Positions 1 through 64,000 of a stretch of 64,000 nucleotides of DNA are shown here, piece by piece. Each line of letters opens with the position of its first letter. Positions within the stretch are counted from its first letter, which is position 1. The notes below the pieces were generated by a model. The model made no database searches. It was not told where the DNA came from and saw only the letters and a list, made by a program, of their open reading frames with translations. The translations under genes were made by a program, and so were the position numbers. This DNA comes from Kordia jejudonensis (GTDB taxonomy: Bacteria; Bacteroidota; Bacteroidia; Flavobacteriales; Flavobacteriaceae): assembly GCF_001005315.1 (NCBI RefSeq), contig NZ_LBMG01000001.1, forward strand, positions 62,001 to 126,000, in the 5' to 3' direction.

Positions 1-1
1 T

Positions 2-157
2 TTTTTGTCACAAGATTGTTATCCGATTAAAGAAGCTGAAGCCAATAATGATTTGTATTTAGAAATGCCAAAGTACGGCGGGCATGTTGGTTTTTTTGAA
101 TTTGGTCAAATTTATCACACGGAAGCACAAGCGTTGAGTTTTGCTACTTCGGTTTAA
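2..157 (+). CDS. YheT/EMB8-like alpha/beta hydrolase, C-terminal fragment
   Basis: Open from the left edge to a TAA at 155-157, about 51 residues. The segment PKYGGHVGFFE carries the GGHxGF signature that holds the catalytic His of the YheT/EMB8 alpha/beta hydrolase family, and the preceding text (CYP, then a run to NNDLYLEMP) fits the end of that family. Everything upstream of the catalytic His is outside the window, so function is by family only. Its last 14 bases overlap the 3' end of the convergent PrsW-like gene. Confidence 0.75.
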   Translation, partial: FLSQDCYPIKEAEANNDLYLEMPKYGGHVGFFEFGQIYHTEAQALSFATSV

Positions 158-821
158 AGTGTGAGTTTTGTTGATGAATCCGAATGGCTTTTTGTGATAA
201 TAATATTCCAACAGCTAACGATAGAAACGCTCCAATAGAGATTCCTGGAATGTAATTGATGAATAAGAAGAAATCGTATATTCCGTGAAAACAGGTTGCT
301 AACGCCAATCCGAGTAAGTTGTATTTTACTCTGTTTCTGGAAAATTTAGCTTTTCCCATGTAATATCCCATGATGATTCCGAAGGTTGCATGTGCTGGAA
401 CTGCTGTAAATGCTCGGTACAAGGCAACTTCAATGCCACCTTGAAATGCGTATGCTAAGTTTTCGGTCACGGCAAATCCCATAGAAACCATAACGGCGTA
501 CATAATGCCATCGTAGGGTTCGTCAAATTCTTTATGTCGCTGCGCAAAATAGCGTACAAATATGTATTTGCTGAATTCTTCAACTAAGGCAACAACGATA
601 AATGCTTTGCAAAATTGAACCCAAATAATTTGATCGTCTATTCCTGGATAATACTGAGAGACAAATAAATGTGAGACAGAAGCTAGTAAGATACTACCAA
701 TTGCACCTAATAAAAAGCAGATAAATAACAAGTGCTTCGGTTCCTTATCATATTTATCGCTGTAATAAATATAAATTATAATCAAGAGCGCTGGTGCAAT
801 GGATAATAATATTAAAGGCAT
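144..821 (-). CDS. PrsW-family intramembrane metalloprotease
   Basis: A 225-residue polytopic membrane protein. It has the PrsW layout: an N-terminal membrane segment, a YDKEPK motif after the second segment, EEFSKY (EExxK, catalytic/metal site), then TENLAY (ExxxY) and a late HGIYDF (HxxxD). PrsW proteases cut anti-sigma factors or other membrane proteins; the target here is unknown. Length is typical of the family. It is a single gene facing away from yicC and overlapping the YheT-like fragment tail to tail. A TATTTTTG box on the minus strand sits just upstream of the start. Confidence 0.85.
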   Translation of the reverse strand: MPLILLSIAPALLIIIYIYYSDKYDKEPKHLLFICFLLGAIGSILLASVSHLFVSQYYPGIDDQIIWVQFCKAFIVVALVEEFSKYIFVRYFAQRHKEFDEPYDGIMYAVMVSMGFAVTENLAYAFQGGIEVALYRAFTAVPAHATFGIIMGYYMGKAKFSRNRVKYNLLGLALATCFHGIYDFFLFINYIPGISIGAFLSLAVGILLSQKAIRIHQQNSHFKPK

Positions 822-834
822 TCGGTAGTTTTGT

Positions 835-842
835 CAAAAATA
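835..842 (-). promoter_or_regulatory. possible -7 box (TATTTTTG) for the PrsW-like gene
   Basis: Reads TATTTTTG on the minus strand, matching the Bacteroidota -7 consensus TAnnTTTG, 13 bases before the start codon. No clear -33 TTTG was found, so this rests on one box only. Confidence 0.4.
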
Positions 843-1006
843 AAAAAACGAAAGATATAATGAAGGATTTAGCGGTGTTTATCGTTAGATTTTTTTGTAA
901 AAATTTCGGCGAAAGTCAAAAAATAATTTTACAAAATGTCCTGAAAACATACAGAATAGCTTTTGATAAATCTTAGCAATGTCGGTAATTTTACTATTTT
1001 TGCCGT

Positions 1007-1867
1007 ATGATAAAGTCTATGACCGGTTTCGGAAAGTCTGTAGAACAACTTCCGTCAAAAAAAATTACCATTGAATTAAAGTCGCTGAATAGTAAGAGTT
1101 TGGATTTGAATGCTCGAATTCCTTCTTATTATAGAGAAAAAGAACTGTCGATGCGAAAGTTAATTGCTTCTTCTTTGTTGAGAGGAAAGATTGATTTTTC
1201 ATTGTATGTAGAAGTGACTGCAGAAGAAACGTCTACCGTAGTTAACAAAGCGGTTGTTACCGAATATATGAACCAAATGCGCCAAATAGAGCCAAGCGCT
1301 TCAGCAGTGGAGCTGTTACAAATGGCGGTTCGTATGCCTGATGCACTCAAAACCGAACGTGAAGAAATTGACGAACGCGAATATGAAGTTATTTTGAAAG
1401 CATTGCAACATGCAATTCAAGAACTAAACAATTATAGAACTGCGGAAGGAAAAGTACTCGAAGAAGATTTTTTGCTACGTGTGCGAAATATTTCAGGCTT
1501 GTTGAATGATGTTATTGAAATTGATGATGAACGAATGGCTTCTGTAAAACAGCGTCTTCGTAAAGCATTGGATGATTTGAAAGAACAGGTTGATGAAAAT
1601 CGTTTTGAGCAGGAATTGATTTATTATTTAGAGAAGTTTGACATTACGGAAGAAAAAGTTCGTTTGGCAAATCACTTGGATTATTTTTCAAAGTCATTAC
1701 ATTCAAAAGATTCTAACGGAAAAAAATTAGGTTTCATTACACAAGAAATTGGTCGTGAAATTAATACTATTGGTTCAAAATCTAATTATGCGCCAATGCA
1801 ACAATTGGTTGTTCAAATGAAGGACGAATTGGAAAAAATTAAAGAACAATTGTTAAACGTTCTGTAA
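1007..1867 (+). CDS. yicC: YicC-family endoribonuclease
   Basis: 286 residues starting MIKSMTGFGKS, the standard YicC N-terminus, and ending in the DUF1732 region with GFITQEIGREINTIGSKS, the best conserved stretch of the family. YicC proteins are RNA endonucleases; in E. coli YicC affects small-RNA turnover. First gene of a yicC-gmk-nadD operon: its TAA overlaps the gmk ATG (TAATG), implying translational coupling. This order is common in Flavobacteriaceae. Confidence 0.93.
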   Translation: MIKSMTGFGKSVEQLPSKKITIELKSLNSKSLDLNARIPSYYREKELSMRKLIASSLLRGKIDFSLYVEVTAEETSTVVNKAVVTEYMNQMRQIEPSASAVELLQMAVRMPDALKTEREEIDEREYEVILKALQHAIQELNNYRTAEGKVLEEDFLLRVRNISGLLNDVIEIDDERMASVKQRLRKALDDLKEQVDENRFEQELIYYLEKFDITEEKVRLANHLDYFSKSLHSKDSNGKKLGFITQEIGREINTIGSKSNYAPMQQLVVQMKDELEKIKEQLLNVL

Positions 1868-2448
1868 TGAAAAGAGGGAAATTAATCGTATTTGCGGCGC
1901 CATCTGGTGCTGGAAAAACCACCATTGTACATCATTTATTAGGAATTCCTGAGCTCAATTTAGAATTTTCAATTTCGGCAGCTTCCCGCGAAAAACGTGG
2001 AAATGAAGTGGATGGAAAAGATTATTATTTTTTGTCTCCTAAAGATTTTAGACAGAAAATTAAAAATAAAGAATTTTTAGAGTGGGAAGAAGTGTATCCT
2101 GAAAATTATTATGGCACTTTGCAAACAGAAGTTGATCGTATTTGCGATGCAGGACGAAATGTGATTTTTGACATTGATGTTGTAGGTGCTTTGCGTATTA
2201 AACGAAAGTTTCCCGACGAAACCATCACTATTTTTGTAGAGCCACCAAGCATTAATGATTTGATTGTTCGCCTAAAAGGCAGAAAAACAGAAAGCGAAGA
2301 AAAGATAAAGATGCGTGTTTCTAAAGCGGCTGTTGAAATGGCAACTGCGCCACAGTTTGATGTTATTATACTGAATGATCATTTGGAAAATGCTAAAGCA
2401 GAAGCAGAAAAAATTGTTGCTGATTTTATCGGACTAGAAAAGGAATAA
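1867..2448 (+). CDS. gmk: Guanylate kinase
   Basis: 193 residues. Phosphorylates GMP to GDP with ATP in the cytoplasm. The P-loop is FAAPSGAGKTT near residue 10; the GMP-binding region includes SAASREKRGNEVDGKDYYF and the FLEWEEVYPENYYGT stretch; the lid region holds RLKGRKTES. Length is normal. The start codon overlaps the yicC stop, and nadD follows after 4 bases. Confidence 0.97.
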   Translation: MKRGKLIVFAAPSGAGKTTIVHHLLGIPELNLEFSISAASREKRGNEVDGKDYYFLSPKDFRQKIKNKEFLEWEEVYPENYYGTLQTEVDRICDAGRNVIFDIDVVGALRIKRKFPDETITIFVEPPSINDLIVRLKGRKTESEEKIKMRVSKAAVEMATAPQFDVIILNDHLENAKAEAEKIVADFIGLEKE

Positions 2449-2452
2449 TTAC

Positions 2453-3034
2453 ATGAAGGTTGGTTTGTATTTTGGAACGTTTAATCCGATTCATATTGGA
2501 CATTTGGCAATTGCCAATCATATGGCAGAATATAGTGATTTAGATGCTATTTGGATGGTGGTTACGCCGCACAATCCATTTAAAAAGAAAAGTACATTGC
2601 TCGACAATCATCATCGGTATGAAATGGTCAGTATTGCTACGGAAGAATATCCAAAAATTCAGCCAAGTAATATTGAGTTTAAACTTCCACAACCCAATTA
2701 TACCGTACATACGTTAGCCCATTTACAAGAAAAGTATCCGCAACACGAGTTTTGCCTTATTATGGGCGAAGACAATTTGAAAAGTTTGCACAAGTGGAAA
2801 AACTACGAAGTGATTTTAGAAAATCATGAGGTGTATGTATATCCAAGAATTTCAGAAGGAACTGTGGAACATCAGTTTACAGATCATCCAAAAATACATA
2901 AAGTAAACGCTCCAATTATGGAGATTTCTTCTACGTTTATTAGAAAAGCCATTAAAGAACAGAAAAATATAAAACCATTGTTACCTGAACATGTTTGGAA
3001 TTATATTGATTTGATGAATTTTTACAAGAAGTAA
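2453..3034 (+). CDS. nadD: Nicotinate-nucleotide adenylyltransferase
   Basis: 193 residues. Transfers AMP from ATP to nicotinate mononucleotide in NAD synthesis. The nucleotidyltransferase signature GTFNPIHIGHLAIA is at residues 8-21 (the HxGH motif is HIGH) and the C-terminal ISSTFIRKAIKE carries the second conserved motif. Last gene of the yicC-gmk-nadD operon. It converges with the small exported-protein gene, leaving one base between the stops. Confidence 0.96.
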   Translation: MKVGLYFGTFNPIHIGHLAIANHMAEYSDLDAIWMVVTPHNPFKKKSTLLDNHHRYEMVSIATEEYPKIQPSNIEFKLPQPNYTVHTLAHLQEKYPQHEFCLIMGEDNLKSLHKWKNYEVILENHEVYVYPRISEGTVEHQFTDHPKIHKVNAPIMEISSTFIRKAIKEQKNIKPLLPEHVWNYIDLMNFYKK

Positions 3035-3035
3035 C

Positions 3036-3425
3036 TTAGTTTAATACTTTATCATAAAGGTATTCTTCTCCTTTTTCTATATCGCCCAGCACTAAGATAT
3101 CGTTATTATTTTCGTTCATATCTTTTAGTTCGTAATAATCTAACATTTCTCCGTTTTCATCAGACATTTCTATGATTAGGGAACGATTTTCATTTGTTTT
3201 ATTATATGCCGAAGAAATATGATATGCGCATTTTTTGTATTCTTTACCAACATAGTAATATTTGCATACTCCGTTTTTAGAAAATTCGAGTTTGTAATCT
3301 GGATTTGTTTGCGAAACCCATGTGCCAACAATTTGTTTGTGTGGTTTGGCAAAGGAAGTAATTCCCATCAATATTAGGAGCAATAAAGAAAGTGGAATAA
3401 TAATTAATGCGCGTTTACTTCTCAT
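3036..3425 (-). CDS. Small exported hypothetical protein (lipocalin-like?)
   Basis: 129 residues with one N-terminal hydrophobic segment (LIIIPLSLLLLILMGITSFA) that reads as a signal peptide or anchor. The mature part opens KQIVGTWVSQTNPDYKLEFSKNGVCKYYY, a pattern seen in small lipocalin-like or META-like beta-barrel proteins of Bacteroidota, where GTW starts the first strand. No catalytic motif is visible. Function unknown; single gene. Confidence 0.7.
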   Translation of the reverse strand: MRSKRALIIIPLSLLLLILMGITSFAKPHKQIVGTWVSQTNPDYKLEFSKNGVCKYYYVGKEYKKCAYHISSAYNKTNENRSLIIEMSDENGEMLDYYELKDMNENNNDILVLGDIEKGEEYLYDKVLN

Positions 3426-3520
3426 GACATTAGCATTTAGATGGCAATATTATGAGATTTTAGTAGTATGGAACAAGGGGACTTTTCCCCTTTTTTGTAG
3501 GGTTTTAACTTTAATTCATA

Positions 3521-3549
3521 AAAAAACTCCTCAAATTTGAGGAGTTTTT
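3521..3549 (-). terminator. Rho-independent terminator of the LysM gene (possibly bidirectional)
   Basis: Perfect inverted repeat AAAAACTCCTCAAA / TTTGAGGAGTTTTT with almost no loop, 10 bases past the stop of the minus-strand LysM gene. A/T tracts on both sides let it act in either direction, which would also protect the divergent small gene. Confidence 0.8.
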
Positions 3550-3559
3550 CTTGTTTTTA

Positions 3560-4069
3560 CTAGTTGTCTAGTGCTGGAATTCGTAATACTTGTCCTGGAT
3601 AGATCAAGTTTGGATCTTTCAACATCGGTTTGTTTGCTTCGAAAATCACTGGATATTTCATGGCATTTCCGTAGTATTGTTTTGCAATTTTTCCAAGTGT
3701 ATCGCCTTTAGCAACTGTGTGAAATTGTGCTTCTGGCTCTTCATGTTCCACTTCCATTCTGTCATCAACCATGGCAATTCCGTGTGTATTTCCAACGACT
3801 AAAATTACTTTTTCTTTGGTTGTTTGGTCGTGTGCTTTTCCAGATATAATTGCGGTATCGCCTTCTAGTGAAACTTCTAAGTTTTCAACGTGTAGGTCTA
3901 AGTCGCTAATTGTTTCTTTGATGGACGCTTCTGCTTCCGCTTTTGCTTTTGCGGCTGCTTCTGCAACTTCAGCTGCTTTTTCGGCAGCAACTTCGGCAGC
4001 TTCTTCTGCTGTTGTTTTTCCGCCAAATAGTTTCGCTCCTGCATCTTTGATAAATGAAAATAATCCCAT
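3560..4069 (-). CDS. BON-LysM protein, YgaU/Kbp-like
   Basis: 169 residues. Order: short N-terminal segment MGLFSFIKDAGAKLFGG, an Ala/Glu-rich probable coiled coil (about residues 20-50), a BON domain (about 55-110, with GKAHDQTTKEKVILVVGN), and a C-terminal LysM domain (about 118-166, HTVAKGDTLGKIAKQYYGN ... NPNLIYPGQVLRIP). This is the architecture of E. coli YgaU/Kbp, a cytoplasmic potassium-binding protein. There is no signal peptide, which agrees with that. The Ala-rich linker is longer than in E. coli. A strong terminator follows. Confidence 0.88.
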   Translation of the reverse strand: MGLFSFIKDAGAKLFGGKTTAEEAAEVAAEKAAEVAEAAAKAKAEAEASIKETISDLDLHVENLEVSLEGDTAIISGKAHDQTTKEKVILVVGNTHGIAMVDDRMEVEHEEPEAQFHTVAKGDTLGKIAKQYYGNAMKYPVIFEANKPMLKDPNLIYPGQVLRIPALDN

Positions 4070-4516
4070 AATTTTTTTGTTTTTATTAGTATTTATTGTG
4101 TTTTTTTATTGTGTTGTGAAAGTACGAATTATCAAGCAGTCTACAAAGATTCACTGCTATTTCTACAACTTTACGATGTAGTGCAAAAAGTTTCTTTAAA
4201 TTACATTTTTGTATACTTTTCAAAATACTTTTTGATGAATAATGAAGCTTTATAATCGAATAAAAATAGCTTCAAAAAACTCCATTGAAGAACGGAGTTA
4301 GTTCAACTTGCTATTTTGTATGCGTTTTTCAGGTTTTTTTATATTGCTCCTGAAGAATATCTCTCTATTTAGAATGATTTGAGAAACCTTGAGAAGATTC
4401 CGTCCTTCGACGGAATTACTTCAACTTTTCAAGTTGAAGTAAAAAAGAAACAGTTTTCACACGAATGCGAAAACTGTTTCTAAACTAAATAACCAACCAA
4501 AGTCTTTATGTCTTTA
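4070..4516. other. Non-coding interval with several hairpins
   Basis: No gene seen. It holds an imperfect long hairpin at 4263-4318 (outer arms AAAATAGC/GCTATTTT, inner arms ACTCC/GGAGT), two tandem perfect hairpins at 4397-4416 (ATTCCGTC/GACGGAAT) and 4418-4440 (ACTTCAACTT/AAGTTGAAGT), and a terminator at 4447-4480. The word TTCAACTT recurs near both the first and third structures. Confidence 0.6.
4447..4480 (-). terminator. Terminator of the 4517-5461 lipoprotein gene
   Basis: 12-base perfect stem GAAACAGTTTTC / GAAAACTGTTTC with a 10-base loop. On the minus strand it is followed by six T residues, and it lies 37 bases past the lipoprotein gene's stop. Confidence 0.8.
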
Positions 4517-5461
4517 TTATTTTTTAAAGTCGTCTTTGTTGAAGACTTTATTTTTTATCTTTTTACGTTTTTTGTCGGTCTGCTTCAACTTTGTGGAGCT
4601 TCCGTCTGTAGAAGGTCGTAAGTACTGAATGTATCCTCTTCCTTCAAATTCGTATGTTGTTCCCGAATCTGGGTGAAACAACTCTATTGTTCCGTCATCT
4701 ATAACGTTGAGTTCAAAGTATTCATTGTCTAGATAATCATAATCTAATGTTAAAACTTTTGAATACGGATTGTTCGGTACGTCGTATACAGTGTATATTC
4801 CTTCGTAATCGTATAGTAAGTTTGAAATTGGCGTACCAACCGCATCTCTTGATGAAAGGAAGGTATCGTCATTTCCGCCAGCTAAAAACGTTAGAAAGTT
4901 TTCTTCGTCAAACGCGTTTAACATTCCAGCTTGACTGGTATATACTTTTTCCCATGCCGTAAATTCCTGTAATAGATAATGAATGTTGTCATAGAATACA
5001 AAGTCATAATCAAAGTTTGAACGCTGATATCCTGTTAGGTAATAGCTTGTATTTGTAGATGTATCTACCAAACGGATTCTGTTGACACCTAGCTGATCAA
5101 CACGTAATGGATAATATCCGTCAACATCATGATCAATGTCTACATAGGTAAAATCGGTTCCGTATATACCAACATCAATTCCGTAGCCATTTCCGTTGTT
5201 TCCAATTCCTGAGATATTATTGTTTGCGTATAAGACTCCATTTCTAAACGAAACTGTAAATGCACGTTGTAAAAAAGGAACTTCACCGTTTCCAGTAGTT
5301 TCATTGATATTTACGTACCAAAGTTCATACGAGTTTAAAAGTTGCCCCAAGCTAATGCCTGGTTCGTCAATAATAGCATCTTCAACTAATACTTCTGTGT
5401 AGCATGAACTCAATAGCGTACTAAATAGTGTAATCGATAAGAGTAGTTTTAGCGTCTTCAT
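4517..5461 (-). CDS. Surface or periplasmic lipoprotein of unknown function
   Basis: 314 residues. A type II signal peptide ends in LLSSC (lipobox; Cys19-20). The mature chain is rich in Asp, Asn and Tyr, with repeated short beta-type blocks (GNNGNGYGIDVGIYGTDFTYV and similar), and ends in a Lys-rich tail (KQTDKKRKKIKNK). No enzyme motif is visible. Homologues in flavobacteria are sometimes labelled nicotinate-nucleotide adenylyltransferase, probably from the neighbouring nadD; nothing in this protein supports that name. Single gene with its own terminator. Confidence 0.75.
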   Translation of the reverse strand: MKTLKLLLSITLFSTLLSSCYTEVLVEDAIIDEPGISLGQLLNSYELWYVNINETTGNGEVPFLQRAFTVSFRNGVLYANNNISGIGNNGNGYGIDVGIYGTDFTYVDIDHDVDGYYPLRVDQLGVNRIRLVDTSTNTSYYLTGYQRSNFDYDFVFYDNIHYLLQEFTAWEKVYTSQAGMLNAFDEENFLTFLAGGNDDTFLSSRDAVGTPISNLLYDYEGIYTVYDVPNNPYSKVLTLDYDYLDNEYFELNVIDDGTIELFHPDSGTTYEFEGRGYIQYLRPSTDGSSTKLKQTDKKRKKIKNKVFNKDDFKK

Positions 5462-5561
5462 AAGCCAATCATTTTAAAGTTGATATGAAACTACTTTCAA
5501 AACGTGTGCCAAAAAAGTAAATCCTAGATTTTAAAGCGTACGATAAGAGCAATATTTTATG

Positions 5562-5569
5562 TATTTTTG
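5562..5569 (+). promoter_or_regulatory. possible -7 box (TATTTTTG) for gpsA
   Basis: Matches TAnnTTTG and lies 20 bases before the gpsA start. No convincing -33 element was found. Confidence 0.35.
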
Positions 5570-5589
5570 AATTATAGATATCTTTTTTT

Positions 5590-6591
5590 ATGAATAAAGA
5601 ATTAAAATACGCTGTTTTTGGTGCTGGAAGTTGGGCAACTGCCATTGTAAAAATGTTATGTGAAAATTTAGATGAGATCGGATGGTACATGCGAAGCGTT
5701 TATACAAAAGAGCATTTGCTGAAAGAGCAACACAATCCTAGCTATTTGAGTTCTGTAGAATTTAATATTGATAAGTTAAAAATTAGCAATGATATTAATG
5801 AAATTGCAGCACATGCTGATGTGTTGATTTTTGTAATTCCATCTGCCTTTATTTATAGCGAATTGCAAAAACTTACTACTGATATTTCAGATAAAGTTAT
5901 CGTTTCTGCCGTAAAAGGAATTATTCCAGAGTCCGGATTGTTGGTAGGCGAGCATTTTCATGATGTGTATAAAACGCCGTTTGAAAATATTGCTGTTATA
6001 GCAGGACCTTGTCATGCCGAAGAAGTTGCGTTGGAACGTTTATCGTATTTAACGATTTCTTGTGCAGACCAAGATAAGGCACAAAAAATAGCCGATACAT
6101 TATCGAGCAGTTATATTAAAACAAAAATTAGTGATGATGTTATTGGTACTGAATATGCCGTAATGTTAAAGAATATTTACGCTATTGCCGCAGGAATTGC
6201 ACACGGATTGGGTTATGGAGATAATTTTCAAAGTGTGTTGATGAGTAATGCCATTCGTGAAATGAAACGCTTTATTAAGAAAGTACACAAGATGAAACGT
6301 AACATTAATAATTCTGCTTATTTGGGCGATTTGTTAGTGACTGGCTATTCTGTTTTTTCTCGAAATCGTATGTTTGGAAATATGATTGGGAAAGGCTACA
6401 CCGTAAAATCTGCACAAATGGAAATGAACATGGTTGCCGAAGGATATTATGCAACGAATAGTGCGTATTTGTTGAATCAGGAGAATGATAAGAAAACCAA
6501 TATGCCAATTATTGATGCAGTATACGCGATTTTGTATCAGAATAAAGATCCGAAGAAAGTTTTTATGAAGTTAACAGATAAGTTGGATTGA
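5590..6591 (+). CDS. gpsA: Glycerol-3-phosphate dehydrogenase [NAD(P)+]
   Basis: 333 residues. Reduces dihydroxyacetone phosphate to sn-glycerol 3-phosphate for phospholipid synthesis. The Rossmann nucleotide loop is FGAGSWATA (residues 8-16). IAGPCHAEEV and EYAVMLKNIYAIAAGIAHG (catalytic Lys in LKN) are conserved family blocks, followed by GDLLVTGYSVFSRN (the usual GDLxxTxxSxxSRN). It stands alone, 550 bases before the end of the NRPS region. Confidence 0.95.
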   Translation: MNKELKYAVFGAGSWATAIVKMLCENLDEIGWYMRSVYTKEHLLKEQHNPSYLSSVEFNIDKLKISNDINEIAAHADVLIFVIPSAFIYSELQKLTTDISDKVIVSAVKGIIPESGLLVGEHFHDVYKTPFENIAVIAGPCHAEEVALERLSYLTISCADQDKAQKIADTLSSSYIKTKISDDVIGTEYAVMLKNIYAIAAGIAHGLGYGDNFQSVLMSNAIREMKRFIKKVHKMKRNINNSAYLGDLLVTGYSVFSRNRMFGNMIGKGYTVKSAQMEMNMVAEGYYATNSAYLLNQENDKKTNMPIIDAVYAILYQNKDPKKVFMKLTDKLD

Positions 6592-7141
6592 TGTTGTTTT
6601 GAAGATTTGTCAATTTGTTGATTCGTTAATTCGTTGATTTGTTGATTTGGTTGTCATTTTTTACGAATTTGCGTGAAGGATTGAGGCATTTGTTGAAGCT
6701 CTCTCCAACTTGATTGGAGAAGCGACTGCCGAAAGCCTGACCGTTTACGGACACGCCCGCAATAGTATGATGAAATGTATTTAGAAACACAATCATAACG
6801 TCAGTTCGATATAGGTAATTCAATTCCTATTTATAATCAAGCATGAAAACTCTCTGCTAATTACCATATTTTCTGTGTTTTATTTTCATTTTCTTTGCTT
6901 TCCCAAAGAAAAGAAACAAAAGAAAGGGAACTTTTCCAGAGGTATTTTTAGTTTTTCTTTTAAGGAAAAACTAAAACCGCATGAATTTCCCTAAATTTTT
7001 TCCAAGGCTTCAAAAATTTTTAACGGAAAATCCCTGCTATACTTCGGAAAAGAAAAATATCGAACTAAATTTTTAACGTCGAACTCAGCTTATTACACAT
7101 TTACTATATTCCCAATACGATAGTCCGCCGTTTTTCTTTTT
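6592..7141. other. Non-coding interval with simple repeats and a dispersed repeat
   Basis: No gene seen. 6605-6650 is a degenerate run of TTGTTGATT/TTCGTTAA words. 6702-6720 is a small hairpin (TCTCCAA/TTGGAGA). 6720-6762 is a GC-richer patch unlike its surroundings. 6795-7087 is one arm of the long inverted repeat described separately. Confidence 0.6.
6795..7087 (+). repeat. Dispersed ~290 bp repeat, copy A (inverted partner at 62329-62620)
   Basis: Bases 6875-7085 match the reverse complement of 62331-62541 almost perfectly over 211 bases, with only a few differences. The homology continues, more diverged, to the left end AACGTCAGTTCGATAT. The ends are roughly inverted: AGTTCGATAT at the left, ATATCGAACT and CGAACTCA at the right. 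The centre has a 12-base perfect stem at 6946-6957/6965-6976 (TTTTAGTTTTTC/GAAAAACTAAAA). There is no transposase inside, so it may be a MITE-like or other non-autonomous element. Confidence 0.85.
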
Positions 7142-9064
7142 TTATATGAATCCCCAATGAAATAAGTAGATTGCTAAGAGTATGTTGGAAAACAATACTG
7201 TAAATGTGATACTTCTGTCTTTCATGTTTCGAATTCCCGCAAAGAAAATGATTGTAGTGATTGCAATGCAACAAATGAAAGGCAGTATGAAACTAAATAG
7301 ATATGCATATTTTTCTGGCAGACCAAAGACAAGTACGTAGAAGTTTTGTGTTGATATGTCTTGAATAGCAATGATGAATCCTGCAATGATAATAATAGCC
7401 AATACAGAAGAAATTAGTAATAGTATTTTTAGAATTGTATAGAGTTTATGACTTTTTTCTTTTTTGCGAAAGGATAATATGTAAGCGAAAATGGCAAGTA
7501 GTATTACGACCAACGCTATGACCAATGGCAACAAGAAAACCATGTCCAAGTTTTGCAAACTATTCCCCATATTTACCACGCCACCATTGATGTGAACGCC
7601 TTTTACGAAACTAACTTTTAGTTGATCGAATTCGTTGTTTAGTTCTGCTGTAGGATTTTGCAAGAAGGTATTTGTCGTTTGAAATCCGATAGGCGAAAAA
7701 CCAGCTGCATGTCCAAAAGCTTTGGCTTCTATCCATTGGGCATTGGGCAGTTTTTTGACTAGTTTTTCGGCATTTGTCGAAGGTGTAATTGGATCAAAAC
7801 CTCCCGAAAATAGTAAGATTGGCACATTTATTTGTTTGGGAATGGTATCGAGAGATTTTTGCATTAGTTGTCGCCCTTGATTCCATTGCTGACACACTAA
7901 AAAGTCCGAACGATAAAACGATAAACCTTCGTTTAGTGATGTTTGTTTGCTTACATCTTGTGTGTAGGCTTCCAAAGAATTGTTTGGAATAGTTTCAGCA
8001 CACGTACTACAGTAATATGCGCCATAATCTAAACTTAAAGCTCCTGAAAAAGCGGCTACCAACGCACTTAACGCAGCTTCATTACCATCGTGAAATTGAT
8101 AAATGAGCATTGGCAATACTTCAATTAATTTGTATTGATACAATGCTTGATGAATGGCAACTTTAAAATCTTCTGCATTATAGGTAAATTCGCCACTTTC
8201 AATGACATTTTTATCAACTTTAACTGTGATTGGATTTTGCTTTAGTTTTTCAATGGTTGCATAATAAGTAGCTTCCAAATTAGGGTATTCCGTTTTGCAT
8301 TCTGGATTGTTTTCACAAATACTAAATAGTTTGTCCAGACTTTGTATGTAGTTTGACGTATTTTTTGTGTAGTAATTATCTATTTCGGCAATAGGCGAAT
8401 CTAATATTAATGCGCGTACATCGGCAGGAAAGTGTTTGGCATATTCCTGTACAACGTAAGTTCCGTACGACACGCCATATACATTCCATTGTGCATATTG
8501 AAAATGGTTTTTTAGCGCATGTAAGTCCTTCGCAGTTGCCATACTATGATAGTTATTTATATCTATATTATTGGTAATGAGATTTCTTTGACATTGCAAT
8601 GCTGCTGCTACTTTTTGCTGTTCGTCTTCGTTTGCTGTTTGATTTTTAGCTAAGATTTTAAAGAATTCTTTTCCTAAGTCTGGGCAAAGTCTTGGTTCCG
8701 AAAAACCTGTTCCACGTGCATCGACTAGAATGATATCGAAGTTTTTTCGCAACGGATTTTCTAGCCACCACCAAATACCTTCTACAGCACTTGCGCCTGG
8801 TCCGCCTTCAACAATTACAATGGCTTCTGCATTTGCAGTATTGGAGGTATTTTTGAGCTTTGCTACTGCTAGTTGTATTTTTTTCCCTTGCGGGTTTTCC
8901 CAATTTTCAGGCACCGTAAACTTTCCCCATTGTATCGTTTGTTGTGTTATAAAAGTATTATTTGGGTACAAAGAGTTTACTTCCTCAAACGACGTATGTT
9001 TTTCTTGACCAAATACGTGTATACTGAAGAAGAAGAATAAGATGATAAAAAAGTGGTGTTTCAT
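7142..9064 (-). CDS. Secreted alpha/beta hydrolase, tripeptidyl-aminopeptidase-like, with C-terminal membrane region
   Basis: 640 residues. A signal peptide ends at VFGQ. The alpha/beta-hydrolase part has the oxyanion loop VEGGPGAS, DARGTGFSEPR, the nucleophile elbow GVSYGT, the acid in SGGFDPITP and the His in GHAAGF. This is the prolyl/tripeptidyl aminopeptidase (TAP) arrangement, including the TAP-type C-terminal block. The last ~140 residues add about four membrane segments, which is unusual for the family. Its start overlaps the stop of the phosphopantetheinyl transferase gene (ATGA type), so it is probably the last gene of the cluster transcript. A role in peptide maturation or resistance is possible but unproven. 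Confidence 0.8.
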   Translation of the reverse strand: MKHHFFIILFFFFSIHVFGQEKHTSFEEVNSLYPNNTFITQQTIQWGKFTVPENWENPQGKKIQLAVAKLKNTSNTANAEAIVIVEGGPGASAVEGIWWWLENPLRKNFDIILVDARGTGFSEPRLCPDLGKEFFKILAKNQTANEDEQQKVAAALQCQRNLITNNIDINNYHSMATAKDLHALKNHFQYAQWNVYGVSYGTYVVQEYAKHFPADVRALILDSPIAEIDNYYTKNTSNYIQSLDKLFSICENNPECKTEYPNLEATYYATIEKLKQNPITVKVDKNVIESGEFTYNAEDFKVAIHQALYQYKLIEVLPMLIYQFHDGNEAALSALVAAFSGALSLDYGAYYCSTCAETIPNNSLEAYTQDVSKQTSLNEGLSFYRSDFLVCQQWNQGRQLMQKSLDTIPKQINVPILLFSGGFDPITPSTNAEKLVKKLPNAQWIEAKAFGHAAGFSPIGFQTTNTFLQNPTAELNNEFDQLKVSFVKGVHINGGVVNMGNSLQNLDMVFLLPLVIALVVILLAIFAYILSFRKKEKSHKLYTILKILLLISSVLAIIIIAGFIIAIQDISTQNFYVLVFGLPEKYAYLFSFILPFICCIAITTIIFFAGIRNMKDRSITFTVLFSNILLAIYLFHWGFI

Positions 9065-9723
9065 GTTGTTGTAAATCGGTTAATGTTGATTTCCTTTAGG
9101 ATGAATTGTTCGCGGTTTATTTTTTCTTGTGTTGCACAATGACAAACATATCCATCTTTTACTTCCATTTTAGTGAGAAAAAATGTGAGGTCATCAATGT
9201 GTGCTTTGTTATTTTTTACTTCAAACGATGTTAACGGAATCGCTAAACCTTTGCCGTGTGCTTTGATTACAGCTTCTTTTTGTGTCCAATAGTTAAAAAA
9301 TGCGTTTTGCTTGTCTACTGCATTTAGCACAACTTCTTGCTCGTAAGTTGTCATTTGTGGAACAAAGTCTTGAACACAAACGGGATGTATTTTTTCAATA
9401 TCGATTCCAATATCAGTTTCGTAATTTGCTGCAATGATCGCAATGGCAAGTTGTCCTGCATGTGAAATATTGAATTGTACAGGTGTATTTTCAAAATATG
9501 GTTTTTTATATTTCGTAAAACGGAGTTTTTTAAAATCTGTCGTTTCCGATATCGATTTCATTCCTTCTTTAATGAGTAGTTTTCCCAAAAGTGATAGTTG
9601 CAAATCTTGCCATCTGCGGTAACGCAATAACCGTTCTTGATGTTCTTTTGAAAATAACTTTAGATTATTTCTCAGCAACAATTCATGCTTATCTTCCTGT
9701 ATTTCAGCATATAAAGCAATCAA
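9061..9723 (-). CDS. 4'-phosphopantetheinyl transferase, Sfp type
   Basis: 220 residues. Moves the phosphopantetheine arm of CoA onto the conserved Ser of carrier domains. Visible motifs: FNISHAGQLAIAII, the Mg-binding IGIDIEKIHP, and FNYWTQKEAVIKAHGKG (WxxKEAxxK). Its position just after an NRPS gene indicates it activates the many carrier domains of this cluster. It begins 6 bases after the stop of the preceding NRPS gene. Confidence 0.93.
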   Translation of the reverse strand: MIALYAEIQEDKHELLLRNNLKLFSKEHQERLLRYRRWQDLQLSLLGKLLIKEGMKSISETTDFKKLRFTKYKKPYFENTPVQFNISHAGQLAIAIIAANYETDIGIDIEKIHPVCVQDFVPQMTTYEQEVVLNAVDKQNAFFNYWTQKEAVIKAHGKGLAIPLTSFEVKNNKAHIDDLTFFLTKMEVKDGYVCHCATQEKINREQFILKEININRFTTT

Positions 9724-9729
9724 AATGTA

Positions 9730-12700
9730 TTAAAAATTAAAATCGAAATCAACTTGCGTTGACAAATTATTATATATTTTATCTTTTATAGCTGCCAAAG
9801 TTATAGAAGAATTTAAGACAACTTGCGTTCCTATTTTTTCAAAAAGTTCTCCTATGTATATCGCAGTTGATGCTTCATAACGATCCGTGTTGTAAGAAAT
9901 GGTTAGTTTCAGACAATCTTCTATTTGAAAGAAATTGAATAACAACGGAGTACGACTGTATATCGATGCTGTTGGAAGGTAACGTAACTTTAACTTACCA
10001 ATGTTGATTTCTTCTTGATACGAAAAATCTGGTTTTTGATATGTAATGAGCACATCAAATAATTCCTTTTTAGTCATTGCTAATGGAATTTCAGGATATG
10101 CTTCCAAGCGCATCAATTCGTGTTGTACGCTAGATAATACGTCTTCAAATGTAGTCTGTTTGGAAAATTGCGTACGTAGCGGCACGGTTTTTACAAACAT
10201 CCCAATAAGTGTAGCAATATCAGCATGTGAACGTCCTGAATGTACGGTACCAACAACAATATCCGTGTGTTCGCTCGCTATGAAAATAATACTATTGATA
10301 ATGGTTACAACGAGTTGATAAACAGACACTTTTTGCTGTTGAGCCAATTTGTATATGTCGTTTGTAAATTCTTTGGAAAATGTAACCGTATGGTCCACTC
10401 CTTTGTTGGTGGTTTGACTTGTAATGGTATCTACAGGAATGCTTTCTTTACTTACATATTCTTTTAGATATTCTTGATAAAAAGAGCTTGCCTTTTCCGT
10501 GTCAGTATGGTTTTGAAGCCATTCTGCATAATCTTTGAATTGCAATGCATTTTCTTCTCGTTCTTGTTCCAAAAGTGCATTGCTGAGTTGTTGTGTGAAT
10601 AGTTCTAAGGAAATTCCGTCCATAACGATATGATGCGTGCAAAATACCAAGATATTAGTATCCAGATTTACTTGAATGAGCAATATGCGTACCAATAAGT
10701 CTTCTGCCAAATTGAAAGGCGAATTGATACATTCTTCAATATAGTTTTGTGCTTTTTCAGGATGCGTTTGTATGAGAGAAATGGAGAAATTAACTTGTCC
10801 TATCGATTTTATTTTTTGAAATACTTGTCCTTGCTTTTCAACAAAATTGGTGCGTAAGATTTCATTGGCTTGAATCACTGTTGAAATAGCACGTTCAAGC
10901 TTGCTTTGATCAATTTTCCCATGAACTTCATAAGCTGCCGACATGTTATATGCAATGGACTTTTCTTTGGTTTGTGAAGCTACCCAAAGTTGATATTGTG
11001 AAGGTGTAATTGCATATAATTCCTTTGAAATAGCAGGTTGTATATGTGTTATTTCTTCATTTTTAAGACTTTCCAGATAGTTTGCTAAGGAAGCAATTGT
11101 TGGATATTGAAAAATAGTTTTTAATCCAATAGCATGGCTAAATTCTTCGTTGATACGATGCGAAAGTTTTACCGCATTTAATGAGTGACCGCCAAGACTA
11201 AAGAAGTTATCAATTGTGCTAATGTTGTGTGGATATTGCAACACCGTTTTCCACAAAGCTATTAATTGCTTTTGGAATGTTGTTTTTGGTAATTTTTCTG
11301 TGTGTGCTTTTGCTTTAATGCTACGTTGAGTGAGTTCTTTTCGGTCGATCTTTTTGTTCATTGTCAACGGAAAATCATCCACTTCTTGTACTACTTTAGG
11401 AATCATGTACAAAGGCAGTTGACGCTCTAATATTTCCAATACATTGTGTAGCTCGTACTTTGTATCGTGTTTTTGAATGTACGCTACTAAAAACGCTTCT
11501 TGCCCTTTTTGCTTTTTGGCAACAACTACAGCTTTTGTAATCGCAGGAATTTCGTTCAGCTTGGTTTCTATAGCTTCCAATTCTATACGGAATCCACGAA
11601 TTTTTACTTGATTGTCGTTTCTTCCCAAAAATAACAATTCGCCTTTTTCATTCCATTTGACCAAATCGTTGGTATTGTATATTCGTCCGCTATTGAACGT
11701 ATTTGAAATAAATTGTGCGTTCGTTTTTTCAGGATCGTTAACGTAACCTTTTGCCAAACCATTACCTCCTATGTATAAGGTTCCAATACTTCCTTTGGGC
11801 AATAGTTGTAATTGATTATCAAGAACGTAAAATTGTGTGTTTGCAATTGGCGATCCGATGTTGTTGGCTTCTTTGGCTTCCGTAATTTTTTTGGTAGAAG
11901 ACCAAATTGTGGTTTCTGTCGGACCGTACATATTCCACAATGCCTTGGAATTGGATAAGAGTTGTGCCGCCAAATCTTCGCTCAACAAATCGCCTCCGCA
12001 GACTATCGTTAATGCTTTGTTTCCTTTCCATCCACCATTGATTAATAGTTGATAAAAACTTGGCGTTGCCTGAATAATTGTTGGCGATTGTTTTTTGAGT
12101 GTTGTGATCGTTTGTGCATAATCTGCTAAGGTTTCATTGGAAGCAATGTAGACGGATGCGCCCGAGATTAATGGCAAGAAAAATTCTAGTATGGAAATGT
12201 CAAAGGAATATGTTGTGACTGCAAATAAGGTATCATTTGGTGTTATTCCTGGTTTTTGTTGCATACTTCGCAAAAAGTTTAGCAATGCTTTGTGCTCAAT
12301 TTCAACACCTTTGGGATTTCCAGTTGATCCTGACGTGTAAATGATGTACGCTGTTTGTGTTTCTTCAATTTTTGGCAGCGCTGTAAATTCCTTGTCATCT
12401 GTTGTTTGTAAGATAGTTTCGGATGCTATTAATTCGCAATTTTCAAACGATTCGTCATACGATTGATCTGCAATTATGGTAGCTACACCACTATGATGAA
12501 CAATGTATTGCAATCGACTGTGAGGAAATGTAGGATCGAGCGGAATGTATGATTTTCCAGCTTTAAGAATTCCTAAGAGTATCGAAATTGTAGCTACACT
12601 ACGATTGAGTAATACGCCAATGGAAGCCGATTTTATATCCAATTGTACGATGTTTTGCGCAACAGTATTGGAAACTTCATGTAGTTCTTTATAAGATAGC

Positions 12701-14133
12701 GAAGTGTTGGCATCTTTTACCGCTATTGCATTTGGAGAGTGTGCTACAGTTGCTTTTATAAGGTCTAAAAGTGTTGTGCCGTTTTGATAACTTACTTTTG
12801 TATCGTTAAAATCGTACAGCAATTGTTTTTTTTCTGCTACAGATAGAAAATCGTACGAAGAAAGTGCTGCATGAGGATTTTTTAAAAGTTCACGTAGCAA
12901 CGATTGAAAGTGTTCCGTAAGTTGCTTGATTTGTACTGCATCAAAGTAATTAAGATTGTAATCGAAATCAATTTTAACGTCTTCATGTTCATCAAATTCA
13001 CGAATATATATTGCCAATGCCACACGTTCTGCTCCGTGTGTAAGCGGAATTACAGTAGTTTTTGTGTGTTGAAAGTGCGCTGCATAGTTTTGCTTTTCAT
13101 ACGATAGCGAAATATTGAATAACCGTTCTTTATCTTGAAAATTGTGCAAACCTTGTGCTAATTTCCCCAAAGGAAAACGTTGGTGTCGATAGTCTTGACG
13201 CAGTTGTCCTCGAATGGCAGTTAGCAATTCGGCAAATGTTGCATTGTGGTCTATTTTCATTCGCAATGGCGAAATTCCCATAAATAAACCCACTGTTTTT
13301 TTAAATATCGATTTTCCTCTGTTTAATACAGGTAATCCAATGGCGAAGTCCGTATTTTGATGTACACGACTAAAGTACAAAAAGAGCGCTCCGAGAATGA
13401 AATGAAAGGTACTTACTTTACATTCTTTTGCTTGTAGATTGATAGCATTGTACTGTGAGCGTTTGATAAAAATTGCGTTACGATCACTGATTGCTTCTTG
13501 TGTATTTGGGTTTTTCTTTTGAAAAAGATGTTCAGGTAGTATTTTGAATCTTTCTAGCCAATACGCTTTGTCTTTTTGGTATGCTTCCGAAGTTTGATAC
13601 GCTTTATCATCTTCTGCAAAGTCTTTGTAGGTATAAGGATATTCTGAAATTACACTTCCGTTTGTTATAATTTCATTGTAATTTTTTACCAAACGCTGAA
13701 ACATCAACGAAGTTCCCCAACCATCCGTAATGATATGATGATATACCGAAAAAAGATAGTGTTTTTCTGGCGCTACTTTTACTAAGATAAATTTATGCAG
13801 GAATGCTCCTGAAACAACTTCAAATGTTTTTTGAAAGTTTGCTTGCATAAACGCAGTAGCTTCTGCTTCGGCATTTGTACTTTTAGAAAAATCTTGAAAG
13901 GATAAAGCTCCTGTATAATGGTTTTGTATCGAAGGAATAACAGCAACATTTTCTATACGAAATGTGGTTCGGTACGTATCATGTTGATTGATTAAAGCTT
14001 GGTATGCTTTTTCAAAAACGTTTACATCTAACATACCTTCAATCGCAACTTTTGCCCCAATGTTGTATATTGGATCATTTGGGTACAAGAGTTGTTCAAA
14101 ATAGACATCTTGTTGTGGTAGTGTAAGTTTCAT
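9730..14133 (-). CDS. NRPS, C-A(Gly predicted)-T-C
   Basis: 1467 residues. Domains: C (1-430; HHIITDG at 132-138), A (about 455-960; YTSGSTGNPKG near 600), T (GGHSL Ser near 983), and a second complete C domain (about 1035-1467; HHIVMDG near 1168). Reading the A-domain pocket by alignment gives D-I-L-Q-V-G-M-I-W, close to the known glycine code DILQLGLIW. There is no following T or TE, so the terminal C domain must use an acceptor or donor on another protein, such as one of the free carrier proteins, or act in release. The second C shows HHxxxDG, so it is not an epimerase. Last NRPS of the cluster. Confidence 0.93.
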   Translation of the reverse strand: MKLTLPQQDVYFEQLLYPNDPIYNIGAKVAIEGMLDVNVFEKAYQALINQHDTYRTTFRIENVAVIPSIQNHYTGALSFQDFSKSTNAEAEATAFMQANFQKTFEVVSGAFLHKFILVKVAPEKHYLFSVYHHIITDGWGTSLMFQRLVKNYNEIITNGSVISEYPYTYKDFAEDDKAYQTSEAYQKDKAYWLERFKILPEHLFQKKNPNTQEAISDRNAIFIKRSQYNAINLQAKECKVSTFHFILGALFLYFSRVHQNTDFAIGLPVLNRGKSIFKKTVGLFMGISPLRMKIDHNATFAELLTAIRGQLRQDYRHQRFPLGKLAQGLHNFQDKERLFNISLSYEKQNYAAHFQHTKTTVIPLTHGAERVALAIYIREFDEHEDVKIDFDYNLNYFDAVQIKQLTEHFQSLLRELLKNPHAALSSYDFLSVAEKKQLLYDFNDTKVSYQNGTTLLDLIKATVAHSPNAIAVKDANTSLSYKELHEVSNTVAQNIVQLDIKSASIGVLLNRSVATISILLGILKAGKSYIPLDPTFPHSRLQYIVHHSGVATIIADQSYDESFENCELIASETILQTTDDKEFTALPKIEETQTAYIIYTSGSTGNPKGVEIEHKALLNFLRSMQQKPGITPNDTLFAVTTYSFDISILEFFLPLISGASVYIASNETLADYAQTITTLKKQSPTIIQATPSFYQLLINGGWKGNKALTIVCGGDLLSEDLAAQLLSNSKALWNMYGPTETTIWSSTKKITEAKEANNIGSPIANTQFYVLDNQLQLLPKGSIGTLYIGGNGLAKGYVNDPEKTNAQFISNTFNSGRIYNTNDLVKWNEKGELLFLGRNDNQVKIRGFRIELEAIETKLNEIPAITKAVVVAKKQKGQEAFLVAYIQKHDTKYELHNVLEILERQLPLYMIPKVVQEVDDFPLTMNKKIDRKELTQRSIKAKAHTEKLPKTTFQKQLIALWKTVLQYPHNISTIDNFFSLGGHSLNAVKLSHRINEEFSHAIGLKTIFQYPTIASLANYLESLKNEEITHIQPAISKELYAITPSQYQLWVASQTKEKSIAYNMSAAYEVHGKIDQSKLERAISTVIQANEILRTNFVEKQGQVFQKIKSIGQVNFSISLIQTHPEKAQNYIEECINSPFNLAEDLLVRILLIQVNLDTNILVFCTHHIVMDGISLELFTQQLSNALLEQEREENALQFKDYAEWLQNHTDTEKASSFYQEYLKEYVSKESIPVDTITSQTTNKGVDHTVTFSKEFTNDIYKLAQQQKVSVYQLVVTIINSIIFIASEHTDIVVGTVHSGRSHADIATLIGMFVKTVPLRTQFSKQTTFEDVLSSVQHELMRLEAYPEIPLAMTKKELFDVLITYQKPDFSYQEEINIGKLKLRYLPTASIYSRTPLLFNFFQIEDCLKLTISYNTDRYEASTAIYIGELFEKIGTQVVLNSSITLAAIKDKIYNNLSTQVDFDFNF

Positions 14134-14203
14134 AATGGATTTGGAAATGGTAAGAAGCGGCTTTTCTTCTTAAATCTGGTACTTTTAGTTGTTCTAACCG
14201 TTT

Positions 14204-14662
14204 TTATGCGTTAGAAGTAACATCCCAATAATAAAAATTGTGCAATGTATCAAGTTCAAAATTAGTGACTTCATAGAGTTTATTGGCAACTGTATTATTC
14301 TTTTCGGTTTCTAACATAAGTCCGCAATATCCTGAAGTTTTGCAATGATTTTTGGCTGCGTTTATGAGTTCTTTTGAAAATCCTTTTCCACGTTGTGCAG
14401 TAGCTACAAATAAATCATTGAGCAACCACATTCGCTTCATTTGTGTTGAAGAGAACAGCGGATATAATTGTACAAATCCTGTGACGGTTTTATTTTGATC
14501 GCACGAAACATAAATGACAGATTCTTTGTTTTTTATACGTTCTTCTAAGAAAGCTTTTGCTCCTGAAAGATCGGATGTTTTACGATAAAAAACTCTGTAG
14601 GCATCAAATAGTTGTGCTAAATCATTAAAACAGTCTGCGTTATTTGTAATTAGTGTTGTCAT
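14204..14662 (-). CDS. GNAT-family N-acetyltransferase
   Basis: 152 residues with the GNAT fold signature. The acetyl-CoA loop is LFVATAQRGKGFSKELINAA (the QRGKG motif), followed by CGLMLETEKNNTVANKLYE, where the NxxAxxLYE block is typical. Cytoplasmic. It sits between the NRPS and the SAT-like gene in the same direction. It could acylate an amine or hydroxylamine of the peptide, or be a resistance acetyltransferase; substrate unknown. Confidence 0.85.
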   Translation of the reverse strand: MTTLITNNADCFNDLAQLFDAYRVFYRKTSDLSGAKAFLEERIKNKESVIYVSCDQNKTVTGFVQLYPLFSSTQMKRMWLLNDLFVATAQRGKGFSKELINAAKNHCKTSGYCGLMLETEKNNTVANKLYEVTNFELDTLHNFYYWDVTSNA

Positions 14663-14693
14663 TTAGTGTAAAAATTAATGCGTTTTGTATGCT

Positions 14694-15425
14694 TTATTTT
14701 TGTGTTGATATTTGTTGTGTCACTATTTTTTTTACGATGGTTTTTTCAGGTATATCATTGACAATAACACAATCTGGTCCTATTTTGGAATCCGATCCTA
14801 CTTGTACAGGACCTAAGATTTGTACACCTCTTGCCACGTGTACATTATTGCCCAAGGTAGGATGTCTTTTCCCAACTGGATTAAATGTAATTTTACGTGC
14901 GCCCAACAGTACATTATTTAGTAATGTGCAGTTGTCACCTATTTGAGATGTTGCGCCAATAAGCGTATTTACTCCATGATCGATTACAAAATTCTTTCCT
15001 ATTTTTACTTGAGGATGAATTTCAATTGTTGTCGTTTTAGTCGCTTCTTCTGAGATGTAAAACGCATAATATTTACATAAGTTACTAATTTTTTCGTTCT
15101 CATTGTCAACGTAAAAAAGTTCATGTGCCAATCTGTAATAAAATATTACTTTGTACGAGCGTGATAATTTATATATAAATGAAGGCGCAATTGTAATAGG
15201 ATCTTGTGCCACACGCGCGTACAAATCGCCATGACTTATTGCTGCAATTTTAGCATAGGTTTCATCATCAAGATTTATTTTTAATTGCACCAATTCTGGA
15301 CATAAGATTTGATACAATTTTCGAAAATCTGCTTCTATTTGAGCAATAGAAATATCATGCTCCACATCTTTAAAGTTGTTTTGCACCGCTATTTCAGGAA
15401 AAAGATTTGAACTTAAGTTATCCAT
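14694..15425 (-). CDS. Serine-acetyltransferase-like hexapeptide-repeat acyltransferase
   Basis: 243 residues. An N-terminal helical half is followed by a left-handed beta-helix (about 130-230). Visible features are IEIHPQVKIGKNFVIDHG (catalytic His in DHG), hexapeptide repeats and the loop KRHPTLGNNVHV. This is the arrangement of CysE-type serine O-acetyltransferases. Being inside the cluster, it could O-acetylate Ser or a hydroxylated precursor to create a leaving group. No O-acetylserine sulfhydrylase-like gene is next to it, so a 2,3-diaminopropionate pathway is incomplete here. Confidence 0.82.
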   Translation of the reverse strand: MDNLSSNLFPEIAVQNNFKDVEHDISIAQIEADFRKLYQILCPELVQLKINLDDETYAKIAAISHGDLYARVAQDPITIAPSFIYKLSRSYKVIFYYRLAHELFYVDNENEKISNLCKYYAFYISEEATKTTTIEIHPQVKIGKNFVIDHGVNTLIGATSQIGDNCTLLNNVLLGARKITFNPVGKRHPTLGNNVHVARGVQILGPVQVGSDSKIGPDCVIVNDIPEKTIVKKIVTQQISTQK

Positions 15426-15474
15426 AATTCAAATTTTTTAAGATTAATTTACAGCTGTAGTATGTATACAGTAT

Positions 15475-16440
15475 TTAGTTATAGTTTTCTACCACAACTA
15501 ATTGTGTGTTTTCAATTGACCATTTTGCAAATCGTTTGAAATTTGAGTCTCCATAGGTGTCAAAAGTGAGGTCTCCGATACACGTTTTCCACGTTTGTTT
15601 GTGCAATTGTTGCTGCCAATCGCTCAATGTATTTGTGGTATACAGTTGCACAACAATTTCTATCGCAGCGTATGTTTCTAAGAAATACGTCATTGGATAA
15701 TCGGAAAACTGTTTGTAATACTGATTGTTTACGCGTGTTGCCGTTTTGCATTGAGAAGCGTGTTCGTACCCAAATACAACTACTTTTTGATCAATATGAC
15801 CTAGTTTTTTAGGAAGTTCAGGACGTACTAAATCGTCGGTAAAGAATATTTCATCAATGGTTTTTAAGTCTGTTAGATTTTTTTCTATAAACTTGATACT
15901 GTGATTGTAATTCCCGACGTACATTACCTTGTTTGCAGTTGCAATAGATTGTACAAGTGATACATGTGTTAACGTACGTAATTGTTTTTTTATGAGTGTT
16001 GATAGAGCAATTCCATGTGTTGAATTGTCGTGATCAATGTATAAAGTATGTGTCTTAATTTTTTGAAATTCATTTTTTATAAATGCAGCTAAGTCAGAAT
16101 CTTTTCCACAAAGTCGAAAAGCATTTGGAAAATCTCGCGTCAGTGCATCTGCCGTTGCGGCTGGCAAGAATACTGGAAATGCATTTTTATACGTTTTTAA
16201 AGCATTTTTTGCAGCGGCTGAGGCATAATGTCCAATAACCGCATGTACTTGCTTGGCTACTATATGTTGTGCAGCGATTGTTCCTCCTTCAGCTGTAGCG
16301 AAATCATTTTCCCATATAAGTTCAATCCCTCTTTTTTCTAGTTCAAGGTTTTTTGCTGCCATTTTTACGGCATTGATAAACGTATCTTGATGTATAGAGC
16401 CGTTTGGTGATAAATCTGCTGATATTCCAATACGTATCAT
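15475..16440 (-). CDS. Periplasmic-binding-protein-like (Leu/Ile/Val type) protein without signal peptide
   Basis: 321 residues with the type I periplasmic binding fold seen in amino-acid-binding proteins: GISADLSPNGSIHQDTFINAVKMA at the start, then HAVIGHYASAAAKNA, FPVFLPAATADAL and FPNAFRLCGKDSD. The chain starts directly with the first beta strand (MIRIGISADL), so there is no signal peptide or lipobox and it should be cytoplasmic. It lies 32 bases past the FAD oxidoreductase. It may bind an amino acid or pathway intermediate, or be a recruited fold with an enzymatic or regulatory role. No permease genes accompany it. Confidence 0.75.
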   Translation of the reverse strand: MIRIGISADLSPNGSIHQDTFINAVKMAAKNLELEKRGIELIWENDFATAEGGTIAAQHIVAKQVHAVIGHYASAAAKNALKTYKNAFPVFLPAATADALTRDFPNAFRLCGKDSDLAAFIKNEFQKIKTHTLYIDHDNSTHGIALSTLIKKQLRTLTHVSLVQSIATANKVMYVGNYNHSIKFIEKNLTDLKTIDEIFFTDDLVRPELPKKLGHIDQKVVVFGYEHASQCKTATRVNNQYYKQFSDYPMTYFLETYAAIEIVVQLYTTNTLSDWQQQLHKQTWKTCIGDLTFDTYGDSNFKRFAKWSIENTQLVVVENYN

Positions 16441-16472
16441 TTTTTTGTGTGATTATTGTTAGTAATAAACGG

Positions 16473-17582
16473 TTATAATTTGTAGCGCCATTTGAGTTTG
16501 TTCTCAACCGTTTGTGAGTTAAGATAGGCGTGTACTTGGGTACTGATTTCCTTTGCAATGGCAATGCAACATTTGTAACCTCTTCCTGAGAATCCGGCAG
16601 CTACATAGAGTCCTGGCTGGTTTTTTATAAACTGAACAATTGGTGCTTTTTCTTCAGTGTAGCTATCGTAGCCTTTCATTGCGTTGAAAGCTTGATGCGC
16701 AGTTTTTTTCTGTATCAAATCGTTCAAACGTGTCATTGCGTCTACCACTTCATTACTATTACTTTCGTTTAAAAGATCGGGCGTGTCTTGTATTTCAAAT
16801 ACCTGACTTCCTGCATAGAAGCTTCCGCCTGCATTTGGACGAATGTACGTTTCTATGGTTTCATCAATTAGTGAAATATTGATGGCTTTTGTATGATCTA
16901 CCAATTGTGTGAGCGATATGGAACGTGTAAAAATGGGCAACGTTGGCAGTATTTTCTTGGTATAGGCGCCAACTGTTAACACTATTGATTTACATTGTAC
17001 CGTGTCGTGTGGCAACACTATATCCCAAAGTTGATCACTTATTTGTTTGATGGCTTGCACACAACAATTTTCATATACTTCTCCTTTTTTTTCTTTGAAT
17101 CCGTTAGCAAAATTGATTGCTGTTTGTGTCGGATTTCCATAACCACCAAGGTGTTCATATATTGCAATTTTGTTGACAGTATTTTTGATCCAAGGATATT
17201 TTTGCGCAATTGCTTTACTTTCTAAAACTGTGATTGGATAGTCGCTATTGCCCATTTCTTGAGAAAAAGAAGCTGCTTTTTCAGCATGTTTTTTATCCAT
17301 GAGATATACAAAACCTGAACTGCTGTACGGGCTTTTTCCGGGTAAGTTGTGCTTGTCCCAATTGAGAAAGTATTGCAAAGATGTATACGAAAGTCTGCTA
17401 AGAGATGGCACAGGATCGTATACTCTTGTAATTCCTCTGGAATAACTTGTAGCACCTGAACTCCCTATTTTATTTTTTTCAATAAGTAGTACTGAATTGT
17501 CTTTGTTTTTTAGAAAATAAGCACAACTTGCACCATAAATTCCGCCGCCAATGACAACAGTGTCGTATACTTTTTTTGCCAT
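16473..17582 (-). CDS. FAD-dependent amine oxidase (DAO / glycine-sarcosine oxidase family)
   Basis: 369 residues. The N-terminal dinucleotide fold is VVIGGGIYGASCAYFL with IEK at the end of strand 2, and the C-terminal FAD-contact block is AAGFSGRGYKCC. These are DAO-family features shared by sarcosine and glycine oxidases. It begins 2 bases after the stop of the MetRS-like gene. In hydrazine pathways (s56-p1, triacsin, pyrazomycin) a DAO-type enzyme next to the hydrazine synthetase oxidises the lysine-derived N-N adduct and releases a hydrazino acid; the neighbourhood suggests the same job here. The family assignment is secure; the substrate is inferred. Confidence 0.85.
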   Translation of the reverse strand: MAKKVYDTVVIGGGIYGASCAYFLKNKDNSVLLIEKNKIGSSGATSYSRGITRVYDPVPSLSRLSYTSLQYFLNWDKHNLPGKSPYSSSGFVYLMDKKHAEKAASFSQEMGNSDYPITVLESKAIAQKYPWIKNTVNKIAIYEHLGGYGNPTQTAINFANGFKEKKGEVYENCCVQAIKQISDQLWDIVLPHDTVQCKSIVLTVGAYTKKILPTLPIFTRSISLTQLVDHTKAINISLIDETIETYIRPNAGGSFYAGSQVFEIQDTPDLLNESNSNEVVDAMTRLNDLIQKKTAHQAFNAMKGYDSYTEEKAPIVQFIKNQPGLYVAAGFSGRGYKCCIAIAKEISTQVHAYLNSQTVENKLKWRYKL

Positions 17583-17584
17583 TT

Positions 17585-19093
17585 TTAAGATACTATCGAT
17601 TTGTTAAATAAGGTGTGTGCAAATACTTTGTTTTTCATTGTATACTTTTCCATGAATTGGTTTGAAAGTGTAGGATGAATTGGTGTGCTTAAAGACACAT
17701 AAAGTATTGACGCTTCTACAATTTTGTCTGCTTCTTTGTTTGCATATAATTTCAAGATATATTCTAATAATTCTTGTAATACTGAAGCAATTCCATTGAT
17801 AGAAAAGTGTTTTAATTCGCCATGATGAGACCATTTTTTATAGAAATTTAAAAGTACCTCATCGGTGGTATTTTGTAATTTTGTGATGTGTTTGTCAATA
17901 TCGGTTACGGCTTCAAAAACGCTTTCGATACGCTGTATTCCACGTTCAAAAAAGTTTGTATACCAATGTGTAAATTTGAGCATTTCAAAGTTTCTAATTT
18001 CTTTTTCTGGTGAAATGAGCGCCAAATGAAAACGCACACCATCTGCGCTGTAATCTTTTAGAATATCATCTACCCATATGGCGTGATTTCTACTTGTTGA
18101 GAAGTCGCCACCTTCAAGTTTTAAGAATTTATTTGTCAATGCCGTGAAGTTATTGGTATAGCCTTCAAGGTTTGAAAGTAGTGATGGATATACAATAGCG
18201 TGACTAAAAGAACAATCGAAACCTAAAAAATTGACAATCCGTGTAGCAGTATCTTTCCAAAAATAGGCATGTTTTTCTGCGGCATTGTTTTGTGTCCAAA
18301 ATTCTTTGGAAGCTGCCAAATATCCTGCAATACCAGAAAACCAAGTGTGAATTGTTTTGTGTTCTCCATCTATTTCTAAATCGATTCCGTGTCCACCAGG
18401 ACGATCAATACACCAATCTAGTTCGCTTTCATTCAGGATATGATTTATAAAAATGTTTAAGTAATCTCTAACTTCATTTTCGGTATATAGTTGTTGTAGG
18501 AACTCTTTGTATTTTTCTAATTGGAGATATTCACGTTCTTTTTCGACAAACTGCACAGGCTTGTTGGTAAGGTAAGAAACCATGTTTTCCATTTTTTCGA
18601 GTACAGGACTGTTTGCACAAGCTTCACATTGACTTGCGTCAGAATGCGAGCCACAATAGTTACAAATTCCTCTTGCAAATGCTTCATATCCAAATTGCTG
18701 ATCTTCTTCCGAATAGGGAACTTGCATTGTCGTTTTCTGAATGGTTCCTTTTTTTACTGCATTTTGATACAGCATTCTGATGGCAGCAGTATAATGTTCA
18801 TTTTGATATGCTTTTAAGAAGATATCCAAATCAATATCTATTCCTTTGAGTGTTGCTTCAATACGATTACCAAAGTGCGTAGCCAATTCAAATTTATCTT
18901 TGTTTTGTTGTATTGCTTTGAGTGCAACATAATCTTGATAATCATCAGAATAGGAAACAAATAAAACATCATCACCCATCATTCTGCGAAGTCGTGCAAA
19001 TACATCAGCCGCCAAAAATGGTCCTGAAATGTGCCCTAAGTGAAGATTTCCATTAGGTGTTGGTGGTGCAATTGTAACGATATATTTCCCCAT
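17585..19093 (-). CDS. MetRS-like class I synthetase, probable half of a split hydrazine synthetase
   Basis: 502 residues of class I aminoacyl-tRNA synthetase (MetG-like) fold: APPTPNGNLHLGHISG (HIGH motif), a zinc knuckle CNYCGSHSDASQCEAC, and GGDFSTSRNHAIWVDD in place of KMSKS. The first Lys of the usual Bacteroidota KxSTS is Asp here. It is much shorter than a flavobacterial MetRS (about 690) and has no C-terminal tRNA-binding domain, so it is unlikely to be the housekeeping enzyme. The cupin gene lies 3 bases upstream, in the same order as the cupin-MetRS fusion of hydrazine synthetases, which join an N-hydroxy-diamine to an amino acid through adenylation and rearrangement. The function follows from this context. 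Confidence 0.82.
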   Translation of the reverse strand: MGKYIVTIAPPTPNGNLHLGHISGPFLAADVFARLRRMMGDDVLFVSYSDDYQDYVALKAIQQNKDKFELATHFGNRIEATLKGIDIDLDIFLKAYQNEHYTAAIRMLYQNAVKKGTIQKTTMQVPYSEEDQQFGYEAFARGICNYCGSHSDASQCEACANSPVLEKMENMVSYLTNKPVQFVEKEREYLQLEKYKEFLQQLYTENEVRDYLNIFINHILNESELDWCIDRPGGHGIDLEIDGEHKTIHTWFSGIAGYLAASKEFWTQNNAAEKHAYFWKDTATRIVNFLGFDCSFSHAIVYPSLLSNLEGYTNNFTALTNKFLKLEGGDFSTSRNHAIWVDDILKDYSADGVRFHLALISPEKEIRNFEMLKFTHWYTNFFERGIQRIESVFEAVTDIDKHITKLQNTTDEVLLNFYKKWSHHGELKHFSINGIASVLQELLEYILKLYANKEADKIVEASILYVSLSTPIHPTLSNQFMEKYTMKNKVFAHTLFNKSIVS

Positions 19094-19096
19094 AAT

Positions 19097-19471
19097 TTAC
19101 TTTTTATTTGTGTGTTCTGAAAGTATTTCACCATTCCACCATAGTGCATAAAAGTGAAAATCTTCATCAAATGGATTGGATACGTAATGATGATCTCCCG
19201 CTGGAATGTGTACAATGTCTCCTTGGTTCATTTCTGTCATTTCTCCATTGATGTTTACGAGTGCTTTTCCACTTATGACGATAAACATTTCTTCTTCATC
19301 AGCAGGCGAATTGACATGCGCTAACGAATCTGTTTTTGAACGACATATGCAATAAGCACCTCCAAATGGAAATGGAGACTGAGCATTCCCATTCCATGGT
19401 AATAGGCGTTGACCATCTACACCATATTCATGTTTTAAGTTGTTCCAGTCTAGTTTTTTTATAGTTCCCAT
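19097..19471 (-). CDS. Cupin protein, probable N-N-forming partner of the MetRS-like protein
   Basis: 124 residues from MGTIKKLDW, the start just past the aminotransferase stop; a longer frame to 19540 overlaps that gene and is less likely. Single cupin domain: motif 1 is HVNSPADEEEMFIVISG (His, Glu), motif 2 is GDIVHIPAGDHHYVSNP (His-His), enough for a Zn or Fe site. In known hydrazine synthetases a Zn cupin forms the N-N bond and is fused to the N-terminus of a MetRS-like domain. Here the two are separate adjacent genes. Without the neighbours this would only be a generic cupin. Confidence 0.8.
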   Translation of the reverse strand: MGTIKKLDWNNLKHEYGVDGQRLLPWNGNAQSPFPFGGAYCICRSKTDSLAHVNSPADEEEMFIVISGKALVNINGEMTEMNQGDIVHIPAGDHHYVSNPFDEDFHFYALWWNGEILSEHTNKK

Positions 19472-19475
19472 ATAG

Positions 19476-20876
19476 TTAGTTTTTGTTAATTGATTTGAAT
19501 ACTTCATCAAGAATGAAAAGAATATCTTTGGCTTGCTCATCGGTGAGAGTGAGTGGCGGTAATAGTCTTAGTACCGAACTTTCTCGTCCGCCTGTTTCAA
19601 TAATTAGTCCTTTGTCAAAACACCTTTTTTGAATTTCGGAAGCTAGTTTTGGACTTGTAGGATATGAACCTAAGTGACTTGTTTTTTTGTCAGTATCCAC
19701 AATTTCAATAGCAAGCATTAATCCTCTTCCTCTTACATCGCCTATAAATGGATATAGCGCTTTGAATTCATTGAAAATTTTGAGCATGTGTATGCCTTTT
19801 TTCTTGGAATTTTGAACAAGTTGGTGTTTTGTAATGTAATTTAGTACGGCTGTTCCTGTTGCCATTGCCATTTGGTTTCCTCTAAATGTTCCTGCATGCG
19901 ATCCTGGCGTCCATTTGTCAAGATGATCTCTGTATACAATTAGTGATAAGGGTAAGCTTCCTCCAATAGCTTTTGATATGACAATTACATCTGGCGTGAT
20001 GCCTGCTTCTTCAAAGGCAAACATGTCTCCAGTTCTTCCGATGCCTGCTTGCACTTCGTCAACGATGAGCGGAATGTCGTATTTTTTGGTAATCCTTCTA
20101 ATTCCTTGTAGCCAATATGGTGAAGCCACAATGGTTCCGCCTTCTCCTTGTACAGCTTCTAAAATAAATGCTGCTGGTTTTAGAACGCCACTGTGTGAGT
20201 CTGATAAAAGGTTTTCGATGTAGTGTAACGATATTTTTTCTGCTTCTACTCCTCCAACGCCAAATGGACACCGATATGAATATGGAAATGGCATAAAGAA
20301 TACGTCTTTCATTAAATTCAGTGCTTGGTCTTTTACTTTGGTGTTTGCCGTCAGTGATAATGCACCGTTTGTCATTCCATGGTAACTTCCTGAGAACGCA
20401 AAAACGGAAGATCTTCCCGTAGCAATTTTTGTAAGTTTTATGGCTGCTTCAATAGCATCAGCTCCACATGGACTGCAAAATTGAACTTTTGCATTTTCTC
20501 GGAAACCTTTGGGCAAAATTCCAAACAGCGTTTCTACAAATTTATCCTTTATAGGTGTGGTAATATCGAGTGTTAGTAGTGGAAGTTTAGTGTCAATACA
20601 TTTTTGAATGGCTTCATGGATGCATGGATGATTGTGTCCTAATGCTAAAGATCCTGCGCCCGACAAACAGTCGATGTATTGATTTCCTTCAACGTCTGTA
20701 ACGTAGATATCTTGCGCTTCTTTTATTGCTATAGGAATTCTTCTAGGATAGCTTCGAGCATTCGATTCAAATTTTCGTTGTCTATGTAAGTATTTTTCAT
20801 TCCCTGATTTACCATTAGATGCAAAGTGATGTAAATCAATAGGTTTTTCCGAAATTGTATTACTATTTTTATGCAT
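19476..20876 (-). CDS. Class III aminotransferase, diaminobutyrate-2-oxoglutarate type
   Basis: 466 residues, PLP-dependent. Features: SGAGSLALGHNHP near the start, FCSPCGADAIEAAIKL, the metal/PLP-binding EAVQGEGGTIV, DEVQAGIGRTG, and Schiff-base Lys in VISKAIGGSLPLS. The overall pattern is that of DABA aminotransferases (Dat/EctB relatives), which make L-2,4-diaminobutyrate from aspartate semialdehyde. Lying between the N-hydroxylase and the cupin, it may supply a diamine, or recycle the semialdehyde left when the N-N adduct is cleaved. Exact substrate not decided by sequence. Confidence 0.88.
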   Translation of the reverse strand: MHKNSNTISEKPIDLHHFASNGKSGNEKYLHRQRKFESNARSYPRRIPIAIKEAQDIYVTDVEGNQYIDCLSGAGSLALGHNHPCIHEAIQKCIDTKLPLLTLDITTPIKDKFVETLFGILPKGFRENAKVQFCSPCGADAIEAAIKLTKIATGRSSVFAFSGSYHGMTNGALSLTANTKVKDQALNLMKDVFFMPFPYSYRCPFGVGGVEAEKISLHYIENLLSDSHSGVLKPAAFILEAVQGEGGTIVASPYWLQGIRRITKKYDIPLIVDEVQAGIGRTGDMFAFEEAGITPDVIVISKAIGGSLPLSLIVYRDHLDKWTPGSHAGTFRGNQMAMATGTAVLNYITKHQLVQNSKKKGIHMLKIFNEFKALYPFIGDVRGRGLMLAIEIVDTDKKTSHLGSYPTSPKLASEIQKRCFDKGLIIETGGRESSVLRLLPPLTLTDEQAKDILFILDEVFKSINKN

Positions 20877-20980
20877 AATTGTACAATTTTTAATTAGTAA
20901 AAAGTTTGTTTAATCGAATGTAGATTGTGGTATCCGATTAAAAAGTAGCGGCAATTGTTTTTAGGATTTTGTAGTATGAA

Positions 20981-22285
20981 CTATGCAGAAATGTTCTTTG
21001 TATTTATCTGAAATGGAACTGTTTCTTTTATAGATTCTACAATTTTTTGGGAGCGAAGTGCTAATAAACTAAAGGATCCTGCATCGCCCATTCCGTGTGA
21101 TGATTCGCAAAGTCCGTTTAGAAAGAACGTATTTTTTTGTGTTCCCGTAAGGTTTAATGAATAGTTGTAGTTTACTTTTATAAGGTTATTTGTATCTACT
21201 TCTATGAGCGACGAAACGTTTTGTAGTAGCGGATGCAACGCTTCTTCATTTTCGGCAATTCCCGTATTCTTGAATCCTGTTGCCAATACGACTAAATCAA
21301 AGTTTTCCTCCTGCATATTTTCTTTTTCTAATTGTGTATAGGAAATTTTTAATGCTGCGTTATGCGCTTCTACAGACTGAATATCGGAACTTCTACGGAT
21401 GAATATTTTCTGCTTGTTTTGAATTTTTTGCAAGTATATTTTTTTGTAGAGTGTTTCTAATACGTCTAAATCACTTGCAGAGTAATTTGTTAGATATAAA
21501 TCGCCTAGCAAACGTTTTTTTACTTCGTCGTTAGATTTGTGAAAGAAGTCAACAAATTCAGGATAATAGACTTCTCCCGTAAATGGATTTACATCTTTTT
21601 GCTTGAATCCAAAAGCTCTGTGAAACCCAATAACTTCTGTATCTGGGAAATTTGCCGATAGGTGCAACATGATTTCTATGGCACTTTGACTTCCGCCTAC
21701 AACGGCTACTTTTTTAAGCGTTTGTGCTTTTGAGAGTTTCGTTATTTTCTCTAGATATGAGCTTAAGAAAACGACGCGATCTGTGTGTAGATTTTTGAAC
21801 TCTTTTGGAATATTTGGCGTTCTTCCAGGTGCTACAATGATTCGCTTAGCGTAATATACTTTTCCGCTTTCATCTTCAATATTGTATATTTTTTCATCTG
21901 CATAATTGACCACACTAATTTGGGTTACTTTGGTATCATATTGAGTTATATGATTAAAGTGTGAAGCCACCCAATTGATGTACTGCGTGTATTCAATTCT
22001 GTAAGGAAAATACATGCCTACATTTAGATGATCAAATAAACGATCGTGTTCAAACAGAAAGTTTGTAAAGCTGTATTTACTTCTAGGATTTCTGGGCGTT
22101 ACTAAATCGCGCAGTGGATGATTTTGAATGTCAGAATCTTCAAAAAGCATATATTCTTGCCAAATAGATGCTGATCTTGCTTCTAAAAACAATACATTTT
22201 TACTGAATTCCATTTCTTCCATTGCACAAGCAACAGCAATGTTAGCTGGTCCAAAACCAACTCCGATAGCATCGTATATTTTCAT
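20981..22285 (-). CDS. Lysine/ornithine/diamine N-hydroxylase (SidA/IucD family)
   Basis: 434 residues. FAD loop AIGVGFGPANIAVA (residues 6-19), NADPH loop VAVVGGSQSAIEIM, and the late LATGF motif, all diagnostic of flavin N-monooxygenases that hydroxylate the side-chain amine of Lys, Orn or similar diamines. In siderophore pathways the product goes to hydroxamates; in hydrazine pathways it is the first step before the cupin-MetRS enzyme. The nearby cupin, MetRS-like and DAO genes favour the second use. Substrate cannot be read from sequence. Confidence 0.92.
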   Translation of the reverse strand: MKIYDAIGVGFGPANIAVACAMEEMEFSKNVLFLEARSASIWQEYMLFEDSDIQNHPLRDLVTPRNPRSKYSFTNFLFEHDRLFDHLNVGMYFPYRIEYTQYINWVASHFNHITQYDTKVTQISVVNYADEKIYNIEDESGKVYYAKRIIVAPGRTPNIPKEFKNLHTDRVVFLSSYLEKITKLSKAQTLKKVAVVGGSQSAIEIMLHLSANFPDTEVIGFHRAFGFKQKDVNPFTGEVYYPEFVDFFHKSNDEVKKRLLGDLYLTNYSASDLDVLETLYKKIYLQKIQNKQKIFIRRSSDIQSVEAHNAALKISYTQLEKENMQEENFDLVVLATGFKNTGIAENEEALHPLLQNVSSLIEVDTNNLIKVNYNYSLNLTGTQKNTFFLNGLCESSHGMGDAGSFSLLALRSQKIVESIKETVPFQINTKNISA

Positions 22286-22329
22286 TTTTAATTTTATTTT
22301 TGGTGACGTGACGTAATTGTCATTTAGTG

Positions 22330-23952
22330 TTAGTATACTTCTACATTGTTTGTAGATAATTTTCCTGATTCCATTAGTGATGCGAGCATTTCCGCAGGAA
22401 TTTCTTTGGTTTGGTGTTTGCGTTGATAGAATACAATGTCGTAGAAACTACGTACATACTGTTTTATTTGTTCGAGACTAAAACCTTTTCGTTGTAGGTA
22501 GAAGAAACTCCATTGTCCAAAACCTTCTTCTCTATTGTATATACTTGTTTCTACGCTGTCTACGAAATGATCGAGCCATTTCATTGCTTCTAAGGAATCC
22601 ATGGTATTGTGACTCCAATCAAATCCTTCTCCTTGGATATCGTAGGTTTCACGTTCATTCCAAATAGGCGATAGTTTTTCGCAATACCATATTTGCGCTT
22701 TGTACAAGGCAGGTTTAAATTCATTGACAAAATCGATGGTTTCTTGAATTGTTTCTTCAGTTTCTCCAGGAAAACCAACAATAAAGTTTACGTGTGTAAG
22801 AATGTTATGTTTTTCTAATCGTGGAATGGCAAATTGGTAGTCTTTTTTTCTTGAAGTTTTGTTCATTCGTTTTAGTTGCAAATCGCTTCCAGATTCCATT
22901 CCTAAGAATACACCTTCACAACCTGAAGCCGCCATAAGATCAATGGTTTCTTCATCGCACTGATCGGCTCTAAAAAATGAATTCCATTTGAAGTTATAGT
23001 TGTTCTTAATCATCATTCGTAAGATGTCTTTGAATCGTTTTTTTGGAACATTGAACGTATCATCGTAAAAAGTGAGTGTATGAATTCCTAAGTCATTGAG
23101 TTGATTTAATTCTTCTTCCACTTCTGCTACCGTTAGGTAAGAATATCTTCCTGCCCTTTGCGGAAATGTACAATACGAACACGCATACGGACATGATTTT
23201 GCGGTTCCGATAGAAGCAAAACCGTTGGCAAAGTCTTCTTTAAAAAGCGCATAGTCAATTCGGTTTGTTTTCATTTCATTGTATTCTATTTCGGTTTCAT
23301 TATGAATAAATTCTCCGGAATCGTTTTTGAAGATTATATTTTTAACCGTCGCTAAATCGGTATTTGTTTTTAATGCATTGATAATGTTGGTCAGTGCTTT
23401 TTGACCTTCACTACTTACCACACAAACGTCTACAGATAGTTGCGTTAGTAATTTATTGATGGTTTTTTGAGGTACATCGGCCGTATTACTCATGATATAA
23501 GGACCACCAACAATGATTTTAGCATCTACATTGCAACTTCTGATAACTTTTGTAATTGCCACTATTGGATTTGCTTCTACATATAAAGTGGTTGTTACGG
23601 CAATAGTTGTATAGGTATTTTCTTTGAGTTTCTTTTTTATGAGTTCTACATTGTCACCATCGCTCACATGATCAAATGTGATGTTGTGCTGTGCCAAGAA
23701 ACTTCCAATGACCAATATTGGTGGCCATAAAAAATCTGTGTTGGATAGTGGCGTATCTTTAAATGTTTCTCCATTGAGATGATTTAAAAAATCTAATGGT
23801 GTATACGGATTGTTTTCATAGGTTAAAAACCCTTGATCCATATCTTGATACGCAGCAGATTGTTTTCCAAATGCTAATTCAAACATTTTTACAGTTCGTT
23901 TGAGGTTTCCTCTTGAGTGACCGATAATTAGGCAGTCATAATGCTTTTTCAT
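22330..23952 (-). CDS. B12-binding radical SAM protein, PhpK-like
   Basis: 540 residues from MKKHYDCLIIGH; an upstream ATG at 24018 would add 22 residues not seen in relatives. The N-terminal cobalamin-binding Rossmann region (IIVGGPYIMS near its end) precedes the radical SAM core with the CxxxCxxC cluster motif in SCPYACSYC, followed by a TIM-barrel region (FYDDTFNVPKKR, GMESGSDLQLKRMNK, VNFIVGFPGETEETI). The opening DCLIIGH and length recall the PhpK group, whose founder is a P-methyltransferase; many relatives sit in NRPS clusters. Likely methylates an unactivated carbon or similar centre of an intermediate. Confidence 0.88.
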   Translation of the reverse strand: MKKHYDCLIIGHSRGNLKRTVKMFELAFGKQSAAYQDMDQGFLTYENNPYTPLDFLNHLNGETFKDTPLSNTDFLWPPILVIGSFLAQHNITFDHVSDGDNVELIKKKLKENTYTTIAVTTTLYVEANPIVAITKVIRSCNVDAKIIVGGPYIMSNTADVPQKTINKLLTQLSVDVCVVSSEGQKALTNIINALKTNTDLATVKNIIFKNDSGEFIHNETEIEYNEMKTNRIDYALFKEDFANGFASIGTAKSCPYACSYCTFPQRAGRYSYLTVAEVEEELNQLNDLGIHTLTFYDDTFNVPKKRFKDILRMMIKNNYNFKWNSFFRADQCDEETIDLMAASGCEGVFLGMESGSDLQLKRMNKTSRKKDYQFAIPRLEKHNILTHVNFIVGFPGETEETIQETIDFVNEFKPALYKAQIWYCEKLSPIWNERETYDIQGEGFDWSHNTMDSLEAMKWLDHFVDSVETSIYNREEGFGQWSFFYLQRKGFSLEQIKQYVRSFYDIVFYQRKHQTKEIPAEMLASLMESGKLSTNNVEVY

Positions 23953-24220
23953 AATCGAGTTTTTAAAAGTTATTAAATGAGCAGCATCCAAATATTGTAT
24001 TGACAGATACTCAGGCACAAATGAGCTGAATTGTTGCTGTAAAATAGGTATTGCGAATGCTACGTTTTAAATAGTGTTTTGGTAACAGGGAAGTGATGTA
24101 CACTTTTTTGATTTGCTAAAAAATTGACGTACAAACAAGTTTTATGGTTACATTTTGCGTGTACGAAGACATGAAACAAAGATGTTTGTTTCTTATTTTA
24201 TGATAGATATGTATGTATGT

Positions 24221-24697
24221 TTATTCTTTCGAAGAAATGGGTGCTACGTTGTATGTTTTCATGGCACCTTCAATGCGAACGCTATCGGCTGTTTCAGGAT
24301 AAAAATTATACGATGGTGCAATGATTGGATAGATTTTTTTGATTGCTATTTTTATGAATGATTTGATAGGATATCCTGTGCCATATTTTTTATGAAATAC
24401 TTCAAGTATTGCTGCATATTCAGCATCGACAACTTCTATAATACTTGCCAAACCTTTGATTTTGTATCCTTTTTGAATGAATATATTTATAAAACTCACA
24501 CAAACTTGATGATTTTCGACAATATTGTTTATTGAATTTGGAGACGCAATATTGGCAATTAATATGTGTTCTGTATCTATGTTTAGAAACATTTCTTTGG
24601 GAGATACATTCGGGAAATTTTTACTGTTAGCTGTTGCCAACCAACATAACACACTACTTTCGATGTATTCTTGAACGTGATTATCAATTTGTTTCAT
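24221..24697 (-). CDS. Pyridoxamine-5'-phosphate-oxidase-family flavin-binding protein
   Basis: 158 residues. The split-barrel FMN-binding pattern is visible at the N-terminus: VLCWLATANSKNFPNVSPKEMFLNI then HILIANIASPNSINNIVENHQVCVSFIN. This family includes FMN oxidoreductases and flavin-binding proteins; the true PdxH C-terminal signature is absent. It lies in the cluster, 14 bases after the epoxide-hydrolase-like gene, followed by a 268-base gap before the radical SAM gene. It may provide reduced flavin or reduce an intermediate. Confidence 0.8.
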   Translation of the reverse strand: MKQIDNHVQEYIESSVLCWLATANSKNFPNVSPKEMFLNIDTEHILIANIASPNSINNIVENHQVCVSFINIFIQKGYKIKGLASIIEVVDAEYAAILEVFHKKYGTGYPIKSFIKIAIKKIYPIIAPSYNFYPETADSVRIEGAMKTYNVAPISSKE

Positions 24698-24711
24698 CTG
24701 TTTGTTTTGTA

Positions 24712-25593
24712 TTATTTAATTTGTAAGTTAACTAGAATTTCTTGGTTTACCAGCATGGATTGTTCTCTATGTGGAAAATGGTTTGCATTTTTTACTTTTA
24801 CAAAATTCATCTTCGTAAAGATCGTATAGGATAGATTTTTTTCAACGGTTTGCCATAATATACACGCATCATCTTCTCCGTGAATTAGCAAAAAAGGAAC
24901 GGCTACTTCTTTTGACATTTTTTTGAGATAAGGCAATAGTTGTAATGAAAAATTAGCGGCAAAAGCATTTTTATAATATGAAACTGTGTATTTGTAATTG
25001 TCCTTAAATATGTCTTTAATACGTTCCAATTCTTCTTGTGTTAGTATGTCTTCATTGGTCCAATCGTTCCACAATACGTCAATCATGTTAAAGTTGTCAT
25101 GTGCAATTGCAGTAGCGGCAACACTAGAGTTGAGCAAAAAGTAGTACCAACTTTGCTTCTGTTGTACTGTATTTTTACATAATTCATCGTACAATGCATT
25201 TCCATACGGAACACTCATACAGGTAAGACTGCTAAATAACGATGGTTCAATACGTACTGCGGTGTATGCGGCAGCGCAACCCCAATCGTGCGCTACTACG
25301 TGAACTTTTTCTAGTTGCAATGCTGCGATAAAGTCTAATAAATCTACGCCTAATTGTAAAGCGGTTATTGGTTTTTTTTCGTTGTATCCTTCTTTATAAT
25401 ATCCGCGCATGTAAGGAGCAATTACTTGATATCCTTGTTCGGAAAAAAAATCAAATTGCGCTGCAAATGTCTGCGGATGATCAGGAAATCCATGTAAAAA
25501 CAGTATCGGTTCTCCGTGTCCTTTACTGATGTATTTTACAGTTTCCTCTTCAGCATTGAGCTTACAAATGTTAGATTGGATTAATGAACTCAT
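24712..25593 (-). CDS. Alpha/beta hydrolase, epoxide-hydrolase/haloalkane-dehalogenase-like
   Basis: 293 residues. HGFPDHP is the oxyanion-hole HGxP motif. VAHDWGCAAAY carries an Asp nucleophile, as in epoxide hydrolases and haloalkane dehalogenases, rather than Ser. HGEDDACI gives the acid and NANHFPHREQ the His. Start overlaps the P450 stop (ATGA), so the pair is co-translated. Because the cluster makes a chlorohydrin amino acid (4-chlorothreonine, inferred), an Asp-nucleophile hydrolase could act on it or on an epoxide made by the P450; this is speculation. Confidence 0.85.
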   Translation of the reverse strand: MSSLIQSNICKLNAEEETVKYISKGHGEPILFLHGFPDHPQTFAAQFDFFSEQGYQVIAPYMRGYYKEGYNEKKPITALQLGVDLLDFIAALQLEKVHVVAHDWGCAAAYTAVRIEPSLFSSLTCMSVPYGNALYDELCKNTVQQKQSWYYFLLNSSVAATAIAHDNFNMIDVLWNDWTNEDILTQEELERIKDIFKDNYKYTVSYYKNAFAANFSLQLLPYLKKMSKEVAVPFLLIHGEDDACILWQTVEKNLSYTIFTKMNFVKVKNANHFPHREQSMLVNQEILVNLQIK

Positions 25594-26684
25594 ACGGTAA
25601 TTTCCTTGTGTTTTTCATTTATTACCATACTTTCTACACTTCTAAAACCTTGCAAATCTTCCCAAGTTATATGTTGAATTTCGGAGGTTTTAACGAGTTC
25701 CCAAATTTTCGGAATGATGTGTATTGCAATATTTTGCGACAGTTTTTGTCCTAAACATTGATGCATTCCTATACCGTACGATAGTAATGGTTTTCTTTTT
25801 CGATTCATCAGAAATTCTTCAGCGTTGTCACCAAATACACGTTCGTCACGGTTTGCGCTCCCAATAATTACAGAAAGAAAGTCTCCTTGTTTTATTTGTT
25901 TTCCGTTCATTTCTATATCCGTTGTTGCCACTCGCATTACTGACTGCAATGGACTTTCCGTTCGTAATGTTTCAGTGATGATATCTTTTATTTTTAAAGC
26001 ATCCCAATTATAATCATGCGTAAACATGTTGAACAACGTATTGGTAATTAAATTAGACGTATTGAACGTCATTGCATAGATGATCAACGCATATTGAATT
26101 TTCATTGACGCACTCAGCTGATTTGGCGCGCAAGCATTGAGATACGTTAAACTTTCATGAAACGCTAAAATATCATCTTTAGTAAACGTTGTTTTTTGCA
26201 ACAGATAAGCGACTTGAAATACGTGTGTATAGCATTCTTTTTCGTCGAACGATTTATCTATTTTTAAAATGAATTTTGCAAGTTTTATCATCAGCGGAAT
26301 TACAATATCATTTTTTAAATCACAACGCTGAGGATCAATTTTTTGTGTGATGTTTGATAGTGAAGTTTCCATGATTGATTTGAATTCTTCATCTTCATAG
26401 GAATGAATTAACGCGGTTAGTTGATACTTTAGTTGCACAACTTCTTCGGCGTAATCGGAATGTAATATCCAACTATTTAGCATGTTTTTCACCTCGCTTA
26501 AAACACCTTGATCAATGTCGGCTAAATCTGATTTTTCAAATAAGTATTTAAATTTATTTGATGAAAAAGTTTCATGCGCCTCTAGGCAAAATTTTACATC
26601 GTCGTAACTTGATACAAGCCAAACGTTATTAATTTTGAATGGTGACCGTTGTCGTCCCATTTTATAAAAATTATATAGTTTCAT
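25590..26684 (-). CDS. Cytochrome P450 with atypical I helix
   Basis: 364 residues, short for a P450. The heme-binding loop is YGIGMHQCLG with Cys310; ExxR is ETLR at 238-241, followed by the PLQSVMR region. The I-helix stretch reads AMTFNTSN (204-211) where most P450s have AGxET(T): the acid-alcohol pair that helps split O2 is Phe-Asn here. This suggests unusual chemistry, or substrate-assisted oxygen activation, as in some P450s acting on carrier-bound amino acids. It follows a free carrier protein and A domain, so a tethered amino-acid substrate is likely. Confidence 0.9.
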   Translation of the reverse strand: MKLYNFYKMGRQRSPFKINNVWLVSSYDDVKFCLEAHETFSSNKFKYLFEKSDLADIDQGVLSEVKNMLNSWILHSDYAEEVVQLKYQLTALIHSYEDEEFKSIMETSLSNITQKIDPQRCDLKNDIVIPLMIKLAKFILKIDKSFDEKECYTHVFQVAYLLQKTTFTKDDILAFHESLTYLNACAPNQLSASMKIQYALIIYAMTFNTSNLITNTLFNMFTHDYNWDALKIKDIITETLRTESPLQSVMRVATTDIEMNGKQIKQGDFLSVIIGSANRDERVFGDNAEEFLMNRKRKPLLSYGIGMHQCLGQKLSQNIAIHIIPKIWELVKTSEIQHITWEDLQGFRSVESMVINEKHKEITV

Positions 26685-26743
26685 ATGATTTTTGTTTACA
26701 TTTTGCTTGTTAGCGTAGTGTTCTGATACTTTTTTCCGTGTTT

Positions 26744-27001
26744 TTAATAAGCTTTGTCCTGTTTGGAAATAATGCTTATTATATCGCCAATCGTTTCAGG
26801 AGCTTCTTCATATTCTATCTCACTAATGTCGATATATCCTTCTTCTTCAAGCTCTAATAAAAACCCAATAAGAACCATAGAATCTAGTCCTATTTTTTTG
26901 ATTTCGATTTCTTCTACCGTGGCAAGTTCTTCTTCGCTAAATTGACCACTTATGTTTTGAATTTTTTCAATGATCACACTTTTTATATCTGTATTGCTCA
27001 T
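26744..27001 (-). CDS. Free-standing acyl/peptidyl carrier protein
   Basis: 85 residues; acidic four-helix carrier protein with phosphopantetheine Ser in KIGLDSMVLIGFLLEL. It sits between the adenylation enzyme and the P450, so it probably carries the amino acid activated by the former while the latter modifies it. Confidence 0.9.
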   Translation of the reverse strand: MSNTDIKSVIIEKIQNISGQFSEEELATVEEIEIKKIGLDSMVLIGFLLELEEEGYIDISEIEYEEAPETIGDIISIISKQDKAY

Positions 27002-27051
27002 ACTAAATAGTTTTATGTTTTTTTAAATTATTGGTTGAAATTCTTCGTTTG

Positions 27052-28593
27052 TTAAGCCGTTTTTTCTGTTACCAAATTGGCTTTTACAAATTCTTTTGTT
27101 TTCTTCTCGTTAATTTTATTAGAACTTGTTTTGATTACTTTATCTGTAATATAAAAATGCTTCGGAATCATATATTCTGGTAAAATAGTTCGCAGTTGAT
27201 CTGCCAACCATTTGCCTTCCATGATTATTTCATTTTGAACTAATACATACGCATATATTTGTTTTTTTCCTTTGAATTCAAGTACGTCTGCAATGCAATA
27301 GTCAATATTTTCTATGGATAGTAGCGCGTCTCTTATTTCGTTTAGATTGATGCGTTTTCCTAATATTTTGACTTCACTGTCATTTCGTCCTTCAAAATAG
27401 TAGTTGCCATCCGCATCAAACTTTGCCAAATCGCCCGTTATATAATATTTTTCATCATCAAAATGAATAAATGCTTTTGCTGTCTGATCTGGAGCATTCC
27501 AGTAACCATCCATTAATTGATCGCCGCCAATGAGCAGCGTTCCCACCGTATTAGGTGTATGAATTGGTTGGTTTTTATCGTCCATCAACATTACTTTTAC
27601 ATCTTCAAAACCTTTCCCAATAGGATATAGTTTGGTTCGCTCATGATCGGCTTCTGTAATGGTATGTGCCATGCATAAAGAGTTGCACTCCGTAGGTCCA
27701 TAACCATTGTGTATGATGAGTCCTGGCACACTGTCGAGCCAACGGTTGATGAGTTTTACATCGCATACTTCTCCGCCTGTCATTAAAATTTTGAGTTTTG
27801 TATCACGATATTTACTAATCATTTCCGCATCTCCTGATATTAATGCCAATACTGAAGAGACACAGATAAGGTGTGTAATGTCGTTGTTTTTTACAAGATC
27901 TAGAATGAGTCTAGGAATTAATAGCTTTGTGTATACATATACGCCTGTTCCAAATAATAAGGGTAAAAAAGTATCTTGAATTCCTACATCAAAATGATAC
28001 GGTCCAAAATTTATGTTTCGCGAATGTTGATCAAATTGCAATAGATTGTTATGCGCTTTAAAGTACTGAATCATACTTTTATGACTCAAAATAACACCTT
28101 TGGGCATTCCTGTAGAACCGCTGGTATGAATGATAACTCCTGCATTGGTTTCATCATTGTTAGTGGTTTTGAAACTACTTTCCTTGTCATGCAAAGCTGC
28201 TATAGATTGGTAATTAATTGTCGGTACATGAATCACTTCTGAGAAACGATCAAGGTATTTTTGAGAAGATATAACCAAACATGCGTCGGTATTTTTGAGA
28301 ATAAATTCTGTTCTTTTGACTCCATTTTCTTTGTCTACTGGCACATAAATAGCTCCTGCTTTCCATATAGCAATAATGGCAACAATAATTTCTGAAGCTT
28401 TGTCTGTTATAACCAATACACGATCGCCGTACTTAATATTGTGATGCGCAACCATTTGTTGTGCAAGGTTGTTAGACTTATGCTCCAACTCATTGAATGT
28501 ATAACTTGTTTTGTGATTGAGAATTGCGAGCTGATTCGGAGTTTCTATACTCCAATGCTCAATAATATGTGCTAAAGTTTTTGCTGTATTCAT
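27052..28593 (-). CDS. Stand-alone adenylation enzyme (amino-acid-activating)
   Basis: 513 residues from MNTAKTLAHI; an ATG at 28620 is possible. Core motifs: VIIHTSGSTGMPKG (A3), FDVGIQDTF (A4), GYGPTECNS (A5), YITGDLAKF (A7), GRNDSEVKILGKRINLNEI (A8), SSNKINEKK (A10 Lys). By alignment the pocket reads D-V-Q-C-M-G-G-S-L; the Asp supports an alpha-amine or similar substrate, but the code matches nothing I recognise. A carrier protein lies on each side, giving an A-T pair that feeds the pathway in trans. It is clearly paralogous to the enzyme at 40915-42474. Confidence 0.88.
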   Translation of the reverse strand: MNTAKTLAHIIEHWSIETPNQLAILNHKTSYTFNELEHKSNNLAQQMVAHHNIKYGDRVLVITDKASEIIVAIIAIWKAGAIYVPVDKENGVKRTEFILKNTDACLVISSQKYLDRFSEVIHVPTINYQSIAALHDKESSFKTTNNDETNAGVIIHTSGSTGMPKGVILSHKSMIQYFKAHNNLLQFDQHSRNINFGPYHFDVGIQDTFLPLLFGTGVYVYTKLLIPRLILDLVKNNDITHLICVSSVLALISGDAEMISKYRDTKLKILMTGGEVCDVKLINRWLDSVPGLIIHNGYGPTECNSLCMAHTITEADHERTKLYPIGKGFEDVKVMLMDDKNQPIHTPNTVGTLLIGGDQLMDGYWNAPDQTAKAFIHFDDEKYYITGDLAKFDADGNYYFEGRNDSEVKILGKRINLNEIRDALLSIENIDYCIADVLEFKGKKQIYAYVLVQNEIIMEGKWLADQLRTILPEYMIPKHFYITDKVIKTSSNKINEKKTKEFVKANLVTEKTA

Positions 28594-28688
28594 ATGTGTA
28601 TGTTTTCTATGGTGATACAATCAATCTTATAGATAAGTATGTTTTATATGGCATTGCGTTGACAAAGAATGGTACTGCACCTTTATTT

Positions 28689-28922
28689 TTATTGCTTAAA
28701 GGTGGCTAGGTAATTCAGGAGTTCTTCTACGGTTTTGAATTCTCCTATTTTTTCGGCGTCTAAATCGGTCATTTTTATAGATAAAGATTTGCATGCTTTG
28801 TTGAGAAACATGATCATTTTCATGGAAGTAAATCCTAAATCGTCTTCCAATTGAGTTGTAGCCGTAATTTCTTGATCATAATCAGAAGCGCCTTTGAGTA
28901 TCGTTAATAATTCTTGATTCAT
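28689..28922 (-). CDS. Free-standing acyl/peptidyl carrier protein
   Basis: 77 residues with the modification site in DDLGFTSMKMIMF. It lies upstream of the adenylation gene and downstream of the exporter gene. It differs clearly from the carrier at 26744, so two carriers flank one A enzyme. Confidence 0.88.
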   Translation of the reverse strand: MNQELLTILKGASDYDQEITATTQLEDDLGFTSMKMIMFLNKACKSLSIKMTDLDAEKIGEFKTVEELLNYLATFKQ

Positions 28923-28968
28923 AATTTGTATTTGTTTGAAAGTAAGAGGTAATTAGTGTGTGTTTGGC

Positions 28969-30606
28969 TTAAATCCAAGAAGCATCTTTTAGTTCTTTGA
29001 TGGTTGCTGCATCGATATCTTTTACTATTTGACCGTAATCGAATTTTACAATACGATCTGCATATTCAAAATACATATCATCATGTGTTACTGCAATGAT
29101 GGTTTTTCCTTGTTTTTGTAATCTTGGAATTAATTCGGTATAGAAATATTTTCTAAAATGTGGATCTTGATCTGCCGCCCATTCATCCAACACAAGAATT
29201 GGTTTTTTCTCCAGAAGTGCAAATATGAGTGACATACGTTTGCTTTGTCCTTTAGAAAAGTTTCTTCGACTAGCTTCATCCGAAGTGTCCGCAACCACAG
29301 TGTCCATTTGCATCAGTTTGAGCAACTCTTCGTATTGCATATTGTCATCTAATTCGTAATCTTCATAGTTTTGAGAGAATAAATGATTGTTGGTAAATAC
29401 CGCCGCAACTAAGTTTTGAATGTTTTCTTTAGAATCGATCAAAGAATCGTTTAGTTTTATGTTTCCGCCAGTAGGTTCGTATAATCCTGTAAGTGTTTTA
29501 ATAAATGTACTTTTCCCAGAACCATTTCCTCCAATGATAAATATGGTTTCTCCTTTTTTAATTTCTAAATTAATCGGTCCCAAGACAAAATGCTGTTCGT
29601 CAGCTTCTGTAGCTTGTTCGTAACTGTATTCAATATTGTCAAAATTAATTTTTTGAAAAGATGCTGCACTTTTTACTTCTACTTCATCATGTTGAATTTG
29701 AAAGTCGTTGATGAAATTTCTAATTCTTTTACGGGCTACCATAAAGCGCGTATACATTTGTTGCAGATTGATCAAATTGTTGATCGGACCCGAAATAAAA
29801 AGAATGATAACGACGTACGCAATGATGTCTTCTCGGTTCAAAATTCCCCATTCGGGTAATAAAAATAAAATGGTTGTTATGACAAAATACAATCCATATT
29901 GACTGATTAAGTTGATGGATAGAAAGACATAGTTAATTTTAAAATCTAATACACCAGCTTGATCTCGGTTTGGAAATAAGAACTTGTTCATTAGGTTTTT
30001 TCTGCGAAAGAAATTTAATTTCAATTCTTTGAAACCTTTCATGACATCTTGTACATATTTGTAATAGTAATCGTTGTAGCTTCTTAATTTTTCTACGTGT
30101 TTCGACATAGAATTCATTACAATGAAATAACTAAAGGCTACTACCAAGACGAGTCCAATAACAATTAGTGCCGCCGAAACCGACAATGAAAACATATATA
30201 TCAAACACAAAATGAGCATTAGCAACGAATTTACCGTGTGTGTTACGGTATACGGCAAAAGAGAAAACGTTCGCAAGTCTTCCACTGCCGTAAAAAAACG
30301 TTGTGTTCCCAGTTTTTCAAGGATGTTAAGTGGCGTTTGTAACATTTTTCTAAACAGTTTTTTCTCATTGTTGTATAACATGAGAAATACATACTTATTG
30401 AGGTATTTTTGAAATACAATGTTTAGTAAATACGTGTATACAACCAATCCTAAAAACACGAATCCCATATGACTTTTCAAGAATACTGGATTTCCCGACA
30501 ACGCATTATTAATGATAAATATGATCACAAAACTTAACACAGAATTCAATAATGAATACATGAGTAAGTAAAAGACTTGTTTTGTAGAAATTTTAAATAG
30601 TTGCAT
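28969..30606 (-). CDS. Cyclic-peptide-type ABC exporter (SyrD/PvdE-like)
   Basis: 545 residues: six membrane helices (about 1-290) then an ATPase domain (about 320-545). Walker A is GGNGSGKST, the signature is FSKGQSKRMSL, Walker B is PILVLDEWAADQDP, and the H-loop is AVTHDD. This half-transporter family exports NRPS products such as syringomycin and pyoverdine precursors across the inner membrane. Probably exports the cluster's peptide. Its start overlaps the end of the type II thioesterase gene by 14 bases. Confidence 0.9.
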   Translation of the reverse strand: MQLFKISTKQVFYLLMYSLLNSVLSFVIIFIINNALSGNPVFLKSHMGFVFLGLVVYTYLLNIVFQKYLNKYVFLMLYNNEKKLFRKMLQTPLNILEKLGTQRFFTAVEDLRTFSLLPYTVTHTVNSLLMLILCLIYMFSLSVSAALIVIGLVLVVAFSYFIVMNSMSKHVEKLRSYNDYYYKYVQDVMKGFKELKLNFFRRKNLMNKFLFPNRDQAGVLDFKINYVFLSINLISQYGLYFVITTILFLLPEWGILNREDIIAYVVIILFISGPINNLINLQQMYTRFMVARKRIRNFINDFQIQHDEVEVKSAASFQKINFDNIEYSYEQATEADEQHFVLGPINLEIKKGETIFIIGGNGSGKSTFIKTLTGLYEPTGGNIKLNDSLIDSKENIQNLVAAVFTNNHLFSQNYEDYELDDNMQYEELLKLMQMDTVVADTSDEASRRNFSKGQSKRMSLIFALLEKKPILVLDEWAADQDPHFRKYFYTELIPRLQKQGKTIIAVTHDDMYFEYADRIVKFDYGQIVKDIDAATIKELKDASWI

Positions 30607-31291
30607 TTATTTGAAATATGCTTTGAAAATATTGAATAAAATATGGTGTGTGATCGAAGATGAAAAAGTGATTTCCTGTAAGTTGTTGTATCTGTACATT
30701 TTTGTCCGTTTCTCTATTCCAATCGTATATGTTGCTTTCGCTAATTCCTTCTGTTGTTCCATAAAAAACATCGATAGGAATGGGTAGTTTTTGAGCTATT
30801 TGATATTGATATGTTTCTACACATTCAAAATCTTTTCGCAAGCCAGGTTCTAGCATTTCTCTAATGCTTTTTTCTAATAGTAATTCGTTGGGCAAACCGC
30901 CTAATTCATCTAATACTTTCCAGAAATTATCGCTTGGCAATGTATATGTTTTATGATCTACGGAATGACAAGGTGCATTGCGTCCACTTACAACCAATTT
31001 TAAAGGTAATGGCAGATTTTTTTGAGCTATTATTTTACAAATTTCGTATCCAACCAACGCGCCCATACTATGTCCGTACACTACATATGGCTCGTCAGCA
31101 ATAATAGGCAGGATCGATTTTAGTATAATGGCTGCAACTTCTTGAATGGTTTTCTTATGATATTTATTGTTTTTGACCGAATCAAAATATCCAATACCAA
31201 CCAAGTCAATACTTTTGTTCTCTAATTCTTTTCTTAGATAGTTGAATGAATGTTTGCTTCCGCCTGCAAATGGTAATGCAATGATTTTCAT
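30593..31291 (-). CDS. Type II thioesterase
   Basis: 232 residues: LPFAGGSKHSFNYL at the N-terminus, nucleophile elbow VYGHSMGALVGYE, acid in VFYGTTEG and His in TGNHFFIFD. Removes wrong or stalled acyl groups from carrier domains of NRPSs. Eight tandem carrier domains plus several free carriers give it much to edit. Confidence 0.92.
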   Translation of the reverse strand: MKIIALPFAGGSKHSFNYLRKELENKSIDLVGIGYFDSVKNNKYHKKTIQEVAAIILKSILPIIADEPYVVYGHSMGALVGYEICKIIAQKNLPLPLKLVVSGRNAPCHSVDHKTYTLPSDNFWKVLDELGGLPNELLLEKSIREMLEPGLRKDFECVETYQYQIAQKLPIPIDVFYGTTEGISESNIYDWNRETDKNVQIQQLTGNHFFIFDHTPYFIQYFQSIFQINATI

Positions 31292-31302
31292 GAGTTTCTA
31301 CT

Positions 31303-32514
31303 TTAGGCAACCGTTTCTATAAAATCAGCAAATACCTGCTGTAGCTCTTTTGGCGCATCAAATAAGGAAGCATGATCTCCTTTTTTACGCTGATAAAATA
31401 CTTTGTGTTTTAAACGTTCATTTAAGCGTAGTGAACCGCCTGGATGTGCCGTTGTATCTTCTTCGCTTGTTACGACTAATACTTTTTGTTGAATGTCATC
31501 GGCAACCATGTTACTGTCATACGCCATAATATTCTCGTTGATTTTAGAATAGGTATAAAGTAGCTTGTCATCAATAAACGGATACATCATAATACAACCC
31601 AAATGTGGCGCTAAGGTTTTAATGGTTCTTGGTGTACAAATGAGTTCGCGAATGCCTTCTGCTTCTTCCAAGCTACCATATGCCATCATCATTGTAGATT
31701 TTATATTTTTTTGATGAATGGTTAAGATGCTATTGTCTCGCCAATTGTAATCGCCATGCCAAACACTAGCCGATGTAAATAGCGATGGATACGACGTTAG
31801 GCTTTGCATGGTAAGAATTGCGCCGCCGCACATTCCAAAAATATGTACATTTTCTTTGTCAAAATGACGAACAATTGCTACCATATCTTCCGATTGTGCT
31901 TTGACATCAAAGTTGGTAATATTTGGCGTTACTTCTGTGAATAAGTTGCGCGTTTCCCAAGTAATTACATGGTAATTTTCCCCTAAAAATTGCATCCAAG
32001 CTTGTCCAATAACCCACGGCATTCCACATGGCAATACCAACAAAATGGTAGGTTTTTTTTCATCGCCATAAGTGTATACAGGAAGTGATGTGTTGTCAAA
32101 ACTTATTATCGTATGTTTGGTAACTTTTGTAGCAATATGATCATTTAATATGTAATTGATTTCTTCTGCATTGGCTTCAAACGTGGTATTGCTTTTTTCA
32201 ATACAATCTGTAATGGTAATGTGCGCCATTTTTTCATAAAACGACAAGGATTCATATGATGTTGCTACCAAGGAAATATAATTTTCAATACCATTCCATT
32301 TGATAATTTCGCGCATTGTTTCATTGAAACCAGCAAGATCTCTTTGTACTATTGTAAATGAGGTTTGTGTATATTCAACAATAGGTTTTATACCTAATAT
32401 AGCCGTTTGTAACGCATGAATTGCGGTTACTTTTTCCATATCTATATTGAGTGGTGTTTGTTGTTCCAATGTATTTGTTTTTTTGAATGAGTATGTGTTT
32501 GTTGTTAGATCCAA
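31303..32514 (-). CDS. SyrC-like aminoacyl transferase (alpha/beta hydrolase fold, Cys nucleophile)
   Basis: 403 residues. A ~130-residue N-terminal extension precedes an alpha/beta-hydrolase core. The nucleophile elbow reads IFGMCGGAI with Cys229 instead of Ser; SyrC of the syringomycin pathway also uses a Cys (Cys224) to carry 4-chlorothreonine from SyrB1 to SyrE. The acid lies in VVTSEEDTTAHPGG and a late His in KGDHASLF. Length is close to SyrC. With a SyrB2-like chlorinase and a Thr-specific A-T protein next door, it very probably shuttles chlorothreonine to the A-less C-T-TE module at 43533. Overlaps the cupin stop by 10 bases. Confidence 0.85.
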   Translation of the reverse strand: MDLTTNTYSFKKTNTLEQQTPLNIDMEKVTAIHALQTAILGIKPIVEYTQTSFTIVQRDLAGFNETMREIIKWNGIENYISLVATSYESLSFYEKMAHITITDCIEKSNTTFEANAEEINYILNDHIATKVTKHTIISFDNTSLPVYTYGDEKKPTILLVLPCGMPWVIGQAWMQFLGENYHVITWETRNLFTEVTPNITNFDVKAQSEDMVAIVRHFDKENVHIFGMCGGAILTMQSLTSYPSLFTSASVWHGDYNWRDNSILTIHQKNIKSTMMMAYGSLEEAEGIRELICTPRTIKTLAPHLGCIMMYPFIDDKLLYTYSKINENIMAYDSNMVADDIQQKVLVVTSEEDTTAHPGGSLRLNERLKHKVFYQRKKGDHASLFDAPKELQQVFADFIETVA

Positions 32515-32867
32515 TCAGGTACCATTGTCAGCGTGTTTTCTTCTTCTCCTGTGTTTACCGTCATTTTTGGCTCAAATAGCAGTACTTTGACTTCTTCGTT
32601 ATTTTTTGTCACAGGACAGTGTTCTACGCCTTTTGGAATAATGGCCATATTTCCAGCATTGAGTACTAAATCTTTATCGCGCAATTTGATAATGAGTGTG
32701 CCTTCCAACACATAAAAAAGTTCATCTTCATGTTCGTGACTATGCCAGCAAAATTCTCCTTTAAATTTGGCAACTTTTACATATTGATTGTTCAATTCGC
32801 CAATGATATATGGATTCCAATGTTCGGTAAATCCTTCAAATTTTTCTTGTAATGAGAGTACGTTCAT
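32505..32867 (-). CDS. Cupin protein
   Basis: 120 residues, one cupin domain. Motif 1 is WHSHEHEDELFYVLEG (His-x-His, Glu) and motif 2 is MAIIPKGVEHCPV (PxGxxH), so the full metal site is present. It lies between the chlorinase and the SyrC-like gene. Possible roles are metal or substrate handling or a small isomerase/oxygenase step; the sequence does not decide. Confidence 0.85.
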   Translation of the reverse strand: MNVLSLQEKFEGFTEHWNPYIIGELNNQYVKVAKFKGEFCWHSHEHEDELFYVLEGTLIIKLRDKDLVLNAGNMAIIPKGVEHCPVTKNNEEVKVLLFEPKMTVNTGEEENTLTMVPDWI

Positions 32868-32905
32868 TTGTGTTGTGACTTTATTGCTTTTGTGAAAAGT
32901 AAGTA

Positions 32906-32955
32906 AGAAAAAGCTATTTGCTAAGCTGCTTTTGGTATTGCAAATAGCTTTTTCT
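32906..32955 (-). terminator. Strong hairpin between chlorinase and cupin genes, possible internal terminator
   Basis: 16-base perfect inverted repeat AGAAAAAGCTATTTGC / GCAAATAGCTTTTTCT with an 18-base loop. The 3' arm carries a TTTTT tract on either strand, so it can act as a bidirectional or attenuating terminator inside an otherwise continuous run of minus-strand genes. Confidence 0.6.
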
Positions 32956-32973
32956 GTGGTGTGTGATTAAAAA

Positions 32974-33936
32974 TTATACTTGCACTCCTTTTACGATTTC
33001 TTCAAAAGGAATTCCTGTAGTTGTTTCAGTTCTCATTTTATTTGATTCGTTTGTATTTTCTCCAGATACAACCACAACTCCGTAATTTTCTAAAGAGATT
33101 TTTCCTCCATATTCAATTACTTCGTCCAGTCCTGGATAAATGTTTACAATAGATGGCACATAACGAGAAACGTATCCTAAACGCATGTTGTTTGTTTTTC
33201 CTTCATGACGATGCGATGCGTGCATTAATGTTGACCAGAAAATGATAAATTGTCCAGCTTTCATTTTCATAGAAACCGCTTTTGACTCGTCTGGTTTCCA
33301 GCTTGGATCTTTTTGAAGATTTCTATAGTCGTATCCAAAAAATCCTCTTTTTTCTCCATCTTTTTCAAGATTGTTGTTTGCTTCTGGATCGTATTCCATT
33401 TCTTTCGATTCATCGTAGAACATTTCTTCGTGTGTTCCAGGAATAAATTGCAAGCAAGCCGTATCAATATCTGTGTCTGTAAATGCAGTCCAAACTGTTA
33501 ATGTTCCTCCAAAACCATCTAAATCTGGCCATAATATTTGTGGCTCTCCACTTGCGTTTTCAAAGGTGTCTGCTTGGTGCCAGTCTGTTCCTTCATCGCC
33601 TGGATATTTTGGAAAGAACTCGCTTCGCCAGCACACTACATTTTCTCCGAATACATCATTTAGTTTGTTTACAATTTCTGGACGACATACATGATTTGCC
33701 AAAAATTCATTGTCTAAGTGACGATCATAGTTTGCAATGTTAGTTCCTCCAGAGATGGAGTTGTCATCTGTGTATACTGCTTTACTTCTATCGAGCATTT
33801 TGAGACGTTCACGCTTCCAAATATTTTTTATTTCTTCTGGCTCATATAAGGTAAAAGGTCCAGCATATCCGTTTTTTCTAAAATCTTTGATTTGCTCTTC
33901 TGTTAAAGCAAACTTTCTTTTTTTGGTGTTTTCCAT
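32974..33936 (-). CDS. Non-heme Fe/2-oxoglutarate chlorinase, SyrB2-like (4-chlorothreonine forming)
   Basis: 320 residues, alignable by eye with SyrB2 almost end to end, with a constant +4 offset: [42 protein letters not shown] and [15 protein letters not shown] are shared. Iron ligands are His120 and His239; the usual Asp is Ala122 (HQA), which leaves room for chloride and is the hallmark of halogenases over hydroxylases. Arg252 fits the 2-oxoglutarate-binding position. SyrB2 chlorinates the methyl of Thr bound to SyrB1, and here the gene starts 12 bases after a Thr-specific A-T protein ends. Product inferred as carrier-bound 4-chlorothreonine. Confidence 0.95.
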
Positions 33937-33947
33937 GTTAAAATAAT

Positions 33948-36900
33948 TTAGCTTTTGATTTTTTGTTTAATATTCAAGTTTTGGTTAATTATAGCTTTGG
34001 CAAAAGATGATTTGGTCAATCCTTCTGTAAACTGACTGGTGTTGAGACTGATTCCATATACATCTTTTACTTGTTTTATGAGTTGAATGAGTGACAATGA
34101 AGTTCCGCCAATATCAAAAAAATCATCATGGTTTCCGATATTGTTTTTTCCAAGAACATGTTCCCACATAAGATTAATTTCGTGGTGTACTTTTTGTTCT
34201 TTTTTGTAATCCTGTAGTTTTTTTACAAAAAGATGGAACGAGATACCTTCTGCAAAATCACTTGTATTGATTTTTACTCCAAATTCATCTTGTGTCTTTT
34301 TGATCAACTGAATTAACGAGAGTGAGGTGCCGCCAAGATCAAAGAAATCTACATTTTCAGGAACTTTTTCAATATTTAGAATGTCTTTCCAAAGCATTGC
34401 AATTTTAGCTGACTGCTCTTTTGCATGTAATTGCGATTGTAGTTCTGCGTGGAAACTTTCAATAGAAATACCTTCTGCAAAACTTGAAGTACTCAATGCA
34501 ATACCGTAACGTTCTTTCACTTTAGCAATGAGTTGTATGAGTGACAGTGATGTACCGCCAATATCAAAAAAGTCTGCATGTGCATCAATGGTTTCTGTTT
34601 GCAATACTTCTTTCCAAAGGTCTACAATATTGGTTTTTAGGTCTTTCTTTTGGGTATGATTTTTTATTTCTGCTACAAAAGATGTAAGTGTAAGTCCGTC
34701 AATAAATTTTGACGTATTTACCGAAATCCCAAATGTTTCTTTGGTCTTTTTTAAGAGTTGAATTAGCGATAATGAGGTGCCTCCCATATCAAAAAAGTCT
34801 TCTTCTTTGGCAATGTTATCAGTTTGTAAAACTTCCTTCCAGAGATTTTCAACCGTAACTTCTGTTTCATCTTTTGCTGTAAGTGCTTTTATTTCTGCTA
34901 CAAAAGATGCAAACGTGAGTCCGTCAATAAATTTTGATGTGTTTACCGAAATTCCAAATGTTTCTTTGGTCTTTTTTAAGAGTTGAATTAGCGATAATGA
35001 GGTGCCGCCCATGTCAAAAAAGTCTTCTTCTTTGGCAATGTTGTCGGTTTGCAAAACTTCCTTCCAGAGATTTTCAACCACAACTTCTGTTTCGTCTTTT
35101 TCTGTAAGTGCTTTTATTTCTGCTACAAAAGATGCAAAAGTGAGTCCGTCAATAAATTTTGATGTGTTTACTGAAATTCCGAATGTTTCTTTCGTCTTTT
35201 TTAAGAGTTGAATTAACGATAATGAGGTGCCACCGATGTCAAAAAAGTCTTCTTCTTTGGCAATGTTGTCAGTTTGTAAGACTTGCTTCCAGAGATTTTC
35301 AACCACAACTTCTGTTTCGTCTTTTTCTGTAAGTGCTTTTATTTCTGCTACAAAAGATGCAAATGTGAGTCCGTCAATAAATTTTGATGTGTTTACTGAA
35401 ATTCCGAATGTTTCTTTCGTCTTTTTTAAGAGTTGAATTAACGATAATGAGGTGCCACCGATGTCAAAAAAGTCTTCTTCTTTGGCAATGTTGTCAGTTT
35501 GTAAGACTTGCTTCCAGAGATTTTCAACCACAACTTCTGTTTCGTCTTTTTCTGTAAGTGCTTTTATTTCTGCTACAAAAGATGCAAATGTGAGTCCGTC
35601 AATAAATTTTGACGTGTTTACCGAAATTCCGAATGTTTCTTTGGTCTTTTTTAAGAGTTGAATTAACGATAGTGATGTGCCGCCAATGTCGAAAAAGTCT
35701 GCATGTTCTTCAATGGTTTCTGTTTGTACTATTTCTTTCCACAAGCTTGCTACAGAAGTTTGTACTGGTGGCGCTACCGCATCGCTGGCAGTATTTGTAT
35801 CAATTGCGCTCAACGCTTTCAGGTCTAATTTTCCATTTGCTGTAAGCGGAAATTCGTCGCAAACTATATTTTCAAAAGGAATCATATAGTTTGGTAAGTT
35901 GGCGCGCAAGTTTGTAAATACTTGTTTTGATAGTTCTTGTTTTTCAGCTGTACTGAGCTTTGAACTTGTTAAGAGATAGTTGTACAAACCTTCTTGACTT
36001 CCCGATATTTTTTTTACCAATACTACTGATTTTAGCACTTTTGGATGTTGTAAGGAAACTGAAATAATTTCATCAAGTTCAATTCTAAATCCGTTTAGTT
36101 GTACTTGATTGTCATTTCGTCCTACATAAAAATATTCGCCATTTGCAAAATATGCTTCATCACCAGTTTTGTAGAGTCTGCATTTTTTTCCTGCAATTGT
36201 TTTGGTTAAGAAACGTTCTTCTGTTAAAGCTGGTTTGTTTAGGTATTCTTTCGCCAATCCAGCTCCTGAGATATACATTTCTGCAATTGTTCCTTCTTCG
36301 TTTACAACAGCATCATTTTCATCTAGTAGATGTATGTCTAAATCGGTAATTGGCAATCCTATTGGACTTAGCTCTGGCGTATTGAAATCTTCATTGGTAA
36401 TTTCTCTATACGTAACGTGTACTGTAGTTTCGGTAATTCCGTACATATTGATGAGCGCTATCGTTGAGAGTGGATATCGGTTTACCCAAGGTTTTAATAG
36501 ATTGATATCCAATTTTTCTCCTCCGAAAATCACACAACGTAGCGACGTAATTTTTTCGTTTTCATTTTTTTCTTCACGTATAAGGTTTGAAAAAGCTGTT
36601 GGTGTCTGATTGAGTATGGTGATTCCTTTTTCTTTGACTAAGTTTAAGAACATACGCGGATTTCTACTGATATTGAATGGTACAACGACCAATTCGCCAC
36701 CATGAAGCAAAGCGCCAAATACTTCCCAGACAGAGAAATCGAATGATAATGAGTGGAATAAGGTCCAAGTATCCTTTTCTGAGAAGTGAAAGTGTTTTTC
36801 TGTTTCACTAAAAAGTCGCATTACATTTTGATGCTGAATTACCACACCTTTTGGTTTTCCCGTGGTTCCTGAAGTATAAATTACATATGCATCTTCTGAA

Positions 36901-37331
36901 CGATTTTCTGTTGAAACTGGAATGTGATTGTGAGTTGCTTTGTAATCTACTTTTTCAATATTGACATTTTGAATGGCAGCATCAAGCGCAGTTTCAGTGT
37001 CTGAAAAAATTACATTTAGTTGACTATCTTCTATGATATAGTTGATCCGTTCGGAAGGATATAATGGATCAATAGGAACGTAAGCATATCCTGCTTTCAA
37101 GATTCCTAAAATGTGTATAATAGCATTGGCACTTTTTTTAAAGCAAACACCAATATACGTTGCTGTACTTAGTTTGTTTTTTATAATATGATTACAGATC
37201 GTATCCGAGTAATCATTTAACTCTTTGTACGTTAGCTGTTCATTCCCTGTCGTTATAGCAACCTTGTCAGGAAATTTAATAGCTACTTCTCTAAAAAGAG
37301 CATCAATTCGTTGTTGCTGAGAAATTTGCAT
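33948..37331 (-). CDS. Thr-activating A domain with eight tandem carrier domains (SyrB1-like)
   Basis: 1127 residues. No C domain: the A domain starts at residue 1 ([11 protein letters not shown] near 160, A10 NGKLDLKAL near 505). Its pocket reads D-F-W-N-I-G-M-V-H by alignment, the standard Thr code. Eight carrier domains follow at an exact 75-residue period, with GGTSL Ser at 553, 628, 703, 778, 853, 928, 1003 and 1078, all intact. Units 1-5 are nearly identical; 6-8 are more diverged. Function: activate Thr and present it to the SyrB2-like chlorinase encoded next. SyrB1 itself has one carrier; eight is exceptional for an NRPS. Confidence 0.96.
33951..35747 (-). repeat. Tandem array of eight carrier-domain units, 225 bp period
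   Basis: Eight units of exactly 225 bp in frame inside the A-T8 gene (residues 529-1127). From about 34670 to 35690 successive units differ by only a few bases, implying recent duplication or gene conversion; the units near 33951-34600 are older. The reading frame is open throughout and no unit has lost its Ser. Confidence 0.95.
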
Positions 37332-37675
37332 AATTTAAATGGTAATTTGTAAGTAGACTTACTGTTGTTAATAAGTAATATGATTCTGCATCATGCGTAT
37401 TAGAATGCATGTTGTATTCCATTAGAAATGGTGTCTGTGTCTATAGAATTTAATATGTATGGTGTCTGTGTCTGTAGCAAATAGGTATGTATACTATCTG
37501 CTTTTGTGTGTGAGATAACTATCGCTAGAAATCATTGTTTGTAGCGATAGTTATTTTTCTATAATTTTTTAGGAAAGGTATCGTATTGTTTAGGGAAAGA
37601 TGCTTGTATACAATTGTAGTGATGTGATGATACCTTGACTTTTATATTTTTTTATTTGATAATTTGATAAAATAT
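37332..37675. other. Intergenic gap inside the cluster with direct repeat and hairpin
   Basis: No gene seen. A 19-base direct repeat (ATGGTGTCTGTGTCTRTAG) lies at 37428-37446 and 37459-37477. A 12-base perfect stem lies at 37515-37526/37543-37554 (ATAACTATCGCT/AGCGATAGTTAT), with a T run on its plus-strand 3' side. This is one of the longest gaps in the minus-strand run and may hold a promoter or an RNA element. Confidence 0.6.
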
Positions 37676-38140
37676 TTAAAATATTTCAGGTGTTTCTAAG
37701 CGTATAATTTCGTCGGGCGAGATGGCAATTGAAAACGATAAATCGCCTGCATTGAAGTAAATTTTATCTTCTTCTACTAAATCTTTATCCATAAAAAGTT
37801 TGAGTCCAAATAGTTTGCCCAACGGTGGCAATTCACCAAAATTGCATCCTGTGACTTCTTTTAGCTGATCTTTGTTTGCTAGTTTTACTTCTTTTGCTTG
37901 CATTAAATTTTTGATAATGCTCAAATCGGCACGTTTTTGAGCTTGCAGAGCTACAACTACGAAGCCTTTTTCTCCTGTTTTTTTGTAGCGTACAAATAGT
38001 GCTTTTGCTTGTTGTTCATAACGAGTTCCGAGTGTATTGTGATATTCTTCAGCGCTTCCTGCAGGTTCGTGAGTAATACCTTCGTAGGTTGCGTTGGCTT
38101 GGTCAAAATATCCAACTATTTTCTCTTTTGTTGTCTCCAT
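37676..38140 (-). CDS. YbaK/ProX-type aminoacyl-tRNA deacylase-like protein
   Basis: 154 residues. The INS/YbaK domain signature is KEVTGCNFGELPPLGKLFGL, with KLANKDQLKEV just before and the conserved Lys in the KADLS-like segment QKRADLSIIKN. The family hydrolyses mischarged aa-tRNA (Cys-tRNAPro, Ala-tRNAPro). In a cluster that makes amino-acid analogues such as chlorothreonine, it could clear wrongly charged tRNAs as self-protection; equally it may be a bystander. It is separated from the flanking genes by 344 and 75 bases. Confidence 0.85.
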   Translation of the reverse strand: METTKEKIVGYFDQANATYEGITHEPAGSAEEYHNTLGTRYEQQAKALFVRYKKTGEKGFVVVALQAQKRADLSIIKNLMQAKEVKLANKDQLKEVTGCNFGELPPLGKLFGLKLFMDKDLVEEDKIYFNAGDLSFSIAISPDEIIRLETPEIF

Positions 38141-38215
38141 TGGTTTTATGTGATCGGTTATAAATTCTTATTAAACTTAAGTAATATTTCCTTAATTGAA
38201 AAACGTATTTCCAAC

Positions 38216-39400
38216 TTATTTTAACATGCTTTGCGTAACTTCAAAAAGTTCTTTGTAGGAAATATTGTGAATCTGTTCTTTAGCTGTTTCGGAAGCTCCA
38301 TGAAAATCTAACACACTTTCTGATTTTACTCCCGATATAAATGGTCTTCCTTGGTACAATCGTACATGTACTTCTCCATTTATTTTTTTGTTGAGCGAAT
38401 TCATAAATGCGTCAATACTGAGTTTGAGTGGAGAAAACCAAAAACCAGCGACTGCTAAATCAATCCATTGGTTGTCTAGATATTTTTTGACTTGAATTTC
38501 AGGTTTTGTAAAGATGGATTGTTCGAGTGTTTTTTTAGCTATGTGCAATATTTCTGCGGCTGGAGCTTCACGTACTTCATGATTTTTTAATACCAAAGAT
38601 GTATCTTCTAAATTGTTGTACCGTCCAATATTGTATTTTCCACCTATTTCATTGAGTATAGCAAGCAGTTGTACCAAAGTTTTACGTTCGCCGTTGTAAG
38701 CTACTGGAATTCCTTCTTCAAATGTTAAGGTGCAGTCGTGCGGTGTTGTTTGAAGTGCTGCATGGTTTGTCCAACCAAAAACATGTTCGGGAACTGGAAA
38801 GCTAAAATCGTCTAGTTCTCCGTTTTCTATGACTCTTCCCCAAATATTTTCATCAATGCTGTAGATTTGAGATTTCTTTTTAAAACCGTGTTGATTGAGG
38901 TATTCCATTTTTTCTTCTCTTGAGAGATCGCTTTTTAAAAATGGTGTTCCAATCATGATAGACGCATCTAAATAGTTTACCGAGTTGTTGAATCGTGCGC
39001 CACTATTTTGATGAAATCCTGCCGAATGTACAACACAAGTTGCTCCATGTTCATGTGCAATTTCAATAGCTCTTTTGGCTATCAACGGACGACTAAAGGT
39101 GGAGCATACTGGAAATAATTCTTGATAGTATGTGGTTGCTTTGATTCCTTGCGTGATAAAGTCGGTTGCCAAACGTTCGGTCATGTCATCAATAATAAGT
39201 TGCTGACCTAAGGCAATTACCATTGGAAAATCGTCAATCGTTGGACATTTTGCAGGTCCTAAGTGTGTGTAAACTGGCACTACGTCAATATTGTTTTGTG
39301 TTGCCCAGAGTAAAAAATACGAACTATCCAATCCGCCAGAAAAGAGCATGACACATTTGGGAGCTAGTTTTTTGAGTTGATCTAAGTTATCTATGATCAT
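38216..39400 (-). CDS. Argininosuccinate-synthase-like ATP pyrophosphatase
   Basis: 394 residues. N-terminal PP-loop CVMLFSGGLDSSYFLL, then STFSRPLIAKRAIEIAHEHGATCVVHSAG, which corresponds to the ArgG substrate/ATP region (ARPLIAKxxVEIA...GAxAVAHG). Length matches ArgG (about 400). The residues around HQNSGARFNNSV differ from housekeeping ArgG, where GNDQxRFE is expected. ArgG adenylates a ureido oxygen and adds Asp; this relative may build an amidine/guanidine or join another amine. No lyase partner lies nearby. Confidence 0.8.
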   Translation of the reverse strand: MIIDNLDQLKKLAPKCVMLFSGGLDSSYFLLWATQNNIDVVPVYTHLGPAKCPTIDDFPMVIALGQQLIIDDMTERLATDFITQGIKATTYYQELFPVCSTFSRPLIAKRAIEIAHEHGATCVVHSAGFHQNSGARFNNSVNYLDASIMIGTPFLKSDLSREEKMEYLNQHGFKKKSQIYSIDENIWGRVIENGELDDFSFPVPEHVFGWTNHAALQTTPHDCTLTFEEGIPVAYNGERKTLVQLLAILNEIGGKYNIGRYNNLEDTSLVLKNHEVREAPAAEILHIAKKTLEQSIFTKPEIQVKKYLDNQWIDLAVAGFWFSPLKLSIDAFMNSLNKKINGEVHVRLYQGRPFISGVKSESVLDFHGASETAKEQIHNISYKELFEVTQSMLK

Positions 39401-39421
39401 GTTGTCAGGTAAAAGTTATTG

Positions 39422-40450
39422 TTATAAGTTTAAGACTCTTGGTTTTTGAAATAGTTCACGCCAATCCCATAAGTCGCCAGCTTTGACAAATACGCGTTGA
39501 CACCAACGATCTTCGCCATCAAAGTAAGGTGTAAAACAACTACGACCGTGCAATACTTTCCGATTATCCATGATGATATAATCGCCTAAAGACAAGCTAA
39601 TTTCATTTAAAAACTCTGAGTTGTAGCATATTTTTTTGAATTCTTCTAACGCCTTTCGAGATTCTCTGGTAATACCACGCATATCGTTAAATTCGGCTAT
39701 AATTTGTGGTGCTGTTTCAGAACCTTTTAATACGGGTAATAGTCCTGAAGAGCGCGAACCTTCTCCAAACGATTCTGGAGATTCTATATAGTACAATTCT
39801 TCACTGAGCATTTTCTTTAAATCGTCGGGTAAAATTTCATTGATTTTGTTGATAGATAATACATATGTTTTTGCATTTTCTTCTCTGTCTTTTCGCAAAC
39901 AGTACAACGCCAAGTATGTAGGTGAGTACGGATATAAATGTATGTCTTCGTTGTGCAATTCTAATATTTTTCCAAATCCTTCATTGGAAAGTGCTGTTTC
40001 TTTGCCTTCTTTGGGAATGATGTTGTGAATAAGTCGTCCATCTTTTTCATTTTTATACCCATATATTTCTCCAAATAGTTGACTAATTCCTGTGATGCAT
40101 CCTTCACTGATAAAGGTGTTTTTGTTGGTATGTATTTCTTGTACATTTTTTGGCGTACCACATAAGTCACTATCGCTAGGCAAGTTTCTTATGATTAAAT
40201 ATCCCAAAGAATCTAAATCTTTTTTAAGTGCTATTATTTCTTGGTACACATTTGTCGGTAAAAATTTCCTAAACGTGTCTAATGATGCTTTTAGGAATTC
40301 TTCAATATTTTCATACGGAGAATATTTGTTTTGTAGCAGTTCGAGCTTGAGCTGTTCTTTTAGTTGATCGGTAATTGTTATAACATTCTGTGAATATATA
40401 ACTTGCTTTTTGGAAACTGTTTTCATCGTAGGTGTAATTTTTGAATACAC
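39422..40450 (-). CDS. Fe/2-oxoglutarate dioxygenase, VioC/AsnO-like amino-acid hydroxylase
   Basis: 342 residues; an internal start at 40426 (MKTVSKK) is possible. The metal triad is His-x-Glu in ILELHNEDIH and a distal His in NRKVLHGRSCF, with a following Arg for 2-oxoglutarate (near GEDRWCQRVF). The His-x-Glu form and the segment YSPTYLALYCLRKD are typical of the clavaminate-synthase-like group that beta-hydroxylates Arg, Asn or related free amino acids (VioC, AsnO). It follows a carrier protein and A enzyme, so a tethered substrate is also possible. Confidence 0.88.
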   Translation of the reverse strand: MYSKITPTMKTVSKKQVIYSQNVITITDQLKEQLKLELLQNKYSPYENIEEFLKASLDTFRKFLPTNVYQEIIALKKDLDSLGYLIIRNLPSDSDLCGTPKNVQEIHTNKNTFISEGCITGISQLFGEIYGYKNEKDGRLIHNIIPKEGKETALSNEGFGKILELHNEDIHLYPYSPTYLALYCLRKDREENAKTYVLSINKINEILPDDLKKMLSEELYYIESPESFGEGSRSSGLLPVLKGSETAPQIIAEFNDMRGITRESRKALEEFKKICYNSEFLNEISLSLGDYIIMDNRKVLHGRSCFTPYFDGEDRWCQRVFVKAGDLWDWRELFQKPRVLNL

Positions 40451-40627
40451 TATTTTTGGTAGGTAATAGCCGACTCATATTAAAATTTCAGTGTATGGTG
40501 TAATAAGTTTTATGAATAGTTTTTTTATTAAACAGTAGTAATTATAATTGCAAAAAGCGTACGTTAGGGAGAAAGAGTGTGTAGTATGAATTGGTATTGG
40601 TTGTTATGTAAAATGTATTTTTTAAAT

Positions 40628-40876
40628 TCAATTTAGTTCGTTGCACATGTGTATCATTTCATTTACCGTTCGAGGCGGTTCGTTATTTCCTAGTGCGGAT
40701 AGTTTTATGAATCCAGCTTTTTCCAAATCGATAAACATTTTAATGATGTCTAAAGAACTTAATCCCATCGATTTGAATTCTACATTGTACATATCGCCTT
40801 GATCTGCTGTAATGTTCGCATTCTTCGAAAGCAGTGATACAATTGTTTCTTCTAAGTTTTTCTGTATTGATTCCAT
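40628..40876 (-). CDS. Free-standing acyl/peptidyl carrier protein
   Basis: 82 residues, with the phosphopantetheine Ser in FKSMGLSSLDIIKMF. It lies 38 bases after the adenylation enzyme, forming an A-T pair. The next gene is the VioC-like dioxygenase, across a 177-base gap in which no gene is seen. Confidence 0.9.
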   Translation of the reverse strand: MESIQKNLEETIVSLLSKNANITADQGDMYNVEFKSMGLSSLDIIKMFIDLEKAGFIKLSALGNNEPPRTVNEMIHMCNELN

Positions 40877-40914
40877 AAGGTCGTAAGGTGTTAATGCTGT
40901 TCGTTTTTGGAAAC

Positions 40915-42474
40915 TTAGTAGGTAAGCTCAAAGGTTTCAGCAGCTTCTTTTATTTTGTTAGAAAGCGCATTTGATATGGTACGCTCGTCTACTTTATTTG
41001 TACTTGTTTTGGCAATGTTGTTAGAAACACATAGGTATTTTGGCACCATGTAGTAAGGTAAATTGCTTCGTAAATGTTCTAAGATGTCATCATACGAAAT
41101 TTCATTTTTTGGCGATACATACGCATACGCATATATTTGACGTTCTGCTTCTAATTGTACAGTATCTACAATGGCGTAATCTATGCCATCAATTTTAAAG
41201 AGACTGTTGCGTATTTCATTTAGATTGATGCGTTTTCCTAGAATTTTTACTTCTTTATCACGTCTGCCTTCAAAGTAGTAATTGCCATCATCATCACGTT
41301 TTGCTAAATCACCTGTGATATAGTATTTTTCATCATTGTGATAGTAAAATACTTGTGCTGTTAATGCTGGTTTTTTCCAATACCCATTCATAAGTTGCGG
41401 TCCAGCAATTGCCAATACGCCTTTGGTTTCACTTTCGGTAATGACGTTTTGATCTTCATCAAGTAAGATTGCTTTTGATCCTTTTAAGGGTTTGCCAAAA
41501 GAAAACGGTTTTTTTCTGTTGTAATCTGGTTTGTGAATTCTGTATACCGAACAGATAGAATTGCATTCTACAGGTCCGTAAGCATTGTACAAACGTATGT
41601 GTGGCATTAATTCTGCCCAAGCATTGAAAATTTTTACATCACAAATTTCGCCACCTGCTTGACAGAATTCTAAGGAAGAATCTTTTAGTTGTTCTATTTG
41701 CTCTCTTTTTCCAGCAATTAATGAAAGTACAGAAGCGATGGCAATTAGATGTGTTATTTTTTCTTCTTTTATCAGATTGATGATTATTGGAGAGATAAAC
41801 ATTCCTCTGAATAGATACACACTAGCACCAAAATACAATGGCATAAACGTATCTTGTAGACTGATATCGAAATGAAATGGTCCGTAGTTTATAATTCTGC
41901 TTTTCGCTGTAAATTGAATGTGTTCATTGTGTGCTTTGAAGTATTCAATGATACTGCTGTGTGATAATATAGCGCCTTTTGGTTTCCCTGTAGATCCTGA
42001 AGTGTGCAAAATAACGGATGCATCTTCTCCAGCGATTGCTACTTTTTTATAAGCATCATCAGTGAGTCTTTGAATGTTTGTTACTTCATCATAATTTAAA
42101 GAAGGTGCGTCTTTTATAAGTTCATCAAAGCGTTCTAGAGAACGTTTCGTAGAAATGAATAGTTTTGGTTCTATAAGATCGGAAATATATTTGGCTCTTA
42201 AAATTCCATCTTCTTTATCGACAGGAACATAGATGGCTCCCGTTTTCCAAATTCCGATCATGACAACAATGATTTCACTCGCTTTGTCTGCGATGACCAA
42301 TACACGATCGCCTTTTCTGATGCCATAACGATTTTGTAATAGTGCCGCTAAATGATCTGATCTTGTTTCTAAATCTTTGTATGAATATTGTGTACTTCCG
42401 TCATTGACAGCTATTTTTTGAGGACTATTTTGGAGTCCATAGGAAAGTACCGTTGCCATAGTTTGCTTTTCCAT
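40915..42474 (-). CDS. Stand-alone adenylation enzyme, paralogue of 27052-28593
   Basis: 519 residues with SVILHTSGSTGKPKG, FDISLQDTF, AYGPVECNS, YITGDLAKR and GRRDKEVKILGKRINLNEI; the catalytic Lys lies near STNKVDER. The pocket reads D-I-Q-A-Q-G-A-S-I by alignment, unlike any code I recognise but similar in style to its paralogue. Likely loads the carrier at 40628. The two A/carrier sets point to two dedicated building blocks; a hydrazino acid could be one of them (inference). Confidence 0.88.
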   Translation of the reverse strand: MEKQTMATVLSYGLQNSPQKIAVNDGSTQYSYKDLETRSDHLAALLQNRYGIRKGDRVLVIADKASEIIVVMIGIWKTGAIYVPVDKEDGILRAKYISDLIEPKLFISTKRSLERFDELIKDAPSLNYDEVTNIQRLTDDAYKKVAIAGEDASVILHTSGSTGKPKGAILSHSSIIEYFKAHNEHIQFTAKSRIINYGPFHFDISLQDTFMPLYFGASVYLFRGMFISPIIINLIKEEKITHLIAIASVLSLIAGKREQIEQLKDSSLEFCQAGGEICDVKIFNAWAELMPHIRLYNAYGPVECNSICSVYRIHKPDYNRKKPFSFGKPLKGSKAILLDEDQNVITESETKGVLAIAGPQLMNGYWKKPALTAQVFYYHNDEKYYITGDLAKRDDDGNYYFEGRRDKEVKILGKRINLNEIRNSLFKIDGIDYAIVDTVQLEAERQIYAYAYVSPKNEISYDDILEHLRSNLPYYMVPKYLCVSNNIAKTSTNKVDERTISNALSNKIKEAAETFELTY

Positions 42475-42520
42475 TGTTGAGCTCGTATTAAAGTAATTTT
42501 AAAATTTATGTAAGGTTGTG

Positions 42521-43477
42521 TTAGACTCTTTCTAGTATAGTACCTACATAAGTGCCATTAGCGCCTAGATTTAATAGTAAGATGCGGTTACTGTCTTTAG
42601 TATTTTCAACATGTGTTTTAAGATTGACCACAAAATCTGCCGTTCCTAAATGTCCGTATTTACCTTGGTTGGTTTTGTCTATTTTGGTAATATCAATTTC
42701 ATAAGCACCAAATACTTGTTCTAGTAACATAAGATTTGAATTGTGTAATACAATACCGTCAATATCATCTTTTGTAATCTCCGCGTCATCTTCAAATAGT
42801 TTATCCAAACATTCGGTATACGATTGAAAGTGTAAGATGGCATTGTCTTCGTCTACATTTCTGGCATGCAGCACACCTTTGGTAATTGTTTGTTGGTTTC
42901 TGAAACTTAGTACTGCATCTTCAGCATTGTTAGAGACTAGAATTATTCCGACGCCATCGCCCATAACGGCATAGTTTGCAATGAGTCGTTCATCCGTATT
43001 TGGTTCGTATTTTGTGCCACAAATGATCAATACATTTTTTTCTTTATCAGCGTCCGTTTGTACCAACGTAGCCGCAAGTCCTAAAGCTTTGTCAATGTTA
43101 GCACAGTAGTTTTCGGAAATTCGTGTGACATCGGCGTCTGGCATTTCAAATTCGTACTGTACGTAATGTCCAAAATCTAGCAAACGATCACTAAAATCGG
43201 TAGCAATGATAATATGGTCAATAGCTTCTGGAATGATGTTTCCGTCATCTAGGTTTTTGTCTAATAGTTCTTCTACCATTTCTTCCATGGTGCGATTTTT
43301 TTCCATGCGAATTGAGGTCATTCCCCCCAGTTGATTGGCTGCAAATTTTAGAAATGAAGCTTTGTCTTCATACATAGAATCTTTAAAAATGCTATTGTCG
43401 GTAATATCACTTTCAAATACAAATTCGTTTTCTGCAATTAAATAGTCTAGATGTTTTATATATGCTTTTGGTTTCAT
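42521..43477 (-). CDS. Ketoacyl synthase III-like (thiolase-fold) protein
   Basis: 318 residues with weak but readable FabH-like layout: IIIATDFSD, active Cys in ENYCANIDKALGLAATL, VMGDGVGIILVS, His in HNSNLMLLEQV, and KYGHLGTADFVVNL where FabH has GNTSA. The usual Asn of the Cys-His-Asn triad is therefore His. That change argues against ordinary decarboxylative condensation and for an acyltransferase or other thiolase-fold reaction. It lies between the C-A-T-C-T-TE NRPS and an A enzyme; it could transfer an acyl group from a carrier to the peptide. Confidence 0.75.
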   Translation of the reverse strand: MKPKAYIKHLDYLIAENEFVFESDITDNSIFKDSMYEDKASFLKFAANQLGGMTSIRMEKNRTMEEMVEELLDKNLDDGNIIPEAIDHIIIATDFSDRLLDFGHYVQYEFEMPDADVTRISENYCANIDKALGLAATLVQTDADKEKNVLIICGTKYEPNTDERLIANYAVMGDGVGIILVSNNAEDAVLSFRNQQTITKGVLHARNVDEDNAILHFQSYTECLDKLFEDDAEITKDDIDGIVLHNSNLMLLEQVFGAYEIDITKIDKTNQGKYGHLGTADFVVNLKTHVENTKDSNRILLLNLGANGTYVGTILERV

Positions 43478-43532
43478 AGATGTATGATGCTAGTAAGCGT
43501 TTTCCTTTAGCTATAGGTTTTTAGTGATGAGT

Positions 43533-46500
43533 TTATTTTAATTCAAGATTTGAGATAGCTGCTTTTAATTGATCTGTAATTACGGTATCGTTGGGAGCAT
43601 TTAGCGCTTCTAAGTGTGTGCCTTTTAGTTTCTGAACTCCCATAAATAGACTCGTATGTTTGCTCCATTCTTGCATGTAATCACTAAATCCGTTGCCTTC
43701 AGCTTCTAGCGCATATATTGGCGAAGAAATACTGCCCGTTACTTCATAGTTTTCTAAACGTTCTAGTGATTGTCTGATTTGAGTTTGCAAACGCTCCGTT
43801 TCTGCTTCGGAAAGTCCTAAGCTTTTTATGAGCGGCATTTGCTCTTTGAGTATTCTTTTGATCAATCGTCCTGTAATTCGGGCTTTTTCATGTACCAAAG
43901 CACCTCTATCAATTAATAGTAACTTTATTTCAGGAAATACGTTCTCCATTTTTTTAGCTACTTCATACGCATAATTGACACCTATAGAGTAACCGACAAA
44001 GTATACTGGATTGTTTGTATGTACTTGTTGCTCAATATTTTTTACCATGGAGTTTACCAATAATTCCATAGTGTTTTGCGCATCGTCTAATGGCGGAACA
44101 TTGAAAGCATATGAATTGAATTCATCTTTGATGTGCGTTGTCAACGGATTAAAGATGATTCCTTCGCCAAATACTGGTGGAAAGAATACTACATTTGGCA
44201 CTTCTTCTGAAGTATGATGTAACGTCATTAAAAGATTGTCGTCTTGGCGTTTTTCTTCGTTTACTTCTGTTTTTTGAACTATAAAATTGTGCAAGGTATT
44301 TACCGAAGGATGTTGATAAAATTCAATGATATTGTAGCGTTTTCCTAATGCCGCATTTAGTTCATTTACAATTTGAATTGCTCCAAGTGAACTTCCTCCA
44401 GAAGCAAAATAATCATTGTCATACGTAATTTCTACATCTAAATGTTTTGCAATGATTTTGTGTAATTTTTCCTTGAGATCTGCATTTTCAGGAATCGCTT
44501 CTGCGGCTAAATTTACTTCGTCTTCCAAACTAGCCGTATCATCTATCTTGAATATTATTTCTTCATCGTTAATGAACGTGTACGATGTTTTTTCAAAGAA
44601 TTCAGAAATGCTCATGTTTTTGTAACGCAACGCTTGTGAAATTAGATATTTATAATCGTCCAATAAGCGCGCTATATGATCGTATTCGTATACATCTGTG
44701 TTAAACGAAATAGACGCATAAATTCCTCTGTCTTTATCATATTTGCTTTCCGTAAAGGCAACCGAAATATCAAATTGGGCATGATTTACTTCAATATCAT
44801 TCCATAATTTAATGTTGAAATCCGATTCAACCGTATGGAAATTGTTAAAGATGTTTAAGGTTGCTTGGTTTTGGAATACCATTAAAATATCAAATAATGG
44901 CGATCTTCCTTGCGGTGTTTTGATGTCTAAGTCATTGATTAAATCATCAATATGATACAATTGATTGTCATAGTAACTTACCAAACGTTCGTTTTCATTT
45001 TTGATGATGTCTAAGAATGTTTGATTTTCATCAAAACTAGATCGAACTGGCAATGTGTTTAAATATAATCCTACTTGTGGTTCTAGCTGACTGTTGATTC
45101 TTCCTGAGATTGGAATTCCGATTGTTAGGTCGTTTTCGTTGGTATATTTCCACAGTAATATTTTGAAAATTGCCATCAATCCTGCAAAATTCGTTGCTCC
45201 GTTTGAAGCACATAATTCTTTTAGTAACGTAGTGTTTTCTTTATCGATTTGCATTCCAATGAAATCGCCGTTGTATGTTTTCTTTAACGGTCTTCTTTCA
45301 CGCTCGAATGGTAATCTTAGGTAAGGACTTTGATTTTTAAATACCGCATTCCAGAAATCTTTTTCTTTTTTGATAACGGTTTCCGTATTGTCTTGTAGAT
45401 ATTGAGAATAGTCTGTGTACTGAATTTCCAAAGGTTCAAAATCTGCCAGTTTTCCTGTTTGGAGCAATGCATTGAAGTGTTGAATAATTTCTTGAAAAAC
45501 GATTTCCATAGACCAACCATCAATTACTAAGTGATGTATGATGAGATATGCTGAGTATTTATTTTCGCCAATTTTTATTGTTCCAGCTTTTAGTAATGGA
45601 CCGTTTGCCAAATCGAATTCATCATTAACAACTTCCGTGATTATTCTTTTCGCTTCTGCTAACGATGTTAAAGTTGTGTAATTTTTAAATTTGATGTCAA
45701 AATCTTCATACGGAGTTACGTATTGTTGTACTTGATTGTTTTCGTTCATTTTGAAACTCGTACGCAATGAATCGTGTCGTTTTACAAGATTTTTTAATAC
45801 GATATGGTAAATATCTGGATCGTAATCGCCTTCGATATCAAACACCAACGGAATATTGAATGCTTTTGTTCCGCCTAATTGCGAAGTAACCCACAATCGG
45901 TATTGCGAACGAGAAACATCAAAATAAGGACCTTTGTGTGTCGATTTTGGTATTTTGATTTCTCTGGTTTCTTTTGGAATAGCGTCAATTGTCGCCGATA
46001 AAGAACGAATGTCTTGATTTGCAAAAAACATGTCAAACGATACTACTTTGTCCAATTCGACATTGATATTGTTAATAATTTTCACAATGAATAAGCTGTG
46101 TCCGCCAAGCTCGAAGAAGTTATCTAAGACGCCTATTTTTTCTACTTTTAATTCTTCACGCCATATTTTTGCAATGTATTTTTCCGTATCTGTTTCTGGT
46201 GCTACATAGGTGCTTTTTATAATATCGTCCGCGCCTACTTTTGGCAAGCGTTTTCTATCAATTTTCCCGTTTGGAGTTAATGGCATGATTTCGATAGCGA
46301 CAAAATGATTCGGAATCATGTATTGCGGCAGTTTTTCTTTAAGATGCTTTACCAATGCTTTTTTGTCAATTTCTTCGCTGGCTACATAATACGCCACCAA
46401 TGCTTTTGCATTTTCTTCTTCATTGGCAACGACAACTACTTGCGAGATAGCTTCTTTATATTTGATAATATTTGCTTCAATATCTCCAAGTTCAATACGG

Positions 46501-49304
46501 TAACCTCTAATTTTTACTTGATAGTCTTCTCTTCCTAGAAAGAGCAAACTTCCATCGGCGTTTCTACGTACTAAATCGCCTGTATTGTATATTTTTTCAT
46601 GCGCATTAAATGGCGAGGTAATGAAACGAGCTTCCGTTATTTCTGGAGCTTTGTAATATCCGTTTGCCAATCCTTTTCCTCCAATATAAAGCGTTCCTAC
46701 TGTATGAATTGGTTTTGGCTCTAACTGTTTTCCAAGCACATATAATTGCGTGTTGGCAATTGGATATCCGATGTTTGAAGCGTCTTTTGGATGTTCTATT
46801 TTATGAATACTTGACCAAATAGTTGTTTCCGTTGGTCCGTACATGTTCCATAACTCCGCAGTATTTTCAATTAGTTTTTCGGCTAAAGATGGCGCTAAAG
46901 CATCTCCACCACAAAATACTTTTAATCCTGAATTTCCTTTCCAACCAAACTCAAATAACATTTGATAAAAACTTGGTGTTGCTTGTATAATTGTTGGTTG
47001 ATATGTGTCTAATTTTTCAATTATTTTGCCTGCATCTATCAATAAATTTTTACTTGCTACATATACTTTGGCACCTACAATTAATCCTGTAAAGAATTCT
47101 AAGATTGAAATATCGAACGAATACGTTGTTACAGCAAATACAATGTCGTCAGCAGTCACACCTGGTTTTTTAGCAATGCTCGTTAAGAAGTTGAGTAAGG
47201 CACCGTGACTGATTTCTACACCTTTTGGTTTTCCTGTAGATCCTGATGTGTAAATTATATATGCTGCATCAGAACCTGCGATGGAAACCTCAATATTTTT
47301 TACAAAAGTGTCCTTTGCTAATGGTTTTATAATGGCGTCCGCATGTAAGATTTCTAATGCTGAAATTTCTTGTACTTTGTTGACGTTGGTAATTACAAAT
47401 TCTACCTGACTATGATCTACAATATGCTGAATACGTTCTGTTGGTAAAGATGCATCTATTGGAATGTAGGTACATCCTGATTTTAGAACGCCTAATAGAA
47501 TTGGTAATAAAGATGCCGAGCGTTCTACCATGATTCCGACGGCAATTTTTCTGCCTTCTGTAATGTTGAGTATTCGTTGCTTTACAGCTTCTGAAACGCT
47601 CTCTAATTCTTCATATGTATAGCTTTCTTTTTCGTCTTCTACAGCAACTTTGTCTTCGTAAATTTTTACTTGTTCTTGAAATATTTCGAGAAACGTAGTT
47701 GCTGCTATCGGCGTTGCTGTTTGATTATTTTCTTTTAGAACAAACTCTTTTTCTCGTTCTGAAAGAATTTGATATTCATATATACTTTTTGAAGGATTTT
47801 TTAAGATCGCTGCCAGCAAGTTTTCCAAATGAATTCCAATTGATTTTACAAAGTCGTGTCGATGAATATCTGTATTGTAGGTAAACGTAGCACGTGCGCC
47901 TTTTTTACTTTTGATAACCGATATTTCCAAATCAAATTTGCTTGTTTCTACAGGAATTGGAAAGATTTCTTTTAGTGTAATGTTTCCTAATGTAAACGCT
48001 TCGTCAAATTTACTTTGTTCTTCATTTTGGTAAATCATCATAACATCAAATAAAGGATGACGATTTTCACGGCGTATGAATAATGATTTTACCAATTGAT
48101 CAAAAGGAAATTCCTGATATTCGTGCGCTTCAATGGTATTTTTTTGTATTTGTTTCAGAAAAGTTTCAAAGCTGTCTTCCTTTTTAAAAGTGGTTCGCAA
48201 AGCCAACGTATTGATGTACAATCCTAATTGATTTTGCAATTCGTATTGACTTCTTCCTGCAACTGGCGTTCCGATGACAATATCTTCATCATCCGTGTAT
48301 TTATGTACTAGTACTTTTAATGCTGCTAATAATCCCATGAATATTGTTGCACCTTGCGATTCGCAGTAAGCTTTAAATTCCGTGATTAATTCGTCATTAA
48401 AAATATGTTTAAGACTGTTTCCTTTGAAGGTTCTTACTTTAGGTCGAACCAATCCGTTAGACTGCAAGTCCAACGTTGGTGCAGCCGTGTTAAATTTTTC
48501 TTGCCAGTATCGTTGTGCTTTCAACATAGATTTTGTTGATAGCTGTCTGCGTTGCCAAGCAGCATAATCTTTGTATTGTATTGATAATGGCGCTAGTGTT
48601 GGAGTTGTATTGTTTACGATTGCTTGGTAGAGATGGAAGAGTTCATTAACCATAATTTCTGTAGACCAACCATCACTGATAATATGATGAATGGTAATAC
48701 TCAATACGCATGTCGTTTCACTTTTCTGAAATACGCTAACTTTTAGTAAAATATCGTTTTCAAGATCAAAATTGTGGTTTAGATCTTCTTCCAAGTTTTC
48801 TTTTAGTACAGTTTCAACCGCATCTTCTTTACTGATATTGAGCGTTTTTATAGCGAAGTTGTATTCGTTTTCCGCTAGTACAAATTGCTTTACATCACCC
48901 AAACTATTTCGCTTAAAAACAGTTCGTAAGATTTCATGACGTTTTAGCAATGCGTTGAATGCTTTTTGCAATGCAGCTATGTCTAAATTTCCTTTTATTT
49001 CAAAGGCACTGTTCATGTTGTACGCTGTACCAATATGAGCAAATTGACTGATCATCCACAAACGATATTGTGAGGAAGATAGTTTGTATCCATCAGACGA
49101 AAGTGGAACTTGCGGAATTGCTTCCGTTTGTTGTTCGTCTAATGCTTGTGAACTCAGAAAATCAATGATTGCTGGTTTGTTTTCTTTGATTTCAGACAGT
49201 AATTCTAGATTCATGACTCCTTTGGGAGCTTTGACATCTAGTTTTCCTTCTTTTAAACGTACAGATATACGCAAGTCTTTTAATTTTGTTAATAAGGCTT
49301 CCAT
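43533..49304 (-). CDS. NRPS, TubC-dock-C-A(Gly predicted)-T-C-T-TE
   Basis: 1923 residues. Order: TubC-like N-terminal docking domain (1-52), C (about 70-500; HHIISDGW near 210), A (about 520-1030), T (GGHSL near 1066), C (about 1110-1530; HHLVIDGW near 1258), T (GGSSL near 1637), TE (about 1680-1923; GYSIG near 1769, acid in LLIDRG, His in KGTHLEAL). The A pocket reads D-I-L-Q-F-G-M-I-W, glycine-like. The last module has no A domain; as in SyrE, its carrier is probably loaded in trans with chlorothreonine by the SyrC-like protein. The TE then releases or cyclises the peptide, so this is the terminal synthetase although another NRPS lies downstream. Confidence 0.94.
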   Translation of the reverse strand: MEALLTKLKDLRISVRLKEGKLDVKAPKGVMNLELLSEIKENKPAIIDFLSSQALDEQQTEAIPQVPLSSDGYKLSSSQYRLWMISQFAHIGTAYNMNSAFEIKGNLDIAALQKAFNALLKRHEILRTVFKRNSLGDVKQFVLAENEYNFAIKTLNISKEDAVETVLKENLEEDLNHNFDLENDILLKVSVFQKSETTCVLSITIHHIISDGWSTEIMVNELFHLYQAIVNNTTPTLAPLSIQYKDYAAWQRRQLSTKSMLKAQRYWQEKFNTAAPTLDLQSNGLVRPKVRTFKGNSLKHIFNDELITEFKAYCESQGATIFMGLLAALKVLVHKYTDDEDIVIGTPVAGRSQYELQNQLGLYINTLALRTTFKKEDSFETFLKQIQKNTIEAHEYQEFPFDQLVKSLFIRRENRHPLFDVMMIYQNEEQSKFDEAFTLGNITLKEIFPIPVETSKFDLEISVIKSKKGARATFTYNTDIHRHDFVKSIGIHLENLLAAILKNPSKSIYEYQILSEREKEFVLKENNQTATPIAATTFLEIFQEQVKIYEDKVAVEDEKESYTYEELESVSEAVKQRILNITEGRKIAVGIMVERSASLLPILLGVLKSGCTYIPIDASLPTERIQHIVDHSQVEFVITNVNKVQEISALEILHADAIIKPLAKDTFVKNIEVSIAGSDAAYIIYTSGSTGKPKGVEISHGALLNFLTSIAKKPGVTADDIVFAVTTYSFDISILEFFTGLIVGAKVYVASKNLLIDAGKIIEKLDTYQPTIIQATPSFYQMLFEFGWKGNSGLKVFCGGDALAPSLAEKLIENTAELWNMYGPTETTIWSSIHKIEHPKDASNIGYPIANTQLYVLGKQLEPKPIHTVGTLYIGGKGLANGYYKAPEITEARFITSPFNAHEKIYNTGDLVRRNADGSLLFLGREDYQVKIRGYRIELGDIEANIIKYKEAISQVVVVANEEENAKALVAYYVASEEIDKKALVKHLKEKLPQYMIPNHFVAIEIMPLTPNGKIDRKRLPKVGADDIIKSTYVAPETDTEKYIAKIWREELKVEKIGVLDNFFELGGHSLFIVKIINNINVELDKVVSFDMFFANQDIRSLSATIDAIPKETREIKIPKSTHKGPYFDVSRSQYRLWVTSQLGGTKAFNIPLVFDIEGDYDPDIYHIVLKNLVKRHDSLRTSFKMNENNQVQQYVTPYEDFDIKFKNYTTLTSLAEAKRIITEVVNDEFDLANGPLLKAGTIKIGENKYSAYLIIHHLVIDGWSMEIVFQEIIQHFNALLQTGKLADFEPLEIQYTDYSQYLQDNTETVIKKEKDFWNAVFKNQSPYLRLPFERERRPLKKTYNGDFIGMQIDKENTTLLKELCASNGATNFAGLMAIFKILLWKYTNENDLTIGIPISGRINSQLEPQVGLYLNTLPVRSSFDENQTFLDIIKNENERLVSYYDNQLYHIDDLINDLDIKTPQGRSPLFDILMVFQNQATLNIFNNFHTVESDFNIKLWNDIEVNHAQFDISVAFTESKYDKDRGIYASISFNTDVYEYDHIARLLDDYKYLISQALRYKNMSISEFFEKTSYTFINDEEIIFKIDDTASLEDEVNLAAEAIPENADLKEKLHKIIAKHLDVEITYDNDYFASGGSSLGAIQIVNELNAALGKRYNIIEFYQHPSVNTLHNFIVQKTEVNEEKRQDDNLLMTLHHTSEEVPNVVFFPPVFGEGIIFNPLTTHIKDEFNSYAFNVPPLDDAQNTMELLVNSMVKNIEQQVHTNNPVYFVGYSIGVNYAYEVAKKMENVFPEIKLLLIDRGALVHEKARITGRLIKRILKEQMPLIKSLGLSEAETERLQTQIRQSLERLENYEVTGSISSPIYALEAEGNGFSDYMQEWSKHTSLFMGVQKLKGTHLEALNAPNDTVITDQLKAAISNLELK

Positions 49305-49390
49305 TTGATTGAATCGGATAATGTGTTGCAGCAGATAGTGTGTACACGAAGATGTACCACTTTTGTTGGTTATGTTAAGATATGGTGTAC

Positions 49391-51784
49391 TTAATTTCCT
49401 GTACGACCTCTTTCGTCAGCGTTTCCTGTTTGGTGCTTTTTGGCTTTTATGTTGTTGTTTCCAAATCGGTAACTGATAGAGAATTGAAAGGCTCTATTGT
49501 CATAATAATATCGCGCACGTTGAAATACGCCGTTTACTGTGGTTGTAGTTCGCTCAGCAGCTGATTTGAAAATATCATTTCCTCGAAATGTTAGGTGTAA
49601 TTTTTTATTCATCAAGAACCAATGAATAGCGAGTGTTAGTGAACTTGCCGATTTGGTATCAAAAATTCCATTGACACCAGGAAAATCATACCAATAATTG
49701 ACACCTAAAACTAAGGTTCTGTTTTCGTTTAATCGGATGTCGTTGTATGTAGCAATACGCGCATTTAGTCCTTCTTGATCGTCTTGTGGTTCTGGCAGGT
49801 TGAATTCTGATTTTAAATAATTGACATCAAAACTATTGTTACTGTACCACCATTTTATTTTGTTAAAGGTGTAGTTTTCAGAGAATCCAATTCTCCATGA
49901 ATCTATATAGTTTTCGTTGGTAAAACGAATGATATTGGTATTAGAATTTGGTAGTGGAACTTGCCCAAACGAATTTTCTTCTTGTCCGTAATATAGTTTT
50001 GTAATGAAGTTTTTATAGGTGTGTACAAATTCAATATTGTCTACAAATGAAGGTTGTAAAAAAGCATTTCCTTCTATGGTTTGAAACGGATTGATAAAGT
50101 AGATGTTTGGATTGAGTTGCACGAAATTTGGTCGTTGAATTCGCTTGCTGTAACTCAACGCAAAATTTGATTTATCGTTTGCTTGGTATGAAAAATATAC
50201 CGTTGGAAATAGTTTGTTGTAATCGTTATCGACATTTAGTCCTAAGTTGATCGATCGTGAGTTTGTTTGTGTGGCTTCGTATCGCAGTCCAACCTTTACA
50301 ACCAATCGTTTGCTCAGTCTTTTGTTTGCCGAAATGTATACTGCTTGAATATTTTCATTGTAGTTAAAGTCATTTGCTTGAATAGGCAAGTTTGTTACAG
50401 GACTGTCTACTAAACCACTGTTGAAGAACGAAATGGCATTATCGGACATGGATCGTGTTAGTTTCCCTCCAAATTCTACATTAGCCCATTTCATTGGCAT
50501 TTGGACATCGATACTTCCTGACCAGTTGTCTAAGTCTTGCTCGTTAGTATTGATTCCTCTAAAAAATTGTTCTGAAAATGGGTTTTGAATTATTTGCGTT
50601 CCATTGTATGTTTTTTCATCCGGATTGTAATAGGTAAAATAATCTAAATTCATTGTGATCTTTCTACCCAACGTATCTAATTTTATTTCACTGTTTACGT
50701 TTAAAGAGTGTAATTCTGGATTTTGATCAGTAGTTCCTTCCGATGCTAACGAACGAATGATGTCATTAGTTTGATAGTCGAATACAGGTGTGATTGGCGC
50801 ATCAGACACATCTAAATTAGACGTATTGTATAAATATTGTGTTCCAATGGACCAGTTTGGATTGACTTGATAGGTAAGATCAACTCTTCCTGATAGTGCT
50901 TCATTTTCTGCTTTGAATGGAGAGTATGTATACCAAAGTCCATCAGGAAAATGTGCATAATCGTCTTGTTCTTGATAATATTGTTCTTTTCTGTAATTTA
51001 ACGAAGTTGCTAGACTAAATTTATTTTTATTGAAGTTAAAACTTGTTCCAAAAATACCTGTAGGACTGTGTCTTTGTAAGTAAATAGATTGTACTTGTGC
51101 ATTCCACGAATCTGCTTTTGCTTTGCGCAATACTATATTGATTAATCCACTATTTCCAGCAGCGTCATATTTTGCAGGTGGTGTAGTAATGACTTCTATG
51201 TTTTTGATATTCTCAGAAGATATTCCTTTTAGAAAGTTGGCTAATTCTTCTCCGCCTAGTTGAATAATTTTATCATTTACCATTACTTGCACACCGCCTT
51301 TTCCTATCATATTGATATTGTTGTTTTGAACGCGTACACCAGGTGTTACACGCAGTACTTCTAGCGCATCTCCTTCGGAAGATTTGGTAGAGTTTTCTAC
51401 ATTAAACACCAATCGGTCTATTTTACGTTCAATGAGTTTCTTTTGTGCTGTAATGATGACTTCTGTTAATTCTTGTGAGTTTTGTACTTTTATATCACCT
51501 AAATCAACAGCTTTTTCTATAGTAATTTCTTTTGAATATAATTCTTTCCCAACATAAAATACTTGGAGTCTGTAGCTTATACCTGAGTTAGCTGCGAGTG
51601 TAAAAGCACCTTCCGCATTTGTAATGGTTCCGATGGAAACATCACTTGCTGTGACTGTCAGTACAACTTCTGCAAATTCAATTGGTTGGTTGGTAGTCTG
51701 ATCGATAATTTTTCCTTTAATTTCAACTTGCGAGAAACAGTTAAAACTTGTAAAGAGGACTATTAATATTAGAAATTTATTCAT
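49391..51784 (-). CDS. TonB-dependent outer-membrane receptor (outer membrane beta-barrel family)
   Basis: 797 residues: signal peptide ending NCFSQ, a carboxypeptidase-regulatory-like beta domain (about 22-100), a plug (KLIERKIDRLVFNVEN ... VQVMVNDKIIQLGGEEL ... PPAKYDAAGNSGLINIV), then a large beta barrel ending in an Arg/Gly/Asn-rich tail after the YRFGNNN strand. This is the Bacteroidota OMP_b-brl family, which takes up or senses ligands through TonB. Located between two NRPS genes, it may import the finished product (siderophore- or peptide-like) or release it. Confidence 0.92.
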   Translation of the reverse strand: MNKFLILIVLFTSFNCFSQVEIKGKIIDQTTNQPIEFAEVVLTVTASDVSIGTITNAEGAFTLAANSGISYRLQVFYVGKELYSKEITIEKAVDLGDIKVQNSQELTEVIITAQKKLIERKIDRLVFNVENSTKSSEGDALEVLRVTPGVRVQNNNINMIGKGGVQVMVNDKIIQLGGEELANFLKGISSENIKNIEVITTPPAKYDAAGNSGLINIVLRKAKADSWNAQVQSIYLQRHSPTGIFGTSFNFNKNKFSLATSLNYRKEQYYQEQDDYAHFPDGLWYTYSPFKAENEALSGRVDLTYQVNPNWSIGTQYLYNTSNLDVSDAPITPVFDYQTNDIIRSLASEGTTDQNPELHSLNVNSEIKLDTLGRKITMNLDYFTYYNPDEKTYNGTQIIQNPFSEQFFRGINTNEQDLDNWSGSIDVQMPMKWANVEFGGKLTRSMSDNAISFFNSGLVDSPVTNLPIQANDFNYNENIQAVYISANKRLSKRLVVKVGLRYEATQTNSRSINLGLNVDNDYNKLFPTVYFSYQANDKSNFALSYSKRIQRPNFVQLNPNIYFINPFQTIEGNAFLQPSFVDNIEFVHTYKNFITKLYYGQEENSFGQVPLPNSNTNIIRFTNENYIDSWRIGFSENYTFNKIKWWYSNNSFDVNYLKSEFNLPEPQDDQEGLNARIATYNDIRLNENRTLVLGVNYWYDFPGVNGIFDTKSASSLTLAIHWFLMNKKLHLTFRGNDIFKSAAERTTTTVNGVFQRARYYYDNRAFQFSISYRFGNNNIKAKKHQTGNADERGRTGN

Positions 51785-51814
51785 GTTGTGTTTTTGGTAT
51801 AGTAAGTATTTGGT

Positions 51815-54800
51815 TTATATGACAAAGCTTTCCAGTTCGTCTTCTTCCTCTTCATTGTGATGAACTGTAAGTTGTAATTTATCAATGATGCTTGCTTGTT
51901 TTTCAATAGTTGTTTGTAAAAAGAGCGAATTGAAGCTTATACTAACATTGAATTCTTTTTGTATGTGGTTTTTGAGTTTGTTTATTTTTAAACTATGTCC
52001 GCCCAATTCAAAGAAATCATCTTGCGTACCAATGGTATCAAACGAAAGAATATCTTTCCAAATGGAAACCAGCGTGGCTTCTACTTCATTTTTAGGAGCT
52101 ACGTATGATTTTTTGATGATGTCATCTTCTGAAATGCTTGGAAGTTGTTTTCTATCTATTTTTCCATTTGGTGTTAACGGCATCGCGTCAAGCTGTATAA
52201 AAAAGCTTGGCACCATATAATCGGGCAATTTTTCTAAAAGGTAATTTTTAAGTGTCGTTTTCTCTATGATTTCGGTAGCTGCGTAGTACGCAATTAGTGT
52301 TTTTTCTTCTTGATGTTCATGTACAATAACAATTGCCTGTTGTATGTTTTCTGAAAATGTATTTAACATACTTTCAATTTCTCCTAACTCAATACGATAA
52401 CCTCTAATTTTTACTTGATGATCGTTTCTTCCAAGAAAATCAATGTTTCCATCTGGAAGCCAACGTGCAATATCGCCAGTTGCATATACTTTTTCTTTTG
52501 CGTGTTGTATATGCACAAACTTTGTAGCTGTTAGTTCTTCTCGGTTGTGATATCCCATACTTACACCAGCGCCGCCAATGTACAATTCTCCATAAACGCC
52601 TACAGGCACAATTTCTTTTTGAGCATTTAGTATGTATATTGAAGTGTTGTTGAAAGGTTTTCCAATAGGCGTTGTTCCTTGTAATTCTGTAGTGTAACCG
52701 TCGTAAAATGTAGAATCGATAGTCGCTTCTGTAACACCGTAACTGTTGATTACTTTTCGATCTTCGGTTTCAAATTCGTCTTTTAGAGCATTGAATGTTT
52801 GATTGTTAAAACTGTCTGAACCAAAGATTAATAATTTTAAAAAACGGTAATCTTTCTCGTTTTGTTTGATATAATCTAGCAATGGTAATAGCAGTCCAGG
52901 TGTTCCTTCAAAAATAGAAATTTCATGTGTTTTCATTACATCATACAAAGCTTCAGGATTTAGTTTTGCATCCTTCGAAGGAATGATCATGGTACCACCA
53001 TTGAGTAACGATCTGCACATATCGCCAACAAATACATCAAAGGAAACACTTGCCAATTGTAACAGATTTATTTGAAATGTATCCAACTCGTATTGCTGTT
53101 TCCAATCGTGATAAATACTAACAATATTTTGATGACTTACCATGACACCTTTTGGTTTTCCTGTGGTGCCAGAAGTATAAATGATGTACGCCAAGTTTTT
53201 TGCCAATACATCGTCAGTATGTTTTGCTTTACTTAGGCATGATTTTGTTGCTTCAAATTGTTTTATAAATGCTGGATTGATGATGAGCTTTGCCTTGCTA
53301 TCTTTCTCGATATAGTCAATTCGTTCTGCTGGATAGTTGATGTCAATTGGCACATATGCTGCGCCCGTTTTTAAGACACCTAGAATACTGACTATTATTT
53401 GTTCATTTTTCTCTAATTTAATAGCAATAACATCACTTGCCTGTATGGAAATTTTGCTTTCAATATAGTTCGCTAGTTGATTTGCTTTTTCATCCAATTG
53501 CGCATATGTCAATTTGTTTTCTTCATAAATTACAGCTATTGCGTTGGGAGTTTTTGCTACTTGATCTTCAAATAAAGACACCATCGTTTTTTCATGTGGA
53601 AATGCTGTAATTGTATTGCTAAACTCCGTTAAGAGTTGTTCAGATTCGTTGTTGGTAATGTATACCAACGATTGAATATTTTCGTTTGGATGCAAAATGG
53701 CAGCTGTTACTAAGTTTTCAAAGTGAACACACATGCGATCCATCAATATATTGTCATAAATATCGGTGTTGTATTCAATTTCTACATACAATCCTGTGTC
53801 TTTTTCAATGAATGTAAAACTTACGTCTAATTGTGATGTTGTACGTTCTAATTCGTATGGCGCAACTTGAATTCCCGTAAGTGTTTGCTTTGCATTTGAA
53901 ATAGATTGTACTTGCTTTTGGTTTTGCAATACAACCATGACATCAAATAATGCTGATCGCGAAGTATCTCTACGTAAATTTAGTTGTGAAATTAGTTCGT
54001 CGAATGGATATTCTTGATGTTGATATGCTTCTAGTAACGATTTTTTTTGCTGTTGTACTAATGTTTTAAAATTGATGCCTTCTGGGAATGCTGTACGAAT
54101 TGCTAGTGTATTTAGAAATAATCCTAGTTGTTGTTCTAAATCAGGATGCTTTCTTCCTGCAATCGGAATTCCAATAATGATGTCTTTTTGGTGAGTATAT
54201 TGATGAAGTAACGCATTGATTCCTGACAATAATGTCATAAATAAAGTTGCTTCTTGTTCTTTTGAAAATTCCTTTAGTTTTTGCGTAAATTCATATGAAT
54301 ATTGATGATGAATTGTGTTGCCATTATAGGTTTGTACTACAGGTCGTTTTTTAAAACTAGGTAACTCTAATACTGGAATTTCTCCTGAAAATTTTTCAAT
54401 CCAATAGGTTTCAGATTCTTGTTGGATTTCCTGATACGCTTCTGATTGCAACCATACCGCATAGTCTTTATACTGAATAGGAAGCGGTGCAGTTTGATAG
54501 TGTTGATTTGCGACCAACGCATTGTACGTTCGAAGAATTTCAGAAGATAACAATTCTACCGACCAACCATCACTAATGATATGATGCATTACAAAAGAAA
54601 ATAGATGCACATCTTCTTTTAATTGCAACAGATGTACACGAAGCAACGGTGCTTGCGCCAAATCGAATGGTTTTTGCTGTTCTGTTTGTAAAAACTCGTT
54701 GATTTGTTCCGTGGTTTTCTCACTAAAATCGATGGTATTGATTGCAAATGCAACATCTGCTACCGTTGAAATATGTTGGTATGTCTCAATTTCTTCATTG

Positions 54801-57412
54801 GATTGAAAACTCGTTCTTAGTATTTCATACTTTTCAATTAAATATGTAAATGCTTGTGCTAGCTTTTCACGATCCAATTTGCCTTTGAGTGTCATTGCAG
54901 CAGGCATATTGTATGCAATGTTTCCGCCATCAAGTTGACTTAAAACCCAAATTCTATGTTGCGCTGTAGTAAGTGGATAGTGCGTTTGTAGCGGAGCTTT
55001 TGGAATTGATTTGTATGTTTTTTGCTGTATTGACTTGGCAATGTGATGAATTGTTGGGTTTTGAGCAAATTCGCTGTAATTAATTGTGCCATGAAGCTTT
55101 TTGTAAAGCTTGTTGATAACTTGCCCGATCAGTAAACTGTGTCCGCCTAAGTCAAAAAAGTTATCGTATATTCCTATTTTTTCAATGCCCAATACTTCTG
55201 ACCAAATAGCTACAAGCGTTTGTTCTGTATGGTTCGTTGGAGCTACATATGTGGCAGCTACATTTCGATGCAGTTGTAGAGTTTGCAGTGCTTTTCTATC
55301 AATTTTCTTGTTTGGTGTCAGTGGAATTGTTTGCAACGCTTCCAAGTGACTTGGCACCATAAATTCTGGCAGCTTTTCAATTAAATATGTTTGTAACGCC
55401 GTTACTGAAATAGGCGTGTCTACGCTGTAAAATGCGATGAGTGTATCATTTTTAGCAATCACTACCGCTTGTCGAACTGCTTCATCATACGAACGAATTG
55501 CGTGTTCTATTTCTCCGAGTTCAATGCGATATCCTCTAAGCTTTATTTGATGATCTTTTCTACCTAAAAAACTAATGTTTCCATCTGGCATCCATGTTGC
55601 TAAATCGCCAGTATTGTACATCAATTTTGAAGCGTCAAAAGGATTTTTAATAAACTTTTCGGCTGTCAATTCAGGAAGATTTAAATATCCTTTTGCCAAT
55701 CCATCTCCCGAAATATATAATTGTCCAGCAACACCAGTTGGCATCATTGTTAATGCTTCATCTAAAATATATACCTGTGTATTTGTAATAGGTTTTCCAA
55801 TTGGAATTGATGCTGTATATATTGTATTTGCACTTAATTTGTACGCAGTACTATAGGTAGTATCTTCCGACGGACCATATAAATTACGTATGTTGATAGA
55901 CGTTTGCAGTAATACTTCTGCCATGTCTAATGGAAAAGGTTCTCCCGCCAAATTTATACTTTTCACATGACTTATATCTACGTTACTATCTAGCAAATGG
56001 CGCATGCTAGACGGCACTGTATTGATGAGTATATTTTTATCTTCAGAAAGATGGTCTGTTATGGCAAGGCTATTTTTTAGCAAGCGTATTTTCTTTCCAA
56101 CTGAAAGTGGATAGAAGAGTTCATAAATGGACAAATCGAAACAATGAGAAGTTGATCCATATACAATATCAAATTTGTCAGATTGAAATTCTTCTTGTGA
56201 CCAATGCAGCAATGCCACTGCATTCTTATGTGAAATTACAACTCCTTTTGGATTTCCTGTAGTTCCAGAAGTGTATATTACATAAGCTGTTTGATTTGTA
56301 GAAATTTCCACATCCAAATTCTCTGCACTATGCTGATTCTTTTCTTCTTTAAATTTTTGAAGCCATTCTTCATGTATGATTACTTTAGATTGACTATCAT
56401 TTTCTATGTACGATATACGTGTTTTAGGATACTTTACATCTAAAGGAACATACGCTGCTCCAGCTTTTAAAACACCTAATATAGCGACTAATAAATACTC
56501 GTTTCGTTCCAGTTTAATGGCTACAAAATCGTCCTGTTGTATTTGATGTTTCGCTTGCAGATACCGAGCCAATTGATTTGATGCTTTGTTCAACCAAGCA
56601 TATGTAAATTCTTTATTTTCAACTAGAAGCGCTATATTTTCAGGCGTTTTCCTTACTTGTTTTTCAAAAATACGCACCAAATTTTCAGTTTTAGAAAAAC
56701 GGATTTCAGGCGCATTAAACTCGTAAAGTAATTGTTGCTTTTCTACTGAATTTATAATAGGAATTGTGCTAATTTCTTGCTGTAAAATTGTTTCCAATGT
56801 TATTATCCATCGCTTGAAAGTAGCCAAAAAATGTGCAACTACATCGGTGGTTACAAACTGTGTATCATGTGAAATATAATAAACAAAACCTGTCTTTTCT
56901 TTTTGAATATGTAAAGTTAGTAACTGTTTGGAAGATGCTTCTTCATTCGTTTCTCCCCATAAAAAACCATATTTCGCATAGTGTTCAAAAGGATATTTTT
57001 CTTGAAATTTCGCATCGTAATCACTGTGAGCAAACGCTTGCTGAATTTGTTTCTTTACCTCTTGAAAATAGGTTTTGAGTGATTTTTTTGAAATTGATTC
57101 AATCTCTATTAACAGCGGAGTATGAGCATCCTGAATGTTTTTCGTATACACAAAAAGATGTTCTTCTTGAAAATAACGGCATAAAAGTGCCTTAAACACA
57201 CTTAACAATACTGTATACTCAGCAAGCACATTGCCTCCTGTAAGTTTTGAAAAGTAAGCAGTATTCTCAGTCCTAAAAGATGCTTTTGGAGCGCTACAAA
57301 TTTCTTCCGAAGGTTTGTATATGGCAGCATTCTTTTGGAGTTTTGTTAACCAATAATCAGCAGATTTTTTTTGGTTAATACTGTTCATCGAATTTGTATT
57401 AGTGTATTTCAT
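51815..57412 (-). CDS. NRPS loading/elongation synthetase, (half C)-A(Ala-like)-T-C-A(Orn)-T
   Basis: 1865 residues. Residues 1-235 match only the C-terminal half of a C domain and lack HHxxxDG, so this is a loading module. A1 (about 250-755) pocket D-L-Y-N-N-A-L-T-Y, similar to a code linked to Ala/small residues; T1 Ser near 755; C (about 800-1225, HHIISDGW near 945); A2 (about 1255-1755) pocket D-V-G-E-I-G-S-I-D, the standard Orn code; T2 Ser near 1804. Predicted to begin the peptide with a small residue followed by Orn. Its ATG overlaps the stop of the antiterminator gene (ATGA), coupling the two. No TE. Confidence 0.94.
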   Translation of the reverse strand: MKYTNTNSMNSINQKKSADYWLTKLQKNAAIYKPSEEICSAPKASFRTENTAYFSKLTGGNVLAEYTVLLSVFKALLCRYFQEEHLFVYTKNIQDAHTPLLIEIESISKKSLKTYFQEVKKQIQQAFAHSDYDAKFQEKYPFEHYAKYGFLWGETNEEASSKQLLTLHIQKEKTGFVYYISHDTQFVTTDVVAHFLATFKRWIITLETILQQEISTIPIINSVEKQQLLYEFNAPEIRFSKTENLVRIFEKQVRKTPENIALLVENKEFTYAWLNKASNQLARYLQAKHQIQQDDFVAIKLERNEYLLVAILGVLKAGAAYVPLDVKYPKTRISYIENDSQSKVIIHEEWLQKFKEEKNQHSAENLDVEISTNQTAYVIYTSGTTGNPKGVVISHKNAVALLHWSQEEFQSDKFDIVYGSTSHCFDLSIYELFYPLSVGKKIRLLKNSLAITDHLSEDKNILINTVPSSMRHLLDSNVDISHVKSINLAGEPFPLDMAEVLLQTSINIRNLYGPSEDTTYSTAYKLSANTIYTASIPIGKPITNTQVYILDEALTMMPTGVAGQLYISGDGLAKGYLNLPELTAEKFIKNPFDASKLMYNTGDLATWMPDGNISFLGRKDHQIKLRGYRIELGEIEHAIRSYDEAVRQAVVIAKNDTLIAFYSVDTPISVTALQTYLIEKLPEFMVPSHLEALQTIPLTPNKKIDRKALQTLQLHRNVAATYVAPTNHTEQTLVAIWSEVLGIEKIGIYDNFFDLGGHSLLIGQVINKLYKKLHGTINYSEFAQNPTIHHIAKSIQQKTYKSIPKAPLQTHYPLTTAQHRIWVLSQLDGGNIAYNMPAAMTLKGKLDREKLAQAFTYLIEKYEILRTSFQSNEEIETYQHISTVADVAFAINTIDFSEKTTEQINEFLQTEQQKPFDLAQAPLLRVHLLQLKEDVHLFSFVMHHIISDGWSVELLSSEILRTYNALVANQHYQTAPLPIQYKDYAVWLQSEAYQEIQQESETYWIEKFSGEIPVLELPSFKKRPVVQTYNGNTIHHQYSYEFTQKLKEFSKEQEATLFMTLLSGINALLHQYTHQKDIIIGIPIAGRKHPDLEQQLGLFLNTLAIRTAFPEGINFKTLVQQQKKSLLEAYQHQEYPFDELISQLNLRRDTSRSALFDVMVVLQNQKQVQSISNAKQTLTGIQVAPYELERTTSQLDVSFTFIEKDTGLYVEIEYNTDIYDNILMDRMCVHFENLVTAAILHPNENIQSLVYITNNESEQLLTEFSNTITAFPHEKTMVSLFEDQVAKTPNAIAVIYEENKLTYAQLDEKANQLANYIESKISIQASDVIAIKLEKNEQIIVSILGVLKTGAAYVPIDINYPAERIDYIEKDSKAKLIINPAFIKQFEATKSCLSKAKHTDDVLAKNLAYIIYTSGTTGKPKGVMVSHQNIVSIYHDWKQQYELDTFQINLLQLASVSFDVFVGDMCRSLLNGGTMIIPSKDAKLNPEALYDVMKTHEISIFEGTPGLLLPLLDYIKQNEKDYRFLKLLIFGSDSFNNQTFNALKDEFETEDRKVINSYGVTEATIDSTFYDGYTTELQGTTPIGKPFNNTSIYILNAQKEIVPVGVYGELYIGGAGVSMGYHNREELTATKFVHIQHAKEKVYATGDIARWLPDGNIDFLGRNDHQVKIRGYRIELGEIESMLNTFSENIQQAIVIVHEHQEEKTLIAYYAATEIIEKTTLKNYLLEKLPDYMVPSFFIQLDAMPLTPNGKIDRKQLPSISEDDIIKKSYVAPKNEVEATLVSIWKDILSFDTIGTQDDFFELGGHSLKINKLKNHIQKEFNVSISFNSLFLQTTIEKQASIIDKLQLTVHHNEEEEDELESFVI

Positions 57413-57921
57413 GTTTCACTTTCAAAATAATCGAGTGACATGGTTGCTTGAATACTTTGGTGTAAAGAATCAATTCGTACAATGATTTTACTGTATTTGT
57501 CAGCTTCTATAATTTCGCAATTGAGTCCGCGAAGTGGTCCATGCATGATTTTTTTTGTTTCTCCAATTTTAGGAAGTCTGTCATGCGTACTAAATTGATT
57601 GAGATACTCATTATTGACCAATAGTCTTATTTGTTCTATTTCTTCTTCTGTCAATTTAGCGTAAGTGTCTCCAAATTGTATATAAAAGTAAGCGCCATTA
57701 ACGGATAATACATTATGAAATTCCAATGATGACTTTATATTTACAAATATGTACGAAGCAAACAAAGGTACCAAAAGACTCTTCTTGCGATCGCTCCATT
57801 GCTTTACGACTTTAACTTTCGGAAGGAAAGATTCCACAGCTATATCTTGAAGGTGTTCGTGGACTCTATTTTCCCAGCGCGACCTTACATATAAAACATA
57901 CCATCCAGCATAAAATTTCAT
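57409..57921 (-). CDS. NusG-paralogue antiterminator (UpxY/LoaP/RfaH type)
   Basis: 170 residues: NusG N-terminal domain (AGWYVLYVRSRWENRVHEHL, then VESFLPKVKVVKQWSDRKKSLLVPLFASYIFVN) and a C-terminal KOW-like part (GPLRGLNCEIIEADKYSKIIVRI). Such paralogues travel with RNA polymerase and let it pass terminators in one long operon, such as capsule loci in Bacteroides (UpxY) or polyketide operons in Bacillus (LoaP). As first gene of a ~50 kb one-direction cluster, it is likely its dedicated elongation factor. Confidence 0.92.
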   Translation of the reverse strand: MKFYAGWYVLYVRSRWENRVHEHLQDIAVESFLPKVKVVKQWSDRKKSLLVPLFASYIFVNIKSSLEFHNVLSVNGAYFYIQFGDTYAKLTEEEIEQIRLLVNNEYLNQFSTHDRLPKIGETKKIMHGPLRGLNCEIIEADKYSKIIVRIDSLHQSIQATMSLDYFESET

Positions 57922-58722
57922 AGTAAAATTTGGTTTTTGAGCATAGCTACGCTCTTCTCAGTCACATGAGTACTTGTTTAAAATAGTTTTTTAAATAAAG
58001 ATAATAGAGGAGTTTATCTTTGTCATAAATAGTGATAAATATTAAAGAAATTCACTACTTTCACTTAGCATATAATCAAGACAATTATAATGCTTTTTTT
58101 TATACAATATTGTATGTTTTTCACACAAACAAGGTAAGTACGTTTAAATATTATGGTTTTTCCGTAATTGCAAGTGTTCTGAAAAATATAGACAGTTTTG
58201 ATCTACTTTTCTTTAAACATAAAAAATTCTGCTACTATTCATGGGTATTTTTAAGTTTACAAATGCTATTGTATGAATTCGTTTTGAACGTACAATGTTG
58301 TTGAAATAGCCTGTAAATACTGGGTTTTCCGTATTGTTTTCAAATTAGAAGTTCACACAATGTATTGCTTCTTGATTCACATTTAGTTTTTTGCAACATA
58401 TATTTTCATGGTATTTTCTCAAGAGCATCTTTCCGTTATTATATTGATTGTGGGAAACATAAATTCCTTCAAACTAATCAAAATGACCTTGAGGTATTTT
58501 TGTAGTAGAAATGATTGAGATGAAAAATAAGATGAAATTTCTTTCTAATATTTAGAAGAATAAAACTACATTACTACAGAAGAATGATTTAGCATGAAGT
58601 ACTAATGAATGTAATGATGCGTACTATATTTCTTATAAACCAACAAGATTATTCAAAAAAAACCTAAAATTTACGTTTCATAAGTTTTCAGCAAATTAGT
58701 TCCTAAAAGAAAATGACACAGA
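57922..58722. other. Leader and upstream region of the NRPS cluster
   Basis: About 800 bases, very AT-rich, with no convincing gene. A plus-strand open frame at 58032-58304 has no recognisable domain and is probably chance. I found no clear TAnnTTTG/TTTG promoter pair on the minus strand. An ops-like hairpin at 57939-57954 lies near the antiterminator start. Confidence 0.55.
57939..57954 (-). promoter_or_regulatory. ops-like hairpin in the cluster leader
   Basis: On the minus strand reads GAGCGTAGCTATGCTC: a 5-base stem (GAGCG/TGCTC, one G-U pair) with a 6-base loop TAGCTA. It resembles the RfaH ops core (GGCGGTAGCGTG), shares GCG and TAGC, and lies 17 bases before the NusG-like start. Short, so chance is possible. 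Confidence 0.35.
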
Positions 58723-59118
58723 TTATTTTACTAAAATTCCCTTTGCATTCATTAATGGAAGTGGCTGAAATGCATTTTTGTTAATGGTGTTTTTTCTGAA
58801 AAGATATTTTTTATCGTACATCTTTCCTTCTAGAAAAAAGGTAACTCTGAATTCGTTGTTTAATGAGAATACATCTTCTTGTAACCATTCTGCTTTTGCA
58901 TACGATTTTGCAGGAAGTTTGTCCAATTTGTGACGCATCACAGAAGTTTCACGCTCCGTATCGTATCCGCGAGAAACAATTAATATCATTTCTAAATCAA
59001 CTTCATTTTCATTGATGATATATGCGTTCCAATCGTCTGTTTTGTAAATTTCGTTGTATTCTTCTACAACTGCCATATACACACCTTCTACTTTAGGAAT
59101 TTCAATATCTTTCTTCAT
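58723..59118 (-). CDS. Conserved-type hypothetical protein
   Basis: 131 residues from MKKDIEIPKVEGVYMAVV, 10 bases past the pheS stop; a longer frame to 59175 would overlap pheS and is unlikely. Soluble, alpha/beta mix, with no signal peptide and no recognised catalytic motif. Probably co-transcribed with pheS. Function unknown. Confidence 0.75.
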   Translation of the reverse strand: MKKDIEIPKVEGVYMAVVEEYNEIYKTDDWNAYIINENEVDLEMILIVSRGYDTERETSVMRHKLDKLPAKSYAKAEWLQEDVFSLNNEFRVTFFLEGKMYDKKYLFRKNTINKNAFQPLPLMNAKGILVK

Positions 59119-59128
59119 TTCATTGAGA

Positions 59129-60148
59129 TTATAATGCAGATTTGAATTGCGATAAGAAACGGACATCGTTTTCACTTAACAATCGGATGTCTGAAATTTG
59201 GTGCAATAACATCGCAATACGATCAATACCAACTCCAAATGCAAATCCTGAAAATACCGTTGGATCGATTCCACAGTTTGTCAATACGTTTGGATCTACC
59301 ATTCCGCAACCGCCAATTTCTAACCAACCTGTTCCTTTGGTAATTTTGTAATCGGTTTCTGTTTCCAATCCCCAATATACATCAATTTCGGCGCTTGGTT
59401 CTGTAAACGGGAAATACGACGGACGCAATCTGATTTTAGATTTTCCGAACATTTCCTTGGTGAAATATTGTAGTGTTTGCTTTAAATCTGCAAAACTTAC
59501 TTCTTTGTCTATGTACAATCCTTCAATTTGATGGAAAAAGCAGTGAGAACGTGCCGAGATCGCTTCATTACGATATACTCTTCCTGGAGAAATCGTACGA
59601 ATCGGTGGTTGATTGTTTTCCATGTAACGAACTTGTACAGAACTTGTATGCGTTCGTAATAAGATATCTGGATTGGTTTGAATGAAAAATGTATCCTGCA
59701 TATCGCGTGCTGGATGGTATTCAGGCAAATTCAATGCAGTAAAGTTATGCCAATCGTCTTCAATTTCTGGACCTTCAGACACGTTAAAACCAATACGTGC
59801 AAAGATATCGGTAATTTGATTTTTTACTAACGAAATTGGATGACGCGCGCCAATTTCAATCGGCTCAGCTGGTCGCGTTAAATCGCCATAAACGCCTTTT
59901 TCTTCCGCATTGTTTTCCAAAGCTTCTTTAAGAGCGTTTACTTTATCTTGTGCAACCGTTTTTAATTTATTGATCGTTTGCCCAAATTCTTTCTTTTGTT
60001 CATTTGGAACATTTTTAAACTCAGCAAAAAAATCATTTAACAATCCTTTTTTACCTAAGTATTTTATTCTGAAGTTTTCAATGTCTTCTTTGGCTTGCGG
60101 GGTAAATTTTTCTACTTCCGCAATATGTTCCTTTATCTTATCTATCAT
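59129..60148 (-). CDS. pheS: Phenylalanyl-tRNA synthetase alpha subunit
   Basis: 339 residues. N-terminal coiled-coil tRNA-binding arm (1-90), then class II motifs: GARHPISLV, DTFFIQTNPDILLRTHTSSVQVRYM (motif 2 region), FHQIEGLYID, RLRPSYFPFTEPSAEIDV, and GFAFGVGIDRIAMLLH (motif 3). Charges tRNAPhe with PheT. Housekeeping gene that marks the right border of the cluster. Confidence 0.97.
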   Translation of the reverse strand: MIDKIKEHIAEVEKFTPQAKEDIENFRIKYLGKKGLLNDFFAEFKNVPNEQKKEFGQTINKLKTVAQDKVNALKEALENNAEEKGVYGDLTRPAEPIEIGARHPISLVKNQITDIFARIGFNVSEGPEIEDDWHNFTALNLPEYHPARDMQDTFFIQTNPDILLRTHTSSVQVRYMENNQPPIRTISPGRVYRNEAISARSHCFFHQIEGLYIDKEVSFADLKQTLQYFTKEMFGKSKIRLRPSYFPFTEPSAEIDVYWGLETETDYKITKGTGWLEIGGCGMVDPNVLTNCGIDPTVFSGFAFGVGIDRIAMLLHQISDIRLLSENDVRFLSQFKSAL

Positions 60149-60171
60149 GACGATATTCTTGATTTAGCTTG

Positions 60172-60179
60172 CAAATTTA
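60172..60179 (-). promoter_or_regulatory. possible -7 box (TAAATTTG) for pheS
   Basis: Minus-strand TAAATTTG matches TAnnTTTG, 23 bases before the pheS start. No clear -33 box. Confidence 0.4.
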
Positions 60180-60191
60180 AACAAAACTTAC

Positions 60192-60548
60192 TTACTGAAT
60201 GTATTCCTTTTCTAAAAAATAGTTGACAATGGCTTCTTTCATTAAAACGGTTTGTTCGCCTGCTTTTAATGTTGGCAAAGCTTCTTTAAACTTGTAATGT
60301 GGCCAACCATCATCATCAAAGTAGTCAAATTCGTAATAACCGTATGGTTCTAACAAGCGACAAATAGCAATATGCATTAGGTTTACTTTTTCATCTTTTT
60401 TGAAGGTTTTGTGTAGTTGACCCAACTCTTGAATACCAATTAAATAGATGATTGCATCCAAATCGAGCGTGTCGCCTTCTGCAAATTGATGGGTCAATTT
60501 TTCAACCACATTGTTCCATCGTTCTTTTAATTGTTCGTCTCTTGCCAT
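60192..60548 (-). CDS. Conserved flavobacterial hypothetical protein
   Basis: 118 residues from MARDEQLKERWNN; the longer frame to 60572 runs into the promoter-like box and is rejected. A mostly helical acidic protein with IYLIGIQELGQL and YGYYEFDYFDDDGWPHY segments. No domain recognised. It is upstream of pheS in the same direction, 43 bases apart. Confidence 0.8.
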   Translation of the reverse strand: MARDEQLKERWNNVVEKLTHQFAEGDTLDLDAIIYLIGIQELGQLHKTFKKDEKVNLMHIAICRLLEPYGYYEFDYFDDDGWPHYKFKEALPTLKAGEQTVLMKEAIVNYFLEKEYIQ

Positions 60549-60569
60549 TGTTTTCTTCTTTTTCAGCTG

Positions 60570-60577
60570 CAAAGGTA
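60570..60577 (-). promoter_or_regulatory. -7 box (TACCTTTG) upstream of the hypothetical gene at 60192-60548
   Basis: TACCTTTG on the minus strand is a strong match to the Bacteroidota -7 consensus, 21 bases before the chosen ATG. It supports the internal start at 60548. Confidence 0.55.
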
Positions 60578-60667
60578 ATTAGTTTCGTAGGAATGAGCTG
60601 TATATGTTTGTTATTTTACCATAGAAAGCGAATGAAAATGCAATAAATCACTCTCAATAAAAGTTCT

Positions 60668-60675
60668 ATATTTGT
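60668..60675 (+). promoter_or_regulatory. possible -7 box (TATATTTG) for cvpA
   Basis: Matches TAnnTTTG and lies 15 bases before the CvpA-family start. No clear -33 element. Confidence 0.42.
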
Positions 60676-60690
60676 TAAAACTCGATACGT

Positions 60691-61224
60691 ATGAATTTTA
60701 TTGATATCATTTTGGGCGGACTTCTTTTGTTTGGATTTGTTCGTGGACTTATGAAAGGACTTTTTGTCGAAGTAGCTTCATTGGTAGCTTTGATTGCAGG
60801 TGTGTACGGTGCGATTCACTTTTCATATTATGCAGGTGATTTTTTAAGTGAACGCTTTGATTGGGACGAAAAATATATCAATTTGGCTGCGTTTGCCATT
60901 ACATTTACCGTTATTTTAGTTGTGATTACCTTGACAGGAAAATTGTTGACAAAGATTGCCGATTTTGCATCGTTAGGAATTTTGAATAAACTCCTTGGTG
61001 GTGCTTTTGGCGGCTTGAAAGTTGCCGTCATGTTAGGTGCGGTATTGGTTTTCTTTGACAGAACAAATAATACGATGGAATTTGTAGCAAAGGAAAAAAT
61101 TGATGAATCTATTTTATATGAACCTGTTAAAGAAATTGGCGGATTTGTGTTTGCCTATGTTTTAGAAGAAACAAAACTACAAGAAGATGACGAACAGGAA
61201 ACAACTCCAGCAACTGAAAATTAA
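60691..61224 (+). CDS. CvpA-family inner-membrane protein
   Basis: 177 residues with four predicted membrane segments. It opens MNFIDIILGGLLLFGFVRGLMKGLFVEVASLVALIAGVYGA, the hallmark CvpA start (D-I, G-x-x-G-xxxG), and ends in an acidic Thr/Glu tail. CvpA proteins affect colicin V production and envelope stress; mechanism uncertain. First of a short plus-strand operon. Confidence 0.9.
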   Translation: MNFIDIILGGLLLFGFVRGLMKGLFVEVASLVALIAGVYGAIHFSYYAGDFLSERFDWDEKYINLAAFAITFTVILVVITLTGKLLTKIADFASLGILNKLLGGAFGGLKVAVMLGAVLVFFDRTNNTMEFVAKEKIDESILYEPVKEIGGFVFAYVLEETKLQEDDEQETTPATEN

Positions 61225-61234
61225 TATATTTCTT

Positions 61235-61702
61235 ATGATTCGAATTTTACCTATTTTGTTCCTATTGCTTTTTATGAGTTGTAAAAATGAACAAAAAACA
61301 CAAGTTGTTGATCCAAATACAATTGAACAAGGACCTATTTTACGTGAAACACTAACGGACAAGCAACTTGAGCAGATTACTTATTTGTACGAAACTTTTA
61401 AAGAAGTAGATCCAACATCTAAAGAAAAATGGATTGAAGATTTTAAGAGAGATCTAAATCCGGACAAAGAGATTACAATATGGATGATGATGGCAAATGC
61501 GTATACCAATTTTTGCAAGGAAAAATCTATATCGTTAGCGACAAAAAAAGAAGTGTTTAAATTGGTATTAACACGTTCTAGTTTTTCTGAAAAAGAAGTT
61601 TTAAAACATATAGAATTACAGTATCTTACAACTGAAGAAGCGAAATCAATTTTGGCAGACTACACGTTAAAGGCAAAACCAATTACTACCTATAAAAAAT
61701 AG
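61235..61702 (+). CDS. Small lipoprotein, function unknown
   Basis: 155 residues from MIRILPILFLLLFMSC; a lipobox FMSC gives the modified Cys. The open frame extends to 61187 but that part overlaps cvpA and would bury the signal peptide. The mature protein is helical and charged, with no known domain. It follows cvpA by 10 bases. Confidence 0.75.
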   Translation: MIRILPILFLLLFMSCKNEQKTQVVDPNTIEQGPILRETLTDKQLEQITYLYETFKEVDPTSKEKWIEDFKRDLNPDKEITIWMMMANAYTNFCKEKSISLATKKEVFKLVLTRSSFSEKEVLKHIELQYLTTEEAKSILADYTLKAKPITTYKK

Positions 61703-61713
61703 AAAGAAAAATT

Positions 61714-61842
61714 ATGTGTGAAAAATGTGCAAATCCGAAACTAGAACATCATGAGCATGTAACTGTGAAACCTTTGCAAAAGAAATTGAACACAACTTCT
61801 TTGAAAGGGAAGATGAAAGGAAAAAAGACAACTTCAAATTAA
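61714..61842 (+). CDS. Small Cys-x-x-Cys peptide
   Basis: 42 residues: MCEKCANPKLEHHEH then a Lys-rich tail. A CxxC pair and His cluster near the N-terminus could bind a metal. It begins 11 bases after the lipoprotein stop, and its TAA directly abuts the next ATG, so it fits an operon. Too short for certainty. Confidence 0.5.
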   Translation: MCEKCANPKLEHHEHVTVKPLQKKLNTTSLKGKMKGKKTTSN

Positions 61843-62250
61843 ATGCTTCCTACTACTATTTCAGCTCCATGTGAACGTTGTTTGCCATTTAGAAGATATG
61901 AATTTGCCAATGAAAACGACTTCTATACTTTTGAAGAAAGCTTGGACACTGAGACTTTTATACGTGTTGTCAGCACTGATGAAATGGATGAAAACTTTCC
62001 AGAAGTCACACATCAATGCACTTTTTGTAATGAAGATTGGGTTTTATCTTTCCCAGAACGTTCTTGGCGAGGATATTTTTTGCCAGCTACGGAAGCGCCA
62101 AAACGAAGAACTCCTTTTGTTTTTGAATCCAATTCAACTAAAAAAAGTCCAAATTGCGGGTGTTGTTTGGGAATGATTTTTTTGGTAATCGCGTTGATTA
62201 TTTATGTGATTTACAGCTTTTTTGACTTTTTGATTGATTTGATATTTTAA
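61843..62250 (+). CDS. Zinc-ribbon-like protein with C-terminal membrane segment
   Basis: 135 residues. CERC near residue 10 and CTFC near residue 59 form two Cys pairs with zinc-ribbon spacing, and CGCC precedes one strongly hydrophobic segment (GMIFLVIALIIYVIYSFFDFLI). Start chosen because the ATG abuts the stop of the small CxxC gene. Function unknown; last gene of the cvpA operon. Confidence 0.7.
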   Translation: MLPTTISAPCERCLPFRRYEFANENDFYTFEESLDTETFIRVVSTDEMDENFPEVTHQCTFCNEDWVLSFPERSWRGYFLPATEAPKRRTPFVFESNSTKKSPNCGCCLGMIFLVIALIIYVIYSFFDFLIDLIF

Positions 62251-62252
62251 AA

Positions 62253-62281
62253 AAAGTTGCTAGCGAATTACTAACAACTTT
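62253..62281 (+). terminator. Probable terminator after the zinc-ribbon gene
   Basis: Stem AAAGTTG-TAG / CTA-CAACTTT with one mismatch, then TCTTT. It follows the last stop of the cvpA operon by 2 bases. The U tract is short. Confidence 0.5.
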
Positions 62282-62328
62282 CTTTAAATTACTTTTTTTA
62301 CAATCTGTATAGATTTGTTATACTAACC

Positions 62329-62620
62329 TAAGTTCGACGTAAAAATTTAGTTCGATACTTTTCTTTTCCGAAGTATAGCAGGGATTTTCCGTTAAAAATT
62401 TTTGAAGCCTTGGAAAAAATTTAGGGAAATTCATGCGGTTTTAGTTTTTTTTCAGAAAGAAAAACTAAAAATACCTCTGGAAAAGTTCCCTTTCTTTTGT
62501 TTCTTTTCTTTGGGAAAGCAAAGAAAATGAAAATAAAACACTAAAATGTGTCATTTAGCAAGAAGTTTCTAAGCTCAATCATAAATATGAATTGAATCAC
62601 TTATATCGAACTCACGTTAC
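62329..62620 (-). repeat. Dispersed ~290 bp repeat, copy B (inverted partner at 6795-7087)
   Basis: 62331-62541 is the near-perfect reverse complement of 6875-7085; weaker identity continues to about 62620 (ATATCGAACTCACGTTAC). The central TTTTAGTTTTT/AAAAACTAAAA palindrome is kept. It lies between the cvpA operon and the small-peptide genes, ending 1 base before the stop codon of the peptide at 62622. Confidence 0.85.
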
Positions 62621-62621
62621 A

Positions 62622-62762
62622 CTAGAGAATATCATCGTCTCCAGCTCTGTATTCCACAACTTCAACTTCGGTATCTGATCCACCTCCGTTTATTGTGTAA
62701 ATGTTAATTGCTATTTGTTTTTTTTCCAAATTTTTAATGTCTGTAAGATGTTGCTTTTTCAT
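62622..62762 (-). CDS. Small Gly-Gly peptide 1 (possible RiPP-like precursor)
   Basis: 46 residues: a Lys-rich N-terminal part (MKKQHLTDIKNLEKKQIA), then INGGGSD and TEVEVVEY followed by an acidic end (RAGDDDIL). It shares with the peptide at 62979 the plan MKK...I...K.QI...I.GG...TEVxVVEY. The Lys-rich leader and Gly-Gly recall Bacteroidota peptide precursors, but there is no Cys in the core and no modifying enzyme in view. Below usual ORF length cut-offs. Confidence 0.6.
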   Translation of the reverse strand: MKKQHLTDIKNLEKKQIAINIYTINGGGSDTEVEVVEYRAGDDDIL

Positions 62763-62785
62763 AATTTTTTGTTTTATTAATAACT

Positions 62786-62849
62786 ATACCAATTCTACTA
62801 TAAAAAGCAACTTCGTATCCAGAATCGCATTTTATAGTAGCGTTGGTAT
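62786..62849. repeat. 20-base inverted repeat between the two peptide genes
   Basis: Arms ATACCAATTCTACTATAAAA (62786-62805) and TTTTATAGTAGCGTTGGTAT (62830-62849) pair at 18 of 20 positions around a 24-base spacer. It lies in the leader of peptide 1 and may be an attenuator, a regulator site or a transposon footprint. Confidence 0.6.
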
Positions 62850-62861
62850 TACTCATTGTTT

Positions 62862-62869
62862 CAAATGTA
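62862..62869 (-). promoter_or_regulatory. possible -7 box (TACATTTG) for peptide 1
   Basis: TACATTTG on the minus strand, about 100 bases upstream of peptide 1, which would place the 20-base inverted repeat in the transcribed leader. No clear -33 element. Confidence 0.35.
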
Positions 62870-62978
62870 ATTATTAAACCATTAAAATTTTACTGACACG
62901 GTGTGCAATACGTCTTTTTGTACCCAAACGTCTCAATTACCTTTATATGATGTTCAGTATTTGTTGTATTTGGGAAGC

Positions 62979-63116
62979 TTAAGTGTTGTTTCCTTGATAT
63001 TCTACAACTTCAGTTTCAGAAGTCATGCCAGACATGCCGCCTCTTATTTGAATTGTTTGATGTACAATTTGAACTTTTTCTTCTTTGCTGATTCTTGTGA
63101 TACTACGTTTTTTCAT
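62979..63116 (-). CDS. Small Gly-Gly peptide 2 (possible RiPP-like precursor)
   Basis: 45 residues: MKKRSITRISKEEKVQIV, then IQIRGGMSGM, then TSETEVVEYQGNNT. Clearly related to peptide 1 in layout and in the GG and EVVEY motifs, which supports both being real despite their size. Tandem, same strand, 216 bases apart. Confidence 0.6.
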   Translation of the reverse strand: MKKRSITRISKEEKVQIVHQTIQIRGGMSGMTSETEVVEYQGNNT

Positions 63117-63516
63117 GATGAATGTTTTTAAAAGGTTATAAAGTACTTAACACCCTTAAAGATAACAAATTGAATATCAGCATTCAAAAAAACTTTTACT
63201 GCAACTATTGGAGCTACTTTAGTAAAACTATACATATGTTTAATTTTCTTCTTTTCTTGCACTCATAATACGATGCTTGTTTTTTGAAAAAATAACTTTT
63301 TTCAACGCTTATTTAACTTAATTTTTAGTTAAAATGCTACGTCTACAAAAAAACATCTACGCTTATAAACTATAGGCTGTTTTCAAAAAAGCATTCTGTA
63401 CTTTTAAACTAAGTACTTCAATCTTAAAAAATAAAAAACAACTTTCTAAGGACAGTTTTTCAATTTCATTTTATGTAAATGACACACTCGCTATGAAAGG
63501 AACTTAAAGAATAATT
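63117..63516. other. Non-coding AT-rich interval
   Basis: About 400 bases between the divergent peptide 2 gene and the right-edge gene. No gene, hairpin of note or consensus promoter seen. Confidence 0.5.
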
Positions 63517-64000
63517 ATGGTAAATATAAATTTATTAACTACATATCTAAATCCTAAAAAGTATGATGCTTATAGTAGGCATAAGGATACACATTATTTA
63601 ATTCGAATTGATAGTGATTTTCTAGATGAAGAGCAGTTTTCTTTTTCAAAGAATGTAACCAAAATTATTCGAAAAGGTTCTCCAGTTGCAGAAGATTTAG
63701 GTGGTGGATTTCTCCCCATCAACATTCAGTATCCACTCGTTGTAACAAGAAATGGGGATGAAGTTGATTATTATTTTAAAAGAATACGAAATGGCGAAAC
63801 TACTTATATAAGTTTAGAGCATGTTTTAATTCCTAACACAAGTTCTGACGAAAGTTATTTTCTACCGTATGATAATTTAACTTTCATTCCTATTGAATTA
63901 CAACATTTACATTATTATCATGTTGAACAACAAAAAATATATTCTGTTGAAATTGCACTCCCCGAAATAAAGATTTTTGGACATAAAACACTAGACTATA
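63517..64000 (+). CDS. Unknown protein, 5' part, runs off the right edge
   Basis: Open from ATG at 63517 to the window end, 161 residues visible. Soluble, rich in Tyr, His and Asp. Blocks such as RKGSPVAEDLGGGFLPINIQYP and a His-rich run QHLHYYHVEQQ stand out, but I recognise no family. It is divergent from the small peptide genes, so it could be related to them. Confidence 0.6.
   Translation, partial: MVNINLLTTYLNPKKYDAYSRHKDTHYLIRIDSDFLDEEQFSFSKNVTKIIRKGSPVAEDLGGGFLPINIQYPLVVTRNGDEVDYYFKRIRNGETTYISLEHVLIPNTSSDESYFLPYDNLTFIPIELQHLHYYHVEQQKIYSVEIALPEIKIFGHKTLDY

Follow-up and report, generated by a model that had tools for sequence, protein, structure and literature searches.

A predicted diaminobutyrate-type hydrazine-forming cassette in a Bacteroidota nonribosomal peptide cluster, and its branch of the cupin/MetRS-like hydrazine synthetases

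Described hydrazine synthetases and the Kordia locus

The hydrazine synthetases (HS) PyrN, Spb40, Tri28 and AzsN are fusions of a cupin and a MetRS-like domain that operate with an N-hydroxylase on a lysine-derived donor, with an FAD oxidase in the Spb40 and Tri28 pathways, and lysine is given as the donor in most studied pathways (PMC11705231). Natural pairs of stand-alone cupin and MetRS-like proteins were published in 2021 (PMC8664883); in Rhodococcus jostii RHA1, RHS1 (PDB 5UQP; PMC8664883) and a MetRS-like protein are made separately, with an N-hydroxylase in the cluster and a pathway that combines N6-hydroxylysine and glutamate. Albofungin Afn8/Afn9 are described as a putative split pair (PMC11705231), so that the split layout proposed in the initial annotation has precedents in both accounts. 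L-2,4-Diaminobutyrate (DABA) has also been published as donor for Apy9/Apy11: in actinopyridazinone biosynthesis Apy9, Apy10 and Apy11 account for DABA N4-hydroxylation, hydrazine formation and FAD-dependent cleavage, in an actinomycete and with alanine as partner amino acid (PMC11705231). PyrN, Spb40, Tri28 and the Apy proteins were compared by their descriptions only.

The locus studied here lies in a 64,000-nucleotide stretch of the Kordia jejudonensis genome (the window) and shares both domains and the N-hydroxylase with the fused enzymes and has a DAO-type FAD oxidase gene; unlike them, and like the R. jostii system, it encodes the two halves separately. Our literature search for N-N bond, hydrazine, nonribosomal peptide and Bacteroid* found no paper joining these terms. 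The genes considered are the following.

20981..22285, minus strand: SidA/IucD-type flavin N-hydroxylase (NMO), predicted L-DABA N4-hydroxylase (Pfam Lys_Orn_oxgnase, 287.6 bits; NMO clade)
19476..20876, minus strand: class III aminotransferase, predicted DABA--2-oxoglutarate transaminase that would supply DABA (NF005393, TIGR00709)
19097..19471, minus strand: stand-alone cupin, predicted N-N bond-forming half (metal-site places H52, N54 for His, E61, H95)
17585..19093, minus strand: MetRS-like protein, predicted amino-acid-activating and ester-forming half (tRNA-synt_1g; HLGH kept; D330-FSTS at the KMSKS place)
16473..17582, minus strand: DAO-type FAD oxidoreductase, with cleavage of the hydrazine-linked intermediate as predicted role (Pfam DAO, 134.7 bits)
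15475..16440, minus strand: Peripla_BP_6-fold protein, directly after the oxidase gene
14694..15425, minus strand: CysE-like hexapeptide acyltransferase that scores under the NCBIfam cut-offs; also present in some related loci
14204..14662, minus strand: GNAT acyltransferase, likewise present in some related loci
27052..28620, minus strand: stand-alone adenylation (A) domain; 11 of the 14 Asp-type loci (see below), counting the window, have a relative
26744..27001, minus strand: carrier protein beside the A domain (GLDSM motif; no Pfam match at 1e-5)
25590..26684, minus strand: cytochrome P450, a relative of which also adjoins the A domain in a Bacteroidota locus (L011)
49391-51784: outer-membrane beta-barrel/TonB-type gene of the same cluster

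The five core genes, from NMO to oxidase, are real, intact and open throughout; the cupin has 124 residues provided that the second ATG is its start, and the MetRS-like gene begins 3 bp past the cupin stop on the same strand. The gene set first proposed thus held, but the cassette does not end at 16473 and takes in the Peripla_BP_6-fold gene (PBP) at 15475-16440. A Moraxellaceae MAG (L051) and a Serratia locus (L023) share the window's order NMO, aminotransferase, cupin, MetRS-like, FAD oxidase, PBP, and comparison of locus content showed the NMO, cupin and FAD oxidase genes to be neighbours in most relatives. A relative of the oxidase lies directly upstream of the PBP gene in 39 of the 40 loci of the clade described below, and in 39 loci from two phyla the cupin, MetRS-like, oxidase and PBP genes occur together. 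The window oxidase belongs to the Pfam DAO family and gave no significant BLASTP match to the oxidases of loci L008 or L006. The PBP-fold protein opens directly with its first strand and shows no obvious signal for export, and its gene has the oxidase and CysE-like genes as neighbours, with no transporter.

A branch with two replaced active-site residues

Phylogeny and gene context, with an N-hydroxylase and a DAO-type oxidase alongside, place the pair with the cupin/MetRS hydrazine synthetases. The MetRS-like protein has 502 residues, with tRNA-synt_1g spanning residues 4-375, the HIGH motif present as HLGH (residues 18-21) and no anticodon-binding or tRNA_bind domain among Pfam families at E 1e-3. 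In a tree of 59 rows (53 of 88 HS rows and six canonical MetRS; ahead of this and the NMO tree, 36 loci were marked for omission as near-identical or duplicate), it sits among the HS rows, including that of the azaserine producer Streptomyces fragilis (L080; PMC11705231), and is split from the canonical MetRS at 100/100; the tree carries warnings of unusual composition for the window and seven other rows and of a long branch for L051. At 13 positions of the methionine pocket it reads APTDWGIYCSFSH vs ALYEWAPYNIVFH in the genome's own, separately encoded MetRS, to which it is 29% identical. That MetRS groups with the MetRS of the Chitinophagales MAG carrying L011, which fits a Bacteroidota origin, as do the window's nearest relatives.

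The place of the KMSKS loop reads DFSTS, as initially reported, although FSTS itself is the family norm and only the change from Lys to Asp is unusual. Among the 88 HS rows of the motif table, in which neither L001, a duplicate of the window, nor the canonical MetRS of the genome is counted, the residue before FSTS is K in 48, N in 26 and D in 14; the locus scan covered the best 80 of 363 matches and locus totals are therefore at least those given. The MetRS-like protein of the window has D330 in place of the ATP-motif Lys, whereas the S. fragilis locus keeps the Lys of KFSTS. The corresponding Lys of PyrN, at the inferred position K458, is important according to what published mutants suggest, rather than shown to define the family. 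Forty of the 88 loci, with Asp (14) or Asn (26) at this position, form one supported clade.

The cupin was originally credited with a full metal site, which proved wrong: the stretch reads H-V-N-S-P-A-D-E-E-E, and the site differs from that of characterised enzymes. Where RHS1 has the ligands Asp63, His65, Glu69 and His103 (PMC8664883), the window cupin has Asn (N54) at the His65 place and a three-residue insert, keeping, like RHS1, the Glu and the last His in addition to the first His. Photorhabdus luminescens has a cupin, plu4264 (PDB 4MV2/4Q29), which, unlike the window's, keeps HxH and has no insert. The second metal His (RHS1 H65, PyrN H52) is needed in the two studied members, which does not make it family-defining, and the Glu (RHS1 E69, PyrN E56) is termed invariant among the cupins studied in PMC8664883. 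In our table of the best-scoring cupin per locus, which in some loci lies kilobases away from the MetRS-like gene, the Glu (E61 in the window) and last His are kept in all 86 loci with a scored cupin (none was scored in L040 and L075). Asn or Gln takes the place of the second metal His in 37 of 39 clade cupins, and this His is also absent from 6 of 47 others; the HxN-plus-insert form is not one clean change, as HxH is retained by two clade members, Serratia L023 and Rhizobium L034.

The branch exchanges two residues that mutants mark as important, within a two-protein layout that is itself already known. Gene content, phylogenetic placement, motif changes and the conserved neighbourhood are direct observations. 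The Asn-type loci (26) are all from Pseudomonas and carry SbnA together with SbnB in 25 of 26 cases, and nine of the 14 Asp-type loci contain an aminotransferase resembling the window's DABA enzyme, which here means a phmmer match above 200 bits to that enzyme and not a classification. The association of Asp or Asn with DABA or Sbn genes corresponds to one change on the tree and therefore offers no independent replicates. At E 1e-60 there was a match in one of 395 genomes sampled from the phylum and in one of 397 from the family, samples that may overlap, both hits being the window's own genome; the Serratia L023 protein as query likewise found only itself among 295 genomes of its order. On viral contigs, 101 pattern matches were obtained and none was confirmed.

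An A domain accompanies the Asp-type pair in 11 of 14 loci and a carrier motif in ten, with the carrier equivalent fused to the cupin in four. The code of the window's A domain, read as DVQILTGSL-K at what we take to be the code positions, gave no nameable match. Two ideas were discarded: a carrier protein replacing ATP throughout the Lys-less branch, as phmmer found no A domain within the retrieved flanking sequence of any of the 26 Asn-type loci from Pseudomonas, and an upstream B12 radical SAM protein acting as P-methyltransferase, as the genome gave no PEP mutase match.

The diamine donor, the proposed pathway and its alternatives

The suggestion that the aminotransferase points to a different diamine gained support from two sides. 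The enzyme scores 694.8 bits with NF005393 (diaminobutyrate--2-oxoglutarate transaminase; cut-off 671) and 576.4 bits with TIGR00709 (cut-off 401.6). In addition, the NMO falls in a clade of 23 rows (SH-aLRT 99 in a quick tree that left out ORFs of 330 aa or less and in which two long branches meet), 17 of them belonging to loci where an aminotransferase of the DABA type matches above 200 bits, and outside the L080-type (azaserine) group. The window combines a predicted dedicated DABA aminotransferase with the sort of NMO that accompanies such enzymes. Given the gene content of the branch (DABA aminotransferase; SbnA/SbnB), the donors are probably DABA in Asp-type and diaminopropionate in Asn-type loci.

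We favour, at a probability of about 0.7, a DABA-type hydrazine-forming cassette that feeds the NRPS cluster and belongs to the Asp/Asn-type HS branch. All of the chemistry is inferred, as are DABA as donor and a small amino acid as partner. The aminotransferase would form DABA and the NMO would hydroxylate it at N4; the MetRS-like enzyme would convert a small amino acid to the adenylate and then to an ester on the hydroxylamine; the cupin would rearrange this ester to create the N-N bond, and the FAD oxidase would cut one of the C-N bonds, freeing a hydrazino product for use by the NRPS.

A changed N-N mechanism that dispenses with the KMSKS Lys and second metal His, in which the amino acid would come from, or the product reside on, a carrier protein and the cytosolic PBP-fold protein would be a dedicated holder or catalyst for the amino-acid-like hydrazine intermediate, seems to us rather unlikely. 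It is unlikely, too, that the same split enzyme uses N6-hydroxylysine or N5-hydroxyornithine as in s56-p1, the aminotransferase recycling the oxidase's aldehyde: the prevalence of lysine in the pathways covered by PMC11705231 and the best solved relatives of the NMO, which are ornithine and lysine hydroxylases, fit this donor, but the aminotransferase has the score of a DABA transaminase, the azaserine group does not include the NMO and the Asn-type relatives have diaminopropionate genes instead.

If the NMO and aminotransferase made a hydroxamate siderophore unit, with the cupin/MetRS pair unrelated or inactive, the TonB-type receptor gene at 49391-51784 and the active-site changes in both halves would be accounted for; this is nevertheless quite improbable, since the four-gene neighbourhood persists over 39 loci of two phyla with the oxidase always adjoining the PBP gene, the cupin Glu and last His are universal among scored cupins and the ORFs are open. 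A second tRNA-charging MetRS, for instance for self-resistance, is hardly credible: methionine--tRNA ligase NF008859 is indeed the best NCBIfam model (507.2 bits, below the cut-off of 553), but the methionine pocket is altered, no tRNA-binding domain is listed, cupin and NMO are adjacent in relatives, and the 100/100 tree split speaks against such a function.

Implications for N-N bond biosynthesis

The pair belongs to a broad, conserved HS branch in which two mutationally important residues are replaced alongside genes for short-chain diamino acids, and these replacements make the current mechanistic model of hydrazine synthetases directly testable. The branch also gives a hint of what two cupins of solved structure, 4MV2 and 4RD7, may do, since their titles mention no function, and the PBP-fold protein may be an unstudied partner of N-N biosynthesis. 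The favoured DABA-type cassette would extend N-N chemistry to the NRPS clusters of Bacteroidota.

Setting of the cassette

The cluster appears to span about 7142 to 57921 on the minus strand, between genes for glycerol-3-phosphate dehydrogenase and phenylalanyl-tRNA synthetase, and includes NRPS modules, a chlorinating enzyme and an argininosuccinate synthase-like protein, among others. The five genes of the initial annotation were recovered as open reading frames on the minus strand at their proposed positions, and Pfam and NCBIfam assignments agreed with the families named: a flavin N-hydroxylase (NMO) of the Lys/Orn oxygenase family, a class III aminotransferase exceeding the L-2,4-diaminobutyrate (DABA) transaminase cut-off, a Cupin_2 protein, a MetRS-like protein (tRNA-synt_1g, residues 4-375) and a DAO-family FAD oxidase. 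They lie in this order, followed by genes whose products are Peripla_BP_6, CysE-like and GNAT proteins, and 3 bp indeed separate the cupin stop from the MetRS-like start. The “full metal site” ascribed to the cupin was wrong at one position, as the second His is replaced by Asn, and three residues are inserted.

Other genes in the cluster were as follows.

57409-57921, minus strand: NusG-like gene heading the cluster, which occupies a single strand over roughly 50 kb; a dedicated antiterminator is suggested
37676-40450, minus strand: adjacent YbaK-like deacylase, argininosuccinate synthase-like protein and GntD/VioC-like dioxygenase, each under NCBIfam cut-offs; possibly for a modified arginine unit
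33948-37331, minus strand: single adenylation domain, then eight tandem carrier domains (motif GGTSLSL, residues 550 to 1075, spacing 75 aa; the underlying DNA has a 225 bp repeat in 4.6 copies with 95% matches), adjoining the chlorinating-enzyme gene; many carriers may be loaded for a single halogenase
32974-33936, minus strand: protein above the TIGR01762 chlorinating enzyme cut-off (452.7 vs 226.3 bits)
32505-32867, minus strand: second cupin, HxH site intact, adjoining the chlorinating-enzyme gene
22330-24018, minus strand: B12-type radical SAM protein (PhpK P-methyltransferase score 594 vs cut-off 600); no PEP mutase match was found in the genome

Signature residues and proposed chemistry

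A scan for relatives kept the best 80 of 363 matches, hence totals are lower bounds. The first KMSKS residue is Lys in 48, Asp in 14 and Asn in 26 of 88 hydrazine synthetase rows, and all Asp or Asn rows in the tree (n=19) fall in a single clade (100/100). A cupin was scored in 86 loci, and all of these cupins retain the Glu and the last His; at the second metal position 43 have His, 26 Gln and 17 Asn. This second His is absent from 37/39 cupins of the Asp/Asn clade, the exceptions being Serratia and Rhizobium loci (L023, L034), and from 6/47 outside it. According to PMC8664883, activity was lost or nearly so in K458A and H52A of PyrN, a fused synthetase, and in H65A of the stand-alone Rhodococcus jostii RHA1 cupin RHS1; therefore the Asp/Asn branch, if active, must cope by different means. 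Within a subgroup, different species carry the same replacements, an argument against decay.

By analogy with PyrN, an amino acid would first be adenylated and an ester then formed on the hydroxylamine; the cupin would rearrange this ester, and oxidative cleavage would come last. Since the MetRS-like protein retains HLGH (in the window), STSR and the motif Asp (D293), ATP use would remain the simplest reading, and R335 may perhaps stand in for the missing Lys. Among Asp-type loci an adenylation domain occurs in 11/14 and a carrier motif in 10/14, and in four loci (L003, L042, L044, L061) a carrier is fused to the cupin, which leaves room for a carrier-bound substrate or product. No adenylation domain was found in the Asn-type Pseudomonas loci.

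Amine donor and the Peripla_BP_6 partner

An aminotransferase match above 200 bits was present in 9/14 Asp-type loci. Of the other five, two are short contigs (L010, L044), one has a partial match (L039), and no match was found in the flanks of a Bacteroidota locus (L011) and the Rhizobium locus. The Asn-type loci, all from Pseudomonas records, carry both SbnA and SbnB in 25/26 cases, while the remaining locus has a single one of them; two compared with NCBIfam exceeded the cut-offs for 2,3-diaminopropionate synthesis. In a quick tree, where two long branches joined elsewhere, the window NMO lies inside a 23-row clade (SH-aLRT 99; 17 rows from aminotransferase loci), separate from azaserine-type and Pseudomonas NMOs. 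The latter belong to an adjacent 16-row clade. Eight of its rows come from loci with an aminotransferase, and six of those eight are second NMOs. The aminotransferase had been taken as a pointer to a different diamine or a recycling step, and the former is supported: its family score and the NMO clade support, on balance, DABA over lysine as the probable donor.

The Peripla_BP_6 gene lies directly downstream of the oxidase in 39/40 Asp/Asn-clade loci; on the 12.8 kb contig of the fortieth (L040), no match to either the Peripla_BP protein or the oxidase was found. Similar proteins occur in two Lys-keeping loci, from Pantoea (L006) and Deinococcus (L007). In an alignment of 42 sequences, counted as 41 after excluding the duplicate of the window protein, S74, T96 and D114, which match the ligand site of LivJ, are conserved in 90 to 100%, and the D202-D203 pair in all. 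The nearest solved structures are amino-acid-binding proteins. Because the first strand begins within a few residues of the start in the window, Xenorhabdus, Pantoea, Pseudomonas (L012) and Serratia proteins, no export signal was evident by eye in these five, the other rows having longer mechanical starts.

Two further observations concern relatives. In the Serratia locus (L023:13600-16404) the cassette is accompanied by an additional NMO and by a protein resembling DABA decarboxylase, which scored 165.7 bits against a cut-off of 900. On a Deinococcus ficus plasmid, a gene annotated as isocitrate lyase/phosphoenolpyruvate mutase family (L007:10857-11693) adjoins a pair of separate cupin and MetRS-like genes, alongside genes for substrate-binding and ATP-grasp proteins.

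Relation to known hydrazine synthetases

PMC8664883 describes a stand-alone two-enzyme form for some cupin/MetRS hydrazine synthetases, the use of RHS1 (5UQP) and more than 10 genes or gene pairs chosen for testing. The review PMC11705231 gives further pairs of accessions and the putative albofungin genes Afn8/Afn9, as well as DABA use by Apy9/Apy11. Thus neither the two-protein split nor a DABA donor is new as such. The headline of the window pair is ordinary; its branch is unusual.
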